A DNA stretch of 64,000 nucleotides, taken from assembly GCF_964204645.1 (NCBI RefSeq), contig NC_134025.1, positions 18,260,001 to 18,324,000 of the forward strand, written 5' to 3'. Position 1 is the first letter of the stretch. Every line of letters starts with the position of its first letter. A program made the translations under genes and the position numbers. This DNA is from Tubulanus polymorphus (Eukaryota > Nemertea > Palaeonemertea > Tubulaniformes > Tubulanidae). The notes under the pieces were generated by a model. The model had not been told where the DNA came from. It searched no databases and was given only the letters and a program-made list of their open reading frames with translations. Positions 1 to 64,000 of the stretch are shown in pieces.

Positions 1-189
1 GTGCAATACAGAGCTTGCAGATATTTTCTGGGCCTTAAGCATGGCAGAATCTTTTTAAGCATGGCATATCTATTGTTGGCCGCCGTGCTAAAACCCCTCA
101 GCAAGAACACTGAATGGGAAAACCCGTGCCAAAATAAAACAGGATTTTTGTTTGGCTAATAATGACATCATCTAAGCTGGGCATCTAGC

Positions 190-275
190 TTCGCACTTGG
201 TCTAGAGAGCATGGTTTAATTCTGTCGCAATCTCGATGCCATCTGGTTCGAATCCCTGTCGGGGGAGGATGTGCT
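190..275 (+). mobile_element. tRNA-derived SINE promoter or tRNA relic
   Basis: Pol III-like A box TGGTCTAGAGAG (198-209) and perfect B box GGTTCGAATCC (245-255), about 36 nt apart as in tRNA genes. The flanks do not pair into a convincing acceptor stem, so a SINE head is more likely than a working tRNA. Confidence 0.45.
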
Positions 276-2587
276 GGTGAGACATTAGCTTTAGCCGATG
301 CTGTTGGTGCAGCCTTGCCATTATACTTAATGTACACAGAGATTTAGTTAATGTAATATGCCCTAATGACAGTAAATCATTGTGTGAAGCAGTCATTTCC
401 AACAAGGCTGTGACTGAGAAAGTCTCAGAATTGATATAGCAGCAATAAAAGAAGTTACTGATAGTAATGCGTTGAATTGACATGAACTAACAACTAGCTG
501 ATCTAGCTGATCTCACGCTGATTTGGAGTCTGGAACTATCCAGGTGACACAATAAACATTGATGATGCCTTATAAATAGATTCACTTAGTCATGCCTTAT
601 CAAATATTGTCGCTGCAGTAGAAAATTGTTCTACTCTGTGATAAGATACAGTAAATTTGCGACTTGAAATTCTTAAGTAGAAAGCGTTTTACTCTGTTAA
701 AAAGGAAGATAGATGAAATTGTTAGATACGTGAACTTGGGTTTTTTGGGGAAAGGGAGAATTGACATAACAGGGTTACCGCCGAACTTGGTTGATGCGCG
801 CCTGCATGCAGTGTGGTAAGAATTAGTCAAATACAATGCGTGAAGGAGACTTCTTTGCTAGTAATTAAGGTGAATATCAAATTAAAATGCATTTAGTTTT
901 TGTACGATTGGGTGTTCATCTGTTGGCTAGAAGCTAGTCATTTAATTTTTAGAGGTTTTACATTTCGCATGAATGTATTGAGGTTCCCATTAGATGAGAT
1001 GCAATTAATGTCATCCGCAATATTAGAATGTAGCTTGGATGGTCAGTAAATCGGAATGGCTCAAGGATTAAGCATTGGGGACGCCTATATTTGTAGAGTG
1101 TTGGAGAAGTTGAAGAATTAAATGAAACGTAGTGTTGCCTATAAAAGACAGGGATCTTAACAGTAGTTACCAAAAAATCGGAAATCAATCTGGCCTCATT
1201 CTGTCCTAGCGAGCGCCATAGGTGTGAAGCCGTGAAAATTTTTGAAATTTGAGGCAATTTTCGGGCATCTGAGAAATTCTCGGGACCAGAATCTAGCAAA
1301 AATTAATATCAGTTTGATGTGGAAGCCATGTTTGATTTATAAGAAAATGTATCGAAGATTCTGATTGGTGGTTGAAATCTTCAAACAAACAATTGAAAGC
1401 GGGTTCGCATCCTTGAAGCAGCAGATATTTTTCTCTGTAGAAAGATTTCTCAATAGTTAAAATTAATTTCATTCGAATATAAAAAAAATTCATTTATGGG
1501 CAGTCGACATTTTGGATCCATTGGTATTGATTTATTGAATAGTTTTGATTGACGATATGTATGCATCACGCACACGTCAGTCTTATCATTACTGCTGTGC
1601 GCTAATCAATAGACCACGTGCACGCAGTAATGTATAGATGCTGCTCACTAGTGCGAGGCGCATGTATGAATGGTATCGTACATCGTTCCACTAATTTCTT
1701 TTTCATATCGTGTCAGCACGTGGCCGCCTACAATACTAAACTTCAGTACGTGGTACAGTATCGATTTTCTAGATGCACATTCAGGCTAGCCACGGCAAGT
1801 CGATTATTACGGAACTCGTGACCGCAAGTGGCATGACCGATCATAACTCCCCTACCCGCTTTATTTCAACATCAAATCTTTAATGATCTCAGAGACGATA
1901 AAAAATTTTTTAAAGTCGAAATTCCAATTAAAGTCGGAAGATTGGGATCCCTGAAAAGATAAGAAAACCAATCTAAGGCTGTTCCTCTATTATTGTAGTG
2001 TTCAAGCTGTGTATCAGGGTGTCGAAAGCTTTGGAGAGGTCCAGCAAAATACCAGTTGTCCAATTGTCATCATCTACGGAATTTGTAATTCGGTTGATGA
2101 GCTCAAGAATGGCATGGTCAGTGTAATGGTTAAGTCGAAAACCACATTAATTTGGAAATATTTGTTTGTCTATGAATCTTGAGTTTTTTGTGAAAGAATT
2201 CTCATATATCTTTGAAATTAAAATGCCAAATTAAGATTTCTATTCGATGCGTATGATATGCATTGGCCTCGGAGGCCACTGGTTCTTAATTCATCGAACT
2301 GAATGAACATATTTTAACCCTCAAGCGCATTGATTTTTGCACCAGGAGGTAATCCGGCTATGAGTCAATAGGTAACAGAGATATTCAAATAATGTAGATA
2401 CTCACATCTTAAACACTTCACAAATTCAAATTGTTTTATTAGCTTGTGCAGTAACCCAGTCATTTAGTATCTTTGTATCTTTTATAAATATATATGTCAG
2501 AAAAATAAATCAACAAGCATCCACATCATGCACTGATGAATTGATTGAGCCAACAAAAGCTGATTCAAAATCTAAGCATTAAATTAC
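272..2587. other. ZC4H2 intron, no gene seen
   Basis: AT-rich sequence between the SINE-like head and the ZC4H2 exon at 2588. Short open frames here lack splice context or motifs. On the minus strand this would be the intron before the zinc-finger exon, which was searched for and not found. Confidence 0.6.
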
Positions 2588-2753
2588 CTTCATAGGTGGT
2601 GGCTGTTGACGGAATGGTGCCCGTTCATTCTTATTACGTGGTACAGGTAGTTGTTGAGAGGTAGAGCTACCAGCAGCGGCAGCTATACTAGGGGTAATGA
2701 TGCTGGATTCCGTTGTATCTGCAGGCCATTCAACTTTTTGCTTCTCAAAAAAC
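2588..2753 (-). CDS. ZC4H2: ZC4H2 orthologue, coding exon before the zinc-finger exon
   Basis: ZC4H2 is a small nuclear/cytoplasmic zinc-finger protein of animals: an N-terminal coiled coil, a short linker and a C-terminal C4H2 finger. This minus-strand exon encodes the linker: it opens with FFEKQKVEW, passes through an Ala/Ser/Gln-rich stretch and ends in FRQQPPPMK, as the vertebrate protein does just before its finger. The acceptor (TTTTCATAACAG) and donor (AAG|GTAATT) are canonical. Length is 166 nt, entering in phase 2 and leaving in phase 0, which matches the phase-2 end of the exon at 46112. The finger exon should lie at lower coordinates but is not visible between 1 and 2587, so it is presumed outside the window. 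Family assignment from recalled conservation is strong. Confidence 0.9.
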
Positions 2754-3299
2754 CTGTTATGAAAACAAAAGTATGATGATGAAAACAACAGTATGACATC
2801 AGTGCACAAACCGCACATTATAGTCATGGCACTGAGGTATAGGAATTCTGGTGTAGATTAGCAGTTTCCAAGCAATTTTTGGATATTTTTCTTAAGGCAA
2901 GAAGAGGTAGAGAGGTGAGTTGCAGTGTATAAACCATTCAATTTCAAATGAGACAGAAGGTTGAACCGAATCATACCTTATGACAGTATCTTTGGAAACA
3001 CGAGTCCTCTTATTGCATAGTAATTTGAATTAAGGCCTGGCACAGGACAGTAGGTTGATGACACTTTTATATGCACACTAAATCACGCCCGGGCCAATAG
3101 ATTAACTAGGGATCCAGGGATACCATGCCGACTCGAGAAGTGGTTTAAATGCTCAACAAAGAGAAAATTTCAATATTCAACACCCCCTGTTGAACATATC
3201 GCAATAAATTGAAAAACAAAGACCCTGAAAAATATGCCATATATTTAAGTTGGCATCTTGAGAACGCAGGCTTAAATTGCAGAATGAGCTTGAATAGAA
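2754..3299. other. Intron with a fragment of the composite repeat head
   Basis: 3107-3190 carries an older, diverged copy of the composite-repeat head (CTAGGGATCCAGGGATACC, later CAACACCCCCTG). The rest shows nothing recognisable. Confidence 0.5.
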
Positions 3300-4082
3300 A
3301 AAACCATAGAAAGCGGCCAAAGAGAAATACGAAAAAGAAAGAACGGTGGCCCGTTTGAAATTAAAAAAATGCGTGAGAAGAAAAAAATTGAGCTTGAGGG
3401 TAGGCCTACACCCAACACAACTAAAGATTTAACAATTCAACACAGTCTCCGTGTAAATCTAACTCCTCTACAACCACCTCTACGAGAGCTCAAGTTGAAT
3501 CAAAACAAGAGTATTGGCGGGTAAAAAAAAGAGAAGAAAGAGCTCGATGGACAGGTCAGAAGCGACGCTGTGCCCGCGAGAAAGAACAGGCGAGATATCG
3601 ATCAAAGCGCGCATCTGAAACTAATTTCTCAGTCGGGGCCACAAGCGCAAATGGCAGCCCGTTTAACAACACACCAGCAATGTAAAACACTACATCGAAG
3701 GCAAAAAAGCTCTAAATCGCCCACAAAAAGGGATGTCGTTTCACAGCGGCTTTTACGAAATCACACTCTCAAGCCTAGACCTATCGTTTCCACCAAATTG
3801 CGCGTGAAACGATACACTAAATCCGCGCAGAGATTAATTGCAGGGCAGCTGAAACAGTCCAGCATACGATATTTGGCACGGAATCTTCAAGTGTCCCGTA
3901 AACAATTCGAGAAATCTATCATGGATGTGATATATGGAGGGCCCTACCCCAAAAGCGATATGCCGATAAGCATGGTCCCAGGCACTTTCTTCAATGTTTG
4001 TTGTCGGCAGCCTATCGTAATTTGAAAAACGAAAATCCAAGTTTGAAATTAGGCTTCAGGCTATACAGTCTTATGAGACCAA
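3300..4082 (+). pseudogene. N-terminal part of a dead transposase-like gene
   Basis: A Lys/Arg-rich coding relic broken by frameshifts and stops. Recognisable pieces include a basic region (REKEQARYRSKRASE), KRYTKSAQRLIAG, and at the end NLKNENPSLKLGF followed by RLYSLMRP. It stops mid-protein at 4080, where a composite repeat begins, and resumes at 6276. The order matches an uncharacterised animal transposase-like family in which a basic N terminus is followed by a KxxNPxxKxG..F..LRP block. No start codon can be chosen with confidence. Confidence 0.5.
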
Positions 4083-6275
4083 CTAGGGGTCCAGGGACAC
4101 CATGCCCACTTTGGAAGTGGTTTCAAATGCTCAACAATCTAACAATTTCAATATTCGACGCCCCCTGGTAACCATATACAAAATCCAATGACCTTGAAAC
4201 TAACCACAATCATAGAACATGTCAGCAGCTACGATTTTGTAATTGATTGTGATAACAAAATATGCCTCGTTACCAATTTAATATGGAAATACTAAGTTAT
4301 TCTACTATTCAACACCCCCTGGTGACCATATTCACAACCCAATAACCTTGTAACTCACCATAATCATAGAACATGTCATGAACTACAACTTTGCAATCGA
4401 TCATGGTAACAAAATATGCCTAGGTACCAATATAATCAGGAAATACTAGGTTATTCTTCTATTCAACGCCCCCTGGTGACGATATAGAATAACTAATTTC
4501 CTTAAAACTCACCACAATCATAGACGATGTCATGAGATACAACTTTGCAATTGATTGTGGTAACAAAATATGTATTGGTACAAATATAATATAGAAATAC
4601 TAAGATATTGTATTATTCAACGGCCCCTGGTGGCCATATACAACTAGAGGACCAACGGTCCTGTGCTCTGGAGGCAAAGTTTTTTTTATAATATCAATGA
4701 AAACATATTACATTGATCATTCTTACTCTTTTAATTATGCAGATCTGTTCGCTTCACAACTGCCCTGGACACTACGGTGGAACTGGGCGCCTCATGACAG
4801 TGGTTAGGCAGGAACCAATACGTCAGATTGATTTATGGCCGGTTATAGTACAAAAAGATCGACGGACCAATGTATATCACTTTCAAAGTCTTTGAAGTAA
4901 TAATGTGACCGATAATAACTTAAATGAAAATCTATGATAAAGTTATCTTCATTCAAAAGAAATTATTTCACTGTATGAAAAACGTGCGTATTCATAACGC
5001 GCGCATCAATATGAGCCTAGGCCACTATGTCACTGTAGTGTGTGCAGTGTTGGATACTAATAATATATTAGTGATCTGCCAGCGCACGCTTGCCTCGCAT
5101 AGTATGGCTAGATGCCAACAGCTGCTACGCAATACGTCTGCAGTAAATGAATAAACACACGCCACGCTGTCATACAACTCGGTGAAAATTTCGGTCTGAC
5201 TGTAAAAATTAGGACTTTCAAGGACATTGTCTGCCAACCTTTCGAAGTTTAAGACTCCCACTGATTTTCCCAGCAAAAAAACAAGGAATTTAAGACTGCT
5301 GCGGTACCGACCCTTGGTGCAAGGTGCCCGTTCACACCCGAGTGATGTAGTCATCCGCATATTAATTCACCTTGCAAAATAAATCTATCCGAATGAATAA
5401 TTAATAAAACATTTTTCAAAAATCTTTTCAATATCACCTATCACCATTCAACCCAATATAATGAAATAATCTTGAATACAAATTGCCGGATCTATTTTTG
5501 CAGCGGATTTAGCCCCATTTATCGGATCTTTCAATAATTCAATGACTGTATAAATGGTGTGCTTTGGTTCGCGGTAAACATACACAACACGACACCGACA
5601 CGCTCGTTCCTCGAGAGCTAAAAACCAATGAACTTGAAACTCACCACAATCTTAGAACACGTTATACGCTACAATTTTCTAATTCATTGTTGTAACAAAA
5701 TATGCTTAGGTATCAATATAATGTCGAAAAACTTTTTCCCACCTACGAATGAGTACTGATGACACCAAGATGGCCGCCAATTGCGTCATAATTTTGGCTG
5801 ATCAAAAATACCTGACTCAGGTATAAAACATCCCTTTCCAAAGAATACCCATCAGCAATTGCAATGAGAAATGGCAAACCAGTAGGAAGCTACAGACTCA
5901 GAATTCGGGCCAAAATTGACATTTTTGCCATTAAAAGGTCCTAGGACGACCATCTTGAGTCGGATCGACCCAATTTTTGTTATACTGATGGGCCCTGGGA
6001 GGGTTCAAATATACACAAAAGATCAAGGTAATTGATCAGGGCGTCTTCAAAATTTCCCTCAAAAAGTTCAAAAACGTGTAAAAAGTGCTGATTTTGGCGA
6101 ACAGCAATGGCTGCCAGTCGGCCATCTTGATTCTGACAGGGCTAGTTCCATATCAAGACATTACCTTGAAGCGTCTTCAAAACTTCCCAAAATAACTGGA
6201 TTCCCTCTACGGACAGACGGACGAAAAGTGAACGTAATAGCCCGCTGGGACTAAAGTCCCATGTGGGCTAAAAAA
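4083..6275 (+). mobile_element. Composite non-autonomous repeat inserted in the transposase relic
   Basis: Starts CTAGGGGTCCAGGGACACC and ends AGTCCCATGTGGGCTAAA, interrupting a coding sequence exactly between RP and the following VRL, so its ends are defined by the host frame. Inside, after the head, are about three 154-bp minisatellite units (4150-4680; each has GCCCCCTGG, ATGACCTTGAAACTCACCA-like and ATTGATTGTGGTAAC-like blocks) and a tail (5630-6270) with AGTGCTGATTTTGGC and GGACGGACGAAAAGTGAAC. The stretch 4683-5620 is unlike other copies and is probably a further insertion. Related copies: 18801-20140 (reverse), 58915-60115 (forward), partial at 20160-20783, 27770-28140, 42190-42552, 45690-45967. 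Confidence 0.65.
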
Positions 6276-7302
6276 TGTGAGATTACAATCCAATCATTTG
6301 AACACATGCACATGTGTGTATTGTGAAAATATCCCCTGTCAGCTGAGACCTCTTCTTATTTGTGGTGCTGCAAAAATCGTTGATGAAAATGAAGTGATAA
6401 AGTGCATGTTGTGCCCAAAATCAGATGTCATGCGGTTCCACCCACTCCCCTGCATCGAGGGAAAATGCGCGGATTGTTCGAGTGAAAGATCAAATAATAC
6501 GAATCCTTAATGAATGAAAATCCCACTTAGAAAATTGCGGTGGAATCTCCTATGTTCGTCACATATGTTCACTGCAAAATGGCAACATCACCAATATAGA
6601 GACATCTAAAACATTTATCCTGGAAACCTCTACATAAGTTGTATGTGATTTTGCCAAGAATCGTGAAGTGAAATACCAAGACGAGATCAAATCGGCTTAT
6701 TTCAGGAAAAAACATCACCATTCACCATTGTGAATTCTTCTACGGAAAATTTGGGCAACAAGTAAGAGAAGCCATAATTATAATATCAGATGACAGAGTG
6801 GCACATGGCAACCACAAAATTGATTAGTGATCGAAACATTAAAGTCCAAAATATTATTGTCTTCTCCGATGGATGTGCATCACAATACAAGGGAAAGGGG
6901 GCTTGCGGATATTTCAATGTCTCGCTCACTATTTCGGTTCCGAACACGGTAAGGGTGAAGGCGATGGGGAAATCGGTATTCTGAATCGAGCTATCGATAG
7001 AGCAATTGCTTCGGGAAGCGTTATTACAGGGGATTTAGATTTGTTTAATTATTGCGATGAAAAGATATGTCTAAATGATCCATTGTCAAAAAGAAATTAT
7101 AGATGAAAGGTCGTCGAAGGAGACACAAAATAAGAAAGGACCCAACCCACATGAACTGTTCGTACGGGATTACAGCTGCTTTTGCCTCACGTGTCGAGAC
7201 CCCAGTACCAAAATTGCATGTAAAAACCGAATCTATGTTGGTCAGCCGAAACGCGAGAAATTGGTTCTGGTACGTCCTCATTCATTAGACATCAACGATT
7301 AA
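6276..7302 (+). pseudogene. C-terminal part of the same transposase-like gene
   Basis: Continues directly from the piece before 4080: VRLQSNHLNTCTCVYCENI, then a Cys-rich stretch, then FSDGCASQYKGKG, HGKGEGDGEIGILNRAIDRA, GDLDLFNYCDEKI and finally RDYSCFCLTCRDP. The SDGCASQYK and HGKG-x-x-DGE motifs mark a DDE-like family common in molluscs and cnidarians (no formal name given here). At least three frame changes separate these pieces (near 6510, 6900 and 7085), so the gene is dead. Confidence 0.6.
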
Positions 7303-7359
7303 GTTTTAGAACCTGAGTGTGACCGAGTATGGCAGATTTCACGATAACGGGTACCAGTA

Positions 7360-7860
7360 TCTACCAAAATTGCATTTGATTTTTAAAAATGATTTTAGTG
7401 AACTGAATAATTTTTGAGAATATCATACTATTCTCTTCATAAAAAAGACCTGTTTTGGAACATTGAAGTGGAACCGAGCATTCACTTAAAACATGATGCC
7501 TCCACATGCGCACAAGCGCTATTATCATTAGACTGTTGCACACACACACGCTTGTACAGTATATACTACTTTAAAGTGATACTGTAACGCTGCTTGCTGG
7601 TCCCTGCACCTTTGACATGAAAATACGCTTACGAACAATCAACTATTATAGCAGAAGATGAGCACTGTGTTTTCTGTTAGAATTTGTAATAAATTGTAAT
7701 AACACGGCACTGTTAGCTTCCGCGGCCATACATCGGAAAATGTTGTCATGTCTAGACTTTCCATATTTAGCCACCTCAGATAGGTGATATCATGTCAATT
7801 GTATTCAAATATTTTTCATTTCGTGAAAAATATTTTTTTCCAAATATAAAATAGTGGTCC
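7360..7860 (-). repeat. Diverged reverse copy of a 600-bp dispersed repeat
   Basis: Matches, in reverse and with many changes, the near-identical pair at 39985-40605 and 62388-62985: shared blocks include the cancer-like run GCAACAGTCTA end, CAGCGTTACAGTATCAC, ATTACAAATTCTA and the GGCCGCGGAAGCTAA block. It abuts the end of the dead transposase. Confidence 0.5.
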
Positions 7861-8012
7861 TGATCCTGCCTACCTGTACGAATTTTTGAACGTGGACCGT
7901 AAACAAATGTATATTTTTGGCCTTGATTTGACTACAAATTCTTTGAGAAAGAAAAATACAATAATAGAACTTTGAAGTAATGAATTAAAAAGATTTTTCA
8001 TAAGCAATACCC

Positions 8013-8700
8013 TTGCTAAACAAGCTCGAGTTTTCAAGGTATACCAGATGTTGCATATGGGCAATTTATTTTATTTCTCCTGTAAGGTGTAGAACTGAAA
8101 ACTATTTTCACCATGTTGAATGCGTTGAAAAAATGAAGCTTTCGGCAGAAATTCCTTGCTACGACGTACAGGGAAAAGGTTATATTCATATGTATTGAAT
8201 ACCTGACTGTGTCAGATACGATATATATTTCAAAAAGATTGGTTTGATAACTATAATCAGTCGAATTCTTAATATGGCATTATTGAAATGTTTTTTTCTT
8301 GTATTTTTATATCAGCTCTGCTGATATTCGTATTCCTGGTGTTGACATTTCGTCAAACTCTCCCGTTAGCTGTAGAACTGAAAATTATTTTGACCATGTT
8401 GAATGCGTTTAAAAATCAAAGATTTAATCAGAAATTCCTAGTAACGATGAACAGGGAACGAGGTGAGCAAGAATTTATGGGAATTTATGTATTCATATGT
8501 ATTGAATACCCCACTGTGTCAGATACGATATATATTTCAAAAAGTTTAGTTTGATTAATATAATCAGATAAATTCTTCATATCATTAGAATATGTTTTCT
8601 TCTTGTATTTTCATTTCAGCCCTGCTGATATTCAGTGTTCCAGATGTTATTTCGTCAAACTCTTCTGTAAGCTGTGGAACTAAAAAATCATTTTGATGTT
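8013..8700 (+). repeat. About 2.3 tandem copies of a 283-303-bp unit with exon-like segments
   Basis: Each copy contains TGTAGAACTGAAAA, ATGTTGAATGCGTT, TGTCAGATACGATATATAT and then CAG followed by CTGCTGATATTC and TTTCGTCAAACTC before GTTAGC or GTAAGC. The last stretch (about 8328-8366 and 8622-8668) looks like a short exon between splice sites. No homology to a known protein was recognised. Confidence 0.45.
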
Positions 8701-9199
8701 GAAAGTGTTGATCATGTTGGGCAATTCCAGATGAGAAACTCAATTTCACTAAATTTCACAAAATGCTTCTGAATTGTGATTTTCAAGTAGAAAACATCAT
8801 AGGCTTTCAGAATTTTAGCACATTGCACCAGATTATAAAGCATTTCAATATTTTTTTCAACATGGCAAGATGGGGTTTTTCATGGGAAATTTCATACGAA
8901 TAATAGGTAACTCCTTTGAGCTTGGTTTACTTGTCAAACCAATCACTTTATATAGAGATTTCCACTGTAATATAATCACTGGATGTGTTTATTTCAATAT
9001 TCCACTCTCACAAATTAAATCACTGTTAATGGGGAATAAAAAATCTCTATGCCACAATACTGAGGTCTCATGGTTTACTTTCACTGCGAGGCAAGTTATC
9101 ACCAGATTTTTAAGAAAACTTGATTTTTCTTTATTCATACTTAAAACAATGTGTACTTTTAAAGAAAATGCTCTGGTTAGCTTCAGTTTTTCAATAAGG

Positions 9200-10675
9200 T
9201 GGTAACAGAATTACGAAAGTGGTCTGATAACGGAATAACATGTATACATTCTTTTAAGAAATATGAATTTCTTTGAAAATTATTGAATCTAATTCACTAA
9301 AATAAGATGCTGAGTACATCTCCTGGGTCACCTGAGTTGAAACAACATTTAATTGTAGATCTGTTCAACGATATTTTGTTGATGTACAGAATCATGCAAA
9401 ACCTTCTGCAATAAAAGCCCGGAATTATTTCACAATATGCAAACAATCAGTGGGAAAATAATGCTGAACCAGCATTTGAGGATGAAGTGGAAACATCGGG
9501 CGAACCTCAGTTCAAATCTTATTGCAAATCTAAAATGATAACTTGCCCTGGGAATAGGGTGAAGTGAAATACACCAAGGCAAAATATGTTCGAAAACTGT
9601 CAGGTCATGAATAATGAAGGCGAAATGATAAGCATAAGATTCCTGTAAATAGTTGAAATTTGGTAAATTGAACTGGCAAGCTGTTGATGACATTGATTCG
9701 CTTGACAAATCATGTATCATTAGAAGTTTCCCAGGACTGCAGATATAACTGGAGTGACTGCTTGATTTTTTAGATTAAATTTTGATTTGAGGTCTCATAA
9801 CAGACTCAGAAAAAATGTTCCTAGTGTATGATCTTATTTGAGAAGTGATTCAAAATTGAAACATGTTGTTAAGGTTTTAGAGTTTATTTGTAAACTTTTT
9901 CTTAACATAAGCGTCACTGAAAATGTGCATTTGAAATGTCCTGCATCGTGTAATTCCGTTATCATGTTATATATTTCTATACATGGTTTGATAAGATTTT
10001 CGCTTTGCGAGAAAAGATATGACGACTTACATCCCTAAAATATAATTTGAATGGATTTAGCTTTTCAATAATTTCAAATTACTCTCTCGATTTGAATTGG
10101 CTATGCTTTGCATCTAGTTTATAAAGGTGATCAATTTCCTTCTATAAATTCTTCCCTCAATTTTTTCAGAATGTTTTTGGGTTTCCAGTTAATAGTATAT
10201 ACACTTAACACTTTCAGAATAAATCTAATGTAGACAAAGAAAGTCATTGAATTACCAATGAAGATGATTATTTCGCATAAGTAATTCCGTTACTTTTACA
10301 TGTAATTCCGTTAGCACTAGATATTCAATGCATGTGACTTACTACAAACTGGAATTCATTAATGAACATGACCAATGTAAAGTAGAACATCCCCTTATAT
10401 CAGAATATAAACAACTTTGGGGCCAAGTCCAACAGAATTCAGACAAAATAGAATTTTGGAATGATAAAAAACAGATTTTGATTTTCTGACGTAATTCCGT
10501 TACCAGATATAACCCATGGCTGTTCATAATCTATGATTCAAACCCAAACAAAAAATTTTCCTCGCTAAGATAGACATCCAAAGGTCTCCATTCAGCTGTG
10601 TTTGGTGTCTTGATTTCAAATCTAACTTGCCATACAAATTGATTGAAGTGTCTGAACTGTAATTCCGTTACCGTG
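9200..10675. repeat. Region with repeated TAATTCCGTTA motifs in both orientations
   Basis: The core TAATTCCGTTA occurs at about 9950, 10283, 10302, 10492 and 10661 on the plus strand, and inverted forms (GTAACAGAATTAC, ATAACGGAATAAC) near 9203 and 9226. No coding sequence was recognised across 8700-11040. The pattern resembles subterminal transposase-binding repeats, but no element ends were found. Confidence 0.45.
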
Positions 10676-11049
10676 GAATTGCCAACATTAAAATCCTAGC
10701 AGCGATGCAAATTCAATTCTTTGCAGTCACTGTTCCTATTTATGAACCTCTCGCTGGGGGTAAAGATCAAGACTTTCTACCCATTTGAAATTGGGCGCTT
10801 TTTTTCTAATTATTTGGATTTCGGATCCGCCGCCGAGAATTCCCGGTTTTCTTGCATTAAAAAAAAATTTATGTTTATTTTTATGTCCGCTACCCGCCCT
10901 AACAAAAAACGGATGAACAAAATAAAAAAAAAATCTTTTACTTTATTTTCCAATGCGTTCCCCGTGGGTAATTTCTATCCCAAATGAGTGAAAAATTTTT
11001 TTACCAAATTGCAAGTATCTTACACACATATTGCAAAAACACGTTCATT

Positions 11050-11120
11050 CGTTAAGCTGAGATGTGCCAGGACTCGAACCCTCAACGGTATAGCCCGTGA
11101 CAATTAAATCGTGATGTCAA
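11050..11120 (-). mobile_element. tRNA-like B box on the minus strand (SINE candidate)
   Basis: Reverse complement of 11055-11070 gives GGGTTCGAGTCCTGGCA, a strong B box. An A-box-like TGGCTGCAC lies about 50 nt upstream on that strand. No cloverleaf could be completed. Confidence 0.35.
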
Positions 11121-11596
11121 GTGCAGCCACCTGGCACTGAAACATGGCCGCCACCGGTGATACAACAACCTGTCTTGTTGTTGTCAGATCAGGCTGCCAA
11201 GAGAAAGATCGGCGCCTGGCAAGGCTAAGTGAGGACAAAACTATGAGACAATGCGTCCACCAGTTCGTCGGGGAGGCACATGTGTCGCAGGTCGAAGGCT
11301 GACCATCTGAAAACGCCAAGTAAGTGTAACATCTTTCAATTTAAACTCATTATATTGAATTTTCTAAGTTATAGGCCTATTCGTGCACCGTCAATGCGCA
11401 TGCGTGATGTAAATTAGCCAATCAGAACGAGCCATTGGCAAATAAATAGCTTTAAGAGGAATAATGCTGCATTGGCATATCACACCTGCCTATTATTATT
11501 GATTTGTCAAGTTCTGTTGTTTCACAACGAAAAAGCATATTTTCTGCTGAACTTGACTAGACTAATCCTTATTTTTCTTGCAAACACAGATTGTCA

Positions 11597-11598
<2 letters not shown>

Positions 11599-11674
<76 letters not shown>
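11599..11674. repeat. (TA)n microsatellite, about 37 repeats
   Basis: Uninterrupted TA dinucleotides. Open frames reading Ile-Tyr or Tyr-Ile through it on both strands are artefacts. Confidence 0.95.
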
Positions 11675-11675
<1 letters not shown>

Positions 11676-13280
11676 TAAGATAATGTACGATTAACGGGGC
11701 GTTTGTCTTTTTAATTTCCTTGTTGCGGGGTGGTGAAAAATTACGGGGCATACAAAGTGTCCCGTAATTGTTACACCTTGCAAACGCTCAGAAAATTGTT
11801 CAATCACCCACTTGCAGTCGTAGGCGTAATCGGGTCTGACAAAGATATTTATATATAAAGCAATACAGCAGCCCCATCTGACGGTTAGAACAGATAAGCT
11901 CCGCCCCTTTTTCTACGTCAGAAGTTAGGAGAAACCATCACCTGGCAGAACTCCGGAAGTTCGGGAGAGCCCATACAGAGCAGAGCAGGGTGTACGGCTG
12001 TGTAGTGTGTATATGATTTACACTTACAAACTGCAAGAATCTTCAAGAACATTAAGATATATTTTTTTCCAAAAACGCGTGTTCTCAACACATTGTTCAT
12101 ATGAAATTCATTGGGCAATTAAAATAATCCTTTGCTTCGAGGTTCGGTAGGGTTCATCTCCTACAGCAAACAATGAACTCGACCGATAGGTCAATGCGCA
12201 TGTCCAGTTACTATTCGCGGTGATGCGAGAACATTGAGTCTAAGCCTAGCCAAAAAGGAAAAAGGTAAGCTTTCTTTATTAGTTTGCCGATCTTGCATGT
12301 CCTTTTTACATGTAACATCATTGGAGACATTTATCCATAGGCCAAATGCAGTATATTTCAACTTTTTTAAATGGACGAAGGGTACCATTATGTACTCTGC
12401 TTTAGAGGTACATGCCTTAAAACGACCAGCACGTGCTTTGAACTTAACCGTCGATTCTTTATTCGTTTTACATACACTGCATTGAAGGAATTCTTTTTTA
12501 TGTAAATCGAATAGAGATGGACTTCATTCTTTGATTAGATCAATACAAGTGTATCATTACTGTTTATTGTCCGAAGTATGTATTGCATTGATATTTTGAA
12601 ATCATCAAAACCATGGTTTGCCGACTTGATAAACTCAAAAGTAGTTGTCATTGTCAGAAACCATTTATGGGATATTTAATGATACAAACAAATACGCTTG
12701 ATATGCTTAATAGAATTGTAGGCCATATTGCATAATCATGAAAATCATTTTGTTATCAGGCAGTATTCAGATAGGAAGGTTTTTTCCTTATCTGTAGTTA
12801 GTACCAGGGAACAAATAGAATACAGTCAACCTCGGCTATGCCATCCCCGCTTTATCATTATAAGTGCTTGTTCTTACAATATATTGCTTCCATTCCCTGT
12901 GTGTCTAATTTGTACTCAATAATTCGTAGACCCATTCTCCATTTCTATGTTAGACTATGTATGTAACCCGTATCAGTTGTCGGGAACGTAGACCTACATC
13001 TGTAGTGAAAAGAATATTAACAACTAATTTAGTAATTGAGGTCAGTGGGAAATATGAGTAACTTAGAAGTAATCGCTCAATGTCTAAGTCTAAAGCTTCT
13101 CCATTTAATGATGGCTGGTATTTCGTATTGCTTTCAAGTGTGATAGTAGTTTAAGTTCAAGAGTTTACGTAGACAATCTAAACATCTGTAAACCGGCTAT
13201 TGTACTGGTTATGCACTTAAATCAGTTTATATGGTTGATAATTCATTAGTAGAACTATGGGTTATCTTGTATCCGTACAT
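11675..13280. other. No gene recognised
   Basis: AT-rich sequence with short unsupported open frames only. No repeat family shared with the rest of the window was noticed. Confidence 0.5.
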
Positions 13281-13289
13281 CACCTAATC

Positions 13290-16200
13290 TATACTAAAAA
13301 GCCGAGTCCTGAGTGATAGGCAAACACCAAGATTGACTGTAGTAAAATCACGTCATGATTACGTAGTGTCTTGATATAATTGATTTTATATGCCACTTAA
13401 ATGAATGCATAATTGGGGGACATGAATATTATAATAACTCTGTGACTAGGTAGTGTCCAGATATGAATAGTTTTATATGCCAATAAACTGAATGTAGATG
13501 TGTAGATACAATTAGTAAAATCACTTCATAATTAGGTAGTGTGTAATATGAATATTATAATAACTCTATGATTAGGTAGTGTCCAGATATGAATAGTTTT
13601 ATATGCCAATAAACTGAATGTAGATGTGTAGATACAATTAGTAAAATCACTTCATAATTAGGTAGTGTGTGATATGATGGGTTTTATATGCTATTTTACT
13701 GCATGTAGAATTGTAGGACATATATAAATAGTAAAATCACTTCATCATTAGGGAGTGTCCAGATATGGTGGGTTTTATATGCCACTTTACTGAATGTAGA
13801 ATTGCGGGACATAATGAATAGTAAAATAACGTCGCGATTATCTAGTGGGCTGATACGAAGGGTTTTTATACGCCACTTAAATGTATGTAAATTTGTAGGA
13901 CATATATGAATAGTAAAATCATTTCATGATTAGGCAGTGTCCTGATATGCTTTTGTATGCCACGCAGCGTAATGTAGAATTACAGGACATATATAAATAA
14001 TATTAGTTCTTAGGTAGAGGGTCAAGATAATTAAAAATCCATAGGAGCAAAAACCATACAAATCGCATTTTGTAATGAGTAATATATATTTATTGTAGCG
14101 AACGTTTTCCGGAGTAACATTATCCCCTCTTCAGGCATAGCGCGCAAGTGATTAAATGTTCATATCATACTGGTATTTATATAGAATAGGACGAAGCTAA
14201 TTACAAACAATTTCAATTAACTGAGTGACAAGATGATTACAATATAAAGATAATTAATTATACACAATCTAAATTACTGAGTGAATATATTTGACTAGTA
14301 GTTAATTATCTAAAAACGTATTATATGAAAATTTAATCACTTGCGCGCTATGCCTGAAGAGGGGATAATGTAACTCCCGAAAACGTTTACTATAATAAAT
14401 ATATATTACTCATTAGAAAATGAGATTTGTATTGTTTTTGCTCCTATGGATTTTTGATAAATAATATTACTGCATGATTGGGTAGTGTCCGGATTTTAAT
14501 GTTTTTATATGCCACTTACTTGAATGTAGAATTGCAGGGCATATTTAAATAGTGAAATAACGCCATGATTATCTAGTGTCCTGACACTAATGGTTTTATA
14601 CGCAACTTAAATGTATGTAGAATTGTAGGACATATACGAATAGTAAAATCACTTCATAATTAGAGAGTGTCCCAATAGGTATGAACGATTTTTTTCATAT
14701 GACATTTAACTGGATGTAGAATTGTAAGACATATATAAATAGTGAAATCACTTCACGATTAGGCAGTGTCCCGATATATGTGCCACTTAATTGGATGTAG
14801 AATTGCAGGACATAATCAAATAGTAAAATAATGGCATGATTATCCATTGTCCTAATATGAATGGTTTTATACGCCACTTAAAATGTATGTAGATTTGTAG
14901 GACATGTACGAATAGTAAAATCATTAGGCAGTGTCCTGATGCCGTAGGTTTTATATGCCACGCAACTGATCATGTACAATTGTAGGACCTACACAAATAG
15001 TAAAATCATTTCAGGATTCGGTAGTGTCCTGACATGAATAGTTTTAAATACCCCCTAAATGAATATAAATTTGATGATGAGTTCTATATGTTGCGAAACT
15101 GATTAAAGAATTGTAGGGCATACATAAATAGTAAAATCACTTCATAATTAGAGTGTCCCAATATAAAGGGTTTTATATTCCACTTAACTGAAGGTAGAAT
15201 TGTAGGACATATATAAATAGTAAAATCACTTCATCATTAGAGAGTGTCCCAATATAAAGGGTTTTATATTCCACTTAACTGAAGGTAGAATTGTAGGACA
15301 TATATAAATAGTAAAATCACTTCATCATTAGAGAGTGTCCCAATATAAAGGGCTTTATATGCCACTTAACTGAAGGTAGAATTGTAGGACATATATAAAT
15401 AGTAAAATCACTTCATCATTAGAGAGTGTCCCAATATAAAGGGTTTTATATTCCACTTAACTGAATGTAGAATTGTAGGACATATATAAATAGTAAAATC
15501 ACTTCATCATTAGAGAGTGTCCCAATATAAAGGGTTTTATATGCCACTTAACTGAATGTAGAATTGTAGGACATATATGAATAGTAAAATCACTTCATAA
15601 TTAGAGAGTGTCCCAATATAAAGGGTTTTATATTCCACTTAACTGAAGGTAGAATTGTAGGACATATATAAATAGTAAAATCACTTCATCATTAGAGAGT
15701 GTCCCAATATAAAGGGTTTTATATGCCACTTAACTGAAGGTAGAATTGTAGGACATATATAAATAGTAAAATCACTTCATAATTAGAGAGTGTCCATTGT
15801 CCTAATATGAATGGTTTTATACGCCACTTAAAATGTATGTAGATTTGTAGGAAATATACGAATAGTAAAATTATCAGGCAGTGTCCTGATGCCGTGGGTT
15901 TATATGCCACGCAACTGAATGTAGAATTGTAAGACATCCACAAATAGCGCCCTGATATGATAGTTTTATATGCCACCTAACTGAATATAAATTTGTACTG
16001 CACTTAGCTGATGCAGTATTGTAAGACATATATAAATAGTAAAATGCTTTATGATTACCGTAGGTAGTTTCTTACGAGTCGAGTTTTCTATGCTGCCTAA
16101 CTAATTATAGATTTGTAGGACATATAAAAATAGTAAAATCACTTCATCATTACGAAATGTGCCAATATGAAGGGTTTTATATGCCAGCGATATAGAATTG

Positions 16201-16345
16201 TATATATAGAATTGTAGGACATATGTAGTAATAGACATAAATAGTAAAATCATTTTATGATTAGGTAGTGTCCAGATATGATGGGTTTTATATGCCACAT
16301 AACTGAATGTAGAATTGTAGGACATGACTAGTACAATCAATGCAA
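13290..16345 (+). repeat. 91-bp satellite array
   Basis: Unit of 91 bp in its best-kept part (15130-15790): GAGAGTGTCCCAATATAAAG, GGTTTTATAT, CCACTTAACTGAA, GTAGAATTGTAGGACATATA, AATAGTAAAATCACTTCAT. For example consecutive units start at 15239 and 15330. The outer units are older and vary in length. Short open frames here come from the repeat. Reverse-oriented units occur at 25920-26400 and 32340-32600, inside introns of the recombinase gene. Confidence 0.88.
14029..14458. mobile_element. Foldback/MITE-like element inside the satellite
   Basis: Long inverted repeat: a perfect 37-bp arm pair at 14117-14153 and 14335-14371, with outer arms pairing AAAATCCATAGGAGCAAAAAC near 14034 with its reverse near 14430-14455. 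It is flanked by AATAATATTA-like copies on both sides (about 13997-14006 and 14460-14469), a plausible target-site duplication. Confidence 0.68.
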
Positions 16346-16449
16346 GATTAGATATTGCCCTGATGTAATTATGATCTTTCAAGAACCGGTGCGATTCGTG
16401 AAGTCTCTTTTCTCTGTCATAAATAAGTTTAAGAAGACTTTTTAACAAT

Positions 16450-17190
16450 CCTTCAATACAGTGTTTAAGATGGATACAAAAACGATGTCCGACTGCACAG
16501 TTCTGGCTTGAATGGCATTAGTTTGAAGTATTTGCTCACAAAAGTTACAAATTATCTCGAGAAAACTGATGAAACACAAAAGTGAACAGACTAGCAGTGT
16601 ATGCCTGACATATCTGCATGTCCGTTCCTAAATTCTAATTTTTTTTTGGTCTGACATCGATTTTTTGAGTTCCCTATAAACTAAACTTTTCAACACATAC
16701 CGGGTACCTCAATTAGGTCTTAATACGACCAGTGAAACTGTAAGTAAATCATCGTTTTATCCATTTTAAACTGTTTTGCATTGGAGGATTACTAAAAAAA
16801 AGTCTTCTTTAACTCATTTCAATTAGAGAAAATAGACCCCATTTAATGAACTACCGTTACGTAAATCAATTTTAACAATATTTTTCTATGCCTAGGCCCT
16901 TGCCATTTGAAAATGTTTGCAAATTATTCAAAGAAAATCATGGTTCGTAGGCACGGAAACACAAGAAACATCTTAGAATTTCAAAAAATGGCTGATCTTT
17001 TCTGTTTTCGACACGAGAAAATGAAAACCCTTTGGCAATAATTCAATACAGTCTAAAATGGCTATAAAACGAGGATTTATTCAGGCTGCACAGTTACCGT
17101 ACACTGGTCGTTAAGACCAATTTAGGGTATGTGTTCAAAAAGTTAAGCGAAATATCCCAAAAAGATCGATTTCACACGAAAATAAATTAG
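16450..17190. mobile_element. Diverged foldback element
   Basis: The block at about 16640-16785 (AACACATACC, TTAGGTCTTAATACGACCAG, CATCGTTTTATCCATTTTA) pairs with the reverse of about 17030-17150. A direct diverged copy of the right arm lies at about 16450-16515 (TTCAATACAGTG, ACTGCACAGTT). Arms are imperfect, so this is an old element. Confidence 0.45.
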
Positions 17191-18552
17191 CCTTATGCCC
17201 GCATCTAAAATTGATTAGTGACATAAAGTCGGTATTTAACGGTTTTGTTCGGTATTTAGGGCTACCGGTTAGTTCGTTGCTGCGTTGAAGGTAGTCTAGT
17301 ACCTAGCCGTCGTTCTAGGGAACCGGTAACAACGACCGGTATTCAGACTACGTTGAAGGTCGTTGCTGCGTTGTAAACAACCGGTGGACGTGCAATATTT
17401 TCATTACTACATTTACGCCCGTTTCATTAAAATTCTGGCTACAAAATTTCTTATATTGACATACATTGTACCGCATTTCTAATCAGGATTGCAGAAAACG
17501 CTAAATTCATTTACACACACATTCAACTATACTTATAGGCCTATAGTACACCAGCACTAGCACATTGGATGTGAGTAACCTGTCCTTGTTAGTATTTAGT
17601 AATCGGTTGGTGGTAAGCTATTATCTAATAAAATAAAGGCCTCCTCCCAGCTAATCCCTGATGGCCTGAATACCATCTGACCTAGTACTAGTCTGAACAG
17701 ACTGTAACAACTGCTGTTCAACAGTTGTTGTTACGGTTCCCTACCTACAACCTGTTTGGAAAACAACGGCTAGGTACTAGACTACATCTGACCTTACTAG
17801 TAGTATTAGGCCCTATCTCTAGTCTTGACCGAGTCATCTCAGATAGGCTTGTAATTTGTACTTTTACTGCTAACGTTGATAATATCCAGAACTTAGAGAG
17901 GCCCTAGAGTATATACAAATAGGCCTACAAATACCTACCGGTATAGGAATTGTCGTGGTTTGTAAAACAGTCCGATCATCATAGAAACCAAACCTGATGT
18001 GCTGACTGATATTCCGCGCTACAGGCTGATACTTTTACCACTGCACAGTAGGCTACAGCTAACCTGCTGAATCAGCCTAGATTATAATCCAAATACCGGT
18101 ACCAACCTGTCATTGTTACAGGTTCATTGTAGGACATGGACCGGCCTATAGCCATGCCTGCTTATTAATTAGTTTCACTTATTTAGGCCCCCTAGTAGTA
18201 GGCCTATAGTGATACAGAATTCTAGCATATTTAGGCCTTGAAGCTTGGAACTAAGCACCGGTGTTGCACAATGAATTTTTTCTTTATTGTATATTTTTGA
18301 CAGCCAATTTTTGTAATTTATATCAAGTGCTACTGCTATTGATATGATATGCAGTGACGTGGCCGTTGGTCTAAATGGTTTTTTTTTGCAAAAATCAATC
18401 GCTTAATTCTTTTTTATTTTTTTTATGTTTCAAGGTGAGGATTTGTGTTCTGCCCAATTTGCAGTATTAATATCTCGGTTAATAGGGCAAAGATACAAAT
18501 AAGCCTGCCCATTATCATAGCACCTTATTCTTGGTTGTATTTTTCAGGTGAG
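17191..18552. promoter_or_regulatory. 5' flank of the SET/OTU/recombinase gene
   Basis: No coding sequence recognised. Contains CCGGT-rich inverted segments (17260-17400 against 17690-17790; shared words TAGTCTAGTACCTAGCCGT and its reverse) and a near-palindrome at 17706-17736 (GTAACAACTGCTG..CAACAGTTGTTGTTAC). The promoter presumably lies here, but no TATA or initiator could be assigned. Confidence 0.3.
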
Positions 18553-18655
18553 ATGCCGAGACGCATGACACCAAGTCAGGTGGCTCTTGAATTTATTAAA
18601 TTTGGCAAAGATCCAGAAGAGGCATTCGAAAAAAAAGTTGTCAATAGCGAAATAG
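18553..18655 (+). CDS. First coding exon of the SET/OTU/recombinase gene
   Basis: Begins ATGCCGAGACGC and encodes 34 residues rich in basic and hydrophobic positions, including SQVALEFIKFGKDPEEAF. This resembles the short lead-in that precedes the SET domain in KMT5A-like proteins of fish and cnidarians as I recall them. It ends ATAG|GTAGGC in phase 1, exactly what the next exon at 20842 needs. The ATG sits 6 nt downstream of a TTTTTCAG acceptor-like site, so the exon may carry a short 5' UTR and an upstream non-coding exon may exist. The intron that follows (18656-20841) is filled by reverse-oriented composite repeats. Confidence 0.7.
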
Positions 18656-21600
18656 GTAGGCTAAATTATACCTAAATGGAATGTTTTAACCCTATCAAAC
18701 CCTAACCCTCCTGACCTTCTAGACCCCAACCCTATCCTAAACCTAATGAGGCCTATAGGCCGAGAAGTGTTTTTGATATATAATGAGGACAACATAATCT
18801 TTAGCCCACTTGGGACTTAAGTCCCAGTGGACTATTGCGTTCACTTTTCATCTGTCGTCCGTTTGTCCATAGACGGAATCAAGTTCTTTTGGGAAGTTTT
18901 GAAGTCGCTTCAATGGATTGTCTTGATCTTTAGTTTTTACATGTATCTAGATACATCTTCTGCCCGAAAACTGGCCTGATCAGAATCAAGATGGCCGACT
19001 GGTTGCCATTGTTGTTCAGAAAAATCAGCACTTTTTACATATTTTTGATGTTATTAAGGGAAATTTTGAAACCCTTTGATCAATTATCTTGATCATTCAC
19101 ATCTGTTTGTATCCCCGGTGCATCAGCATAAGAAAAATTGTGTAGATCAGACTTAACATGGCCATCATGTGACCTTTTTTATGCCCAAGGTCATTTTTGG
19201 CCTGAATTCCGAGATCTGGTTATACTATGAGAAGGGCTCTTACACAGGCCTATCAGACAGATACTTTGATCAGTCAAGCGTGATGCAATCAGTGACCATC
19301 TTCGTGTCATCAGTCCTCAGAAAAAGGTTTTTGAAGGAAACTATGGACAAGTTTTGACTTATAGTCTTGATATTTGATATAGGCCTATAGTATCGCTGTC
19401 ATAGTATTCATCTCCTCACGTGGAATTGGGGTTACCCGGGTTTTTGTTCTCACCACCAGGGAGAGTTGAATATAGAATTACATACAGAATTACAGAATTG
19501 GTACCTATTGATATTTTGTATGAGTTTCAAGGTCATTGGTATGGTAACCACAATGAATGGCAAAATTGTATCTTGTGACATATTCTATGATTATGGGGCC
19601 GATTCTTTTATGCAGTCCGTATTCTCCGGATTGAATATCCTGATTTGTGCATAATGGAATAGTTGTTGAGAATCAAAATGGCGGCTTCCGTAACTTTTCT
19701 GAGTTTTAGGAGGCAAAATTCATGCGTCGCCATTTTGTCACGTGGTCTCTCCGCAATCACACCGGTCGACAGATTGGAGAGAATGGACTCTCCGAACTCT
19801 CCAGAAATAGTCACCTGATCAATAAAAGAATGGAAATGGAGCGTCCGGATTATCCGTACTGCATAAAAGAATCGGCCCTAGGCCACCAGGGGCATTGAAG
19901 AGCTAAATAACTTTTATTATATTATATTAGTATTTTCATATTGTATTGGTCTTGGTCATATTGTATTTTGTAACCACAATCAATTACAAAATTGTAGCTC
20001 ATGACATGTTCCATCATTGATTGTGGTGAGTTGTAAGGTCATTGCTTTCTTAATATGTTCACCAGGGGGCGTTGAATATTCCGTTTGTTAAGCATTTCTA
20101 ACCAATTCCCAAGTGGGCGTGGTGTCCCTGGACCACTAGTTTACTAAATTACTGCTGCATCTGTATGATATCCACTTTTTTATAGAATATCTGTTGTGTC
20201 AGTCCGTAGACAGAATCCAGTTATTTTGGGAAGTTTAGAAAACACATGGATTGATGTTTGGTTTATACATATATTACCCTGAAACACCTACAGCCCAAAG
20301 ACTGGTCCTGTCAGAATCAAGATGGCAGATTTCTGTTTGCCGAAATCAGCATTTTTACAGATTTTGATGTTTTAAAGGGAAATCTTTTAAGACGCTTCAA
20401 TTATCTTGATCTTTCAAATAATATTTTTAATGCCCAGGGGCCCATCAGCATTAAAACAATTGAGTTGATCAGACACAAGAAGTCCGTCCTGTGACCTTTT
20501 TGGTGCCCATATAGCTCAAAAATCTCAGTCTGAAATCCTCAAAAACCTATATCGGTAGCTTCCTTGACTTAATAGCAGAAACTGAGTATTTCCATATCAT
20601 ACCTATTAATACATTGGCATATTTTGTTACCACAATACATAGTAAAGACATAAATAAACAATCAATGCAAAATTTATGTCATGGTTTCTGTAGTTCACCA
20701 GACGTTGAATATTAACATTTCCAGATGGTTGAGCATTTCAAACCTTTTCTCATCTGGGCATGGTGTCCCTGGACCCTAGGTTTTAATGTAGGACCTGAAG
20801 GAATGGTTTTTAATCAAAGATAATACTTTTTTCTGATTAAGGATATGGATTATTCACAAAGAAAGCAGTTTGTAGAGGGGATTTTTTGGTGGAATATCGT
20901 GGGCTACTCCGTGATGTGAAGGAAATCGGGGATGACGATACATATGTCTTTGAATTTCAAGACAAAAAGTTCAGTTCTCTGTGGTATGTAGGTCTATTGA
21001 TTTTCTAACCAGATATTGCCCATCAGGCTACTTAGTTTACACTTTAACTAAAATAAGTCATTCAAAGCCTAACTGTTACCTGTAGGCCTGTATCATAATT
21101 TGATACCACCCATCTTCTTAAAGTATATTAGGCCTAATTGAATACTCTAAATATGACTTTTACCATTTCAGCATTGATGCCTCAATTGATGATGGTAGTT
21201 TGGGACGGCTCATCAATGATGGGTGGGGTGGCAAAGAAAACTGTAAAGCCAAAACCGTCATATCTGAAGGAAGGCCCCATATTGCATTTTTTGCTATTAA
21301 GGACATACCCCCCAAAACAGAATTGCGGTATGATTACGGGGTGACTGATTATTGGTGGAGACAGGTAAATTATGATGATTTATTTTCATCCAATTTTGTT
21401 GCAGCGAAGCTCTCATTCAGTTAGAACCTTACCCTCCCCTTCACCATACATCCATACTTTTTGTATACGCTTTAGTGCCTTATAGTAACAACCTCTAATG
21501 CAAGCATTTGTGCATCAAAGAATTAGCCCTAAGTTCAAAGCTTGTAATTTTTATCAGAATGACGACTGAAGTTGTCAATTGAAAAAAAAGTATCGTGAAC

Positions 21601-24600
21601 ATAACCTCAATATCTCCAATTATCCTTGACAGCGGGTCCCGAGAAGAAAGCAGTTTATGATTCGTAACGCTTGTCTTTATTAATGAATTATCAGTAAATG
21701 ATTTATGCTGGTGTTGAAAAAATTAAACTTTGGTTATGAGTTACGATGGTCCAACATCAATGATCATACTACATGGAGTATGGTGCATACAGCAGTTTAT
21801 AAATGCAAACCCCCTCCCATACACAACCATAGACATTTTAATACAAATTTTCAAACCCCCTCACCCTTCTCTGTGTGTATGTACTGATCCTAAGAACATC
21901 GACTGATCAATTTCTTAATCACGATAAAAGTTCCTCTACAACTAATCATTGTACTATAGATACGCCGTGTAGTATCTTTGTTTCTACTGATGCATTTGGG
22001 TACCATATTGTATTTCTGTGCTGCATGAATGAGCTACATTTGCTTATTTGCTGATTTCTTCACTGCTTCCATTATGCCATTCTGGAAAATTATTTTTGTA
22101 TTCAACATATAAATAGGCTTCTAACAAAAAAGAACTTAATGCCTCAGGTAAGCTTGTTAACCTGTTGGGATTAAAATTTTCTAGATTGAGTCAAACTTGC
22201 AAAGTACACCCAGCATGCTGAAGCTTGCGATTGTCATTAGGCCTATGTAGATGGAATTTGGTTTAAGCATGGAGAATAAAAGCAAAATGAGTCTATCATA
22301 TTCAAATGTAAATTTCAGATTTGCCTTGCATTTCATGGCTTACATAAAAACTTGCTGTATACAGGCTACATTTGCACCATGAGATTTTCTTCATGTACTG
22401 TGTGTGATAACTGTGCATGAATCTGAATTGAGGGTGTCTATCAGGAATATGTGTTAATTCTGCGGTTAATAAATATCATTGGACTTTGAAGATAAGATAG
22501 GTTATGTTAGATGCAACTTGCTTCTTATAGGTATGCCCTATGATGGTAGATGATTCATTTTCATACACCAACGACCATAAACTATCATTACCCAATTTGT
22601 ATAAGTGAATGATACAGTATTGGCTTAGAAGCATTAGGTTGGAACACAACCAAGGGCGGGTAGTTGAATTATGCCTTTTATTATGCACATATAAATCCAG
22701 CTTGCATCCACCCCTCAGAAATGTTGCTCTTTTTCTCTATAAGATTTGTATGTCCATAAACTCAGTTTATACATTTACCGGTATACTTTGTTGAGCCGTC
22801 CACCAGAACAGCAGAAATAGACGAATTTGAATCATTTTGCATGTGATAGGCCTAACCTTATATATATTCTAACCTTATATATATTCTATATATATATATC
22901 TGTTGTATGCTTTTCAATTTTTATGGTTCCCTTTTGTTTCATTGAATTATCTCATAATGCATATTTTAGATAATGAGCAATGTTAAGCATGTATTCTTTG
23001 TGTAAAAAAACTTAGGTTCAGTCCTATTGGCCACCCACCATGATAAATGTTTTGTTTTAAGGTGAATACTATACAGTGTTATAATTTCCTGATGGTCTAA
23101 GTATGTATCGTTTGATAAAAATATATTTTTAACATCAATGAAATTGGTTATTATTTATGTTAGAAATAATCCATTCTCATGAAGTAAACATGATCTTTGA
23201 AATGCATGCAGGGGCGTATCAAGCGGGTGGTCTCGAAGGTCTAGACTCGTGCCTTCCCTTTGAAGTTGCCCTTCGTACAGAGATAACTTAAACCTATAAA
23301 TTTAACATCTCAGAAATTTCATCTTTAAGGGTTGATTTATTCAAAAGTGTATCTAACCCTAGATGGAGGGACCCCCCTTAACGAATTTGATATGGCTGCT
23401 TTAACCGAAAATGCCTCGTATTTACTTTTTGAACCCGCCTTGCAATTTTCCTATTTCTACCCTTGGCAGGTAATTTGATTTCTTTCCCTACAAATTGAAC
23501 GGTAGGATTGGAAAAAAGACAGTAACCAGGCATACATGTTTTGTCGATTTTTTACTTTCTCTTGACACACTCAAAATGAGGTTGATATAAAACCATGTAA
23601 TTTTCATGGATCACATTCAAGATGGTCTACTGGCAACATGTAAGCCTATATTTTGGGAAATTACCTACTCTAGGTATTGTATTAACACCCTGTAATTTCA
23701 TTTTCAAGATAATGTATTGACTTCCAAGTCTTTTCGTCAACACAAATCTGGTGAAAAAAAAAATCATGATTCTTGTTCTGGTAAGTAAACTCATGAAATA
23801 ACTTAAGCTTGTATAATGCAGTAATAATTGGCAGCAGATTGCTGTATCATTGTATCTGTCATTTGATTTTCTAGATAATGTATTGACGAGTAAATGTTCC
23901 AGTGATGATTCAAAACAAGTTTCTGAATTCACGTGTTCTGGTAAGTTTACTCATTATGTAAATTTTTAGCTTGTATAATGCAGTAATAGTGGTCAACAGG
24001 TTGCTGTATCATTGTATCCGTCATTTGATTTTCTAGATAATGTATTGACGAGTAAATGTTCCAGTGATGATTCAAAACAAGTTTCTGAATTCACGTGTTC
24101 TGGTAAGTTTACTCATTATGTAACTTTTTAGCTTGTATAATGCAGTAATAGTGGTCAACAGGTTGCTGTATCATTGTATCCGTCATTTGATTTTCTAGAT
24201 AATGTATTGACGAGTAAATGTTCCAGTGATGATTCAAAACAAGTTTCTGAATTCACGTGTTCTGGTAAGTTTACTCATTATGTAACTTTTTAGCTTGTAT
24301 AATGCAGTAATAGTGGTCAACAGGTTGCTGTATCATTGTATCCGTCATTTGATTTTCTAGATAATGTATTGACGAGTAAATGTTCCAGTGATGATTCAAA
24401 ACAAGTTTCTGAATTCACGTGTTCTGGTAAGTTTACTCATTATGTAACGTTTTAGCTTGTATAATGCAGTAATAGTGGTCAACAGGTTGCTGTATCATTG
24501 TATCCGTCATTTGATTTTCTAGATAATGTATTGACGAGTAAATGTTCCAGTGATGATTCAAAACAAGTTTCTGAATTCACGTGTTCTGGTAAGTTTACTC

Positions 24601-27600
24601 ATTATGTAACTTTTTAGCTTGTATAATGCAGTAATAGTGGTCAGCAGGTTGCTGTATCATTGTATCCGTCATTTGATTTTCTAGATAATGTATTGACGAG
24701 TAAATGTTCCAGTGATGATTCAAAACAAGTTTCTGAATTCACGTGTTCTGGTAAGTTTACTCATTATGTAACTTTTTAGCTTGTATAATGCAGTAATAGT
24801 GGTCAGCAGGTTGCTGTATCATTGTATCCGTCATTTGATTTTCTAGATAATGTATTGACGAGTAAATGTTCCAGTGATGATTCAAAACAAGTTTCTGAAT
24901 TCACGTGTTCTGGTAAGTTTACTCATTATGTAACGTTTTAGCTTGAATAATGCAGTAAAAGTGGTCAACAGGTTGCTGTATCATTGTATCCGTCATTAGA
25001 TTTTCTAGATAATGAATTGACGAGTAAATGTTCCAGTGATGATTCAAAACAAGTTTCTGAATTCACGTGTTCTGGTAAGTTTACTCATTATGTAACTTTT
25101 TAGCTTGTATAATGCAGTAATAGTGGTCAACAGGTTGCTGTATCATTGTATCCGTCATTTGATTTTCTAGATAATGTATTGACGAGTAAATGTTCCAGTG
25201 ATGATTCAAAACAAGTTTCTGAATTCACGTGTTCTGGTAAGTTTACTCATTATGTAACTTTTTAGCTTGTATAATGCAGTAATAGTGGTCAGCAGGTTGC
25301 TGTATCATTGTATCCGTCATTTGATTTTCTAGATAATGTATTGACGAGTAAATGTTCCAGTGATGATTCAAAACAAGTTTCTGAATTCACGTGTTCTGGT
25401 AAGTTTACTCATTATGTAACGTTTTAGCTTGAATAATGCAGTAAAAGTGGTCATCAGGTTGCTGTATCATTGTATCCGTCATTAGATTTTCTAGATAATG
25501 AATTGACGAGTAAATGTTCCAGTGATGATTCAAAACAAGTTTCTGAATTCACGTGTTCTGGTAAGTTTACTCATTATGTAACTTTTTAGCTTGTATAATG
25601 CAGTAATAGTGGTCAACAGGTTGCTGTATCATTGTATCCGTCATTTGATTTTCTAGATAATGTATTGACGAGTAAATGTTCCAGTGATGATTCAAAACAA
25701 GTTTCTGAATTCACGTGTTCTGGTAAGTTTACTCATTATGTAACTTTTTAGCTTGTATAATGCAGTAATAGTGGTCAACAGGTTGCTGTATCATTGTATC
25801 TGTCATTTTATTTTACAGATATTTCATTGATTCGTGAGTGTTCTGGTGAAAAGAAAATTTCTGAATTCACAGTTTCTGGTAAATAAACTCTATTTCTCTA
25901 TTCATATGTGTTAAAAGTTCTATATTTAGTAAAGGGGCATATAAAACCTATCCTACCTTAATGAGAAAAGATTCACCATATGTCCTACAATTCTCCATTT
26001 ACTTAAGTGGCATATAAAACCATTCACATCAGGACACTATCTAATCATTAAATAATTTTACTATTTATGTATGTCCTACAATTCTGTACTTGGTTAAGTA
26101 GTATATATAACCCATCATATCTGGTCACTACCTAATTGTGAAGTGATTTTACTGTCTATATATGTCCTACAATTCTACATTCAGTTAGGTGGCATATAAA
26201 ACCCTTCATATTGGGACACTCTCTAATGATGAAGTGATTTTACTATTCATATATGTCCTACAATTCTACATTCAGTTAGGTGGCATATAAAACCCACAAT
26301 ATCTGGATACTGCCTAATGATGAAGTGATTTTACTACCTATGCATATCTTACAATTCTACATTCAGCATATAAATCCCATATCAGGACACTATCCCAAAC
26401 CCAATATCCTTTTCAAACAAGTTGAAATAGACCTTTCCTGTTCATGAAGAATTTGAACAATTTTATGCATCACAATTCTATGTTACATTATAATCTAATA
26501 CATTATATCACCATTGCATGCTTTACTTATGTTATGTTGCAATAATTGTCAGGTTGCTGTATCATTATATCTGTCATTTGATTTTCAAGATAATGTATTG
26601 ATGTGATGATATAAAGAAAGTTTCTGAATTTACCTGCTCTGGTAAATTAACGTATTGCATAATTCTTTAACTTGTAACATGCAGCAATAATTGTCACCAT
26701 ATCATTTATTTTTCAAGATGATGCATTGACATGTGGCCCTTCTGGTGATGTTGACAATGATTCTGAATCCACCTGTTCTGGTAAGATAACACTTGTTTGC
26801 ATAAGCAGTTATAGTTGTTCACAATTTAATAGCTGTATCGATGATATCTACCGTATTTATGCAGTTACTGATAGTTACATAGCTTTATTATTCACAAGAT
26901 GCACATTTCCAATAATCAGCTATTTGAATGATTGAACATCAATGAGCTGCCAATATAGTTATCTTTGGAATTTGTTTTATTCCCAAAATTGGACTAGCTA
27001 ACACTACTTACCCACTGATAATTGAAATATATATTTTCTTCAAATAGTTTTTGAGATGTTTTGGCTTTTCTCTACTTTTAGAATTTTCAGATGGCGAGGA
27101 ATTACTTGAATCTTCGATATCTCAAGCTATAATAAGTACGTTACATTTGAAGTGTACTATACCTTTAAACCTGGTTTTTGTTCATCCTAAACATTCATAT
27201 TTTGTGAGTGTAAGGAAAACGATCGACTTGCAAGATAATGCCTTGCGAGAAGAAAGTCAAAATGCAATCGGTCTTCAGAGAGTGAAATCATGTAAAAGTG
27301 GTTTCCCTTCTTTTGTGGGTGGGGATTAGAGCACATTGTACGAACTTTTGTCTTTCAAGGAGCACATACTTTGTGGACAAGACATGTCCTAAAATGCATC
27401 AAAAACTGTGATATAAAAATAAATTGCAATCCATATTACTTTACACTCCCTATTTCATAAAAAATATCCTTCGGTCGTTGAAAGTGTTGAGCATAGCTTG
27501 TGTCATTAACACGTAGATACTAAGGGGGAGGGTCAATGCCGAAAAATTATGCCAGTATGGATAATTGAAATAATTGAAACTAATCTATTTAGGTTTTCTG

Positions 27601-30600
27601 CCACATGACTATGATAGCGATGAAGAATTACCATTTTTTTATGAAAACAAGGAGGGAACCTGCGGTAAGTGAACGTTATGATCTTATCTACCTTAAAAAG
27701 GTGCATATTAACTGAAAAATCTTACACATTAACTGAAAAATCTTGTTCTAAAGTTGTATTAGGCATATTGCGTTCTAGTGTCAATTGTCCATCCATAGGT
27801 AGAATCAAAGCATTTTAGGAAGCTTTGGAGATATTTTAAAGGATTGTCTTAATACATGTATCTAGTACTTTTGAGACAACTGCAGCTCAAAAACTGGTCT
27901 TATCAGATTCAAGATATGTGACCAACAGCATTTGTTCAACAAAAGTTTTCATGGAGAACTTGTTTGATGTTTGGTATATATAATATATGTATCTCTGCCC
28001 AGAGCCTATTACTACTGGAAAAATTGGATCAATCAGAGGAAAATGGCGTAGTCTCTGTAGTAGTCTCTGTAATCTGTAGTCTCAATTTCTAGATCTTTAG
28101 ATATGTTTGGATCAGGCAAATTTTGAGTCATCTTAGTCTCACCAGTCCTCGCTCATGGTTGGAATGGTTTTTTTTTTAAGGAGGGTACCAACAATTTTAA
28201 CTTGTTATTTATGTTGTTGTTATTTATGTTGAATTTGTTTTGTTGAATAGAAATTATCCGATATTGTTCTCCCCACTAGGATTAATTTGAACATTGAAAT
28301 TTACTTTGGAAATTTGAAATTTACTTTGGAACCATTCAGTTTTGTACCTATTATCTATTGCAAAGTGAAAAAGCACATGAAATTTTCTGTCATTTCATTG
28401 ATTTTCATGGAAAATAGTTTGTGTATTCGCACCAGCAGGAATTGAACATTGAAGTATTGTTAGACAGAGGTTAGAGTGATAAAAACTTGTAGTCCAATGA
28501 TGCCTTCAAAAATAACATGAAATAACGCAAAGATGTTATCAATGTATGTGAATATTAATTCAACAGTTTCTACGAGGTCAAAAAGTCAAAAATTCAGTTC
28601 AGTAGGATATTTGTTTTTTAGATATTGGATTTAGATACAACTTTGACAAGATTTTTATTGAGAAGCCGGAAAATTGACTTTTGATTGTATTGAATTGGGT
28701 ACATGTAAAATGGCTAGGTCTACCAGATTTGATTTAAATTCATAAGAATAGATCTGCAACACCAAACATGTTAAATTTTGGTGGTAGTTTCCTAGGTATT
28801 CATTAACACTTGATAGATGTCTTTTATTTTATCTTCAGCTACTACCACTATTGATTACTCAAACATTCTGAAGATGCTCACTCTGAGTGCACAGAAAAGC
28901 TATGAGAATCTGAAAACTACTGTTGGCTATTTTGCAAGTAGGATACGGGAACTTGAGTATAAGTGTTTGGACAGAAAACTGATGGTACATGGCAGGTCAT
29001 TAGAAATTATGCAGAAATGTGGTGATATGGTAAATGGGGTGCTCATGCCTGCAGATGTATCTGGTGATGGTAACTGTTTGTTCAATGCAGTATCAGTCGG
29101 TCTTTGTGGGTGTGAAGATCTAGCAACTGAACTTCGTGTTCGCACTTGTATCGAAATGGTTGAGAATTCTGACTTCTATCAAACTCGAAGTATCGAATTT
29201 GGATTCGATTTGATTTCACCATCCTTCGCAGATGCATGTATTGCTTGTGCAATACACAACAGTTATTCTTCGATGCTGACAATACAGGCACTCGCAACAG
29301 TTATTGATAGGAGGATAAGATCAGTATACCCCTCGGTTAATGGGTTATTGGATAATCGTGTGCCTATAATGAACCATATATTAAATCCAAGAAAAAATTT
29401 GACTGGCACATTGAGGCAAGCACCTTTACTCGTAATGTGGACTACACATTCAGAACTTAAACCTGGACACTGGAATCCGGATCATTTTGCCCCTTTACTG
29501 CCAAAAGATGTATTTGAACCGAAAGCTGGAACCTCTTCACAACAGGATGCAATTATAAAGAAAAAAAGGCAAATTGACTCATCTGACTCTGAAGATCAGT
29601 CAATTGATGTTGACATTCCAAAAAAGCGGAAAAAAAGAAAATGTATATCAGATTCTGAAGATGATTACATTCCTGATGACGATCTATGTGATAGTGATGA
29701 TGATAATCTCCATGAAATTGATCCAAATGATAACGATATTGAGGAAGAAGACTTTGGAGATTATCTGTCAAGACTGTCGGCTCATTTGAAACATGTTACT
29801 GTTCCGACATACCAGTCAGTAGATGGCAAGCGGGACTACCGAAAGGCAGATTATTGTTTGTATTGTAAGCGTGTGTTTACTTCGAAAATATCCTCGCATT
29901 TGTGCAGTATTCACGCGTCTGAACCAGAAATTATAAAGTACCATCTGATACGCGATCCAAATGAAAAAAAAAAACATATGCGCTTACTTCAGAATGAAGG
30001 AAACTTTCGGCACAATTGTAAAGTGATAAAAGAAGGACATGGTACGTTGGTCGTTGTCCGTAGACCCAATAAAACGGATAAACCACCAAATGCAGTGGAC
30101 TACGTACCATGCGAATTTTGTAAGGGTTTTTTCTACAAGGGATGCCTTTCCGAGCATGCGACACGTTGCCACTTCAAACCAATGGCAAAACAACCAGACA
30201 TCAATTACATAAGAACCTCTCGAAACATGCTATCACCATTTGTACCAAGAATCGATGAGGATACGGTTGCATTAAACTTGATATTCAGCAGAATGCGAGA
30301 AACAGTTGCAAACCCTGGCATTCCTGGCATTTGCGAAAAAGACGAATTAATTGGTGAATTTGCTTTGTCATTGTACTCGCGTTTAGGCACTGCAAAGGAG
30401 CAGCGCCGAAAAGACCTAGCAAACTTGAGAACAAAGGTCCGTTTACTCGGTATGCTACTGAAAGCCCTGAACGAGAACAATGGCGAAGAAAACTGGATAT
30501 CGCTTTCCTCGTACCTGAGAGGGCCACATTTCCATCAGATAGTCAAATGTGTTAAGAAGTTAGCTTTGGAAAAAGATTCCCCGAGTGTGGCAATAAATTT

Positions 30601-33600
30601 GGGGATTTACATCAAACATTGCATTGTCCTCAAAATGAGCATGGGGATTTTTGAAGGAGACAAAATTATGCAAGAAGAGGGAAGAGATTTCGAAGTAGTT
30701 TATCGGGCCCATTGGAACAATACTGTTTCGTGTGTTGCTAATCGAAGGATTAAACTTAGGAAACTCAATCAAGGCAATACACATCCAGTGGCAGATGACT
30801 TAGTAGTCTTTAAAGATTGGCTCGACTCTGAAATTGATAAAGCGTTGATGATACATGAGCCTACTTCAAAACAGTGGAAACATCTTGCTTATGCTGTTCT
30901 TGTCCGTATAGTCCTTTTCAACCGAAGGCGGATATCAGAAGTGGAAGAAATGATCATGAGCGATTTCGAAAATATTGTGCCGGATGCCGATCAGAATCAA
31001 GAGATCCTGCAATCACTGTCTCTAGCTGAGCAGCTTTTGGTCAAACGGTAATTGTTGTTTTAAAATTGTCTTAGTCATATGCTCTTATCTAATTTACAAG
31101 ATATGTTGGGTTGATTTTGGAGAGTTTTTTGTAGAATGCGTGTAATAGAAATCCGAGGGAAGAGCACTCGCAGTATTCGAGGTGTATACATTCTGCTTAC
31201 TGAGAAGATGGTTAAAGCTATCGAACATATCCTCGATACCAGACAAAGTACAAGTGACTTCATTTTTGCTAGGTAACATCAATTCTGAAATCAATTAGAC
31301 TTGTGGCATTCTATTTAGCATGTATAAAAGACGTGTATAAAAGACGTGTATATAGCGTGTATAATAAGAACATTCAACAACGTATATCTGTTGACATTGA
31401 CAATTTGGATAGATTTTACTTCTATCCATCTTCAGCGATTTAGAAGAGTTTTTATATAACTCTGAAGATGGATAGAAGTCTATCTGAAATGTCAGTGTAA
31501 AGTTTCACAGATAAAGCTATGTGGGTCTTTCTAGGAAGAATGCTATTTTCTGATTTATACAGTGTTTGCACTTTCCTATTCAAATAACATTAACCCATTA
31601 ACAATTGCAATACGGATTTTGAATGTTTCTTGAATGGATTCGATTAATGCAAGGTTTATTTTATTATTATTAAGGTACAATCATTCCCTTTTTGAATGTC
31701 AATTGATTAATAGTCCTGATAAAAATCTTAATCTCTCATCACAACTGATATAGTTTTGTTCGTGGGCATCTACATGCTGAATAATCAAATAAGTTAGTGC
31801 TTACCAGGCCATGCAGCCATTTTTTAGAAAAATGTCTTTGTATACAGTATATACTTTTTTTAGTTCATATCGTGACAGGTTTTGTGCAAGCATTGCAAAT
31901 CCATCATTCATTTTAGGAAACGTGCTGACACACCACTTGACGGTTGTACTGCAACGCGTGAAATGACAAAATTGTGTCCCGGACTGAATGCACCTGAACG
32001 AATTAGATCGACGAAGCTCCGATCTTTCTTTGCAACTACACTACAAGTAGGTTTATCATTTACCAATGAACTAGGATTAGTCTTATTGCAAGCATTACAA
32101 ACCTCTTTAAAATACAAACCACAGTATTACAATTATAAATGTTGTATATTTATATTACCTGATTAATAACCTGACAATTTAAGACTACATGTATATGGGG
32201 GATTTTTTTCTGTCTTCCTGATATCAGGTGTTATCTATATTCAAAGGAATCATTAGGTTAATTACTTACTGAAATTTAGAGGGCATGTGACCGTTAAGGT
32301 CATGTAATCATCTAGACAGTACTTGATCATGAAAGGATTTTCCCATTATATATATATCCTACAATTCTACATGCAGTAAAATAGCATATTAAACCCATCA
32401 TATCAGAACACTACCTATTTATGAAGTGTCTATTTATGTATGTCCCACAATTCTACATCCAGTTAAGTGACATATAAAACCCATCATATCAAGACACTAC
32501 CTGACCATGAAGTGATTTTTCCTATTTATGTATGTCCCACAATTCTACATTCAGTTAACCAGTATATAAAACCTATCATAAAAGGATGACAAGTGATAAT
32601 AGACAAGTGCTGATATCGGATCCTGTATAGGCCTAAAACATCCGTATCAGGACATACCTTATCATGAAGTGCTTTTACATGTACTATCATACAAGCCTAA
32701 TTTCCAGCCCTGTATGTATTAGTGAATGAAATTTTTAAGAATATAAAATAGAACCTTCATTCATCAAGAATATCTATAAAGAAGGTAAAGCTCTGGTCTT
32801 CGAAAGACATAACAAGCAATGATTATAATAAATCAATGATCGGCTATAATGATACTTGTGAATGGAAATTATATTGTGAAGTGATTTGAAATGGATGAAA
32901 GCCCTAAAGCCAGTATTTGGGTTTATAACTTCAGATTTTGTCTATGAAGCCCAACGAGTTGAAGATGGTGGCTGATCATATGGGGCACGATGTGAAAATT
33001 CACGCAGATGTATATTGCCTCCAATCTTCACTCGTTGAAAAAGCGAAGGTAGCGAAGGTGCTATTGGCTGCCGAAAATGGCATTATGGCAAGATTCAAAG
33101 GAAAGTCATTGGAGGATATTGATCCCGATGGTAAGTCTGACTTTACTGATAGATTAAATATTTTAGTATTCTCTGCTATGACAGCAGTCACCCGTGTGTG
33201 TGTATGTGTACATGTGCATTTATTCATTGATAACGTTTTAGCACTCCCATTATCCTTGGATTATGCCGATAAGTGGACTGAGTGTGAAGACAGTGAAAAC
33301 AGTGATGACAGTGATGACAATGACATGGTCGATGCAGAAGTTCCGCCAAAGATGGAAACTAACCAATCTGAAGCGCAAAGTAAGTTCATGGATAGGGTCC
33401 ATAGTGATTAAACCACCTTATGGACGGTATAACAATCCTAGGGGAAATGGGGCCTATTGTGAGAACCTATCAGTAGTCTTGATGCAATGGTTTGTGTAGC
33501 ATTTTTATATGATTTTGTTTCAGATGAGAAGTCACGTATTAAGAGGGCACCCTGGACAAAGGGAGAAACAGATATTTTTTGTAAGATATTGCATAACTAT

Positions 33601-33732
33601 TTGAATAATAAGCGAATGGCACCAGCAGTAGACTTGAGAAAAGTAGTTGAAGAACTTGGTGGTAGCCGAACTTTGCCTCAGGTTCGAACGAGGCTACATA
33701 ATATTATCTCGAAGAAGCAGAAAACGAAATAA
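18553..33732 (+). CDS. SET - exon-array spacer - OTU - zinc finger - tyrosine recombinase - SANT fusion gene (spliced)
   Basis: A multi-exon plus-strand gene assembled by matching splice phases. Exons seen: 18553-18655 (start MPRRMTPSQVALEFIKFG), 20842-20983, 21172-21364, probably 22117-22147, 23709-23780, twelve 66-nt exons from 23875 to 25722, 25819-25878, 26718-26780, 27091-27135, 27593-27664, 28839-31047, 31135-31272, 31917-32046, 32935-33130, 33242-33379, 33524-33732. The sum is 4593 nt, or 1531 codons with the stop. Domain order is SET, Cys/Ser/Asp-rich repeat spacer, OTU, NLS and two fingers, tyrosine recombinase, SANT. Such a protein could cut and rejoin DNA and bind chromatin; whether it is a mobile-element enzyme or a domesticated gene is not shown. 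It is nested in a ZC4H2 intron, opposite strand. An AATAAA lies at 34277-34282. Weakest link: the join between the SET exons and the array, which relies on one inferred 31-nt exon. Confidence 0.75.
18801..20140 (-). mobile_element. Composite repeat, reverse orientation, first intron of the SET gene
   Basis: Begins TTAGCCCACTTGGGACTTAA and ends CCAAGTGGGCGTGGTGTCC then CTGGACCACTAGT, the reverse of the 4083-6275 element, with the tail first and the minisatellite head last. It contains about one 150-bp head unit. A further partial reverse copy occupies 20160-20783 and stops 58 bp before the SET exon at 20842. Confidence 0.6.
20842..21364 (+). CDS. SET-domain exons (KMT5A/PR-Set7-like methyltransferase fold)
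   Basis: Two exons, 20842-20983 and 21172-21364, phases 1-2 and 2-0. The first reads GYGLFTKKAVCRGDFLVEYR, the opening of a SET domain (G-x-G-L/V-F, then GDFxxEYxG). The second carries CIDAS, GRLIND, a later NC pair, and ELRYDYG, the family's C-terminal signature. Known SET enzymes methylate lysine with S-adenosylmethionine; the nearest relative by motif is KMT5A (H4K20). The usual NHS of the active-site pseudoknot is here IND followed by a longer loop, as in KMT5A-like copies I recall from fish, so activity is uncertain. No post-SET cysteines are visible, as in KMT5A. Splice sites are GATTAAG/GTATGT and CATTTCAG/GTAAAT. Confidence 0.82.
22117..22147 (+). CDS. Candidate 31-nt linker exon between SET and the exon array
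   Basis: The SET exons end in phase 0 and the array needs phase 1, so at least one asymmetric exon must lie in 21365-23708. This stretch is bounded by AAATAG and CAG|GTAAGC, is 31 nt (phase 0 to 1) and encodes ASNKKELNAS, ending in the same Ser plus split Gly/Asp codon as every array exon. The acceptor has a weak pyrimidine tract. A 31-nt alternative starts at 21632 (after CCTTGACAG, donor C|GTAACG) but has a weaker donor. Transcript data would settle it. Confidence 0.35.
22855..22905. repeat. TA-rich microsatellite
   Basis: Two copies of AACCTTATATATATTCT followed by a (TA) run, in the intron between the SET exons and the module array. Confidence 0.7.
23709..23780 (+). CDS. Diverged first module exon of the spacer
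   Basis: A 72-nt phase 1-1 exon (TTTTCAAG acceptor, CTG|GTAAGT donor) encoding 24 residues that start DNVLTSK like the array modules but then diverge (SFRQHKSGEKKNH) and end DSCS. It has one Cys instead of two. It begins 166 bp before the first perfect array exon and is separated from it by a 94-nt intron whose sequence is recognisably the array intron. It is probably the founder or an older member of the family. Confidence 0.62.
23875..25722 (+). repeat. Tandem array of twelve 162-bp units, each with a 66-nt phase 1-1 exon
   Basis: Exons start at 23875, 24037, 24199, 24361, 24523, 24685, 24847, 25009, 25171, 25333, 25495 and 25657, exactly 162 bp apart. Each unit has a 96-nt intron ending TTTTCTAG and a 66-nt exon ending CACGTGTTCTG before GTAAGT. 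Read in phase 1, each exon gives a 22-residue module beginning DNVLTSKCSSDD and ending QVSEFTCS, with Cys at positions 8 and 21. Two copies (25009, 25495) change Val3 to Glu; the others look identical. Because every exon is symmetric, any number can be included or skipped without a frameshift. Introns are as similar as exons, so the expansion is recent or homogenised. If all were spliced in, the spacer would gain 264 residues. Confidence 0.9.
25819..25878 (+). CDS. Diverged module exon after the array
   Basis: A 60-nt phase 1-1 exon (TTTTACAG acceptor, CTG|GTAAAT donor) encoding 20 residues beginning DISLIREC and ending ISEFTVS. It is homologous to the array module but two residues shorter, with the second Cys replaced by Val. 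It sits exactly one 162-bp period after the last perfect exon, so it marks the downstream edge of the tandem expansion. Confidence 0.65.
25900..26400 (-). repeat. Reverse-oriented 91-bp satellite units in an intron
   Basis: About five units of the reverse complement of the 13.3-16.3 kb satellite (TGTCCTACAATTCTACATTC, GTGATTTTACTATTCATATA, GGGACACTCTCTAATGATG). They lie between the module exons 25819-25878 and 26718-26780. Confidence 0.8.
26590..26641 (+). pseudogene. Dead module exon
   Basis: Homologous to the array exon (starts ATAATGTATTGA after TTTTCAAG, ends CTGCTCTG before GTAAAT) but 52 nt long, 14 nt shorter than the standard module, and with TGA in the phase-1 frame. Including it would break the protein, so it must be skipped in a functional transcript. 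Its splice sites still look usable. Confidence 0.6.
26718..26780 (+). CDS. Third diverged module exon
   Basis: A 63-nt phase 1-1 exon (TTTTTCAAG acceptor, CTG|GTAAGA donor) encoding 21 residues: DDALTCGPSGDVDND then SESTCS. Both cysteines are kept, at slightly shifted positions. It shows that the module family existed before the homogenised array and is tolerant of length in steps of whole codons. Confidence 0.62.
27091..27664 (+). CDS. Two short acidic exons linking the spacer to the OTU exon
   Basis: Exon 27091-27135 (45 nt, GAATTTTCAG acceptor, A|GTACGT donor) encodes DGEELLESSISQAII. Exon 27593-27664 (72 nt, CTATTTAG acceptor, G|GTAAGT donor) encodes FLPHDYDSDEELPFFYENK and a GTC tail. 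Both are phase 1-1, so they keep the frame from the module exons into the big exon at 28839, which starts in phase 1. They are acidic and probably disordered. No domain is recognised. Confidence 0.6.
27770..28140 (-). mobile_element. Partial reverse composite/MITE repeat in an intron
   Basis: Diverged copy with AGCATTTTAGGAAGCTTTGGAG, AGATTCAAGATATGTGACC and similar remnants of the MITE body, between exons 27593-27664 and 28839. Ends are not preserved. The rest of this intron (27665-28838) shows nothing else. Confidence 0.4.
28839..31047 (+). CDS. Main exon: OTU-like domain, NLS, two zinc fingers, start of tyrosine recombinase
   Basis: A 2209-nt exon; the open frame runs 28817-31051 (744 codons, numbering below from its first Met). 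OTU-like cysteine-protease fold: DGNCLFNAVS at 84-93 (candidate catalytic Asp and Cys87) and HWNPDHFAPL at 218-227 (candidate His223), about 140 residues as usual for OTU deubiquitinases. A Lys/Arg cluster at 269-275 suggests nuclear import, followed by an acidic stretch to about 312. Two C2H2-like fingers: CLYC..H361..H366 and CEFC..H447..H452. Residues about 470-690 are helical and match the SAM-like/core-binding half of a recombinase, ending in FNRRRISEVEEM at 701-712, which supplies the first catalytic Arg (R-I-S-E). It starts in phase 1 after TATCTTCAG and ends in phase 2 at AAACG|GTAATT. Confidence 0.85.
31135..31272 (+). CDS. Tyrosine recombinase exon with the beta-hairpin region
   Basis: A 138-nt exon, phase 2 in and 2 out (TTTTTTGTAG / GCTAG|GTAACA). 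It reads RVIEIRGKSTRSIRGVYILL followed by TEKMVKAIEHIL, the strand-turn-strand that follows Arg I in tyrosine recombinases; the Lys of RGK is in the right place for the catalytic Lys. The intron after it (31273-31916) contains a perfect 18-bp inverted repeat at 31418-31435/31462-31479. Confidence 0.72.
31392..31494. repeat. Hairpin-forming inverted repeat in an intron
   Basis: Perfect 18-bp arms ACTTCTATCCATCTTCAG (31418-31435) and its reverse complement (31462-31479), extended imperfectly to TGACA/TGTCA at the outer ends. It sits in the recombinase intron 31273-31916. Confidence 0.75.
31917..32046 (+). CDS. Tyrosine recombinase exon with the HxxR-box arginine
   Basis: A 130-nt exon (CATTTTAG acceptor, CAA|GTAGGT donor), phase 2 to 0. 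Its end reads ERIRSTKLRSFFATTLQ, the equivalent of the H-x-x-R box followed by a helix with the A-T pair. Arg is present, but the His of HxxR is Thr (T-K-L-R). I recall the same substitution pattern (TKLR or TRMR) in uncharacterised invertebrate and fish proteins of this type, so it may be a family trait rather than decay. Confidence 0.74.
32335..32600 (-). repeat. Reverse-oriented 91-bp satellite units in a recombinase intron
   Basis: About three units (TCCTACAATTCTACATGCAG; GTCCCACAATTCTACATCCA; GACATATAAAACCCATCAT). Same orientation as the 25.9-26.4 kb block, opposite to the main array. Confidence 0.75.
32935..33130 (+). CDS. Tyrosine recombinase exon with catalytic His and Tyr
   Basis: A 196-nt exon (AACTTCAG acceptor, GATG|GTAAGT donor), phase 0 to 1. 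It carries ELKMVADHMGHDVKIHADVY: the GH box (H of box III) followed at the usual spacing by the candidate nucleophile Tyr. Then comes a helical tail (VEKAKVAKVLLAAENG). Together with Arg I in the 28839 exon and the TKLR exon this makes a full R-K-R-H-Y set, although box II lacks its His. The intron upstream contains reverse-oriented copies of the 91-bp satellite. Confidence 0.8.
33242..33732 (+). CDS. C-terminal acidic linker and Myb/SANT-like domain
   Basis: Two exons, 33242-33379 (phase 1-1, Ser/Asp/Glu-rich: ECEDSENSDDSDDNDMVD) and 33524-33732 (phase 1 to stop TAA at 33730-33732). The last one reads RAPWTKGETDIFCKIL, a middle helix with VVEELGGSRTLPQVRTRLHN, and a basic tail KKQKTK. The W-x-x-x-E opening and three predicted helices fit a Myb/SANT-type DNA- or histone-binding domain; a third-helix Trp is absent. 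Splice sites: CGTTTTAG, AAA|GTAAGT, TTGTTTCAG. This placement, behind a recombinase catalytic core, suggests target or end recognition. Confidence 0.72.
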
Positions 33733-34276
33733 TATAGGGAACCTCTAAATGTATGGCGTAAATATACTGTCAAAATTAAAATAGCATTTTTGACGCGTCA
33801 ATCGATGCGTCAAATTCACTTTATTTATGTTTTGTAATAATTACGTTATTGTTTAGCTGTAGCAAGAACGTACATATAGAACATAGTATTGATTGTTTTG
33901 CCATGCGAGTGAGTTTTGGAGAAAGTTGGACATGCATATATAATGCACCAAGATAGCGATCGTAAATCCGAGAAAAATACATTTTTTCGCTCAAAACTAA
34001 AATTTACTCATTTGGTCGTACTGGACCCATGGTCCTAATTAAAGATATGTGAAACTTTGTTTTTGCCACTAAGCACTGTGCCCAATGTAAATAATATCTA
34101 TATATTGATATTCCGTATGTGGAGTTTTCTTTCAATGATTGCTTGTTTTTGTTCTGATCGATTTCTCCTTTTATTAAAGCGCAATGATTACTGTTTAGAA
34201 GAAAATGTTTAAACAAAATCAAATATATTACCGGTATATAAATTGTTAAAGCAGTAAATGAAAAATGACCGATCTG

Positions 34277-34282
34277 AATAAA
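34277..34282 (+). terminator. Possible polyadenylation signal of the recombinase gene
   Basis: AATAAA 545 bp after the stop codon at 33732, on the coding strand. Another AATAAA is at 34857-34862. Which is used cannot be told from sequence. Confidence 0.3.
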
Positions 34283-35246
34283 TGTTAGAATTTCCCTCAT
34301 GCCAGTCTTACACCTGTTATAGAAATGTAATGAACTAGATTACAGGAGAAAATGTGGAGAAGGTTTTTTTTTTAATGATGTGAACATAAGTAAATGGTGT
34401 ATTTTTGTAGACTAATCTCATTCCTATCAGGTATATTTGTTGTAGGCCATTGATTTCAGGTTGAGAACATAATGATTAAAAAATGTGATTAGTTTCTGTT
34501 TTATCTGCAGTTGACAAAATATCATACAATCCAATGACTACCGGTATAACATATTTGATTTGGGATAGTAAACGCATCGAGTTCCAGGTCAGCTAATCTT
34601 TACACAATTCTTATGAAACATAGCATGAATTTCCATATTGGAACTTGAATTATCGCCTAACTGAAATAACGAAAATCACTGGTCCTAAATGATTTGAGTC
34701 AGAAGGTATCGACTGTATTTTGAATGTATGACATGAATAATATTAAAATATTCCATTGGCAGAATATCCAACTTCCTCGTGGTTTACAATTCTAGGGTTG
34801 ATAAATATATCAGAATTATCTTGTAGAGTTTGTAAATTTGCTAATGCTTTTTTCCTAATAAAGAGATTTCCAATTTTCATTGAAAATTTTGTTTTGTTTC
34901 TGTTGTCAGATGTATCTGGATATTGAAAGCTTTGAAAGGACTTTCATTCCCTCAATTAGAGCCATATTTCAAAAATGTGAATAGAAGTGAAGAGTAGAGA
35001 ATATTCCGACAAAGCAAGGAGAAATATGGAAGTTGTATACCTTACTTGGACGAAGCTCTGTAGGAAAGCCTATCGCAATTGTTATGAATCGACCCAGACC
35101 TGTTAGAACCGACTGTTGCCCGGTCGCTTACAATAGAATAGGCAGTGAGATAATTCGCTGTTTAGTAATGTCTAAGCGTTTGGCCTCAGGTATTCCACAC
35201 GAAGGGCATAGTTTCAGTTATGTTACATGTATAGGTGCATGTATTT

Positions 35247-35419
35247 AATTCATGGGGCATATAGGCCTATATAAATTGTGAGGTTTGCATATCATTAGCA
35301 TATAATTATACATATATGCCCCAGAAACGTATATAATTCATGGGGCATATAGGCCTATATAAATTGTGAGGTTTGCATATCATTAGCATATAATTATACA
35401 TATATGCCCCAGAAACGGG
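35247..35419. repeat. Two tandem 88-bp copies, each a hairpin
   Basis: Copies start at 35247 and 35335 and look identical over their shared length. Within each, TGGGGCATATA near the start is the exact inverse of TATATGCCCCA near the end, so each unit can fold. This could be a small foldback element duplicated once. Confidence 0.75.
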
Positions 35420-35491
35420 TATTAAAATAGCACCACACAATTGGGTTTGAGCCCACAAACCCCGTTAATAGTATGTTTTCAGTATATATAT

Positions 35492-35541
<50 letters not shown>

Positions 35542-36311
35542 GTGGTAAGTATTTAGTCAATATATGACGTATTTTATACACTACTACTAGTACTACTAAA
35601 CTTTACTATAATTAAGTACCGGTATTTTTAAAATATTACACTCTTTCTGAAAACAGGGCTTACGACGCACAATAGTTACCATATCCCATTAAATACAGTA
35701 GGGCCTACCCGGTACCAAATATTTTAATTGCCACTGTGGTCATTGCGTATATAATTCTGTGAGCGGTCCATATCAAGGCGACTCAAGGTCTTCTTCCCAG
35801 CAATTGGGAATACGAAACCTAGAACTGTTTAAAAATGTTAATCATGATTTCCGATGTTGTGGCTTCTGGGATAAAAGTAATCGTCATATATCTAGCAAGT
35901 GAAAACAAGACAGCTGAATCTCCAAAGAAATCGGCATTTGATGTGCCAATGTGCCCACATAGAGTTACCACCAAAAAGGTAAAAAAGTAATTCACGTGCA
36001 TACAACTCAATTGCCATACCCTGTATTTTACATGTACTGGTAATTTATTTTCATAAAACTCAGTCACTGTAAAAATGAATTTAAGAGCTTTGGTCAGATT
36101 TTACATTTTGTGTTATACCAGTAGGTTGAATAGCTTGGGTGGTAGATATAGTGATGAGCGCTGATAATGTGAATTGTACCAGGGATTCAACGGCCAGTGC
36201 TATACAAGAAAAAGTGTGAATCTTTATTCTTTAAAACATTGCTTTCAGAATCGGTGAGCTGAATAGTTTTGACAGGTTATAAAATGCAGTCATAGAATTG
36301 TGTAAAAAAGG

Positions 36312-36365
36312 TGTAGCGTGGTCAGCGAATTCGGTCTCAACCGCTGGATCGAGATTCATCAATAC
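36312..36365 (+). mobile_element. Weak tRNA-like SINE head
   Basis: TAGCGTGGTCAGCG resembles an A box and GGATCGAGATTC a degenerate B box, 32 nt apart. It lies in the gap between the recombinase gene and the DDE-like gene. Confidence 0.35.
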
Positions 36366-39201
36366 TCTTTCTTAGGTTTTATGGTGAGTTTAAAAAGATG
36401 ATTTTGGATTTAATTATTTGAAGCAACCGGATACACTGTGGTATACATGTTTACATAGCAGCGTAATTTAATACTTGGTGAAGAGGTGTACTAAGCAATT
36501 ATGGTAGCATGTACTGGTATTATCCATTGACTTTTTGGTTTTTCTTGAGCATTTACATTCGTACAATTTGTTTTGTTCTATTCAGGTATCTCGATTTCCA
36601 CCATGGAATTTTTCGTGAACGATCTTGCAGGATACCCGACATGTTCAAGCCATTCCATGGCTTCTATGATAATCGCATTAATCATCAGAAATCTCCAAAG
36701 GTTAGAATTAAGTAATTTCTTCCCCTTGAGAGTTGAATTGCGTCCCAGGTTGGCTGTTATCTCTTTCTTTTTAAGCATTATGACAGCACTAAACTTGTAT
36801 TTAGTTTGTCGAAGTAAAAGGCCTATAGGGCTTATGTTGTAATTTGCTAATATTCGACAATAGATAAATATTCTATTCTATTATTCTACAAATACCGGTA
36901 ACTGACATTTTACAATGCAAGAAAGATTTTGAATGTTATCGCATCCCAGATCCTGCTTACTTATTTTGGTGCAATCATTAATATCCCCCACCCCCATCAG
37001 GGGTTGACCTTCACTTTTCATGACAGAGTCCTTTTATGTAAGTTTTTCATATAATGTTAATCAGTTGAAGGATTAAGTACTCATATCAACATGTGCAGTG
37101 ACTTACTCATGCAGCCTTATCTGAGCAAAAACAGCTGGAAACATCTTGCAGATGAAATTGGTCTATTGGTGGAAGGCATGCAGAAATATAAGGAGTTTCT
37201 ACCATCACAGCAGGAAATAAATGCCAGACACCATTCATCTCTTCAAAATAATGCGAGATCCGGATTTAGAATTTTCCTATTGGTTTATCGAATGTAAATA
37301 ATTCATAATTTCCTTGCTGATGGCTAACTAACCAACCAGCAATATCCAAACAAGCAGGGCTTGAAACTTTAACCTTTCAAAGGACAGGTGATGCAGACAC
37401 ATGTATTTTTTTAGTCTTCTATTGATTTTATGTTGTTTTGCAGCCAATGAAAAAGAAAAAGAAGATTACGTCGTTCTGGACAGAATGTTAAAAGATTCTG
37501 ACTATTATCAGCCAATCAGCTTACAGGATTTGGAGCCATTGGATCGCTACGAGAGGTGTACGTGGATCAAAAACATTACTGTCTCCATGTCCGTTGCATT
37601 ATAGGCATACCATCAGGGAAACTACTTGGGAAACTTGACTTTTATATGGAAGGTAGCTCAAGAAAACTGAAACGAAGAAGACAATCTCAAAGCAATATCC
37701 ATGGCAAAAAAGGATATAAATAAATATTCGACTCAAGCTATGCGCAAGTGCTTCATACAAAATTATATCAAACCGGTAACATTGAAGCCATCCATATTAA
37801 GAGACATTTATAGATATTTCAGCACCAGAAACGTGTGAAGAATACAAAGTCGACGAGAGGGTTACTGCATTTCTTGCCGAAAGTGGCTATCCTAACTTGT
37901 TTTGGGATCTCCGAAAATTAAACGGCAACCCAGGCTCTACCAAGTTTGATGATTTCTGGAACGAATTAGGCAATTATCTGGAAGAAATTGCTGACGTTAA
38001 CGACTGAAGGGATGGCCCGGAATTATACTTACCGTTGGCTATAAGCATTCGTGAATTGAACGAGTCTATAGTGGTTAGATTGCCTCCAGATACACCAGTC
38101 CCTAGCAACAGTTGGATAAGGTAAGTACACGTGTAATAACTGACATAAAAGTTTTTTCTTCAATAGGAATTTAAATCAATAAGCTGAGGATACCTGGATC
38201 CACAGGTTGTTTGAGATTGGATCTTAAGAAAATGTTACAATTCTGTCAACTCTTGTTTTATTTTGATGTACTTCAGATTACAGTTTTGGCCGAGTAACAG
38301 CCGGTCTAAGGCTGCTTTTCACTACACAGGTCGTTTTGCGGTCAAGTACGTTGTTCAGCAGAGACTATTATGCCAGGAGCATCCAGATCTTCAAAATGTT
38401 AAAGGTAATACTACAATGTAGCTCTATTTAGACAGTGCAATATAGCTCAATTAAGTCATTCAATGGCTATCGGAGGTAGCACTCTTTTTTGTAAAACAGA
38501 CAACTAAATATTGATTTTATTCTGTTTTCTTCAGGAATTCGCTCTTATGTGGAGAAAACATTGTATGTTTTTTTGCTTAGACGACAAAGCTGTTATCCCC
38601 TTGGGTGAACCTGGGGCTCCTGTTTCCACAGGTGTTTGCCAAGGACGAGGGCTAACATTGGCTGATAACTCAACAAATCAATGTTTAGACCATGATTTTC
38701 ATGTGTGCGGTCTGATTCCATCAGTTACTTTACATGTCGAGATTCCCAGCGATTCGAGAGACAGTTTTTATGATGGTCAGGTCATGTATGTGTGAAAGAT
38801 AAGGTATATATTAATCAATATGTAAATTCATCAACATCAGGGTATTTTGTGGCTTATGTCATTTCTATAATAAAACAGATTTTACGAATAAACCTGGTGT
38901 GGAAGCAGTAATCTCTGAAATGTGAACTTGAAATATCAGTATTTATTACAGCATACTGATTGTTGTGTAAATTCAAATCCCTTTTCAGATTTTTGAGCCA
39001 TCTAGTGCATCAAGGCATGGAAGTGAGCAGGAGCTGCTGAAATGCGAGTTGTATTCTCCCGACGATGTATTTTCTTCGAAGCCCATCCTGATTAATTATA
39101 CTGATGGTGGGCCTGATCACCGAACGACATATATATCAGTGAAATTGGCAGCAATCCCGCAGTTCATTGGTATGTAAATAAAGGACCCTCTACATTTCGA
39201 T

Positions 39202-39276
39202 AGTCTTATACCAGGCTATACTTAAGTTAATTTACTGTAAATTAACTTAAGTATCGCCTGGTATTGGTATAAGACT
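39202..39276. repeat. Palindromic hairpin in an intron of the DDE-like gene
   Basis: Left arm AGTCTTATACCAGGC..ACTTAAGTTAATTTAC (39202-39235) pairs with the right arm 39237-39276, interrupted only by a mismatch and a 6-bp insertion (TGGTAT). It looks like a minimal foldback insertion. Confidence 0.7.
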
Positions 39277-39984
39277 GGTATTCATATTTTCAGACTCATT
39301 TTAGCGCCAAATTCGTTATACCACCGAAATTACTTCAGTCCTGTGGCCGGCATTATAATGAGCAGTTGCGCTTATTTTAAAAAACCTGTATGATTTTCTT
39401 TTCAGCTCTCAATTTAGATATGTTTGTCCATGTACGCACAACGCCTCATGGTAGTTACCTTAACCCAGCAGAATGTGTAATGTCAGTTCTGAACATGGCT
39501 TTACAAAATGTTGCCCTCGCACGGAACAGAATGCCTGAACACCAGGAAAAGTATATGAAGCCCTGTTCGACGATGAAGGAGGTTAGGGAGAAGGTAAAAG
39601 GACTTCCATCTTTAGAAAGAGAGTTGAGAAAGTGTACAGATGAGGTAGGCGCAATCTACATACATAAGAGTGTGGTCGACTGTGTAAGAAAAAAAAGTTT
39701 TTCTTTCAATAGGTCAAGGATATAGTTGCTGAGAGGTTTCGTCGTCTCCTATATAAAGAAAAGTCAGTTCGCACCCGGCCTGCATGCCAAGAAGACGACA
39801 TAAAGATTTTAAATGATTCTCTGACTATAAATAGTCCGAATATATCACTCGACTCGAAAGCGTGTGAAGTTAAAGCCGACAAAGCTTTCAACACCTTCAT
39901 GGAAAACCATTGTCGAGCACGCCAGTATTCATTCCAGGTACTTTATATAAATATATAGTATAGAACGACTAAATAATAAATTGC

Positions 39985-40605
39985 CCATGGGCAAAGTGTG
40001 GTTTACCTTGAAAGCTAGAGGTTGTTTGGGGTAAGGGCATTGCTTGAAAAATCTTTTTAATTCGTGACTTCAAAGTTCTACAAGTGTTTTATTGTATTTT
40101 ATCTTTATTAAAGGATTATTTTGTAGTCAAATAAGACTAAAGATATACATTTGTTTAGGTCCACATCCAAAATTTCGTAGGGTACAGGTAGGCGCGGCAT
40201 GGAAACTATATTATATTTTCAAAGAAATATTTTTCATAATATGAAAAAATATTCAAATAAAATTCATTATGATGTCACATATCAGAGGGTGGCTGAATGT
40301 ATGGCCGCGGAAGCTAAAATACCGGTGCAGTAAGAAACGGCGTATAAGATCGTTTTAAATCCTGGAATTTACCACTACAATATTCAGACCTCGACCTAAA
40401 CCTATAGTTTGCTGCTTAGTATTTTCAGGTCACAAGAAATTACAATTTATTACAAATTCTATCAAACAGAAAACACAGCGCTCTTCTGTTGATGAAATGT
40501 CAAATGCGCTAGCAAGCAGCGTTACAGTATCTTGAACTTGAACTATCACTATAGTAGTGTATACTGTACAAGCATGTGTTTGTGTGCAACAGTCTATAGC
40601 ACATC
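39985..40605 (+). repeat. 600-bp dispersed repeat, copy A
   Basis: From GCCCATGGGCAAAGTGTGG to GTGTGCAACAGTCTA; nearly identical to copy B at 62388-62985. Internal blocks: AGGTAGGCGCGGCATGGAAA, GATGTCACATATCAGAGGG, AATACCGGTGCAG. It separates the last two exons of the DDE-like gene and may have removed or interrupted an exon. No inverted termini or coding capacity were recognised. Confidence 0.75.
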
Positions 40606-40943
40606 GTTGCCAGAGAAGGGTTAACGTGTGGGTCTCAGATTGAGGCCCAGTATTACTCTGGTAAGCATGGGGTGAACAATTTGGGTCTGTTTTCTTTTTT
40701 TTGGTATTTTACTCCTCAATCTATATTGAACTTATTTCAATTTTTGTAGCATTGGTACATTACGGTGTAATTTGTGTGCATTGCGGTACAGATGACGACA
40801 TAGTAGATGACGACGACCCTACCATGTCGGAAGCAAAAGCTAGATTTCTAACCGTGCGCCCTGTGTGTAAATTGTGTATTGTTATTAAAGGTCTTGTTAC
40901 AAGGGGAAAACGCAATCAAAATACATGTCATTGTGAAGCTTGA

Positions 40944-41600
40944 AATCTCATCAGTGTGTCAATTTAATTCTATTCTTTGTGGATTTATAAACTATCTAGT
41001 GAAATGGCATAAGTTCAAGTCCGTCTGTCCAGTCTGACACAATAGAGAGCTGTTATCTATCCTATATACTTGAGATGAAACTGGAATTCTTAAATTACTG
41101 GATTCTCGGCGATCGATCTGAAATCCAAGCGATTCATAAAACACCTAAATTACATTGGGATCTTAGATTCTTAACTGAAAAATGTCATTTTTCAATTCTT
41201 TTGTGGATTCCTTTGAATTCTGCCTAAAAATAGGTTAAAAAAAGAAAAGTTTTTTTCCCCCTTCCAACCACGTTAAAGTGTACACCACCTCTGAATAAAG
41301 AAAAAGTTTATCTTTTTTTTTCCCTTTACCCCACCGAAGATTTCCTCCCAAAATCCCAAAATCCCGAAATCCAAGTAATTTAAAAAAAGCTACTTGGTCC
41401 ACTACAACCAGCCTAAGGATGCTCTTGTATTACCAACCAATTCACCACAGCATGTTTTTTAAACTCCAAAATGAAGGAAACTACGAATATAATACGAAAG
41501 TAAGTTGTAAATAAAACTGTCGATTTGAAATTGTCAAATGTTTTAAGAACCATTTCCAAAGTGCGCACGGTCTCATGACTGCTATGAACCCCCTCGTTAT
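40944..41600. other. No gene recognised
   Basis: 3' flank of the DDE-like gene up to the MITE. AT-rich, with C/T and A/G runs at 41240-41330. Confidence 0.4.
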
Positions 41601-42175
41601 TAGCCCACTTGGGGCTTAAGTACCAAAACTTTTTCCCACCTATGAGTACTGATGACAGCAAGATGGCCACCAATTGCGTCATAATTGGCTGATCAAAAAT
41701 ACCTGTCTGAAGTATAAAACATCCCTTTCCAAAGAATACCCATCACAAATTGCAATCAGAAATGGCAAACCAGTACGAAGCTACAGGACCCAGAATTCCG
41801 GCAAAATTGACATATTTGGGCACTAAAAAGGTCATAGGACAGCCATCTTGAGTCCGTTCGACCTAATTTTTCTTAAAGCTGATGGGTCCTTCGGGGTATC
41901 AAATATAAACGAAAGATCGAGGTAATTGATCAAAGCGTCTTCAAAATTTCCCTCAAAAAGTTCAAAAATGTGTAGAAAGTGCTGAATTTGGCGAACAACA
42001 ATGGCTGCCAGTCAGCCATATTGATTCTGACAGGGCCAGTTTTTGGGTTGATATCAAGACATTACATTGAAGCGTCTTCAAAACTTCCCAATATAACTGG
42101 ATTCCGTCTACGGACGGACGACGGACGAAAAGTGAACGCAATAGCCCGCTGGGACTAAAGTCCCAAGTGGGCTAA
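41601..42175 (+). mobile_element. MITE-like element with both terminal inverted repeats
   Basis: Left end TAGCCCACTTGGGGCTTAAG; right end, read in reverse, TAGCCCACTTGGGACTTTAG. The body (about 575 bp) is the same tail sequence found in the composite repeats (GGACGGACGAAAAGTGAAC, AGTGCTGAATTTGGCGAAC), so the composite family probably arose by fusion of this MITE to the minisatellite head. A reverse partial head follows at 42190-42552. Confidence 0.55.
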
Positions 42176-42588
42176 AAAGGTTTTTTGAGTAAACTATCGA
42201 CAGGATTTACAGCAATCAATTGCAAAGTTGTATTGCATGACTTGTTCTACGATAATGGAGTTTTCACAGGTCATCAGCTGGTCACCAGGGGGCGTTAAAT
42301 AGCCGAATAACTTAGTATTTTCATATTGTATTGGTACCCAGGCATATTTTGTAACCACAATGAATTGTAAAGTTGTAGATTGACATGTTCTATGAGTGTG
42401 GTGAGGTCTGTGGTTTTAAGGTCATTGTCTTTAATTCCAGGGGCATGGAATATCTGAATAACTTAGTATTTTCATATCATATTGGTACCTAGACATTGTT
42501 GAGCAATTCAAACCACTTCCTAAGTGGGTGTGGTGTCCCCGGACCCCTAATGAGATATGTTGCAAATTGTTTTTGTTTATGATTTCAG

Positions 42589-43545
42589 GTTATAGCAGCT
42601 GGACATGGCGAGTTAGTTGTTGCACGTCGCCCTACCTCCGGAAACTTCAAAGCATGGCATTACCTACCCTGTGAACATTGTCTTGCTTTCGACTTGCGCA
42701 ATTCTTTGTACCAGCATGTTAAAAAATGTCAATGTCAATGTTAACGGAATTCAACTTGTTTATTGGAACCTTCGATTACTGTTGATGAAAATTCTATGGA
42801 ATCTTCCTTAAATGAGCTACTAAGCGGGTTATAAGAAACATCTTCAAACCCAGGCATTGCTGTAATCTGCCGCAATGATGATCTACTAAAAGATTTTACC
42901 TCTTCTCATATTGACCGAATGGGTGACAAAGAAGATCAACGATTAAAGGATATGGACAATGCCGCACAAAAGTCAGAACAGTTGCTCGACTTTTGAAGCA
43001 TATGAATAAGAAGAAGGGTTTCGAGAAACCATTGTCATTACATATCGAGTATATAGTTCGACTTTGTCGTAGAATCAGTTAAAGGACTTTCTAAATCCAT
43101 TGATTCTCCTCAAATAGCTATTGTCCTCGGCCATTTCCTGAAGCACATTGTGCTTCTCAAGCGTTGTATTGGTGTGGAAAAGAATTCGGAAGAAATTAAA
43201 GAAAAACGTGTGATTTCCAGTACCTACGATGCACATTGGACATGCAAAGTCTCAAGCGTTGTAGTAAGATGTCAAAAGATTCGTAAGATCAATAAGACGA
43301 AACCTAAACTGAAAACATCAGATCTTGTCAAAATGAAAGACTGGCTGATTGCAGAGATCAAGAAGAATCGTCACCATGAATCGCCCGATTATGCGACTTG
43401 GAAATATATGGCGCATTTAACTATGTGTCATATACTGATGTTCAACAGGAGACGTCCTGCTGAAGTCCACGTGCTGAAAGTCGCTGAAAGTGAAGAAATA
43501 ATCAAAGGGCTTAGTGTTTGTGAGAGAGCAATGGTTGAAAGGTAG
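42589..43545 (+). pseudogene. Second, degenerate copy of the zinc-finger/recombinase region
   Basis: After GATTTCAG it reads VIAAGHGELVVARRP, then YLPCEHC..H, matching residues 402-452 of the intact gene's main exon (VIKEGHGTLVVVRRP, YVPCEFC). Further matches in order: NPGIAVICRNDDLLKDF (intact: NPGIPGICEKDELIGEF), a stretch with WTCKVSSVVVRCQKIRKINK (intact: WNNTVSCVANRRIKLRKLNQ) and MFNRRRPAEVHVL (intact: LFNRRRISEVEEM), ending VERAMVER-like in place of LAEQLLVKR. Stops and frameshifts occur at about 42742, 42834 and 42995. No OTU part precedes it and none of the later recombinase exons was found downstream. It is divergent enough to be a separate subfamily rather than a recent duplicate. 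Confidence 0.78.
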
Positions 43546-44560
43546 AAATAAATGTTATAGTTTTTAGACTACTTAAGACTTTTGTCCCAAGAGGCTATTA
43601 CATTCACTTTGTGTCCATCCACCATCAAACTTTCAGTAGACAGAACACTCTAACAATGAGCAGTTTTGAAGTTGCTTCCCTCTGACTAACATTATGCTAA
43701 GGTATTGGGTATAAGTGTACAACAGTTGATTAGGCCACACCAAAAGAAAACCCTGTTTCTCGGGCTCGACCGACCCAATATTTTGTGGTATCATACACTC
43801 ATTTTCAGAATAAAATACTATCTACCCTTTTCAAAATTTTGGGTGAAATAGTTTTTTTCAAAATATATATGTGGCTGATCGACTACCAAACTCTCCCCTA
43901 CGTAAATACTTACGCAATTTCCACATTTTATCATCCTTGAATAAAATTAAAGTAGGCGCCCAACGCACGACTTCTCCCAGTCTCATCTGTGTTTGTTTTT
44001 AACAGCACGCCTGTGATAACTATGCTGTACCTTCTCTATTGATCGCTTCACATGGATTTCCGTAGTACTATAGCGATAAATATATGGTTATATGTGTGTA
44101 GATAGCTCCCACCTCTAAATTAGTTGAAAAACTGACTGTTGATTAGATGAAAAAGCTGAGAGCATTCCACAGCCCGCTATTGTCAACAGACTATTTAGTC
44201 CATTATTTATTTATTCATCACCCCTCACAATTATACCTAAGAATGTACTAAAATTTAATAGAGTAGAGCAGTAACACAGTTCACAAAAAGCCAACGGCCA
44301 CGGTTAAACCGTACGGGTTAGCAGGTCTTTAACTCCATTGGTATCGCCATACTTGCTAGTTTGGATACTGAATTGAATAGCCTACTCGGTTATATTCGTA
44401 ACACCGAACAAATTATAAGCGAACATACGATACCTAGTCGAATGAAATGCTCGGTAAAGTCATTGACTAGGTTTTACTAGTCATAAAGTCATTAACTAGT
44501 TTTTCGTCGTTGACTGTTTTGACTTTACGTTTCATTCATAACTGTCAGTCATCAAATAAG
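43546..44560. other. No gene recognised downstream of the recombinase pseudogene
   Basis: The later recombinase exons (TKLR box, GH...Y box, SANT) were looked for here and not found, so the pseudogene is 3'-truncated. Confidence 0.5.
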
Positions 44561-44569
44561 ATAACAACT

Positions 44570-45130
44570 AGAATCACTGCGGATGAAATATCCTGATGAA
44601 GTGTGAATATCCTGATGTCTTTAGAAAACTTTCTGGAGACAATTTGGTTAAGGTGACAATTTGGCGACAATTTGGTGTCTTGAATCGCATTTACGCAAAA
44701 ATGACCTCTACTGACCTTGACCTTTGGAACCCAAAATCAATAGGGCACATCCTCTCCCTATGGGTAATAAAACTATGATATAGCATTGTCCTGCCATGAA
44801 TGGTTCTTCTTGAATAGCACTGACAGGGTTTCACATAAATGACCTCTAGTGACCTTGACCTTTGGACCCTAAAATCAATAGGGCACATCTTCTACCTAGG
44901 GGTAATATTACTGTAATATCATTTCCTGCTATCAATGGTTCATCTTAAATCCTGTTCACAAGGTTTCTCATGAATGACCTATAATGACCTTGACCTTTGA
45001 ACACAAAAATCAATATGGCACATCCTCTTCCTAGGAGTAATCATAATATGGAATATCATAGTCCTGCTATCAACGGGTCTTCTTGAATCGCGTTCACAAG
45101 CAGGTGAGGACGGACGGACGAACGGACGGA
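44570..45130 (+). repeat. Three tandem ~137-bp units with a GGACGGACGG tail
   Basis: Units marked by ATGACCTCTACTGACCTTGA at 44701, 44839 and (diverged) 44974. Each also has CAATAGGGCACATCC and a TCTTGAAT block. The array ends in GGACGGACGGACGAACGGAC, like the tails of the MITEs above, which suggests another non-autonomous element. Confidence 0.65.
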
Positions 45131-45689
45131 TTCCAAGTCAACAAAAAAGCCTGACCACACGAAATACAGTAAAAACCACTGATAAGTCAATGAATCTTTA
45201 ACCCCAGGTTTTACCAGCTGAAGAAATATTTATCTCGACGTTTATTCATACTTGTCAACTACTTAGTATTTTTAGGTCACGATAAAATATTCATTGAAAG
45301 TTTACTTATTTCAAAAACTTTTCATTCAAACACTGTATGATAACATAGTCATAAGGTGCGCACCAATGTGAGCAGTGGTATGCTGTCACGAGTGACTGTG
45401 TGCATAGTGTGTGTAAAGAGATTATGTTGATCAAACACAGCAGCAATGCAGTGAAAGAAAGATAGACGCACGTGTACGTCACTGACATAACTCAGTGCTA
45501 ATCAAAACTCTGACCCAAATTACCAGCAGTAGAAGTAAACGAACCCGTACTCCCTTTTTTTAAAGTTCATAACCGCATTCACAGATGTGATAAGAAAGGA
45601 TGAGAAAGCATAGTTTTTACGGAGCATCCGTACTTCCGTATTTAGCTATTATGATCTGTAGCAAATACGGAAATCCCGTAGAGGTAAAC

Positions 45690-45967
45690 AGGTCTGATTT
45701 ATGCCCCCTCGAAAAATGTGTAAAAAGTGCCGATTTTGGCTAACAACAATGGCTGCCAGTCGGCCATCTTGAATCTAACAGGGGCAGTTTTAGGGCTGAA
45801 GATGTGTCTACGGTAGATACAAGTGTAATCTAAATACTAAGACATTACATTGAAGCATCTTTAATACTTCCCAAAATAACTGGATTCTATCATCAGGCGA
45901 TGGACAGATGTAAGGACGAAAAGTGAACGCAACAGCCTGCTGGGACTTAAGTCTCAAGTGGGCTAAA
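45690..45967 (+). mobile_element. Partial MITE/composite tail
   Basis: AGTGCCGATTTTGGCTAAC, GCTGCCAGTCGGCCATCTTG, and ends TCTCAAGTGGGCTAAAAA 145 bp before the ZC4H2 exon at 46112. Confidence 0.55.
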
Positions 45968-46111
45968 AAGTTGAAGTTTTGGGTTGGAAAAGCCTGTTAC
46001 CACATGGTTTTGCATATAAAATGATATATGAGCTTCCTTTGATCTATCAGGTTTATTGTTATCATTTCAAAAGATTCACAGAGGGGATGCACTTAGATCC
46101 TAGGCACTTAC

Positions 46112-46287
46112 TCTGGAGTTATCTTCATATCATCTTCATCGAGATCGGCTAGCAGCGGTTCCAAACCCATATTCATTCTAAGGTTGTTTATGTGATCTCT
46201 CATTGGAAGGTACTCCTCGAAGAGCTTCTTTACATTTTCCATCGCTTTATTCCTTTCTTCTTCAGACTGTTTCACTGTAGTCTCCAT
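46112..46287 (-). CDS. ZC4H2: ZC4H2 orthologue, second coiled-coil exon
   Basis: This exon encodes the second half of the ZC4H2 coiled coil: METTVKQSEEE near the start, then a heptad-rich helix containing EEYLPMRDHINNLRMNMGLE, ending in an acidic run (DLDEDD) and KITPE. The vertebrate counterpart has the same order (METxIKQSE, EYxPxxEHxxxLRMxxGL, acidic tail). The exon starts in phase 0 after TTATCAG and ends in phase 2 at CCAGA|GTAAGT, so it joins the exon at 2588-2753 across a 43,358-bp intron that holds most of this window. The upstream neighbour is 60729-60900. Reading continues open 5' of the acceptor, but that stretch is intron. Confidence 0.92.
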
Positions 46288-46924
46288 CTGATAAAGGTAA
46301 TTAAAATCTGCAGTTAAAACTCTTTTGCATTGTGAGTCATGATAGAACATTGCCTGACAATCTGGGCATGGCTGTAAGTGATTGCTCGCTTTGAAATGAG
46401 CCTTGCAGGGTTGAGGATTCTCTTCACTGACTGGCACTGAAACCATTCTACAGAAACCAGGAAGAACTCCACAGCAGCATACTCGAGAAATAGAATTCGT
46501 AGAATGGCGTGAGGATTAAACATCGACTCGCCCTATATTTGTGTGGTGAACACAACATTAATTGTGCGTTAGTTATGCTCCCTTGTTTAGAACAGAATCG
46601 CATTATTCATTACTAATTCTTTAGGGTAGGATGTTTCATTTATCTAATACGTATTTTGCACAACATTGTGATTTTGCCTTTTGCCTTTTAGTGATAACTT
46701 GATAGTTATTTATACTGCATGAATATTTATTAACAGTGTTGTCTATGTGATTGTGCTTTGGTTGGTCATTTTCTTTTTACTCTCTGTGCAAATTTTTGCT
46801 TGCATTTTTTGGTGTTCAATTTTTTCGATTATCAGGCATTAAATTTGAAAACAATTGGTTACATTTTCAGTTTACCTAGAGTCGAGGATCTTTTGGACTC
46901 TATGTCAGAGGCGGGTTAATGGCA

Positions 46925-47175
46925 GGTTGAGATGGAGGTATCCGACAAAGCCAAAACTGCCTCTTCTGCATGATTGATTTCATTTCAAGTTATTCCATCT
47001 GGACTAAAAGGGGCGCCATGGACTTTCTAACCCTTGATTGAGAGGTGTTTGGGGGATTTGATTATCCGTGTTTTTACTATTTGGATGACGTCCTTGTGCA
47101 TTCAGACAGCATTTAGTCCATTGCAACACATTTTTGAGCAGTTGTATCAAGCAGAGCTCAAACTCAATCCTTCTA
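46925..47175 (+). pseudogene. Ty3/gypsy-type reverse-transcriptase relic
   Basis: Short decayed LTR-retrotransposon fragment: pieces equivalent to the F..(V/I)PSGLKGAP motif, then FYYLDDVLVHSD (active-site YxDD) and HIFEQLYQAELKLNP. Several frame changes separate them. No LTRs, protease or integrase are recognisable nearby. Confidence 0.6.
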
Positions 47176-48340
47176 CTAAATGAATTAACTATTCTGTTGG
47201 TCGTCGCTTAATGTTGATTTTGTAACATGTAAATAAAGTTTAATTGAATTGTATAATTTTTTGAATAAGTTTAGTAGCGCCACCAAATTGTTGTACTGAA
47301 TTATAGTAGACTTTGACTTAAGAGTAATCGACTGTGATAGCATGGTACCTTGTGTACTGTGTGTTATATAAGACTTGATTTTAGTGTAGACATTGTGGAA
47401 ATTATCAATGTGGTACCTCACTTTGCCTTATAGACATTGATTTTAGTGTAGACATCGTGGACTGCAACAGCGTAGTACCCTACCCAGCAGTGTTATAGCC
47501 AGGGATGATAACACGCCACCATTAAAAAGGTGGATAATCTTAAATCTCGCAATAACTTAGAAATAACAAACGCCGTATTTTTACTGCCAGGTACGTTACT
47601 TCTAAGTTATTGCCAGCTACAAGCGCCGAAGGCGCGAAATGGCCTCCAGAAAATTTTGATTTTTCAGATCGTTTTTATCAGTTTTCACATTGAAATTTCA
47701 CTGAGAAAATTAAATAACATCGTCCAATGTTTTACTGTCAATGCACTGCTAGTTCCAAGACGAGTCAAGATGCTCATCATCTATTCGTTGCATAAGAAAA
47801 CAATGTAGGCGGCGTCACGTTAGGGGCTGCAAAAGCCATTTTTCAGCACTTCACGAGCAACACTAAAAAATCAATAATGTAGATACATATATCCACAGAC
47901 ACACGGTCGGGCAACAGAGAGAAAACTTCGTTAACAAAAATTATCGCATTTAAAAATAGATTGGGAAACGCTTTTATGAGAAACGGATTTGCATCGATTT
48001 TAGAAATGATAAAAATTGATTGAAAAGGCGGAAATCCGCTGAACGGCAGAAAATAATCATCCATGTGTAGTACACTGATGTTAACCACCGTTTACAGAGC
48101 TGCCAATTGGTTTCGCCATCTATAACACGTGTCTTTTCTGTTTGTTTCGAGTCCCATAAATCCCTGTTGTTCCCATTACACTGCAGTCAGTAGAACTCAG
48201 ATATAGATTTTCCGTGGATCACGTTGTTTTAGAACGCTATGTTGTACTATTTATATAGCCACAGTAGGCTATTGTGCAATATACACAATATATATATATA
48301 TATATTATGCAAGTGTAGAATCCGATAGAAACCAATCGCC
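47176..48340. other. No gene recognised
   Basis: Contains an 18-bp imperfect inverted repeat (47550-47567 and 47595-47612; CAATAACTTAG/CTAAGTTATTG) and a TA run at 48286-48305. Confidence 0.45.
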
Positions 48341-48342
48341 TG

Positions 48343-51300
48343 ATGTTGTTATTATTGGAGATTAGAACATGCGAGATCTCCAGTATCCACATAGTAGCAG
48401 CGCTATCATCCACAATTCTGGAGCCGCCGCTGAAAATATTCAGTCTTTTAGAAAAAGCATCATCCCAAATACCGAATCTAGAATCCGTTAAGGAGGTCAT
48501 CGTTCACATTGGTACCAATGACATCAATCGCAACAAGTCCAATACCGATGCTATCAAAATGAACATTACCTTTACCATCGCCATTTCCTTCAGCAAAAAT
48601 ATCACTTTCAAGTATCTTCCCTAAGAAAGGGAACTCAAAAGCTGCGAGGGATTTCAATACTGCCGCCTGCGCAGTTAATTCTTACATGGGGCGATTCTGC
48701 TCCAAACAGAACGTCCTATTCATTGATAATGACATCATTCTGAAACCCCACGGGGCTTTAAGAGATAGGTTTTTCAACATTAGTGACAAATCAGGGATTC
48801 ATTTGAACGAACTCTATTAGGTGATTTCAATATTGATTTCGGTAAATACGGTGATAATTCACCAAATGATTCTTTCTTTAACTATACAATAAGTATAAAT
48901 TTACCGACTCGAGTAACAGATGCTACATCAACTTATGTATATTATGTTATTGAGAATATATTGACCAATTTTAACGACGATTGCCAATCTCAAAGTGGTG
49001 TTTTCTTAGTTGATACATCAGACCACTACCCAATTTTTGCTAGTTTTGACGGTATCTATAAAAGACATAAAACAAGTAATAATACTAAGTTAATCCATGA
49101 TATAAATCCTAGGACCATTGAAAATTTCTCCCGTTCTTTGCTGACCAATGATTGGCAAAGTGTGTACGAGTATAGTGACCCTGAAGCGTCTTGCGGAATT
49201 TTATAAGATTAAATCTATACGTGATAAATCAAATCATAGCCATAAGCCGTGGATTACCACGGGAATAAAAAAATCGATTCGTTTCAAGGAAAAACTGTAT
49301 AAAAAGTACTTACGATAACGGACTAAAGAGAGGAAAGATAAATATAATAGACATAGAAATATTCTTAATTCTGTCATCAAGAAGACTAAATATTCATTTT
49401 ATAGGGACAAATTTATAGCATGTAAATTAAACCCTAGAGAAATATGGCGAAACGTCAATTCTTTACTTAACAAAGGTAAACAAAATCCTGACATTAACTC
49501 AGAATTTCTTCTTAATGATAAAGTTCTAAAAAATGAGCAAGAAATTGCTGAAAGTTTCAATGAGTATTTTGTAAACGTTGCGCGGTCATTGGAATCTCAA
49601 ATACCAATTTCCAAGAAAAACTTTAAAGATTATTTAGGTGAAAATGTGAAAATTTTTTCCTCTCACCAACATGTACTCAGGAAATTGAATAAATTGTCTC
49701 TAATTTCAAGTCCAAACCTTCAAGTGGCTTTGAAAACATACGTACAATGTTACTTAAATCGATTATTTCTATAATTTCACAACCTCTATGCCATATATTC
49801 AATTGCAGTTTCACTTCAGGGCAAGTGCCCAGTGCATTCAAAATAGCTCATGTCACTCCAATCTATAAAAGTGGAAATAATAATTTATTCAGTAATTACC
49901 GTCCTATTTCCGTCTTTATCAAAAATATTGGAAAAAATCGTATATGACAGACTGAACAAATTTTTTGAAAAACTCAAACTTTTTAATCAACACCAATTTG
50001 GTTTCAGGAAAAAGTACTCACCTACACTTGCTTTACCTCTCATCACCTCTCTCTCATTACCAATAAATTATCTAGTGCCCTTGATAAGGGCCTTTTTACT
50101 GCAGGGGTATTTATTGACCTGCCAAAGGCATTTGACACCCTTAAGTTTGATATCCTGATTTCTAAACTTGAGCACTATGGAATTCGTGGCATTCCGCTAA
50201 ACTGGTTTCAAAGTTATATCACAGGTCGAAAACAGGCGGCCAAGTATAAAAATACTTTATCCTTAACTGCGGATATAACATCCGGTGTTCCACAAGGTTC
50301 CATACTAGGACTACTATTTTGTTTCTAGTATACATAAACGACTGTCCTAATGCTTGTAAATTATTAGACTCAATATTTTTTGCTGACAATAGCAACTTTT
50401 TTTGTAGTAACTCTAATTATAAAAAGTTAGAGGGCATTCTTAACCAAGAGTTTAAATCAGCTCCTCAACTGGTTTAGAGCGAATCGCCTTTCCGTTAATA
50501 TAGATAAAACAAATTATATTATTTTTGGCAACAGATTTTTTCTGGATCTAAATATACTTTTAGATGGTCAACCGCAAAAAAGAGTAACAAGCACAAAATT
50601 TCTAGGCATAATTTTTGATCAAAATTTTACATGGAAGGAACACATCAATTTTGTTTGCAAAAAAAGTTTCACGTGGCATTGGCATCATTAACCGGTTGAA
50701 AAATTACTTATCTCCAGACATTGTGAAAAATTTATACCATTGTTTTGTCCATTCACATTTGGATTATGCCAATGTCAATGTTATATGGGGAAATGCTTGT
50801 TGTACCTATTCAAACCCACTTTTTGTTCCCCACAAAAAAGAGCAATACGTACTGTAACGCGTTCTGACTGGTTAGAACACACGTCACCAATTTTCAAAAG
50901 ACTCAAAATTCTGAAATTATGTGATATTTATAAACATCAGCTTGGAACTTTCACCTTCTGTCAAATTAATAATTTCTTACATGACCTTTTCGAAGACTTC
51001 TTCATTTTTCCGCGTTCTACACCTAATTGGCGCAACACACACAGAATCAATGATCTTTTTATCGAATTTTCGAAATCTAATATAAAATCTAGAAGTATTA
51101 AAATTCAAGGTGCAAAATACTGGAACAATCTACCATCTGAATTGAAAAATCAGCCCCATTTAAGTATATTTCGTAATAGTCTCAAAAGTCTGCTCTTGTC
51201 TAATTACTAGTAACCATAATTGTATGTTCTGACTTCGTCTAATTTATTTTTATATTTTTTAGAGTGTCTCTTGTAACGTATGTGTGTGGTGTGCGTATGA

Positions 51301-51474
51301 GTGCGAGAATGTGAGCGTATGTGGTGAGGGATTTTAGACTAGTACAAGCCTTACTGGCTTTTCTTCAATTCCTCGCATAAATTATTGTTACACGGACTAT
51401 ATATTATGTAATAACTATTATGTTATAATCCTTGTACCAATTATTTATGCAAAATAAATCAAATCAAATCAAAG
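48343..51474 (+). mobile_element. Degenerate CR1/L2-type non-LTR retrotransposon
   Basis: Order of relics: an SGNH/esterase-like piece (EVIVHIGTNDINRN), an APE endonuclease C-terminal piece (LLGDFNIDFGKYG; SDHYPIF-type end TSDHYPIFASF), and a reverse transcriptase with VTPIYKSGNNN, NYRPIS, QFGFRKKYS, FDTLKFDILISKLEHYGIRG and SGVPQGSILG. The active-site FADD reads FADN. Last comes a C-terminal region ending at 51210 (KYWNNLPSELKN). The 3' end is an AAATC microsatellite tail (51452-51474), as in CR1/L2 elements. Many stops and frameshifts; 5' truncated. Confidence 0.8.
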
Positions 51475-53054
51475 AATACCGGAGATCGATAAAACAATAC
51501 TCCAAGACGCTTTTACGGTCTGATTGAGTTGTCGATGTCCATGACAAGACCGACCCACAACCTACCCCCCAACCCCAATTATGATCAATGATATTTTAGA
51601 AATGAACCGAACCGATAAACATTTTACAACTAAAAAGATTCTTTGTGTGTGGTTGGGTTAGTAACAAGTCAAACATTCTAATCTCCATCTATTCTCAAAA
51701 TATAGTAGATCAGTTCAGCATGAGCAATATATACGTGTGAGCGACACTGATTCCCACTTCTTAGTTTGATGTCTATGTTTTCATCGTGCAAGTGGTTGAA
51801 ATTATTGTTTACATCGAACGTCTTCAACAGCTGATACAACCGCACCCGCGTCTGTCAATCATCTTAATTGATTCATATACAAAAATACTCACTATGAAAA
51901 AACTATGCGGTGAATCAATCCAGAATCAATCCAGAATTTTTCAGTAGAATGTCAGTGTCGTGAATAAGACTATCAGTTATAGTGTATTATATTGTTATAT
52001 TAAATTGTAGAACTTCACACAATTGTCGAACTGCGTGAACTATTAGACTGTACTGAGCCTTTAACTGTAACTGTAACTATTCAACTGTATCTGTGCATTC
52101 CTCTATAAATACGGAATAGAATTCTATAGTATGTGTCACATTAACAGAAAACCACGTAGTCGTTCGGTCGTTCGTTCTCTATCTCTCTCTGCTTACCGGT
52201 CGGACCTACCCCTCTCGAGGACAGTCAGACACTAGGTAACTTTTGTTAAAGGTTTATTTGTTGTATGTCATTAGTTATCACAATCAGTTATATAATACTT
52301 TATTCATAACTTTCAAGCAGCGCGCCGGCAGCGAACGCTCAAGCAAGGTCAGTCACTTAGGCCAACGATAACATGAAACAGACCACGGTTTTGCCGGTAA
52401 AGAGCGTCTCTCCACATAGATTAGAGGACTGTAATGGACCATTTGTTGACACTAACCTTTAATAAACTTCGTATGGACACAATCAAGATAATTCCACCTT
52501 ATAATTCCATTATTACACGATTGATGCCCAGCTCAAACATGGCGGCGCCATTCAATACGCTAGTCACGATGTATCTCTACACACATCAAAATCACACTTG
52601 AAAAGTGTTGACTTATGAGAAACGATCGATATCAAGCAATTTAATTGGGAAAATAGCAGCACGATAGATGAAAAAAGTTGATAAACCACCTCCGACTGTC
52701 TAGTCATTTAAAAGCTTTGCCTTCACATGGAACTATTTCCGCCTTATCACAGGTGCACTCTGCCGCCGTCATTCGCCCATTCAACGATAAAAACTTTCCC
52801 ATGGTCTTACTATCGACATTTTCTAATAATTTAGGGAAATATTTTAAAAATCAAGATTTCACACTCAGCATTAATAAGATTAGAGTATTCATTCGTTTGA
52901 CAAATCTTCCTCTGAACTCCCACCAACAAGTTATATGTGGCGACACGAAAATGACGTCATCGACTCACTACCATCTTCTTATAACCTTCATGGCTACGTC
53001 ATGAAGGTAAAAATAGTCCATCATAGTAACTGAGCCACTCGCCCAGTTTTCGTA
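51475..53054. other. No gene; contains one copy of a dispersed repeat
   Basis: 51618-51760 (CATTTTACAACTAAAAAGAT, TTCTTTGTGTGTGGTTGGGTT, CAGCATGAGCAATATATACGTGTGAG with changes) matches 61347-61480. The remainder up to the pogo terminus shows nothing recognisable. Confidence 0.45.
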
Positions 53055-56000
53055 AGGGGAGGGTGACCTGATTTCGGCACAGTAAATTTTTACGGCAATT
53101 TTCTATCTGAATTATATGCAATTCATGATAAATAATCACTTACTGGATGTCCATATCATTTAGAGACCATAACATCAGTTTAATGCCTAAATATTGTTAC
53201 TTACTATTGTACTATTGTTTTAATTAGTTATGAGCATTCGACAAAATCGGGCGATCATTTTAAATTTTTGACCTGAATTCGGCACTGTATTCCCTAAATT
53301 CGGCACCGCGTACCTGACTTCGGCAGTGTGTTTAAAATTGATCTTTATACAGATTACAGGGCCTGTATCGGCTTTTCTTGGAAAAAGTAAGGCTCCGTAA
53401 TCTGTATTATGTTTATGTGCATATTAATGAGGTGCCTTAAATTCAAAACTTATACATAATCAGATGAAACGGTGATGTTTCAGCGTATAATTTTCAACGT
53501 AAATTGGCACTTAGCCAGCCAGTCAGCTGTTCCGTACTGGTTTTCACTGTGTTAAAATTCTAACTTTGAAAGCCTCATCACAGTGTTTAATTGGTAATGT
53601 TCAGCATTTTGAAAGTAATGTGGGCCTGTAAGGCGAAGTTTCTTAGGGGAGGAATGGTTTTCTGGAACAAAGACAACGCAGCAAGAGAAATGAAACTTAA
53701 GCTTGTATTGTACAGCCTGTTAATTCATGGTAAGTAGCAGATGCTTTTCATCGACACTTGTACAACAAAATCAGTGAGTTTCCATCCAATCATGTCTATT
53801 GCGTCATTGAAATTTGCTAAAAGTGAACAAATTTTATTCGTTGTAACAATAATATATTTTAAAACAATTCTTCAAATAAATTTTCTCAGCAGGCCTATTT
53901 CATTCATAGAAACGAAAATTCAATTTTTTATTTAATAACAGAAAATCATATTAAAACCAATATTACTATACTAGGCCTAAATCATATCAGGTCATTGCAC
54001 AGAAAATGTCATTGGTGTTCTCGTACTCTCTACATTCAAATGAAAGCTGGCATCGTTGATTGATGACGCGGGGCGGAGACAGCACCATAATGACCCCTGA
54101 TACCGGGTGATCTTCGACGTCTTCGGTCCATACAAATAAATTTCTTCGCTGGAGCTGTTCCAAAAACTTGATCTGCAGCGAAGAGCTCTTGGGCAACATT
54201 TTTTCGACCTGAAATGAACATTGCAGTCTAGTGTTACAGTATCAGCAAATCCTCTGTCAAGGCCCATCCATTCTTGTACTTACTATTCCAAAATAGAGGT
54301 TTTTTTTTTCCTCGTTCACCCTTTTGAGCAATTGCAACATAAGAATCAGCTCTGAAGATGTAAATTCAATAATAAGAATTATTTTGGGACTTCACTTAAA
54401 TCCTTCCAAGAACAATAACCCGGTACCGTTGAATCACAATCACGGTTTACTCGATCAAGGCTTCAGAACCATAGAATGTTATTTGGATTTTATTAACTAA
54501 TCATCTGTTTTGATCGTTTATTTACAGAGTACCTAGTTCGCAAAGGTTACCTTAGTTCCTGGTGTGTATCCTCTAACGATGGTATAGGGCTGCTTTTTTC
54601 AGCTGGGACATCCGTCGATGTAGCTGCCTTGTTGTGCTGGTGAGGAATTAATTAAACATGAGAAAAATACAAAAAATCTTTAGAAATAAAGAAGTTTCAC
54701 GTACATCAAGTCTACTCTCCATTACTTCGATTGCTGGGCATGTCTTTTGTTTTTTTGCAGGTAAAGTTTTCTGTAATGATGGAAGAAATATGCATGGTAA
54801 CAGTGCTTCATCTAGCATTAAAAAAGAACAGGGTGCTGATTTCAAATAAGGGCATTTTTGTGCGTAATTCCATCGGAGCAAGGGCACATAATAACGCGGT
54901 CACGTCTGTTTTAGGGGCAAACTGCAATGTTCACTATTGCATAGAATCGAGGTACCTCTACTACAATTGAGGAATAGAAAGTATGTTTAACTCTGATTTT
55001 GCCATGAGTGACACACTTAACCACAGTACATCCTTACACCTAGCCTATACCTGTCAATGAAGAAAAGTTAATCTATATAGGGCTTTCAAAATGATTTGGA
55101 AAATCAGGTGCAGACAAAAAAATTGCAGAAAAAAGCAATCTCAAGTAGCAAATACAGCGAAAAAGAGCCAGTAATAGTGTATAGGCCTGCATGAAATTGC
55201 ATATTTTTAATCTTAGAAATATCAAATTAATTGATTTAAATTGATAGTGTTAGTGATTGGCAAGTAACTGTTGATAATTGTTAAGCAGCCAGCTTAAGAA
55301 CACATTATTGCTATTTTAGGCTACTCAAACTAATTGTCTGTGTGAGTCTCTCTGTCAGTTCACCGAACAAAGTTTTTCACCTTGTATATATATTTTGCTA
55401 ATAGTCTAGATAAAAAGATCCAGAGCATCACGATGTGTTAAAAACGAAACAATCCATCGAATGTACACTACAAGCTTTACAACGGGAGTCGCTAGAATGA
55501 TTGGCAGTAGTTTGGAAGTCAGCCAATTTCCTGGAAACTTAAACTAGGCCACGCGTCTGAGGCACGTTTTCACACGATGCACACTGACTGCAGTACATTT
55601 GAATATAACCACTGATCACATGAGCTACTATGGTTGATATCATACGAGATATTTCATAGCCGTCGCAGGAAACTTACTAACAGTCGGATGCGTCGGCTTA
55701 TTTTGAAAGCCCTGACTCATTACTCGTGACTGACAATGGCAGGATGGCGGACCTACGGCAAGGGATGAGGGCACAAGGGCGAGCATGGGACACATCTGAA
55801 GGGCACAAGGGCGGCTATTTTCGGGGGCGGGGCGGACCGCCCTTCTATTTTTGGCTAGATGAAGCACTGGGTAAGTGCTGGGTAACAATCATTAGAATAC
55901 ATCATAGCAATTTAACTTACCTTGGTGATAGTTTTTAATTTCTTATTTCGAGGTTCTTGTGACTTCTTCTCTTCTCGTAAACACTTCTCAACGTATGCTT

Positions 56001-58834
56001 CATCCGATGTTATAACGAAATAATTTGCAGTCGGCCTACAGGGTTTGGGTTGACAGGGTTTACGTGCTTTAGCTTGATGGTATTTTAGAATATCGCTTAA
56101 TTTACTTGATCTCGAAGAGGTGTTATCAAATGGAAAGTAGTCACTTTGCTGCAAAATAAAGATTTCGAGGTCAGGACGGATGGATTTATTTTATTAAATC
56201 TATTCACTTGTCACTCACCAATGATTTTTCTTTTAACCGCTTCCATGTCATATATAACGCATCACTTTTTAAATCGAACCCCTCTTGATATCTTTTGTCA
56301 TACTTGGCCAGTTGTTGTTTTGTGAGAGTGCTCTCAATCACAGAAAGTGCTCTATCAGCTGGACAGGCTTTAGTGATACTAACTCCGGTTGCAAGATCCT
56401 GTAAAACGATTTTGAATATATTCAAGGCCTCCTATAAAATATCTTAATCTTTTGATATGATATTATTTCTCATCTCAGTCTTACATCAGTCATATCAGTC
56501 TGGTAATCGTTAATTGGTCCTACTACCTGGTTAATTTCAGTTTCTCCCACTATACTGTTGCATGAATTCATCTGAAAATGAAAATATTTTATTGCAACCA
56601 AACGTGAGGACGGTAACATTTCTACATTCATGATTTTACCTCCTTGTTGATGTTTTCAGGTTAATGGAATTGCTTGACGGAAAAGTCCAAAAAAATTCCT
56701 TTTCCCAACTATGACTCCAGGATTATCTGCCATGAGTGTTGAGCAAGTGGACTTCCAGGCCTTTTTTAGTGGCCCAAAAACAGTTCTGCAAATATTTCAA
56801 TGGATAGAATTATATGCCATAATAATAAAACAAAGACAATAATTATACGGATAATTCATAACAAATGGTTTGTCACCTATCTAAAGGCTGGAGCCAATTG
56901 CTTGTGTGCGACGGAAGTTCAACGATCACTATTCTATTTTCTCTGGCTTTCTCTATTAGCTCAACAAAATTGTGACTATTGTGACCATCAACGATAAGAA
57001 GTTGTGGCCGTTCACTCCCAATAGCTTTAAGGAATGTTTCCTCAAACCAAAGTAGACCAATACCCTGTAAGAAAAAGTTACTGGGTATATTGATTGAAGT
57101 TTTTGTGCGGTAATTACCTATTCTTGGCATTACTCATGATCTCGACATTTCTCTTTTCAGGGGTATACCGGTACATCATGAAAATATACACCTACTTGTT
57201 TCGTCCAACCACTGTCACTTGCACTGATGTTCCAATTCTTCGGCGCCCTCTCAACATCAAATCCAGTGGCAGCCAGCCGGGTTTTTCCTTTCACCACAAA
57301 ATGTGGGTTCAGGATTTGCCCGACTGCTGACGCGCAGCCAATCACTGTAACGAGCTCCTTATTTCCGCTCGATCTAACAGGTACTGTCTTTACTCCACGC
57401 CTGAAATTAATTATCTTCAATTTGCATGAAATATATCAAAACTGAATGGCCTTAACCTTCATTTCATTTGATATCATGCTGATTTTTTACTATGACTTAT
57501 GACTTATCTAATATTATTAACTTGCAACAACTTGCGGTGGAGAAAAATCCATTTGGAACCCGGACTCATCCATATTCCAAATTTGGCGCCGCTGAAAATC
57601 ATATCCGTCGATGACACCGCGATATGAATGAAAAAACTTCATAACTCGAACAGGTTGCATGCCTGCCATTCTTACACTAGCAGTTGACTCCGGAGTCCTC
57701 AATGGTAAGTCTGGGTGGCGTTTCTTGAAACCTCTCCACCATTTCTCCGAAGGATTACCACCTAAAAATGGCTTTCCTTTTTTATCTGCAATTTTTCCAG
57801 CGTACCTTAACAATGTTTGTTTATTGAACCCCATTCCCATCTGTGACCTATTGCAGGCAAAGTCCACTAGCTCCCTCTCCTCTTCATGATTGAGTGTCGG
57901 TTGTCCTCCTATTTTTGCCCCCATTTCGATTCTTCCTTTGATTATATCTTGCAGTGTAGACCGAGGTACACCAAATTGTTTGGCAGCTGTCTTGATAGGC
58001 ATACCACCATTTATGGCATCGATAGCATTTGCTTTCTGATCGACAGAATACTGAAGATACCGATTCATCTGAAATTTGTTTCATTTAATTAGATTAAATG
58101 AAAATTTATTCAAAACTTTTGTCATTTATAATTGTCATGTCATTTTAGTTGCAATAAATATTCCATTAGAAAAATAAAGTTTGATCTCAATAGATAACTA
58201 CTTCCATTCCTTGCAAAAATTGTCACTTTATATAGCTTCAAATAATATTGATGGAGGCCTTATGCACATTTCAATAAATAAAATTATATTGATGAATGAC
58301 GAATTTTTAAACATTAAAAAAAAATATTTTCCAGTATGGAAGTGAGATAGGAACATCATTTCACCAGTCAGTGTACCTGAATTTGGCATGCTAGTTGCCG
58401 TATATTTTTGAAACCGAGTGCCGAATTCGGGTACAGGTAGTAAAACATGTATATTTTTGGCAGCTAATCAATCTTTTAAGCATAGAGTCGATAATTAAAG
58501 CTATTTTTTATCACTTAAGATTGTACTATGTACCTTCAATTTATATTTACGATCGTAGATGACACCAAAAATGATACAAAACTAGGTCAAATCCTAGTAA
58601 AAACAGCGACGGGCCAGCAGCTAGCAGAAGCGATTTCTTCGTCGTCATAAAAGGCGCGATTAACATAAACTCCTCCCCCTAACCAATCAAATTTCTTTAA
58701 CATTCAGGTGTCAGGAATATGGCCTTTGACCTCAACCATTGATATACGATTTGCCATATTAGGTATCTCGTCAATTGACGTGTTTATAACTGTGCCGAAT
58801 TCGGGTACAGTGCCCAATTTAGGTCACCCTCCCC
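53055..58834 (-). mobile_element. Pogo-like (Tc1/mariner superfamily) DNA transposon, 5.8 kb
   Basis: Terminal inverted repeats GGGGAGGGTGACCT (53056-53069) and its reverse complement at 58821-58834, with TA on the outer side at 53053-53054 and 58835-58836, the expected TA target duplication. Subterminal TTCGGCAC motifs repeat at 53073, 53278, 53299 and (as TTCGGCAG) 53319 on the left, and inverted GTGCCGAA near 58418 and 58792 on the right; these are likely transposase-binding sites. The intron-bearing transposase gene lies inside on the minus strand. Inserted in the ZC4H2 intron between exons 46112 and 60729. Confidence 0.82.
53987..58068 (-). pseudogene. Intron-bearing pogo/CENP-B-type transposase gene, with frame breaks
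   Basis: Exons on the minus strand: 57522-58068 (start MNRYLQYSVDQKANAIDAI; psq-type HTH with GVPRSTLQDIIKGR, CENP-B HTH with WWRGFKKRHPDL, then WNMDESGF holding the first Asp), 57196-57400 (KTVPVRSSGNKELVTVIG), 56877-57064 (LLIVDGHNSHN, second Asp; PSHTSNWLQPLDR, third), about 56640-56785 (TVFGPLKKAWKS), 56485-56571, 56219-56398, 55921-56148 and 53987-54208 (C terminus). From 56485 down every junction is phase 0. Two faults: the junction 57522/57400 is one base out of phase for a GT-AG intron, and a frameshift near 56660 separates PLT from ENINKE. Probably recently dead or needing sequence correction. Confidence 0.75.
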
Positions 58835-58914
58835 TAATAGATTTAACAATCTGTGACTTTTCATGAAGTCCAGGGTAGTTTTCTGTCTCAGATACTCTAA
58901 GAGGGTGTTAAATT

Positions 58915-60115
58915 AAATTAGGGGTCCAGGGTCACCAAGCCCACTTGGGAAGTGGTTTCAAATGCTCAACAATCAAACAATTTCAATATTGAACGCCCCA
59001 TCCAATGACCTGGAAAAAATCAAATGACCTTGAAACTCACCACAATCATAGAAGATGTCAGCAGCTACAATTTTGCAATTGATTGTGGTAACAAAATATG
59101 CCTAGGTACCAATATGATAAGGAAATACTAAGTTATTCTACTATTCAACGCCCCCTAGTGACCATGTAGAATAACTAATGTCCTTGAAACTCACCACAAT
59201 CATAGACCATGTCATGAGCTACAACTTTGCAATTGATTGTGGTAACAAAATATGCATAGGTATGAATATAATATAGAAATCCTAAGTTATTGCGTTGTTC
59301 AATGCCCCATGGTGGCCATATACAAAAACCAATGACCTTGAAACTCACCACAATCATAGAGCATGTCATGAGCTACAACTTTCCAATTTATTGTGGTAGC
59401 AAAATATGCATAGGTACGAATATAATAAGAAAATATTAAGTTATCTACAACGCCCCCTGGTGACCATATAGAATGACTTATGTCCTTAAAACCCACCACG
59501 ATCATAGAGCATGTCATGAGCTACAACTTCCCAATTGATTGTGGTAACAAAACATGCAAAATATAAGTATCAATATAATGTGGTAAAACTTTTTTCCACC
59601 TCCGAATGAGTATTGATGACACCAAGATGGCTGCCAATTACGTCATAATCGCCTGATCAAAAATGCCTGTCTTGGGTATAAAAGATCCCTTTCCAAAGAA
59701 TACCAATCAGCTCCAGGCCAACATTGACATTTTTGGGCATAAAACAGGTCACAGGACAGCCATCTTGAGTCCGATCCACCCAATTTTTTCATGCTGATGG
59801 ACCCTTGGGGGATTCAAACATGTACAAAAGATAAAGGTAATTGATAAAAGCCTCTTCAAAATTTCCCTCGAAAACTTCAAAAATGTGTAAAAAGTGCTGA
59901 TTTTGGCTAACAATAATTGCTGCCAGTCCGCCATCTTGAATCTGACAGGGCCAGTTTTTGGGCTGAAGATGTAGGGTAGATACATGCATAAACCAAATAT
60001 CAAGACATTAACTTGAGGGGCCTTCAAAACTTCCCAAAATAACTGGATTCTGTCTACGGACGGACACCGTGACGGACGAAAGAGCCAGCTAGGAGTGAAG
60101 CCCAAGAGGGCTAAA
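58915..60115 (+). mobile_element. Composite repeat, forward orientation, near full length
   Basis: Starts TTAGGGGTCCAGGGTCACC, runs through about four 152-bp minisatellite units (GCCCC marks near 58990, 59149, 59302, 59451) and ends CAAGAGGGCTAAAAA. The tail has AGTGCTGATTTTGGC and CTACGGACGGAC blocks. It lies next to the right end of the pogo element, inside the 14-kb ZC4H2 intron, and is the best copy for a family consensus. Confidence 0.62.
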
Positions 60116-60728
60116 AATTTTCTTGGAGGAGGACCCCCAAACCCCCTGCAATGGCTTAGCACCATCGGTGCTGGCGTTGTCATAGCAGAACAAAGATAAT
60201 ATTTAATCCTGCTGCACTGCAATAAATTTTACCCATGGAAAACACTGAAAATTATCAAAAGATTTCACAGAAATTGATCATGAAAAACAATTCTAAAGGC
60301 CTCAAAATCTCAAAATCGAACCTGGAAGTAAAACAGTAGACAATTTCGCGGGTTCACACGAACACCTGCTGATTTCTACGGCTAAGCCAACCATGGAGGA
60401 GGCTTTGCTTTTTTAAAACAATTTTTTTGCGTTCAGATTTTGGTGAAAAACCTCTAGACTAAATCGGGATCCTTTTTTAAAATTTCACTTCCAAGAAATT
60501 GGTGAATGGATAACGCATAACAGCATAATTGGATAGAATAGCTCAGTTACACAGTCAAAGGGCCTTTCATCTGCAAACCATGCCATCTTAATTTGCTCCA
60601 TTTGTATAGTAATGGGCTCCGCCCATGGCTGAACTGATAAAATTCCACAGAACTATAAGATCAATCAAAACCAACTACAGCCTGTTCCAATTACAACTAT
60701 GGGACCACATAGTAGTGGCTACACTAAC
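60116..60728. other. No gene between composite repeat and ZC4H2 exon
   Basis: Intron sequence; nothing recognised. Confidence 0.45.
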
Positions 60729-60900
60729 CTGACTAATGTCAGCATGGATTTGACGCAGTTCCTCAACATGGGCCATTTTCTCTTGTAACAATAAATCCAT
60801 TTCAACCTTGTAGTCTTGTAAACACCTGTCTTCATTCTCAGTGACATCATATTCCTGCCTTAAACGACTTCGTAATTTTTCGAACTGAATTGTTTTCAGT
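60729..60900 (-). CDS. ZC4H2: ZC4H2 orthologue, first coiled-coil exon
   Basis: This minus-strand exon contains the most conserved ZC4H2 block, [15 protein letters not shown] followed by QIHADI, preceded by [17 protein letters not shown], a coiled coil. The acceptor is TTTATCTTGTAG|A and the donor CAG|GTTAGT. The 172 nt enter in phase 2 and leave in phase 0, fitting the exon at 46112-46287. The intron between them is 14.4 kb and contains a gypsy relic, a LINE, a pogo element and a composite repeat. The 5' exon with the start codon was not identified with confidence; the best weak candidate is a 24-nt open stretch at 63283-63306, whose phase does not join directly. Confidence 0.93.
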
Positions 60901-62387
60901 CTACAAGATAAAAAAACAAGAACTAACTTTGTAAACATAGGCTTGCTAACATACCACGGTGGAACTTCGTTACAGCAAATTTCACGGGACCAGAAAATTT
61001 GTTCATTATAACTGATAGTTTGTTATATCGAAGATAAGATTAATTAAATTATCTTACTTGAAACAAAATTCTATATTTGTTACTCAATCTAACAATTTCT
61101 ATTCAACGCCCCCTGGCGACCATATACAAAAACAAGAAGATTTTTTCAAATAAGAAGTTGTTATTTTTCGAAAGGAAAAACTTTTTGCCCTGAGCAGAAA
61201 CAACATTGTTCAAACGAATTTTCCAACAAAAAGTTTTGTTCGAACGAAATCAATTTCAGATAAGAAAATTTCCTTCCAATGAAAACCATTCTGTTCGATC
61301 GAACAGTATACTTTTTGTTAGAACGAGAAAACTGATAAAGCTTATAACATTTTACAACTAAACAGATTCTTTCTGTGTGGTCGGGTTTATCAAGTTCGGC
61401 TTTCTAGTGAATTGTCAATCCATTTCACAATACAGTGCACCAGCTCAACATGAATATGTACGTGTGAGTGGTATCCATTCGCCGGACAAAAGCGACAGTC
61501 AACGTTCCCTGGTAGTATCATTCTATTGGCACCTAAATCCTGATCGTATGAGAGGGCGCAGATCGAGGCTTCCCTACTACGTAACCATCTCATCATAAAC
61601 CTTAGCGTCAAGCAGTAGTGCAAACATGACGCCGAGGTCAGTAAGACGATTCCCACGATTTGACAGGATCGTAGCGAGTCAGCCGCGGCAAAACGGAGCA
61701 TTTGAATTCAACTATATACTAAACAATATTGGTTGTCATGCATGGTGTTTAAATGTGATTAAGAATTGTTTAAAAATCATCTGCATATTGATACAAACGT
61801 TTTTTTCTTCAAGATAATGCCGAGCGTATGAATAATTAATTTTAGTTCAAATATTTTTTAACAAATCTTTTTTATTCACTGAATGTCCTTTGTCTAAAGA
61901 TTAACGGCTTCGTTGATTTTGGTGAGCTTCACACGTTACTAAAACGAGGGCGCTATCATCACAGCTCGGCAGTAAATACTGCAAACGATGGACGCCACTC
62001 ATCGACATGCAATTTTCAGCACAGCACAGCTGGTCTTTTAAGATATCCGTCTAATTTTTGTTGTAATCAACGCACAATAGATTCGTAGTTTGTTTGATAC
62101 CTATAACACCTCACCTGACGATCTTAATCCATGTGCAAATCAGCCATAAAGTGAGAGTAAATTTCCGTCGATTCAACGGCGGCCATTTTGAAAACTTGTG
62201 GAGGGTGCTGGCACCTGGGGACTGAGGCCAGGACAACAGCACAAACTAACAAAACGAAATGACGTAATTGAAAAAATTAAGAAATCAACACTTATTCACA
62301 TTTTTCTTCATCCAGAATTTATTAATTATTTATCATGGAAAGCACGAAGATTTGAAATATACGTTGGAAAACCATCAAAAATAAATA
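60901..62387. other. ZC4H2 5' intron with dispersed repeats
   Basis: 61085-61135 carries a scrap of the composite head (CAACGCCCCCTGGCGACCAT). 61347-61480 repeats 51618-51760. A GGCGGCCATTTTG stretch at about 62175 was examined as a possible first exon and not accepted. Confidence 0.45.
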
Positions 62388-62985
62388 GCCCATGGGCAAA
62401 GTGTGGTTTACCTTAAAAATAGAGGTTGTTTGGGGTAAGGGCATTGGTTGAAAAATCTTTTTAATTCGTGAGTTCAAAGTTCTACAAGTTTAATTAAATA
62501 TTGTATTTTATCTTTCTTAAAGGATTATCTTGTAGTCAAATAAGACCAAAGATATACATTTGCTTACAGTCCACATCCAAAATTTCGTAGTGTACAGGTA
62601 GGCGCGGCATGGAAACTATTTTATATTTTCAAAGAAATATTTTCATAATATGAAACAATATTCAAATAAAATTCATGTGATGTCACATATCAGAGGGTGG
62701 CTGAATGTATGGCCGCTGAAGCTTAAATACCGGTGCAGTAAGAAATTGGCGTATTAGATCGTTTGAAATCCTGGAATTTACCACTACAATATTCACACCT
62801 CGACCTAAACCTTTAGTTTGCTGCTTAGTATTTTCAGTTCACAAGAAATTACAATTTATTACAAATTCTATCAAACAGAAAACACAGCGCTCATCTGCAG
62901 ATGAAATGTCAAACGCGCCAGCAAGCAGCGTTACAGTATCACTATAGTCGTGTATACTGTGTGTTTGTGTTTGCAACAGTCTAAT
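62388..62985 (+). repeat. 600-bp dispersed repeat, copy B
   Basis: Starts GCCCATGGGCAAAGTGTGG and ends TGTTTGCAACAGTCTA; near-identical to copy A at 39985-40605, with small indels. The high identity implies recent spread or conversion. Confidence 0.75.
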
Positions 62986-63749
62986 CTAATGATTTCCGCG
63001 CGCACGTGGAGGCCTTGTGTAAGTGAGTGTTCGCTTGCACTTCAGTGTCAATCAAATCAATCACCGGGTGTCGTGCCTTGACTGACCGGCGACTGGCAAC
63101 GATCTAAATCAACTACAGCGAACGTTTCAAACACATTATATATTATGTATTCATGGTTTGCTACAAAGAAAAAACAAACAAACATTTCAGCAACAATAAT
63201 TATGGTCATTTTTACTTCATGTACCACAAATTATAGCATTTGAAATAATTGATATAATCATATTTAAAGAGAGGCTACTCACAATTTCATGTTCACTGTG
63301 CGACATGTAGAGCTGACACTGAATACACAGATTTCTGATCAAACATTATATATGCCAAAAAGTTATTGAGCCGTTAAGGCATGATATAAGGCATTCACCT
63401 ACACGGAAATGCACAACTCATAAATCTATAATCCATATCAAAACTTGCAGAGTGTAAAAGCCGCAAAGAAAGCATGAAATTACAAATCATAACAAATACA
63501 GAAAAACCATAGCTAATGAATAATTTCTTATATGACAAAATCTTTTAATAATCTAATTATGAATTAAAGGTAATTTCTAACACCGGGTATTAAAATGAAA
63601 CAATACCTATTGCGGATAATAATTACTTTCTCACCAGCAATGAGCATTTGAAATTCGCACGTATACGGCACCTAGTCCAATTAAACGTTTGCCATTCTAT
63701 GGCTTTCCCATAATTATTTTAGTAGCGCCAGAATTCCCCGTATATCCCA

Positions 63750-63866
63750 AAAACAGCCAATCACATTCGCTCGTAGAGACAGCGCCCCCAATCGAGGTCA
63801 TTGCAATATTATACGCGAGAGCGAAGAATTTTCGCGCCAAAAACCGTTTTTCGTAGCATTTCTACA
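63750..63866 (+). promoter_or_regulatory. Promoter-like region with CCAAT and E2F-type sites
   Basis: CCAAT at about 63758 and 63789 and a TTTTCGCGCCAAAA site at about 63829-63842, a textbook E2F core (TTTSGCGC), just before an ATG at 63867. CpGs are denser here than in the rest of the window. Suggests a cell-cycle-regulated gene starting to the right. Confidence 0.5.
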
Positions 63867-64000
63867 ATGTTGACAATCTCATCCACGGAGGTTCGCTATG
63901 TCATCAATCGCATCGATTACACGTTGTTTAAGCTGAGAACCACAGAAACAAATGCTCACATAAAAAAACGTACTGCAATTTTACATGAATTGGCTCAATG
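63867..64000 (+). CDS. Start of an unidentified plus-strand gene, cut by the window edge
   Basis: Open from ATG at 63867 to the end of the window (44 codons and 2 nt): begins MLTISSTEVRYVINRIDYTL and continues with a basic, helical stretch (TNAHIKKRTAILHELAQ). It follows promoter-like sequence with CCAAT and E2F-type elements and has an A at -3 position relative to the ATG context (ACAATG). It may diverge from the 5' end of ZC4H2. I do not recognise the family. Confidence 0.45.
   Translation, partial: MLTISSTEVRYVINRIDYTLFKLRTTETNAHIKKRTAILHELAQ

Follow-up and report, generated by a model that had tools for sequence, protein, structure and literature searches.

A tandem array of frame-neutral exons in the predicted linker between SET and tyrosine recombinase domains of a mobile element in Tubulanus polymorphus

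In host genes with tandem duplicated exons, phase symmetry permits changes of length that leave the reading frame unaffected. The array studied here, in a 64,000-nucleotide stretch of the genome of the nemertean Tubulanus polymorphus (the window), differs from those genes in that it belongs to a gene on a mobile element and varies in size between copies within one genome. Starships are fungal elements led by a DUF3435 captain recombinase. They are likewise giant, cargo-carrying elements with a tyrosine recombinase, as PMC12134995 describes them, but the worm element gave no DUF3435 match in a Pfam scan that covered its NCBI protein model P0001, its SET exons, and 19 members of the protein family. 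Crypton DNA transposons, with CryptonA in animals, likewise depend for their movement on a eukaryotic tyrosine recombinase; in PMC3212892, their animal hosts include a mollusc and a fish, and the animal Cryptons are said to have neither a C-terminal domain nor terminal repeats. Like them, the worm element encodes a tyrosine recombinase that is akin to phage integrases (PF00589 in P0001), but it is 23.8 kb long, carries a KMT5A-like SET domain and an OTU domain, and has both a C-terminal tail and imperfect inverted ends of 34 nt. Moreover, the Crypton-derived DUF3504, which may go under another name in the Pfam copy searched, is absent from the eight families of sequence profiles matched by the 19 members (E<=0.01) and from the three matched by P0001 (E<=1). 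Endogenous nimaviruses of sesarmid crabs also insert into (AT/TA)n microsatellites but are described in PMC10871703 as large viruses with a Ginger2-like DDE transposase.

A further likeness is to fish proteins that NCBI calls "uncharacterized" (LOC121682254 of Alosa, LOC127367551 of Dicentrarchus) and that, like the predicted worm gene, combine SET, tandem modules, a zinc-finger-like region, a tyrosine recombinase (YR) core, and mostly a C-terminal tail. They differ from it in that identity across the YR is about 30%, the members scanned gave no OTU match, and their modules, of 24-46 aa, have a different sequence, as compared at the protein level. The worm locus shows the traits that we propose for a SET-YR family, namely, a KMT5A-like SET upstream of the zinc-finger-like region and YR core, on one predicted transcript, and repeats (the array) between SET and YR. 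No description of SET-YR elements was found among the titles and abstract openings listed from the open PMC literature.

The array and the gene predicted around it

Tandem Repeats Finder reports a period of 162 at 23774-25821 (12.7 copies, 97% matches). The earlier note had placed twelve exons at 23875..25722 on the forward strand, and we recover exactly these coordinates: each 162-bp unit consists of a 66-nt exon and a 96-nt intron, the first exon lies at 23875-23940 and the last at 25657-25722, and all 12 have an open frame between an intact TAG acceptor and GTAAGT donor. The exons are of phase 1-1 and, as had been claimed, the frame survives the use of any subset of them. A unit encodes DNVLTSKCSSDDSKQVSEFTCS, in which two residues are cysteines and 4 of 22 are D/E. 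The series is extended by three diverged in-frame relatives, also of phase 1-1 and on the forward strand, of 72 nt (23709..23780), 60 nt (25819..25878), and 63 nt (26718..26780), the latter two being part of P0001, and a decayed pseudo-exon of the same type, with a stop, can be seen by eye at about 26590-26640.

A predicted GT-AG chain of 27 exons, all on the forward strand, gives a single frame of 1,533 aa (1,269 aa without the array) in the order KMT5A-like SET, serine/acidic linker with the array, OTU, zinc-finger-like, and YR parts. Exon 1 (18553..18655) supplies the start codon and the N terminus of the SET protein and is found in five copies of the element, while exon 2 (20842..20983) and exon 3 (21172..21364, ending in ..YDYGVTDYWWRQ with a phase 0 donor) make up the SET domain (the 146 aa obtained by splicing match Pfam SET at E=4e-14, with KMT5A structures as the best matches). 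A donor-score search of the 2.3-kb gap that follows returned, as the sole candidate scoring at least 8 of 9, a putative linking microexon of 31 nt at 22117..22147 (ASNKKELNAS, phase 0 to 1). The pyrimidine tract of its acceptor is weak (8 of 17), and when the C2 relative was searched in this way with a lower threshold, only three weak, overlapping candidates came up. SET and YR would share one transcript in the worm if this modeled junction is used. The NCBI model P0001 has the array exons on an OTU-YR protein from which SET is absent; its first 24 residues match no placed exon and apparently include array-intron read-through; a modeling artifact may therefore account for its first exons.

Downstream, two acidic linker exons of phase 1-1, at 27082..27135 (EFSDGEELLE..) and 27593..27664 (FLPHDYDSDEE..), both part of P0001, lead to the main exon (28839..31047), which holds the OTU domain, an acidic stretch, zinc-finger-like Cys/His motifs recognized by eye, and the start of the YR with the first catalytic Arg (Pfam OTU and Phage_integrase on P0001; alignment A1). 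The last exons (31135-31272, 31917-32046, 32935-33130, 33242-33379, and 33524-33732, spanning 31135..33732) carry the YR Lys, Arg, His, and Tyr and then a tail that looks Myb-like by eye. All introns from the end of the microexon (22147) to the start of the OTU exon (28839) are of phase 1, so the small flanking exons are also skippable in frame, and both whole-unit gain or loss, as by unequal exchange, and exon skipping would spare the rest of the protein. The 22-aa modules would then form a serine/acidic spacer, probably disordered, between SET and the remainder.

A recently mobile element with arrays of different lengths

The array lies within a mobile element of about 23.8 kb (11673..35485, forward strand) set between an (AT)n run at 11600-11674 and a (TA)n run at 35483-35541, with inverted ends that match imperfectly over about 34 nt and whose pairing score of 34 was reached by 0 of 2000 shuffles. 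Four further dispersed copies with unrelated flanks are present in the T. polymorphus genome, TA repeats surround all five, and the window copy differs from each of the others by only 20-21 substitutions per 18.6 kb (about 1.1 per kb). Five dispersed copies rule out an ordinary host gene with a single-locus array, and segmental duplication is ruled out over 50-kb stretches, as the flanks differ while all five copies have the same ends in TA runs. A viral origin gained no support from the searches made: none of 13 IMG/VR matches to two patterns encodes a relative, and three proteins gave no PHROG match at E<=0.01. Short nonautonomous derivatives were not found among the best candidates scored in the genome, which comprised five left and five right end segments. 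We put at roughly 0.8 the probability that the array codes for the linker in a transposase-like gene on a recently active tyrosine-recombinase element.

The copies contain 12, 16, 12, 11, and 12 units, spaced by exactly 162 bp, which bears out the suggestion that repeat number changes by whole units; numbers from 11 to 16 at independent loci also mean that the array is no assembly fault of a single site. Exons and introns are nearly identical, as the earlier note had it, but the very recent expansion that it deduced is not borne out for this locus: unit order is the same in three of the five copies, so much of the array moved along with the element.

It is quite possible, at somewhat short of an even chance, that the array is a neutral minisatellite that caught an exon, grew by slippage or unequal exchange, and is tolerated by a disordered linker in which spacer length has no function. 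The gain and loss of whole units between copies agrees with this, and so does diversity within the array, which is 0.5% in exons and 2.3% in introns, a difference (1 versus 6 variable sites) that does not reveal significant exon constraint (Fisher p=0.24). On the other hand, the TAG acceptor, GTAAGT donor, open frame, and phase 1-1 are kept in 63 of 63 units across the five copies, although the units are young.

Tandem repeats commonly act as binding sites for transposases, and the array might accordingly work as DNA or RNA, for example, in binding the recombinase, with its coding appearance incidental. We consider this very improbable, as the array sits mid-element, inside a gene, and in a single orientation, and relatives have linkers that repeat at the protein level with unrelated sequence. 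A better candidate for such a role is a 91-bp repeat, found only in the element, that has 28 matches on the reverse strand (13340..16325) and 9 on the forward strand (25904..32580, at 25904-26392 and 32352-32580) and is thus oppositely oriented towards the two ends.

The recombinase core and repetitive linkers in relatives

P0001 matches PF00589 at E=1.1e-6 (29 bits, cut-off 27.1), and only 2 of the 19 family members match the Pfam integrase family at E<=0.01. In alignment A1 of these 19 proteins, R871, K919, H1017, and Y1026 are invariant and R991 is nearly so, and most members have a C-terminal tail in common. The worm core is homologous to that of the SET-bearing fish proteins. The catalytic tetrad of Cryptons is R-H-R-Y; at the position of the tetrad His (988), A1 has Thr or Arg, as judged by eye from the sequence alignment. 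Two NCBIfam matches fall below cut-off, that of P0001 to archaeal XerA and that of the fish protein P0030 to an effector family over its SET region, which we read only as SET similarity.

Counting as repetitive any region in which repeated 7-residue words together cover at least 28 residues, we found the SET-YR linker to be repetitive in 12 of the 14 taxa with both SET and YR, all of them fish, and free of repeats in the other two. Either linker has repeats in 27 of 44 named taxa, and the core in 2 of 44; gene models that miss the N terminus would add to the 17 of 44 without a linker repeat. In the worm's own genome, relatives have in the corresponding linker another array of tandem exons (3 x 153 nt, phase 1-1), a repeat of 60 nt within an exon, and stretches of about 39 and 17 Asp. 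Across relatives in the same genome, molluscs, and fish, this linker is often made repetitive in different ways, as other tandem exons, in-exon repeats, or runs of Asp codons. This concentration of repeats in the linker and not the core argues against the neutral account, while the wide variation of repeat type and sequence among lineages argues for it, and the worm module is indeed unlike the 14 other modules with which we compared it (best z 2.9, equaled by 5 of 200 shuffles); homology to the fish or mollusc modules was therefore dropped. Among fish N-linker modules, 7 of 9 compared resemble a module of at least one other genus and are homogeneous within each protein, the pattern expected of arrays with long-term upkeep, and one that speaks against neutrality. 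Tandem growth of the linker looks like a tolerated or favored family trait, with the catalytic core rarely repeated.

The two cysteines reported for the repeated module are present in the worm, but they are not a feature of the family, as the 14 other modules carry 0-3. Disulfide formation or metal binding is thus unlikely as the array's core function, judging from the sequences compared, and we set it aside because the cysteines are not retained in relatives.

In the fish proteins, SET and YR lie in one chain with the tandem modules directly after SET, and NCBI lists isoform models that differ only in linker modules for one sea bass gene (10 models, 834-1011 aa) and two shad genes (6 and 4 models); in a third shad gene with 14 listed isoforms, the C terminus varies too. 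Together with the frame-neutral phases from 22147 to 28839, these module-wise models raise the idea of an alternative-splicing device that yields recombinases with varied spacer lengths or switches among SET-only, OTU-YR, and full-length products. We find this idea doubtful, as the isoforms are NCBI models, in which repeats can inflate isoform calls, and the strong, identical donors and acceptors of all units agree also with constitutive splicing. Exon choice within the worm array may nevertheless occur, the fish models being what points that way.

A proposed spacer of changing length in a SET-YR transposase

The best reading of these observations is that the tandem exons of the linker array provide a SET-YR transposase with a frame-neutral spacer, which varies through unequal exchange and perhaps also through splicing. 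In a single predicted gene, OTU, zinc-finger-like, and YR parts would be attached to a KMT5A-like SET methyltransferase domain through a linker that is probably disordered and whose length may influence activity. We offer only tentatively, as a rather improbable extension of this reading, that such elements form a widespread, unnamed class of animal YR elements in which a histone-methyltransferase-like domain is tethered via a spacer of tandem phase-symmetric exons, the array being an evolvable length dial whose units come and go between sister copies and are selected by splicing, and the resulting ladder of tethers altering where or how the element integrates.

Our findings connect a striking array of exons with an element that was recently mobile, and they point to a trait common to distant relatives, in which the linker adjacent to the recombinase repeatedly becomes repetitive and the core seldom does. 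The five near-identical copies, with 11, 12, or 16 units, provide a natural series for relating linker length to transposition or splicing. The joining of a KMT5A-like methyltransferase to a recombinase could let the element write chromatin at its landing site.

The array inside a mobile element

The array at 23875 to 25722 consists of twelve 162-bp units, each made of a 66-nt exon and a 96-nt intron (12.7 copies with a 97% match by Tandem Repeats Finder), and its unit translates as DNVLTSKCSSDDSKQVSEFTCS. One unit used as a query against the worm's own genome (268 Mb, 77 contigs) recovered four more arrays on other contigs, counts from this search being lower bounds. A TAG acceptor, a GTAAGT donor, phase 1-1 and an open frame are present in 63 of 63 units across the five genome copies found, which bears out the claim of an earlier note that there are twelve 66-nt exons with intact splice sites in phase 1-1 here. 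The array is flanked by diverged relatives of 72, 60 and 63 nt that stay in frame, and a decayed relative of the array exon with a stop is found at about 26590-26640.

When about 50 kb around each array was compared, the other copies matched the window from an (AT)n tract at 11600-11674 to a (TA)n tract at 35483-35541, and beyond this span the only matches of at least 400 bp at >88% in these stretches came from a dispersed 154-bp repeat. TA repeats adjoin both ends in all five copies, with unrelated DNA beyond, the left-hand repeat of the copy on contig C2 being short. Left and right end segments each turned up five times in the genome among the best candidates scored, and the two ends form an imperfect inverted pair whose score of 34 was reached by none of 2000 shuffles. 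Over ~18.6 kb, 20 or 21 substitutions separate the window copy from each of the others, counted without the array or the repeat block at 13.4-16.0 kb and after dropping matches <98.5%; in the C12 copy, the OTU-YR frame (YR, tyrosine recombinase) is broken. The array sits inside a mobile element. Insertion into microsatellites is described for crab nimaviruses in a passage of PMC10871703.

A 91-bp repeat is present at 13340-16325 on the minus strand (28 matches) and at 25904-26392 and 32352-32580 on the plus strand (9 matches), and the genome matches listed, out of 172, all fall within the five element copies. Because its orientation is opposite towards the two ends, the sequence suggests putative binding arrays for the recombinase or a zinc finger. 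Outside the element, a degenerate YR-exon relative at 42583-43506 (36% identity, five stops) would be the remains of another family in the neighbourhood. Remains of a LINE-like reverse transcriptase (48787-51207, plus strand) and a pogo-like transposase (56876-58080, minus strand) were recognized by eye among long frames, and the 154-bp repeat occurs in tandem at 4152-4643 and 59023-59558 as well as near the element copies on contigs C6 and C7.

The five copies carry 12, 16, 12, 11 and 12 units, so repeat-number change, which the earlier note anticipated between alleles, does occur between element copies. The 63 units comprise ten unit types, whose order is the same in three copies, with additional units in the 16-unit copy and some missing from the 11-unit copy; because of this common order and the units gained or missing elsewhere, we conclude that arrays travel with the element and then change by whole units afterwards. 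Between-unit diversity in the window copy is 0.5% for exons and 2.3% for introns, with 1 versus 6 variable sites (Fisher p=0.24, last unit excluded); this lower exon diversity is not proof of selection, and the array may have grown neutrally, without gain for the element.

The predicted gene and its recombinase

P0001, the NCBI-predicted OTU and YR protein model of 1,179 aa with OTU and phage-integrase domains, is 100% identical over the main exon (28839..31047, plus strand) and contains three array units, then flanking exons, then the OTU-YR part; its first 24 residues could not be located and look like a model artefact. Upstream on the same strand, the element holds three exons of a SET methyltransferase domain (E=4e-14), whose best solved relatives are KMT5A/SETD8 among the best 14 structure matches. 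The last SET exon ends in phase 0, and scanning the 2.3-kb gap yielded a single strong-donor candidate, a microexon of 31 nt that converts phase 0 to 1 but whose pyrimidine tract is weak; scanned likewise, one relative yielded weak candidates only. Joining the 27 exons across 26 GT-AG introns yields a single 1,533-aa frame whose sole stop is terminal, and SET and YR on one transcript in the worm is a prediction from this model. Every intron from microexon to OTU exon is in phase 1 in the predicted gene, so any subset of these exons stays in frame, as had been proposed for the array exons themselves; the array may act as a splicing dial.

An alignment of 19 proteins, with placement by eye, shows R871, K919, H1017 and Y1026 to be invariant, R991 to be nearly so and the tetrad histidine position to hold another residue. 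P0001 passes the Pfam integrase cut-off; at E<=0.01 that family is matched by only 2 of the 19 members, and Pfam's DUF3504 by none. PMC3212892 describes animal Cryptons as having neither a C-terminal domain nor terminal repeats, and a term search of PMC6431247 returned no mention of Cryptons. Among the titles and abstract openings listed in searches of the open PMC literature, none described SET-YR elements.

Repetitive linkers in related proteins

At least four families, including the main element, are present in the worm genome, along with many further relatives; the three others were chosen by matching YR, OTU or SET exons. A divergent SET-OTU-YR relative at C2:9606-9614 kb lies ~3 kb from the main-element copy that ends at 9603.7 kb. 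Between SET and OTU, this relative carries three 153-nt exons in tandem, all phase 1-1, of which the second has no GT donor. The relative at C6:16607 kb has an in-exon repeat of 60 nt, and two copies of a further family have Asp runs of ~39 and ~17.

The YR part as a protein query matched 129 proteins (best 120 listed), and among the matches listed many fish proteins combine SET and YR in a single chain; the element's SET exons as query found 13 proteins from two fish species only. Directly after SET, several fish have a near-perfect tandem repeat, of 32 aa in Carassius, Gymnodraco and Epinephelus, 26 aa in Betta, 46 aa in Xyrichtys and 24 aa in Oryzias latipes, whose protein is without the YR core. 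We counted repetitive regions, defined as repeated 7-residue words over at least 28 residues, in 44 named taxa with a YR core, excluding 19 unnamed proteins, nine OTU-search matches (P0003-P0011) and one core-less protein. Repeats were found in the N-linker, the stretch between SET and YR, in 20 taxa, in the C-linker in 8, in either in 27 and in the core in 2. The 14 SET and YR taxa are all fish, and 12 have N-linker repeats, which by the 7-residue-word criterion are absent in Oryzias melastigma and Prochilodus. In Misgurnus, Paramisgurnus, Cirrhinus, Labeo and Patiria, repeats lie C-terminal to the YR core, and some Misgurnus proteins have repeats ahead of it.

A midpoint-rooted tree built from 33 YR cores, whose bootstrap had not settled, places the worm beside four molluscs (support 100/100), all of which have N-linker repeats, those of Dreissena and Elysia covering 18 and 16 residues, under the count threshold. 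The worm module is similar to none of 14 other modules compared, and seven of nine fish modules from the N-linker are similar to one or more of the others. Cyprinids (Carassius, Pimephales) sit on short branches within the percomorph fish (fork support 91/94), contrary to the species tree, no more than a hint of horizontal transfer. Isoforms differ only in the linker in one sea bass gene (ten listed) and two shad genes (six and four listed), and the 14 listed isoforms of a third shad gene differ at the C-terminus as well; all are NCBI models, and isoforms may be over-called in repeats. Four shad loci are identical or one residue apart over 800 aa, which fits recent spread there too.

The simplest account would be a transposase-like protein whose disordered spacer tolerates tandem growth, such growth being made harmless by phase-symmetric exons and frequent by unequal exchange.
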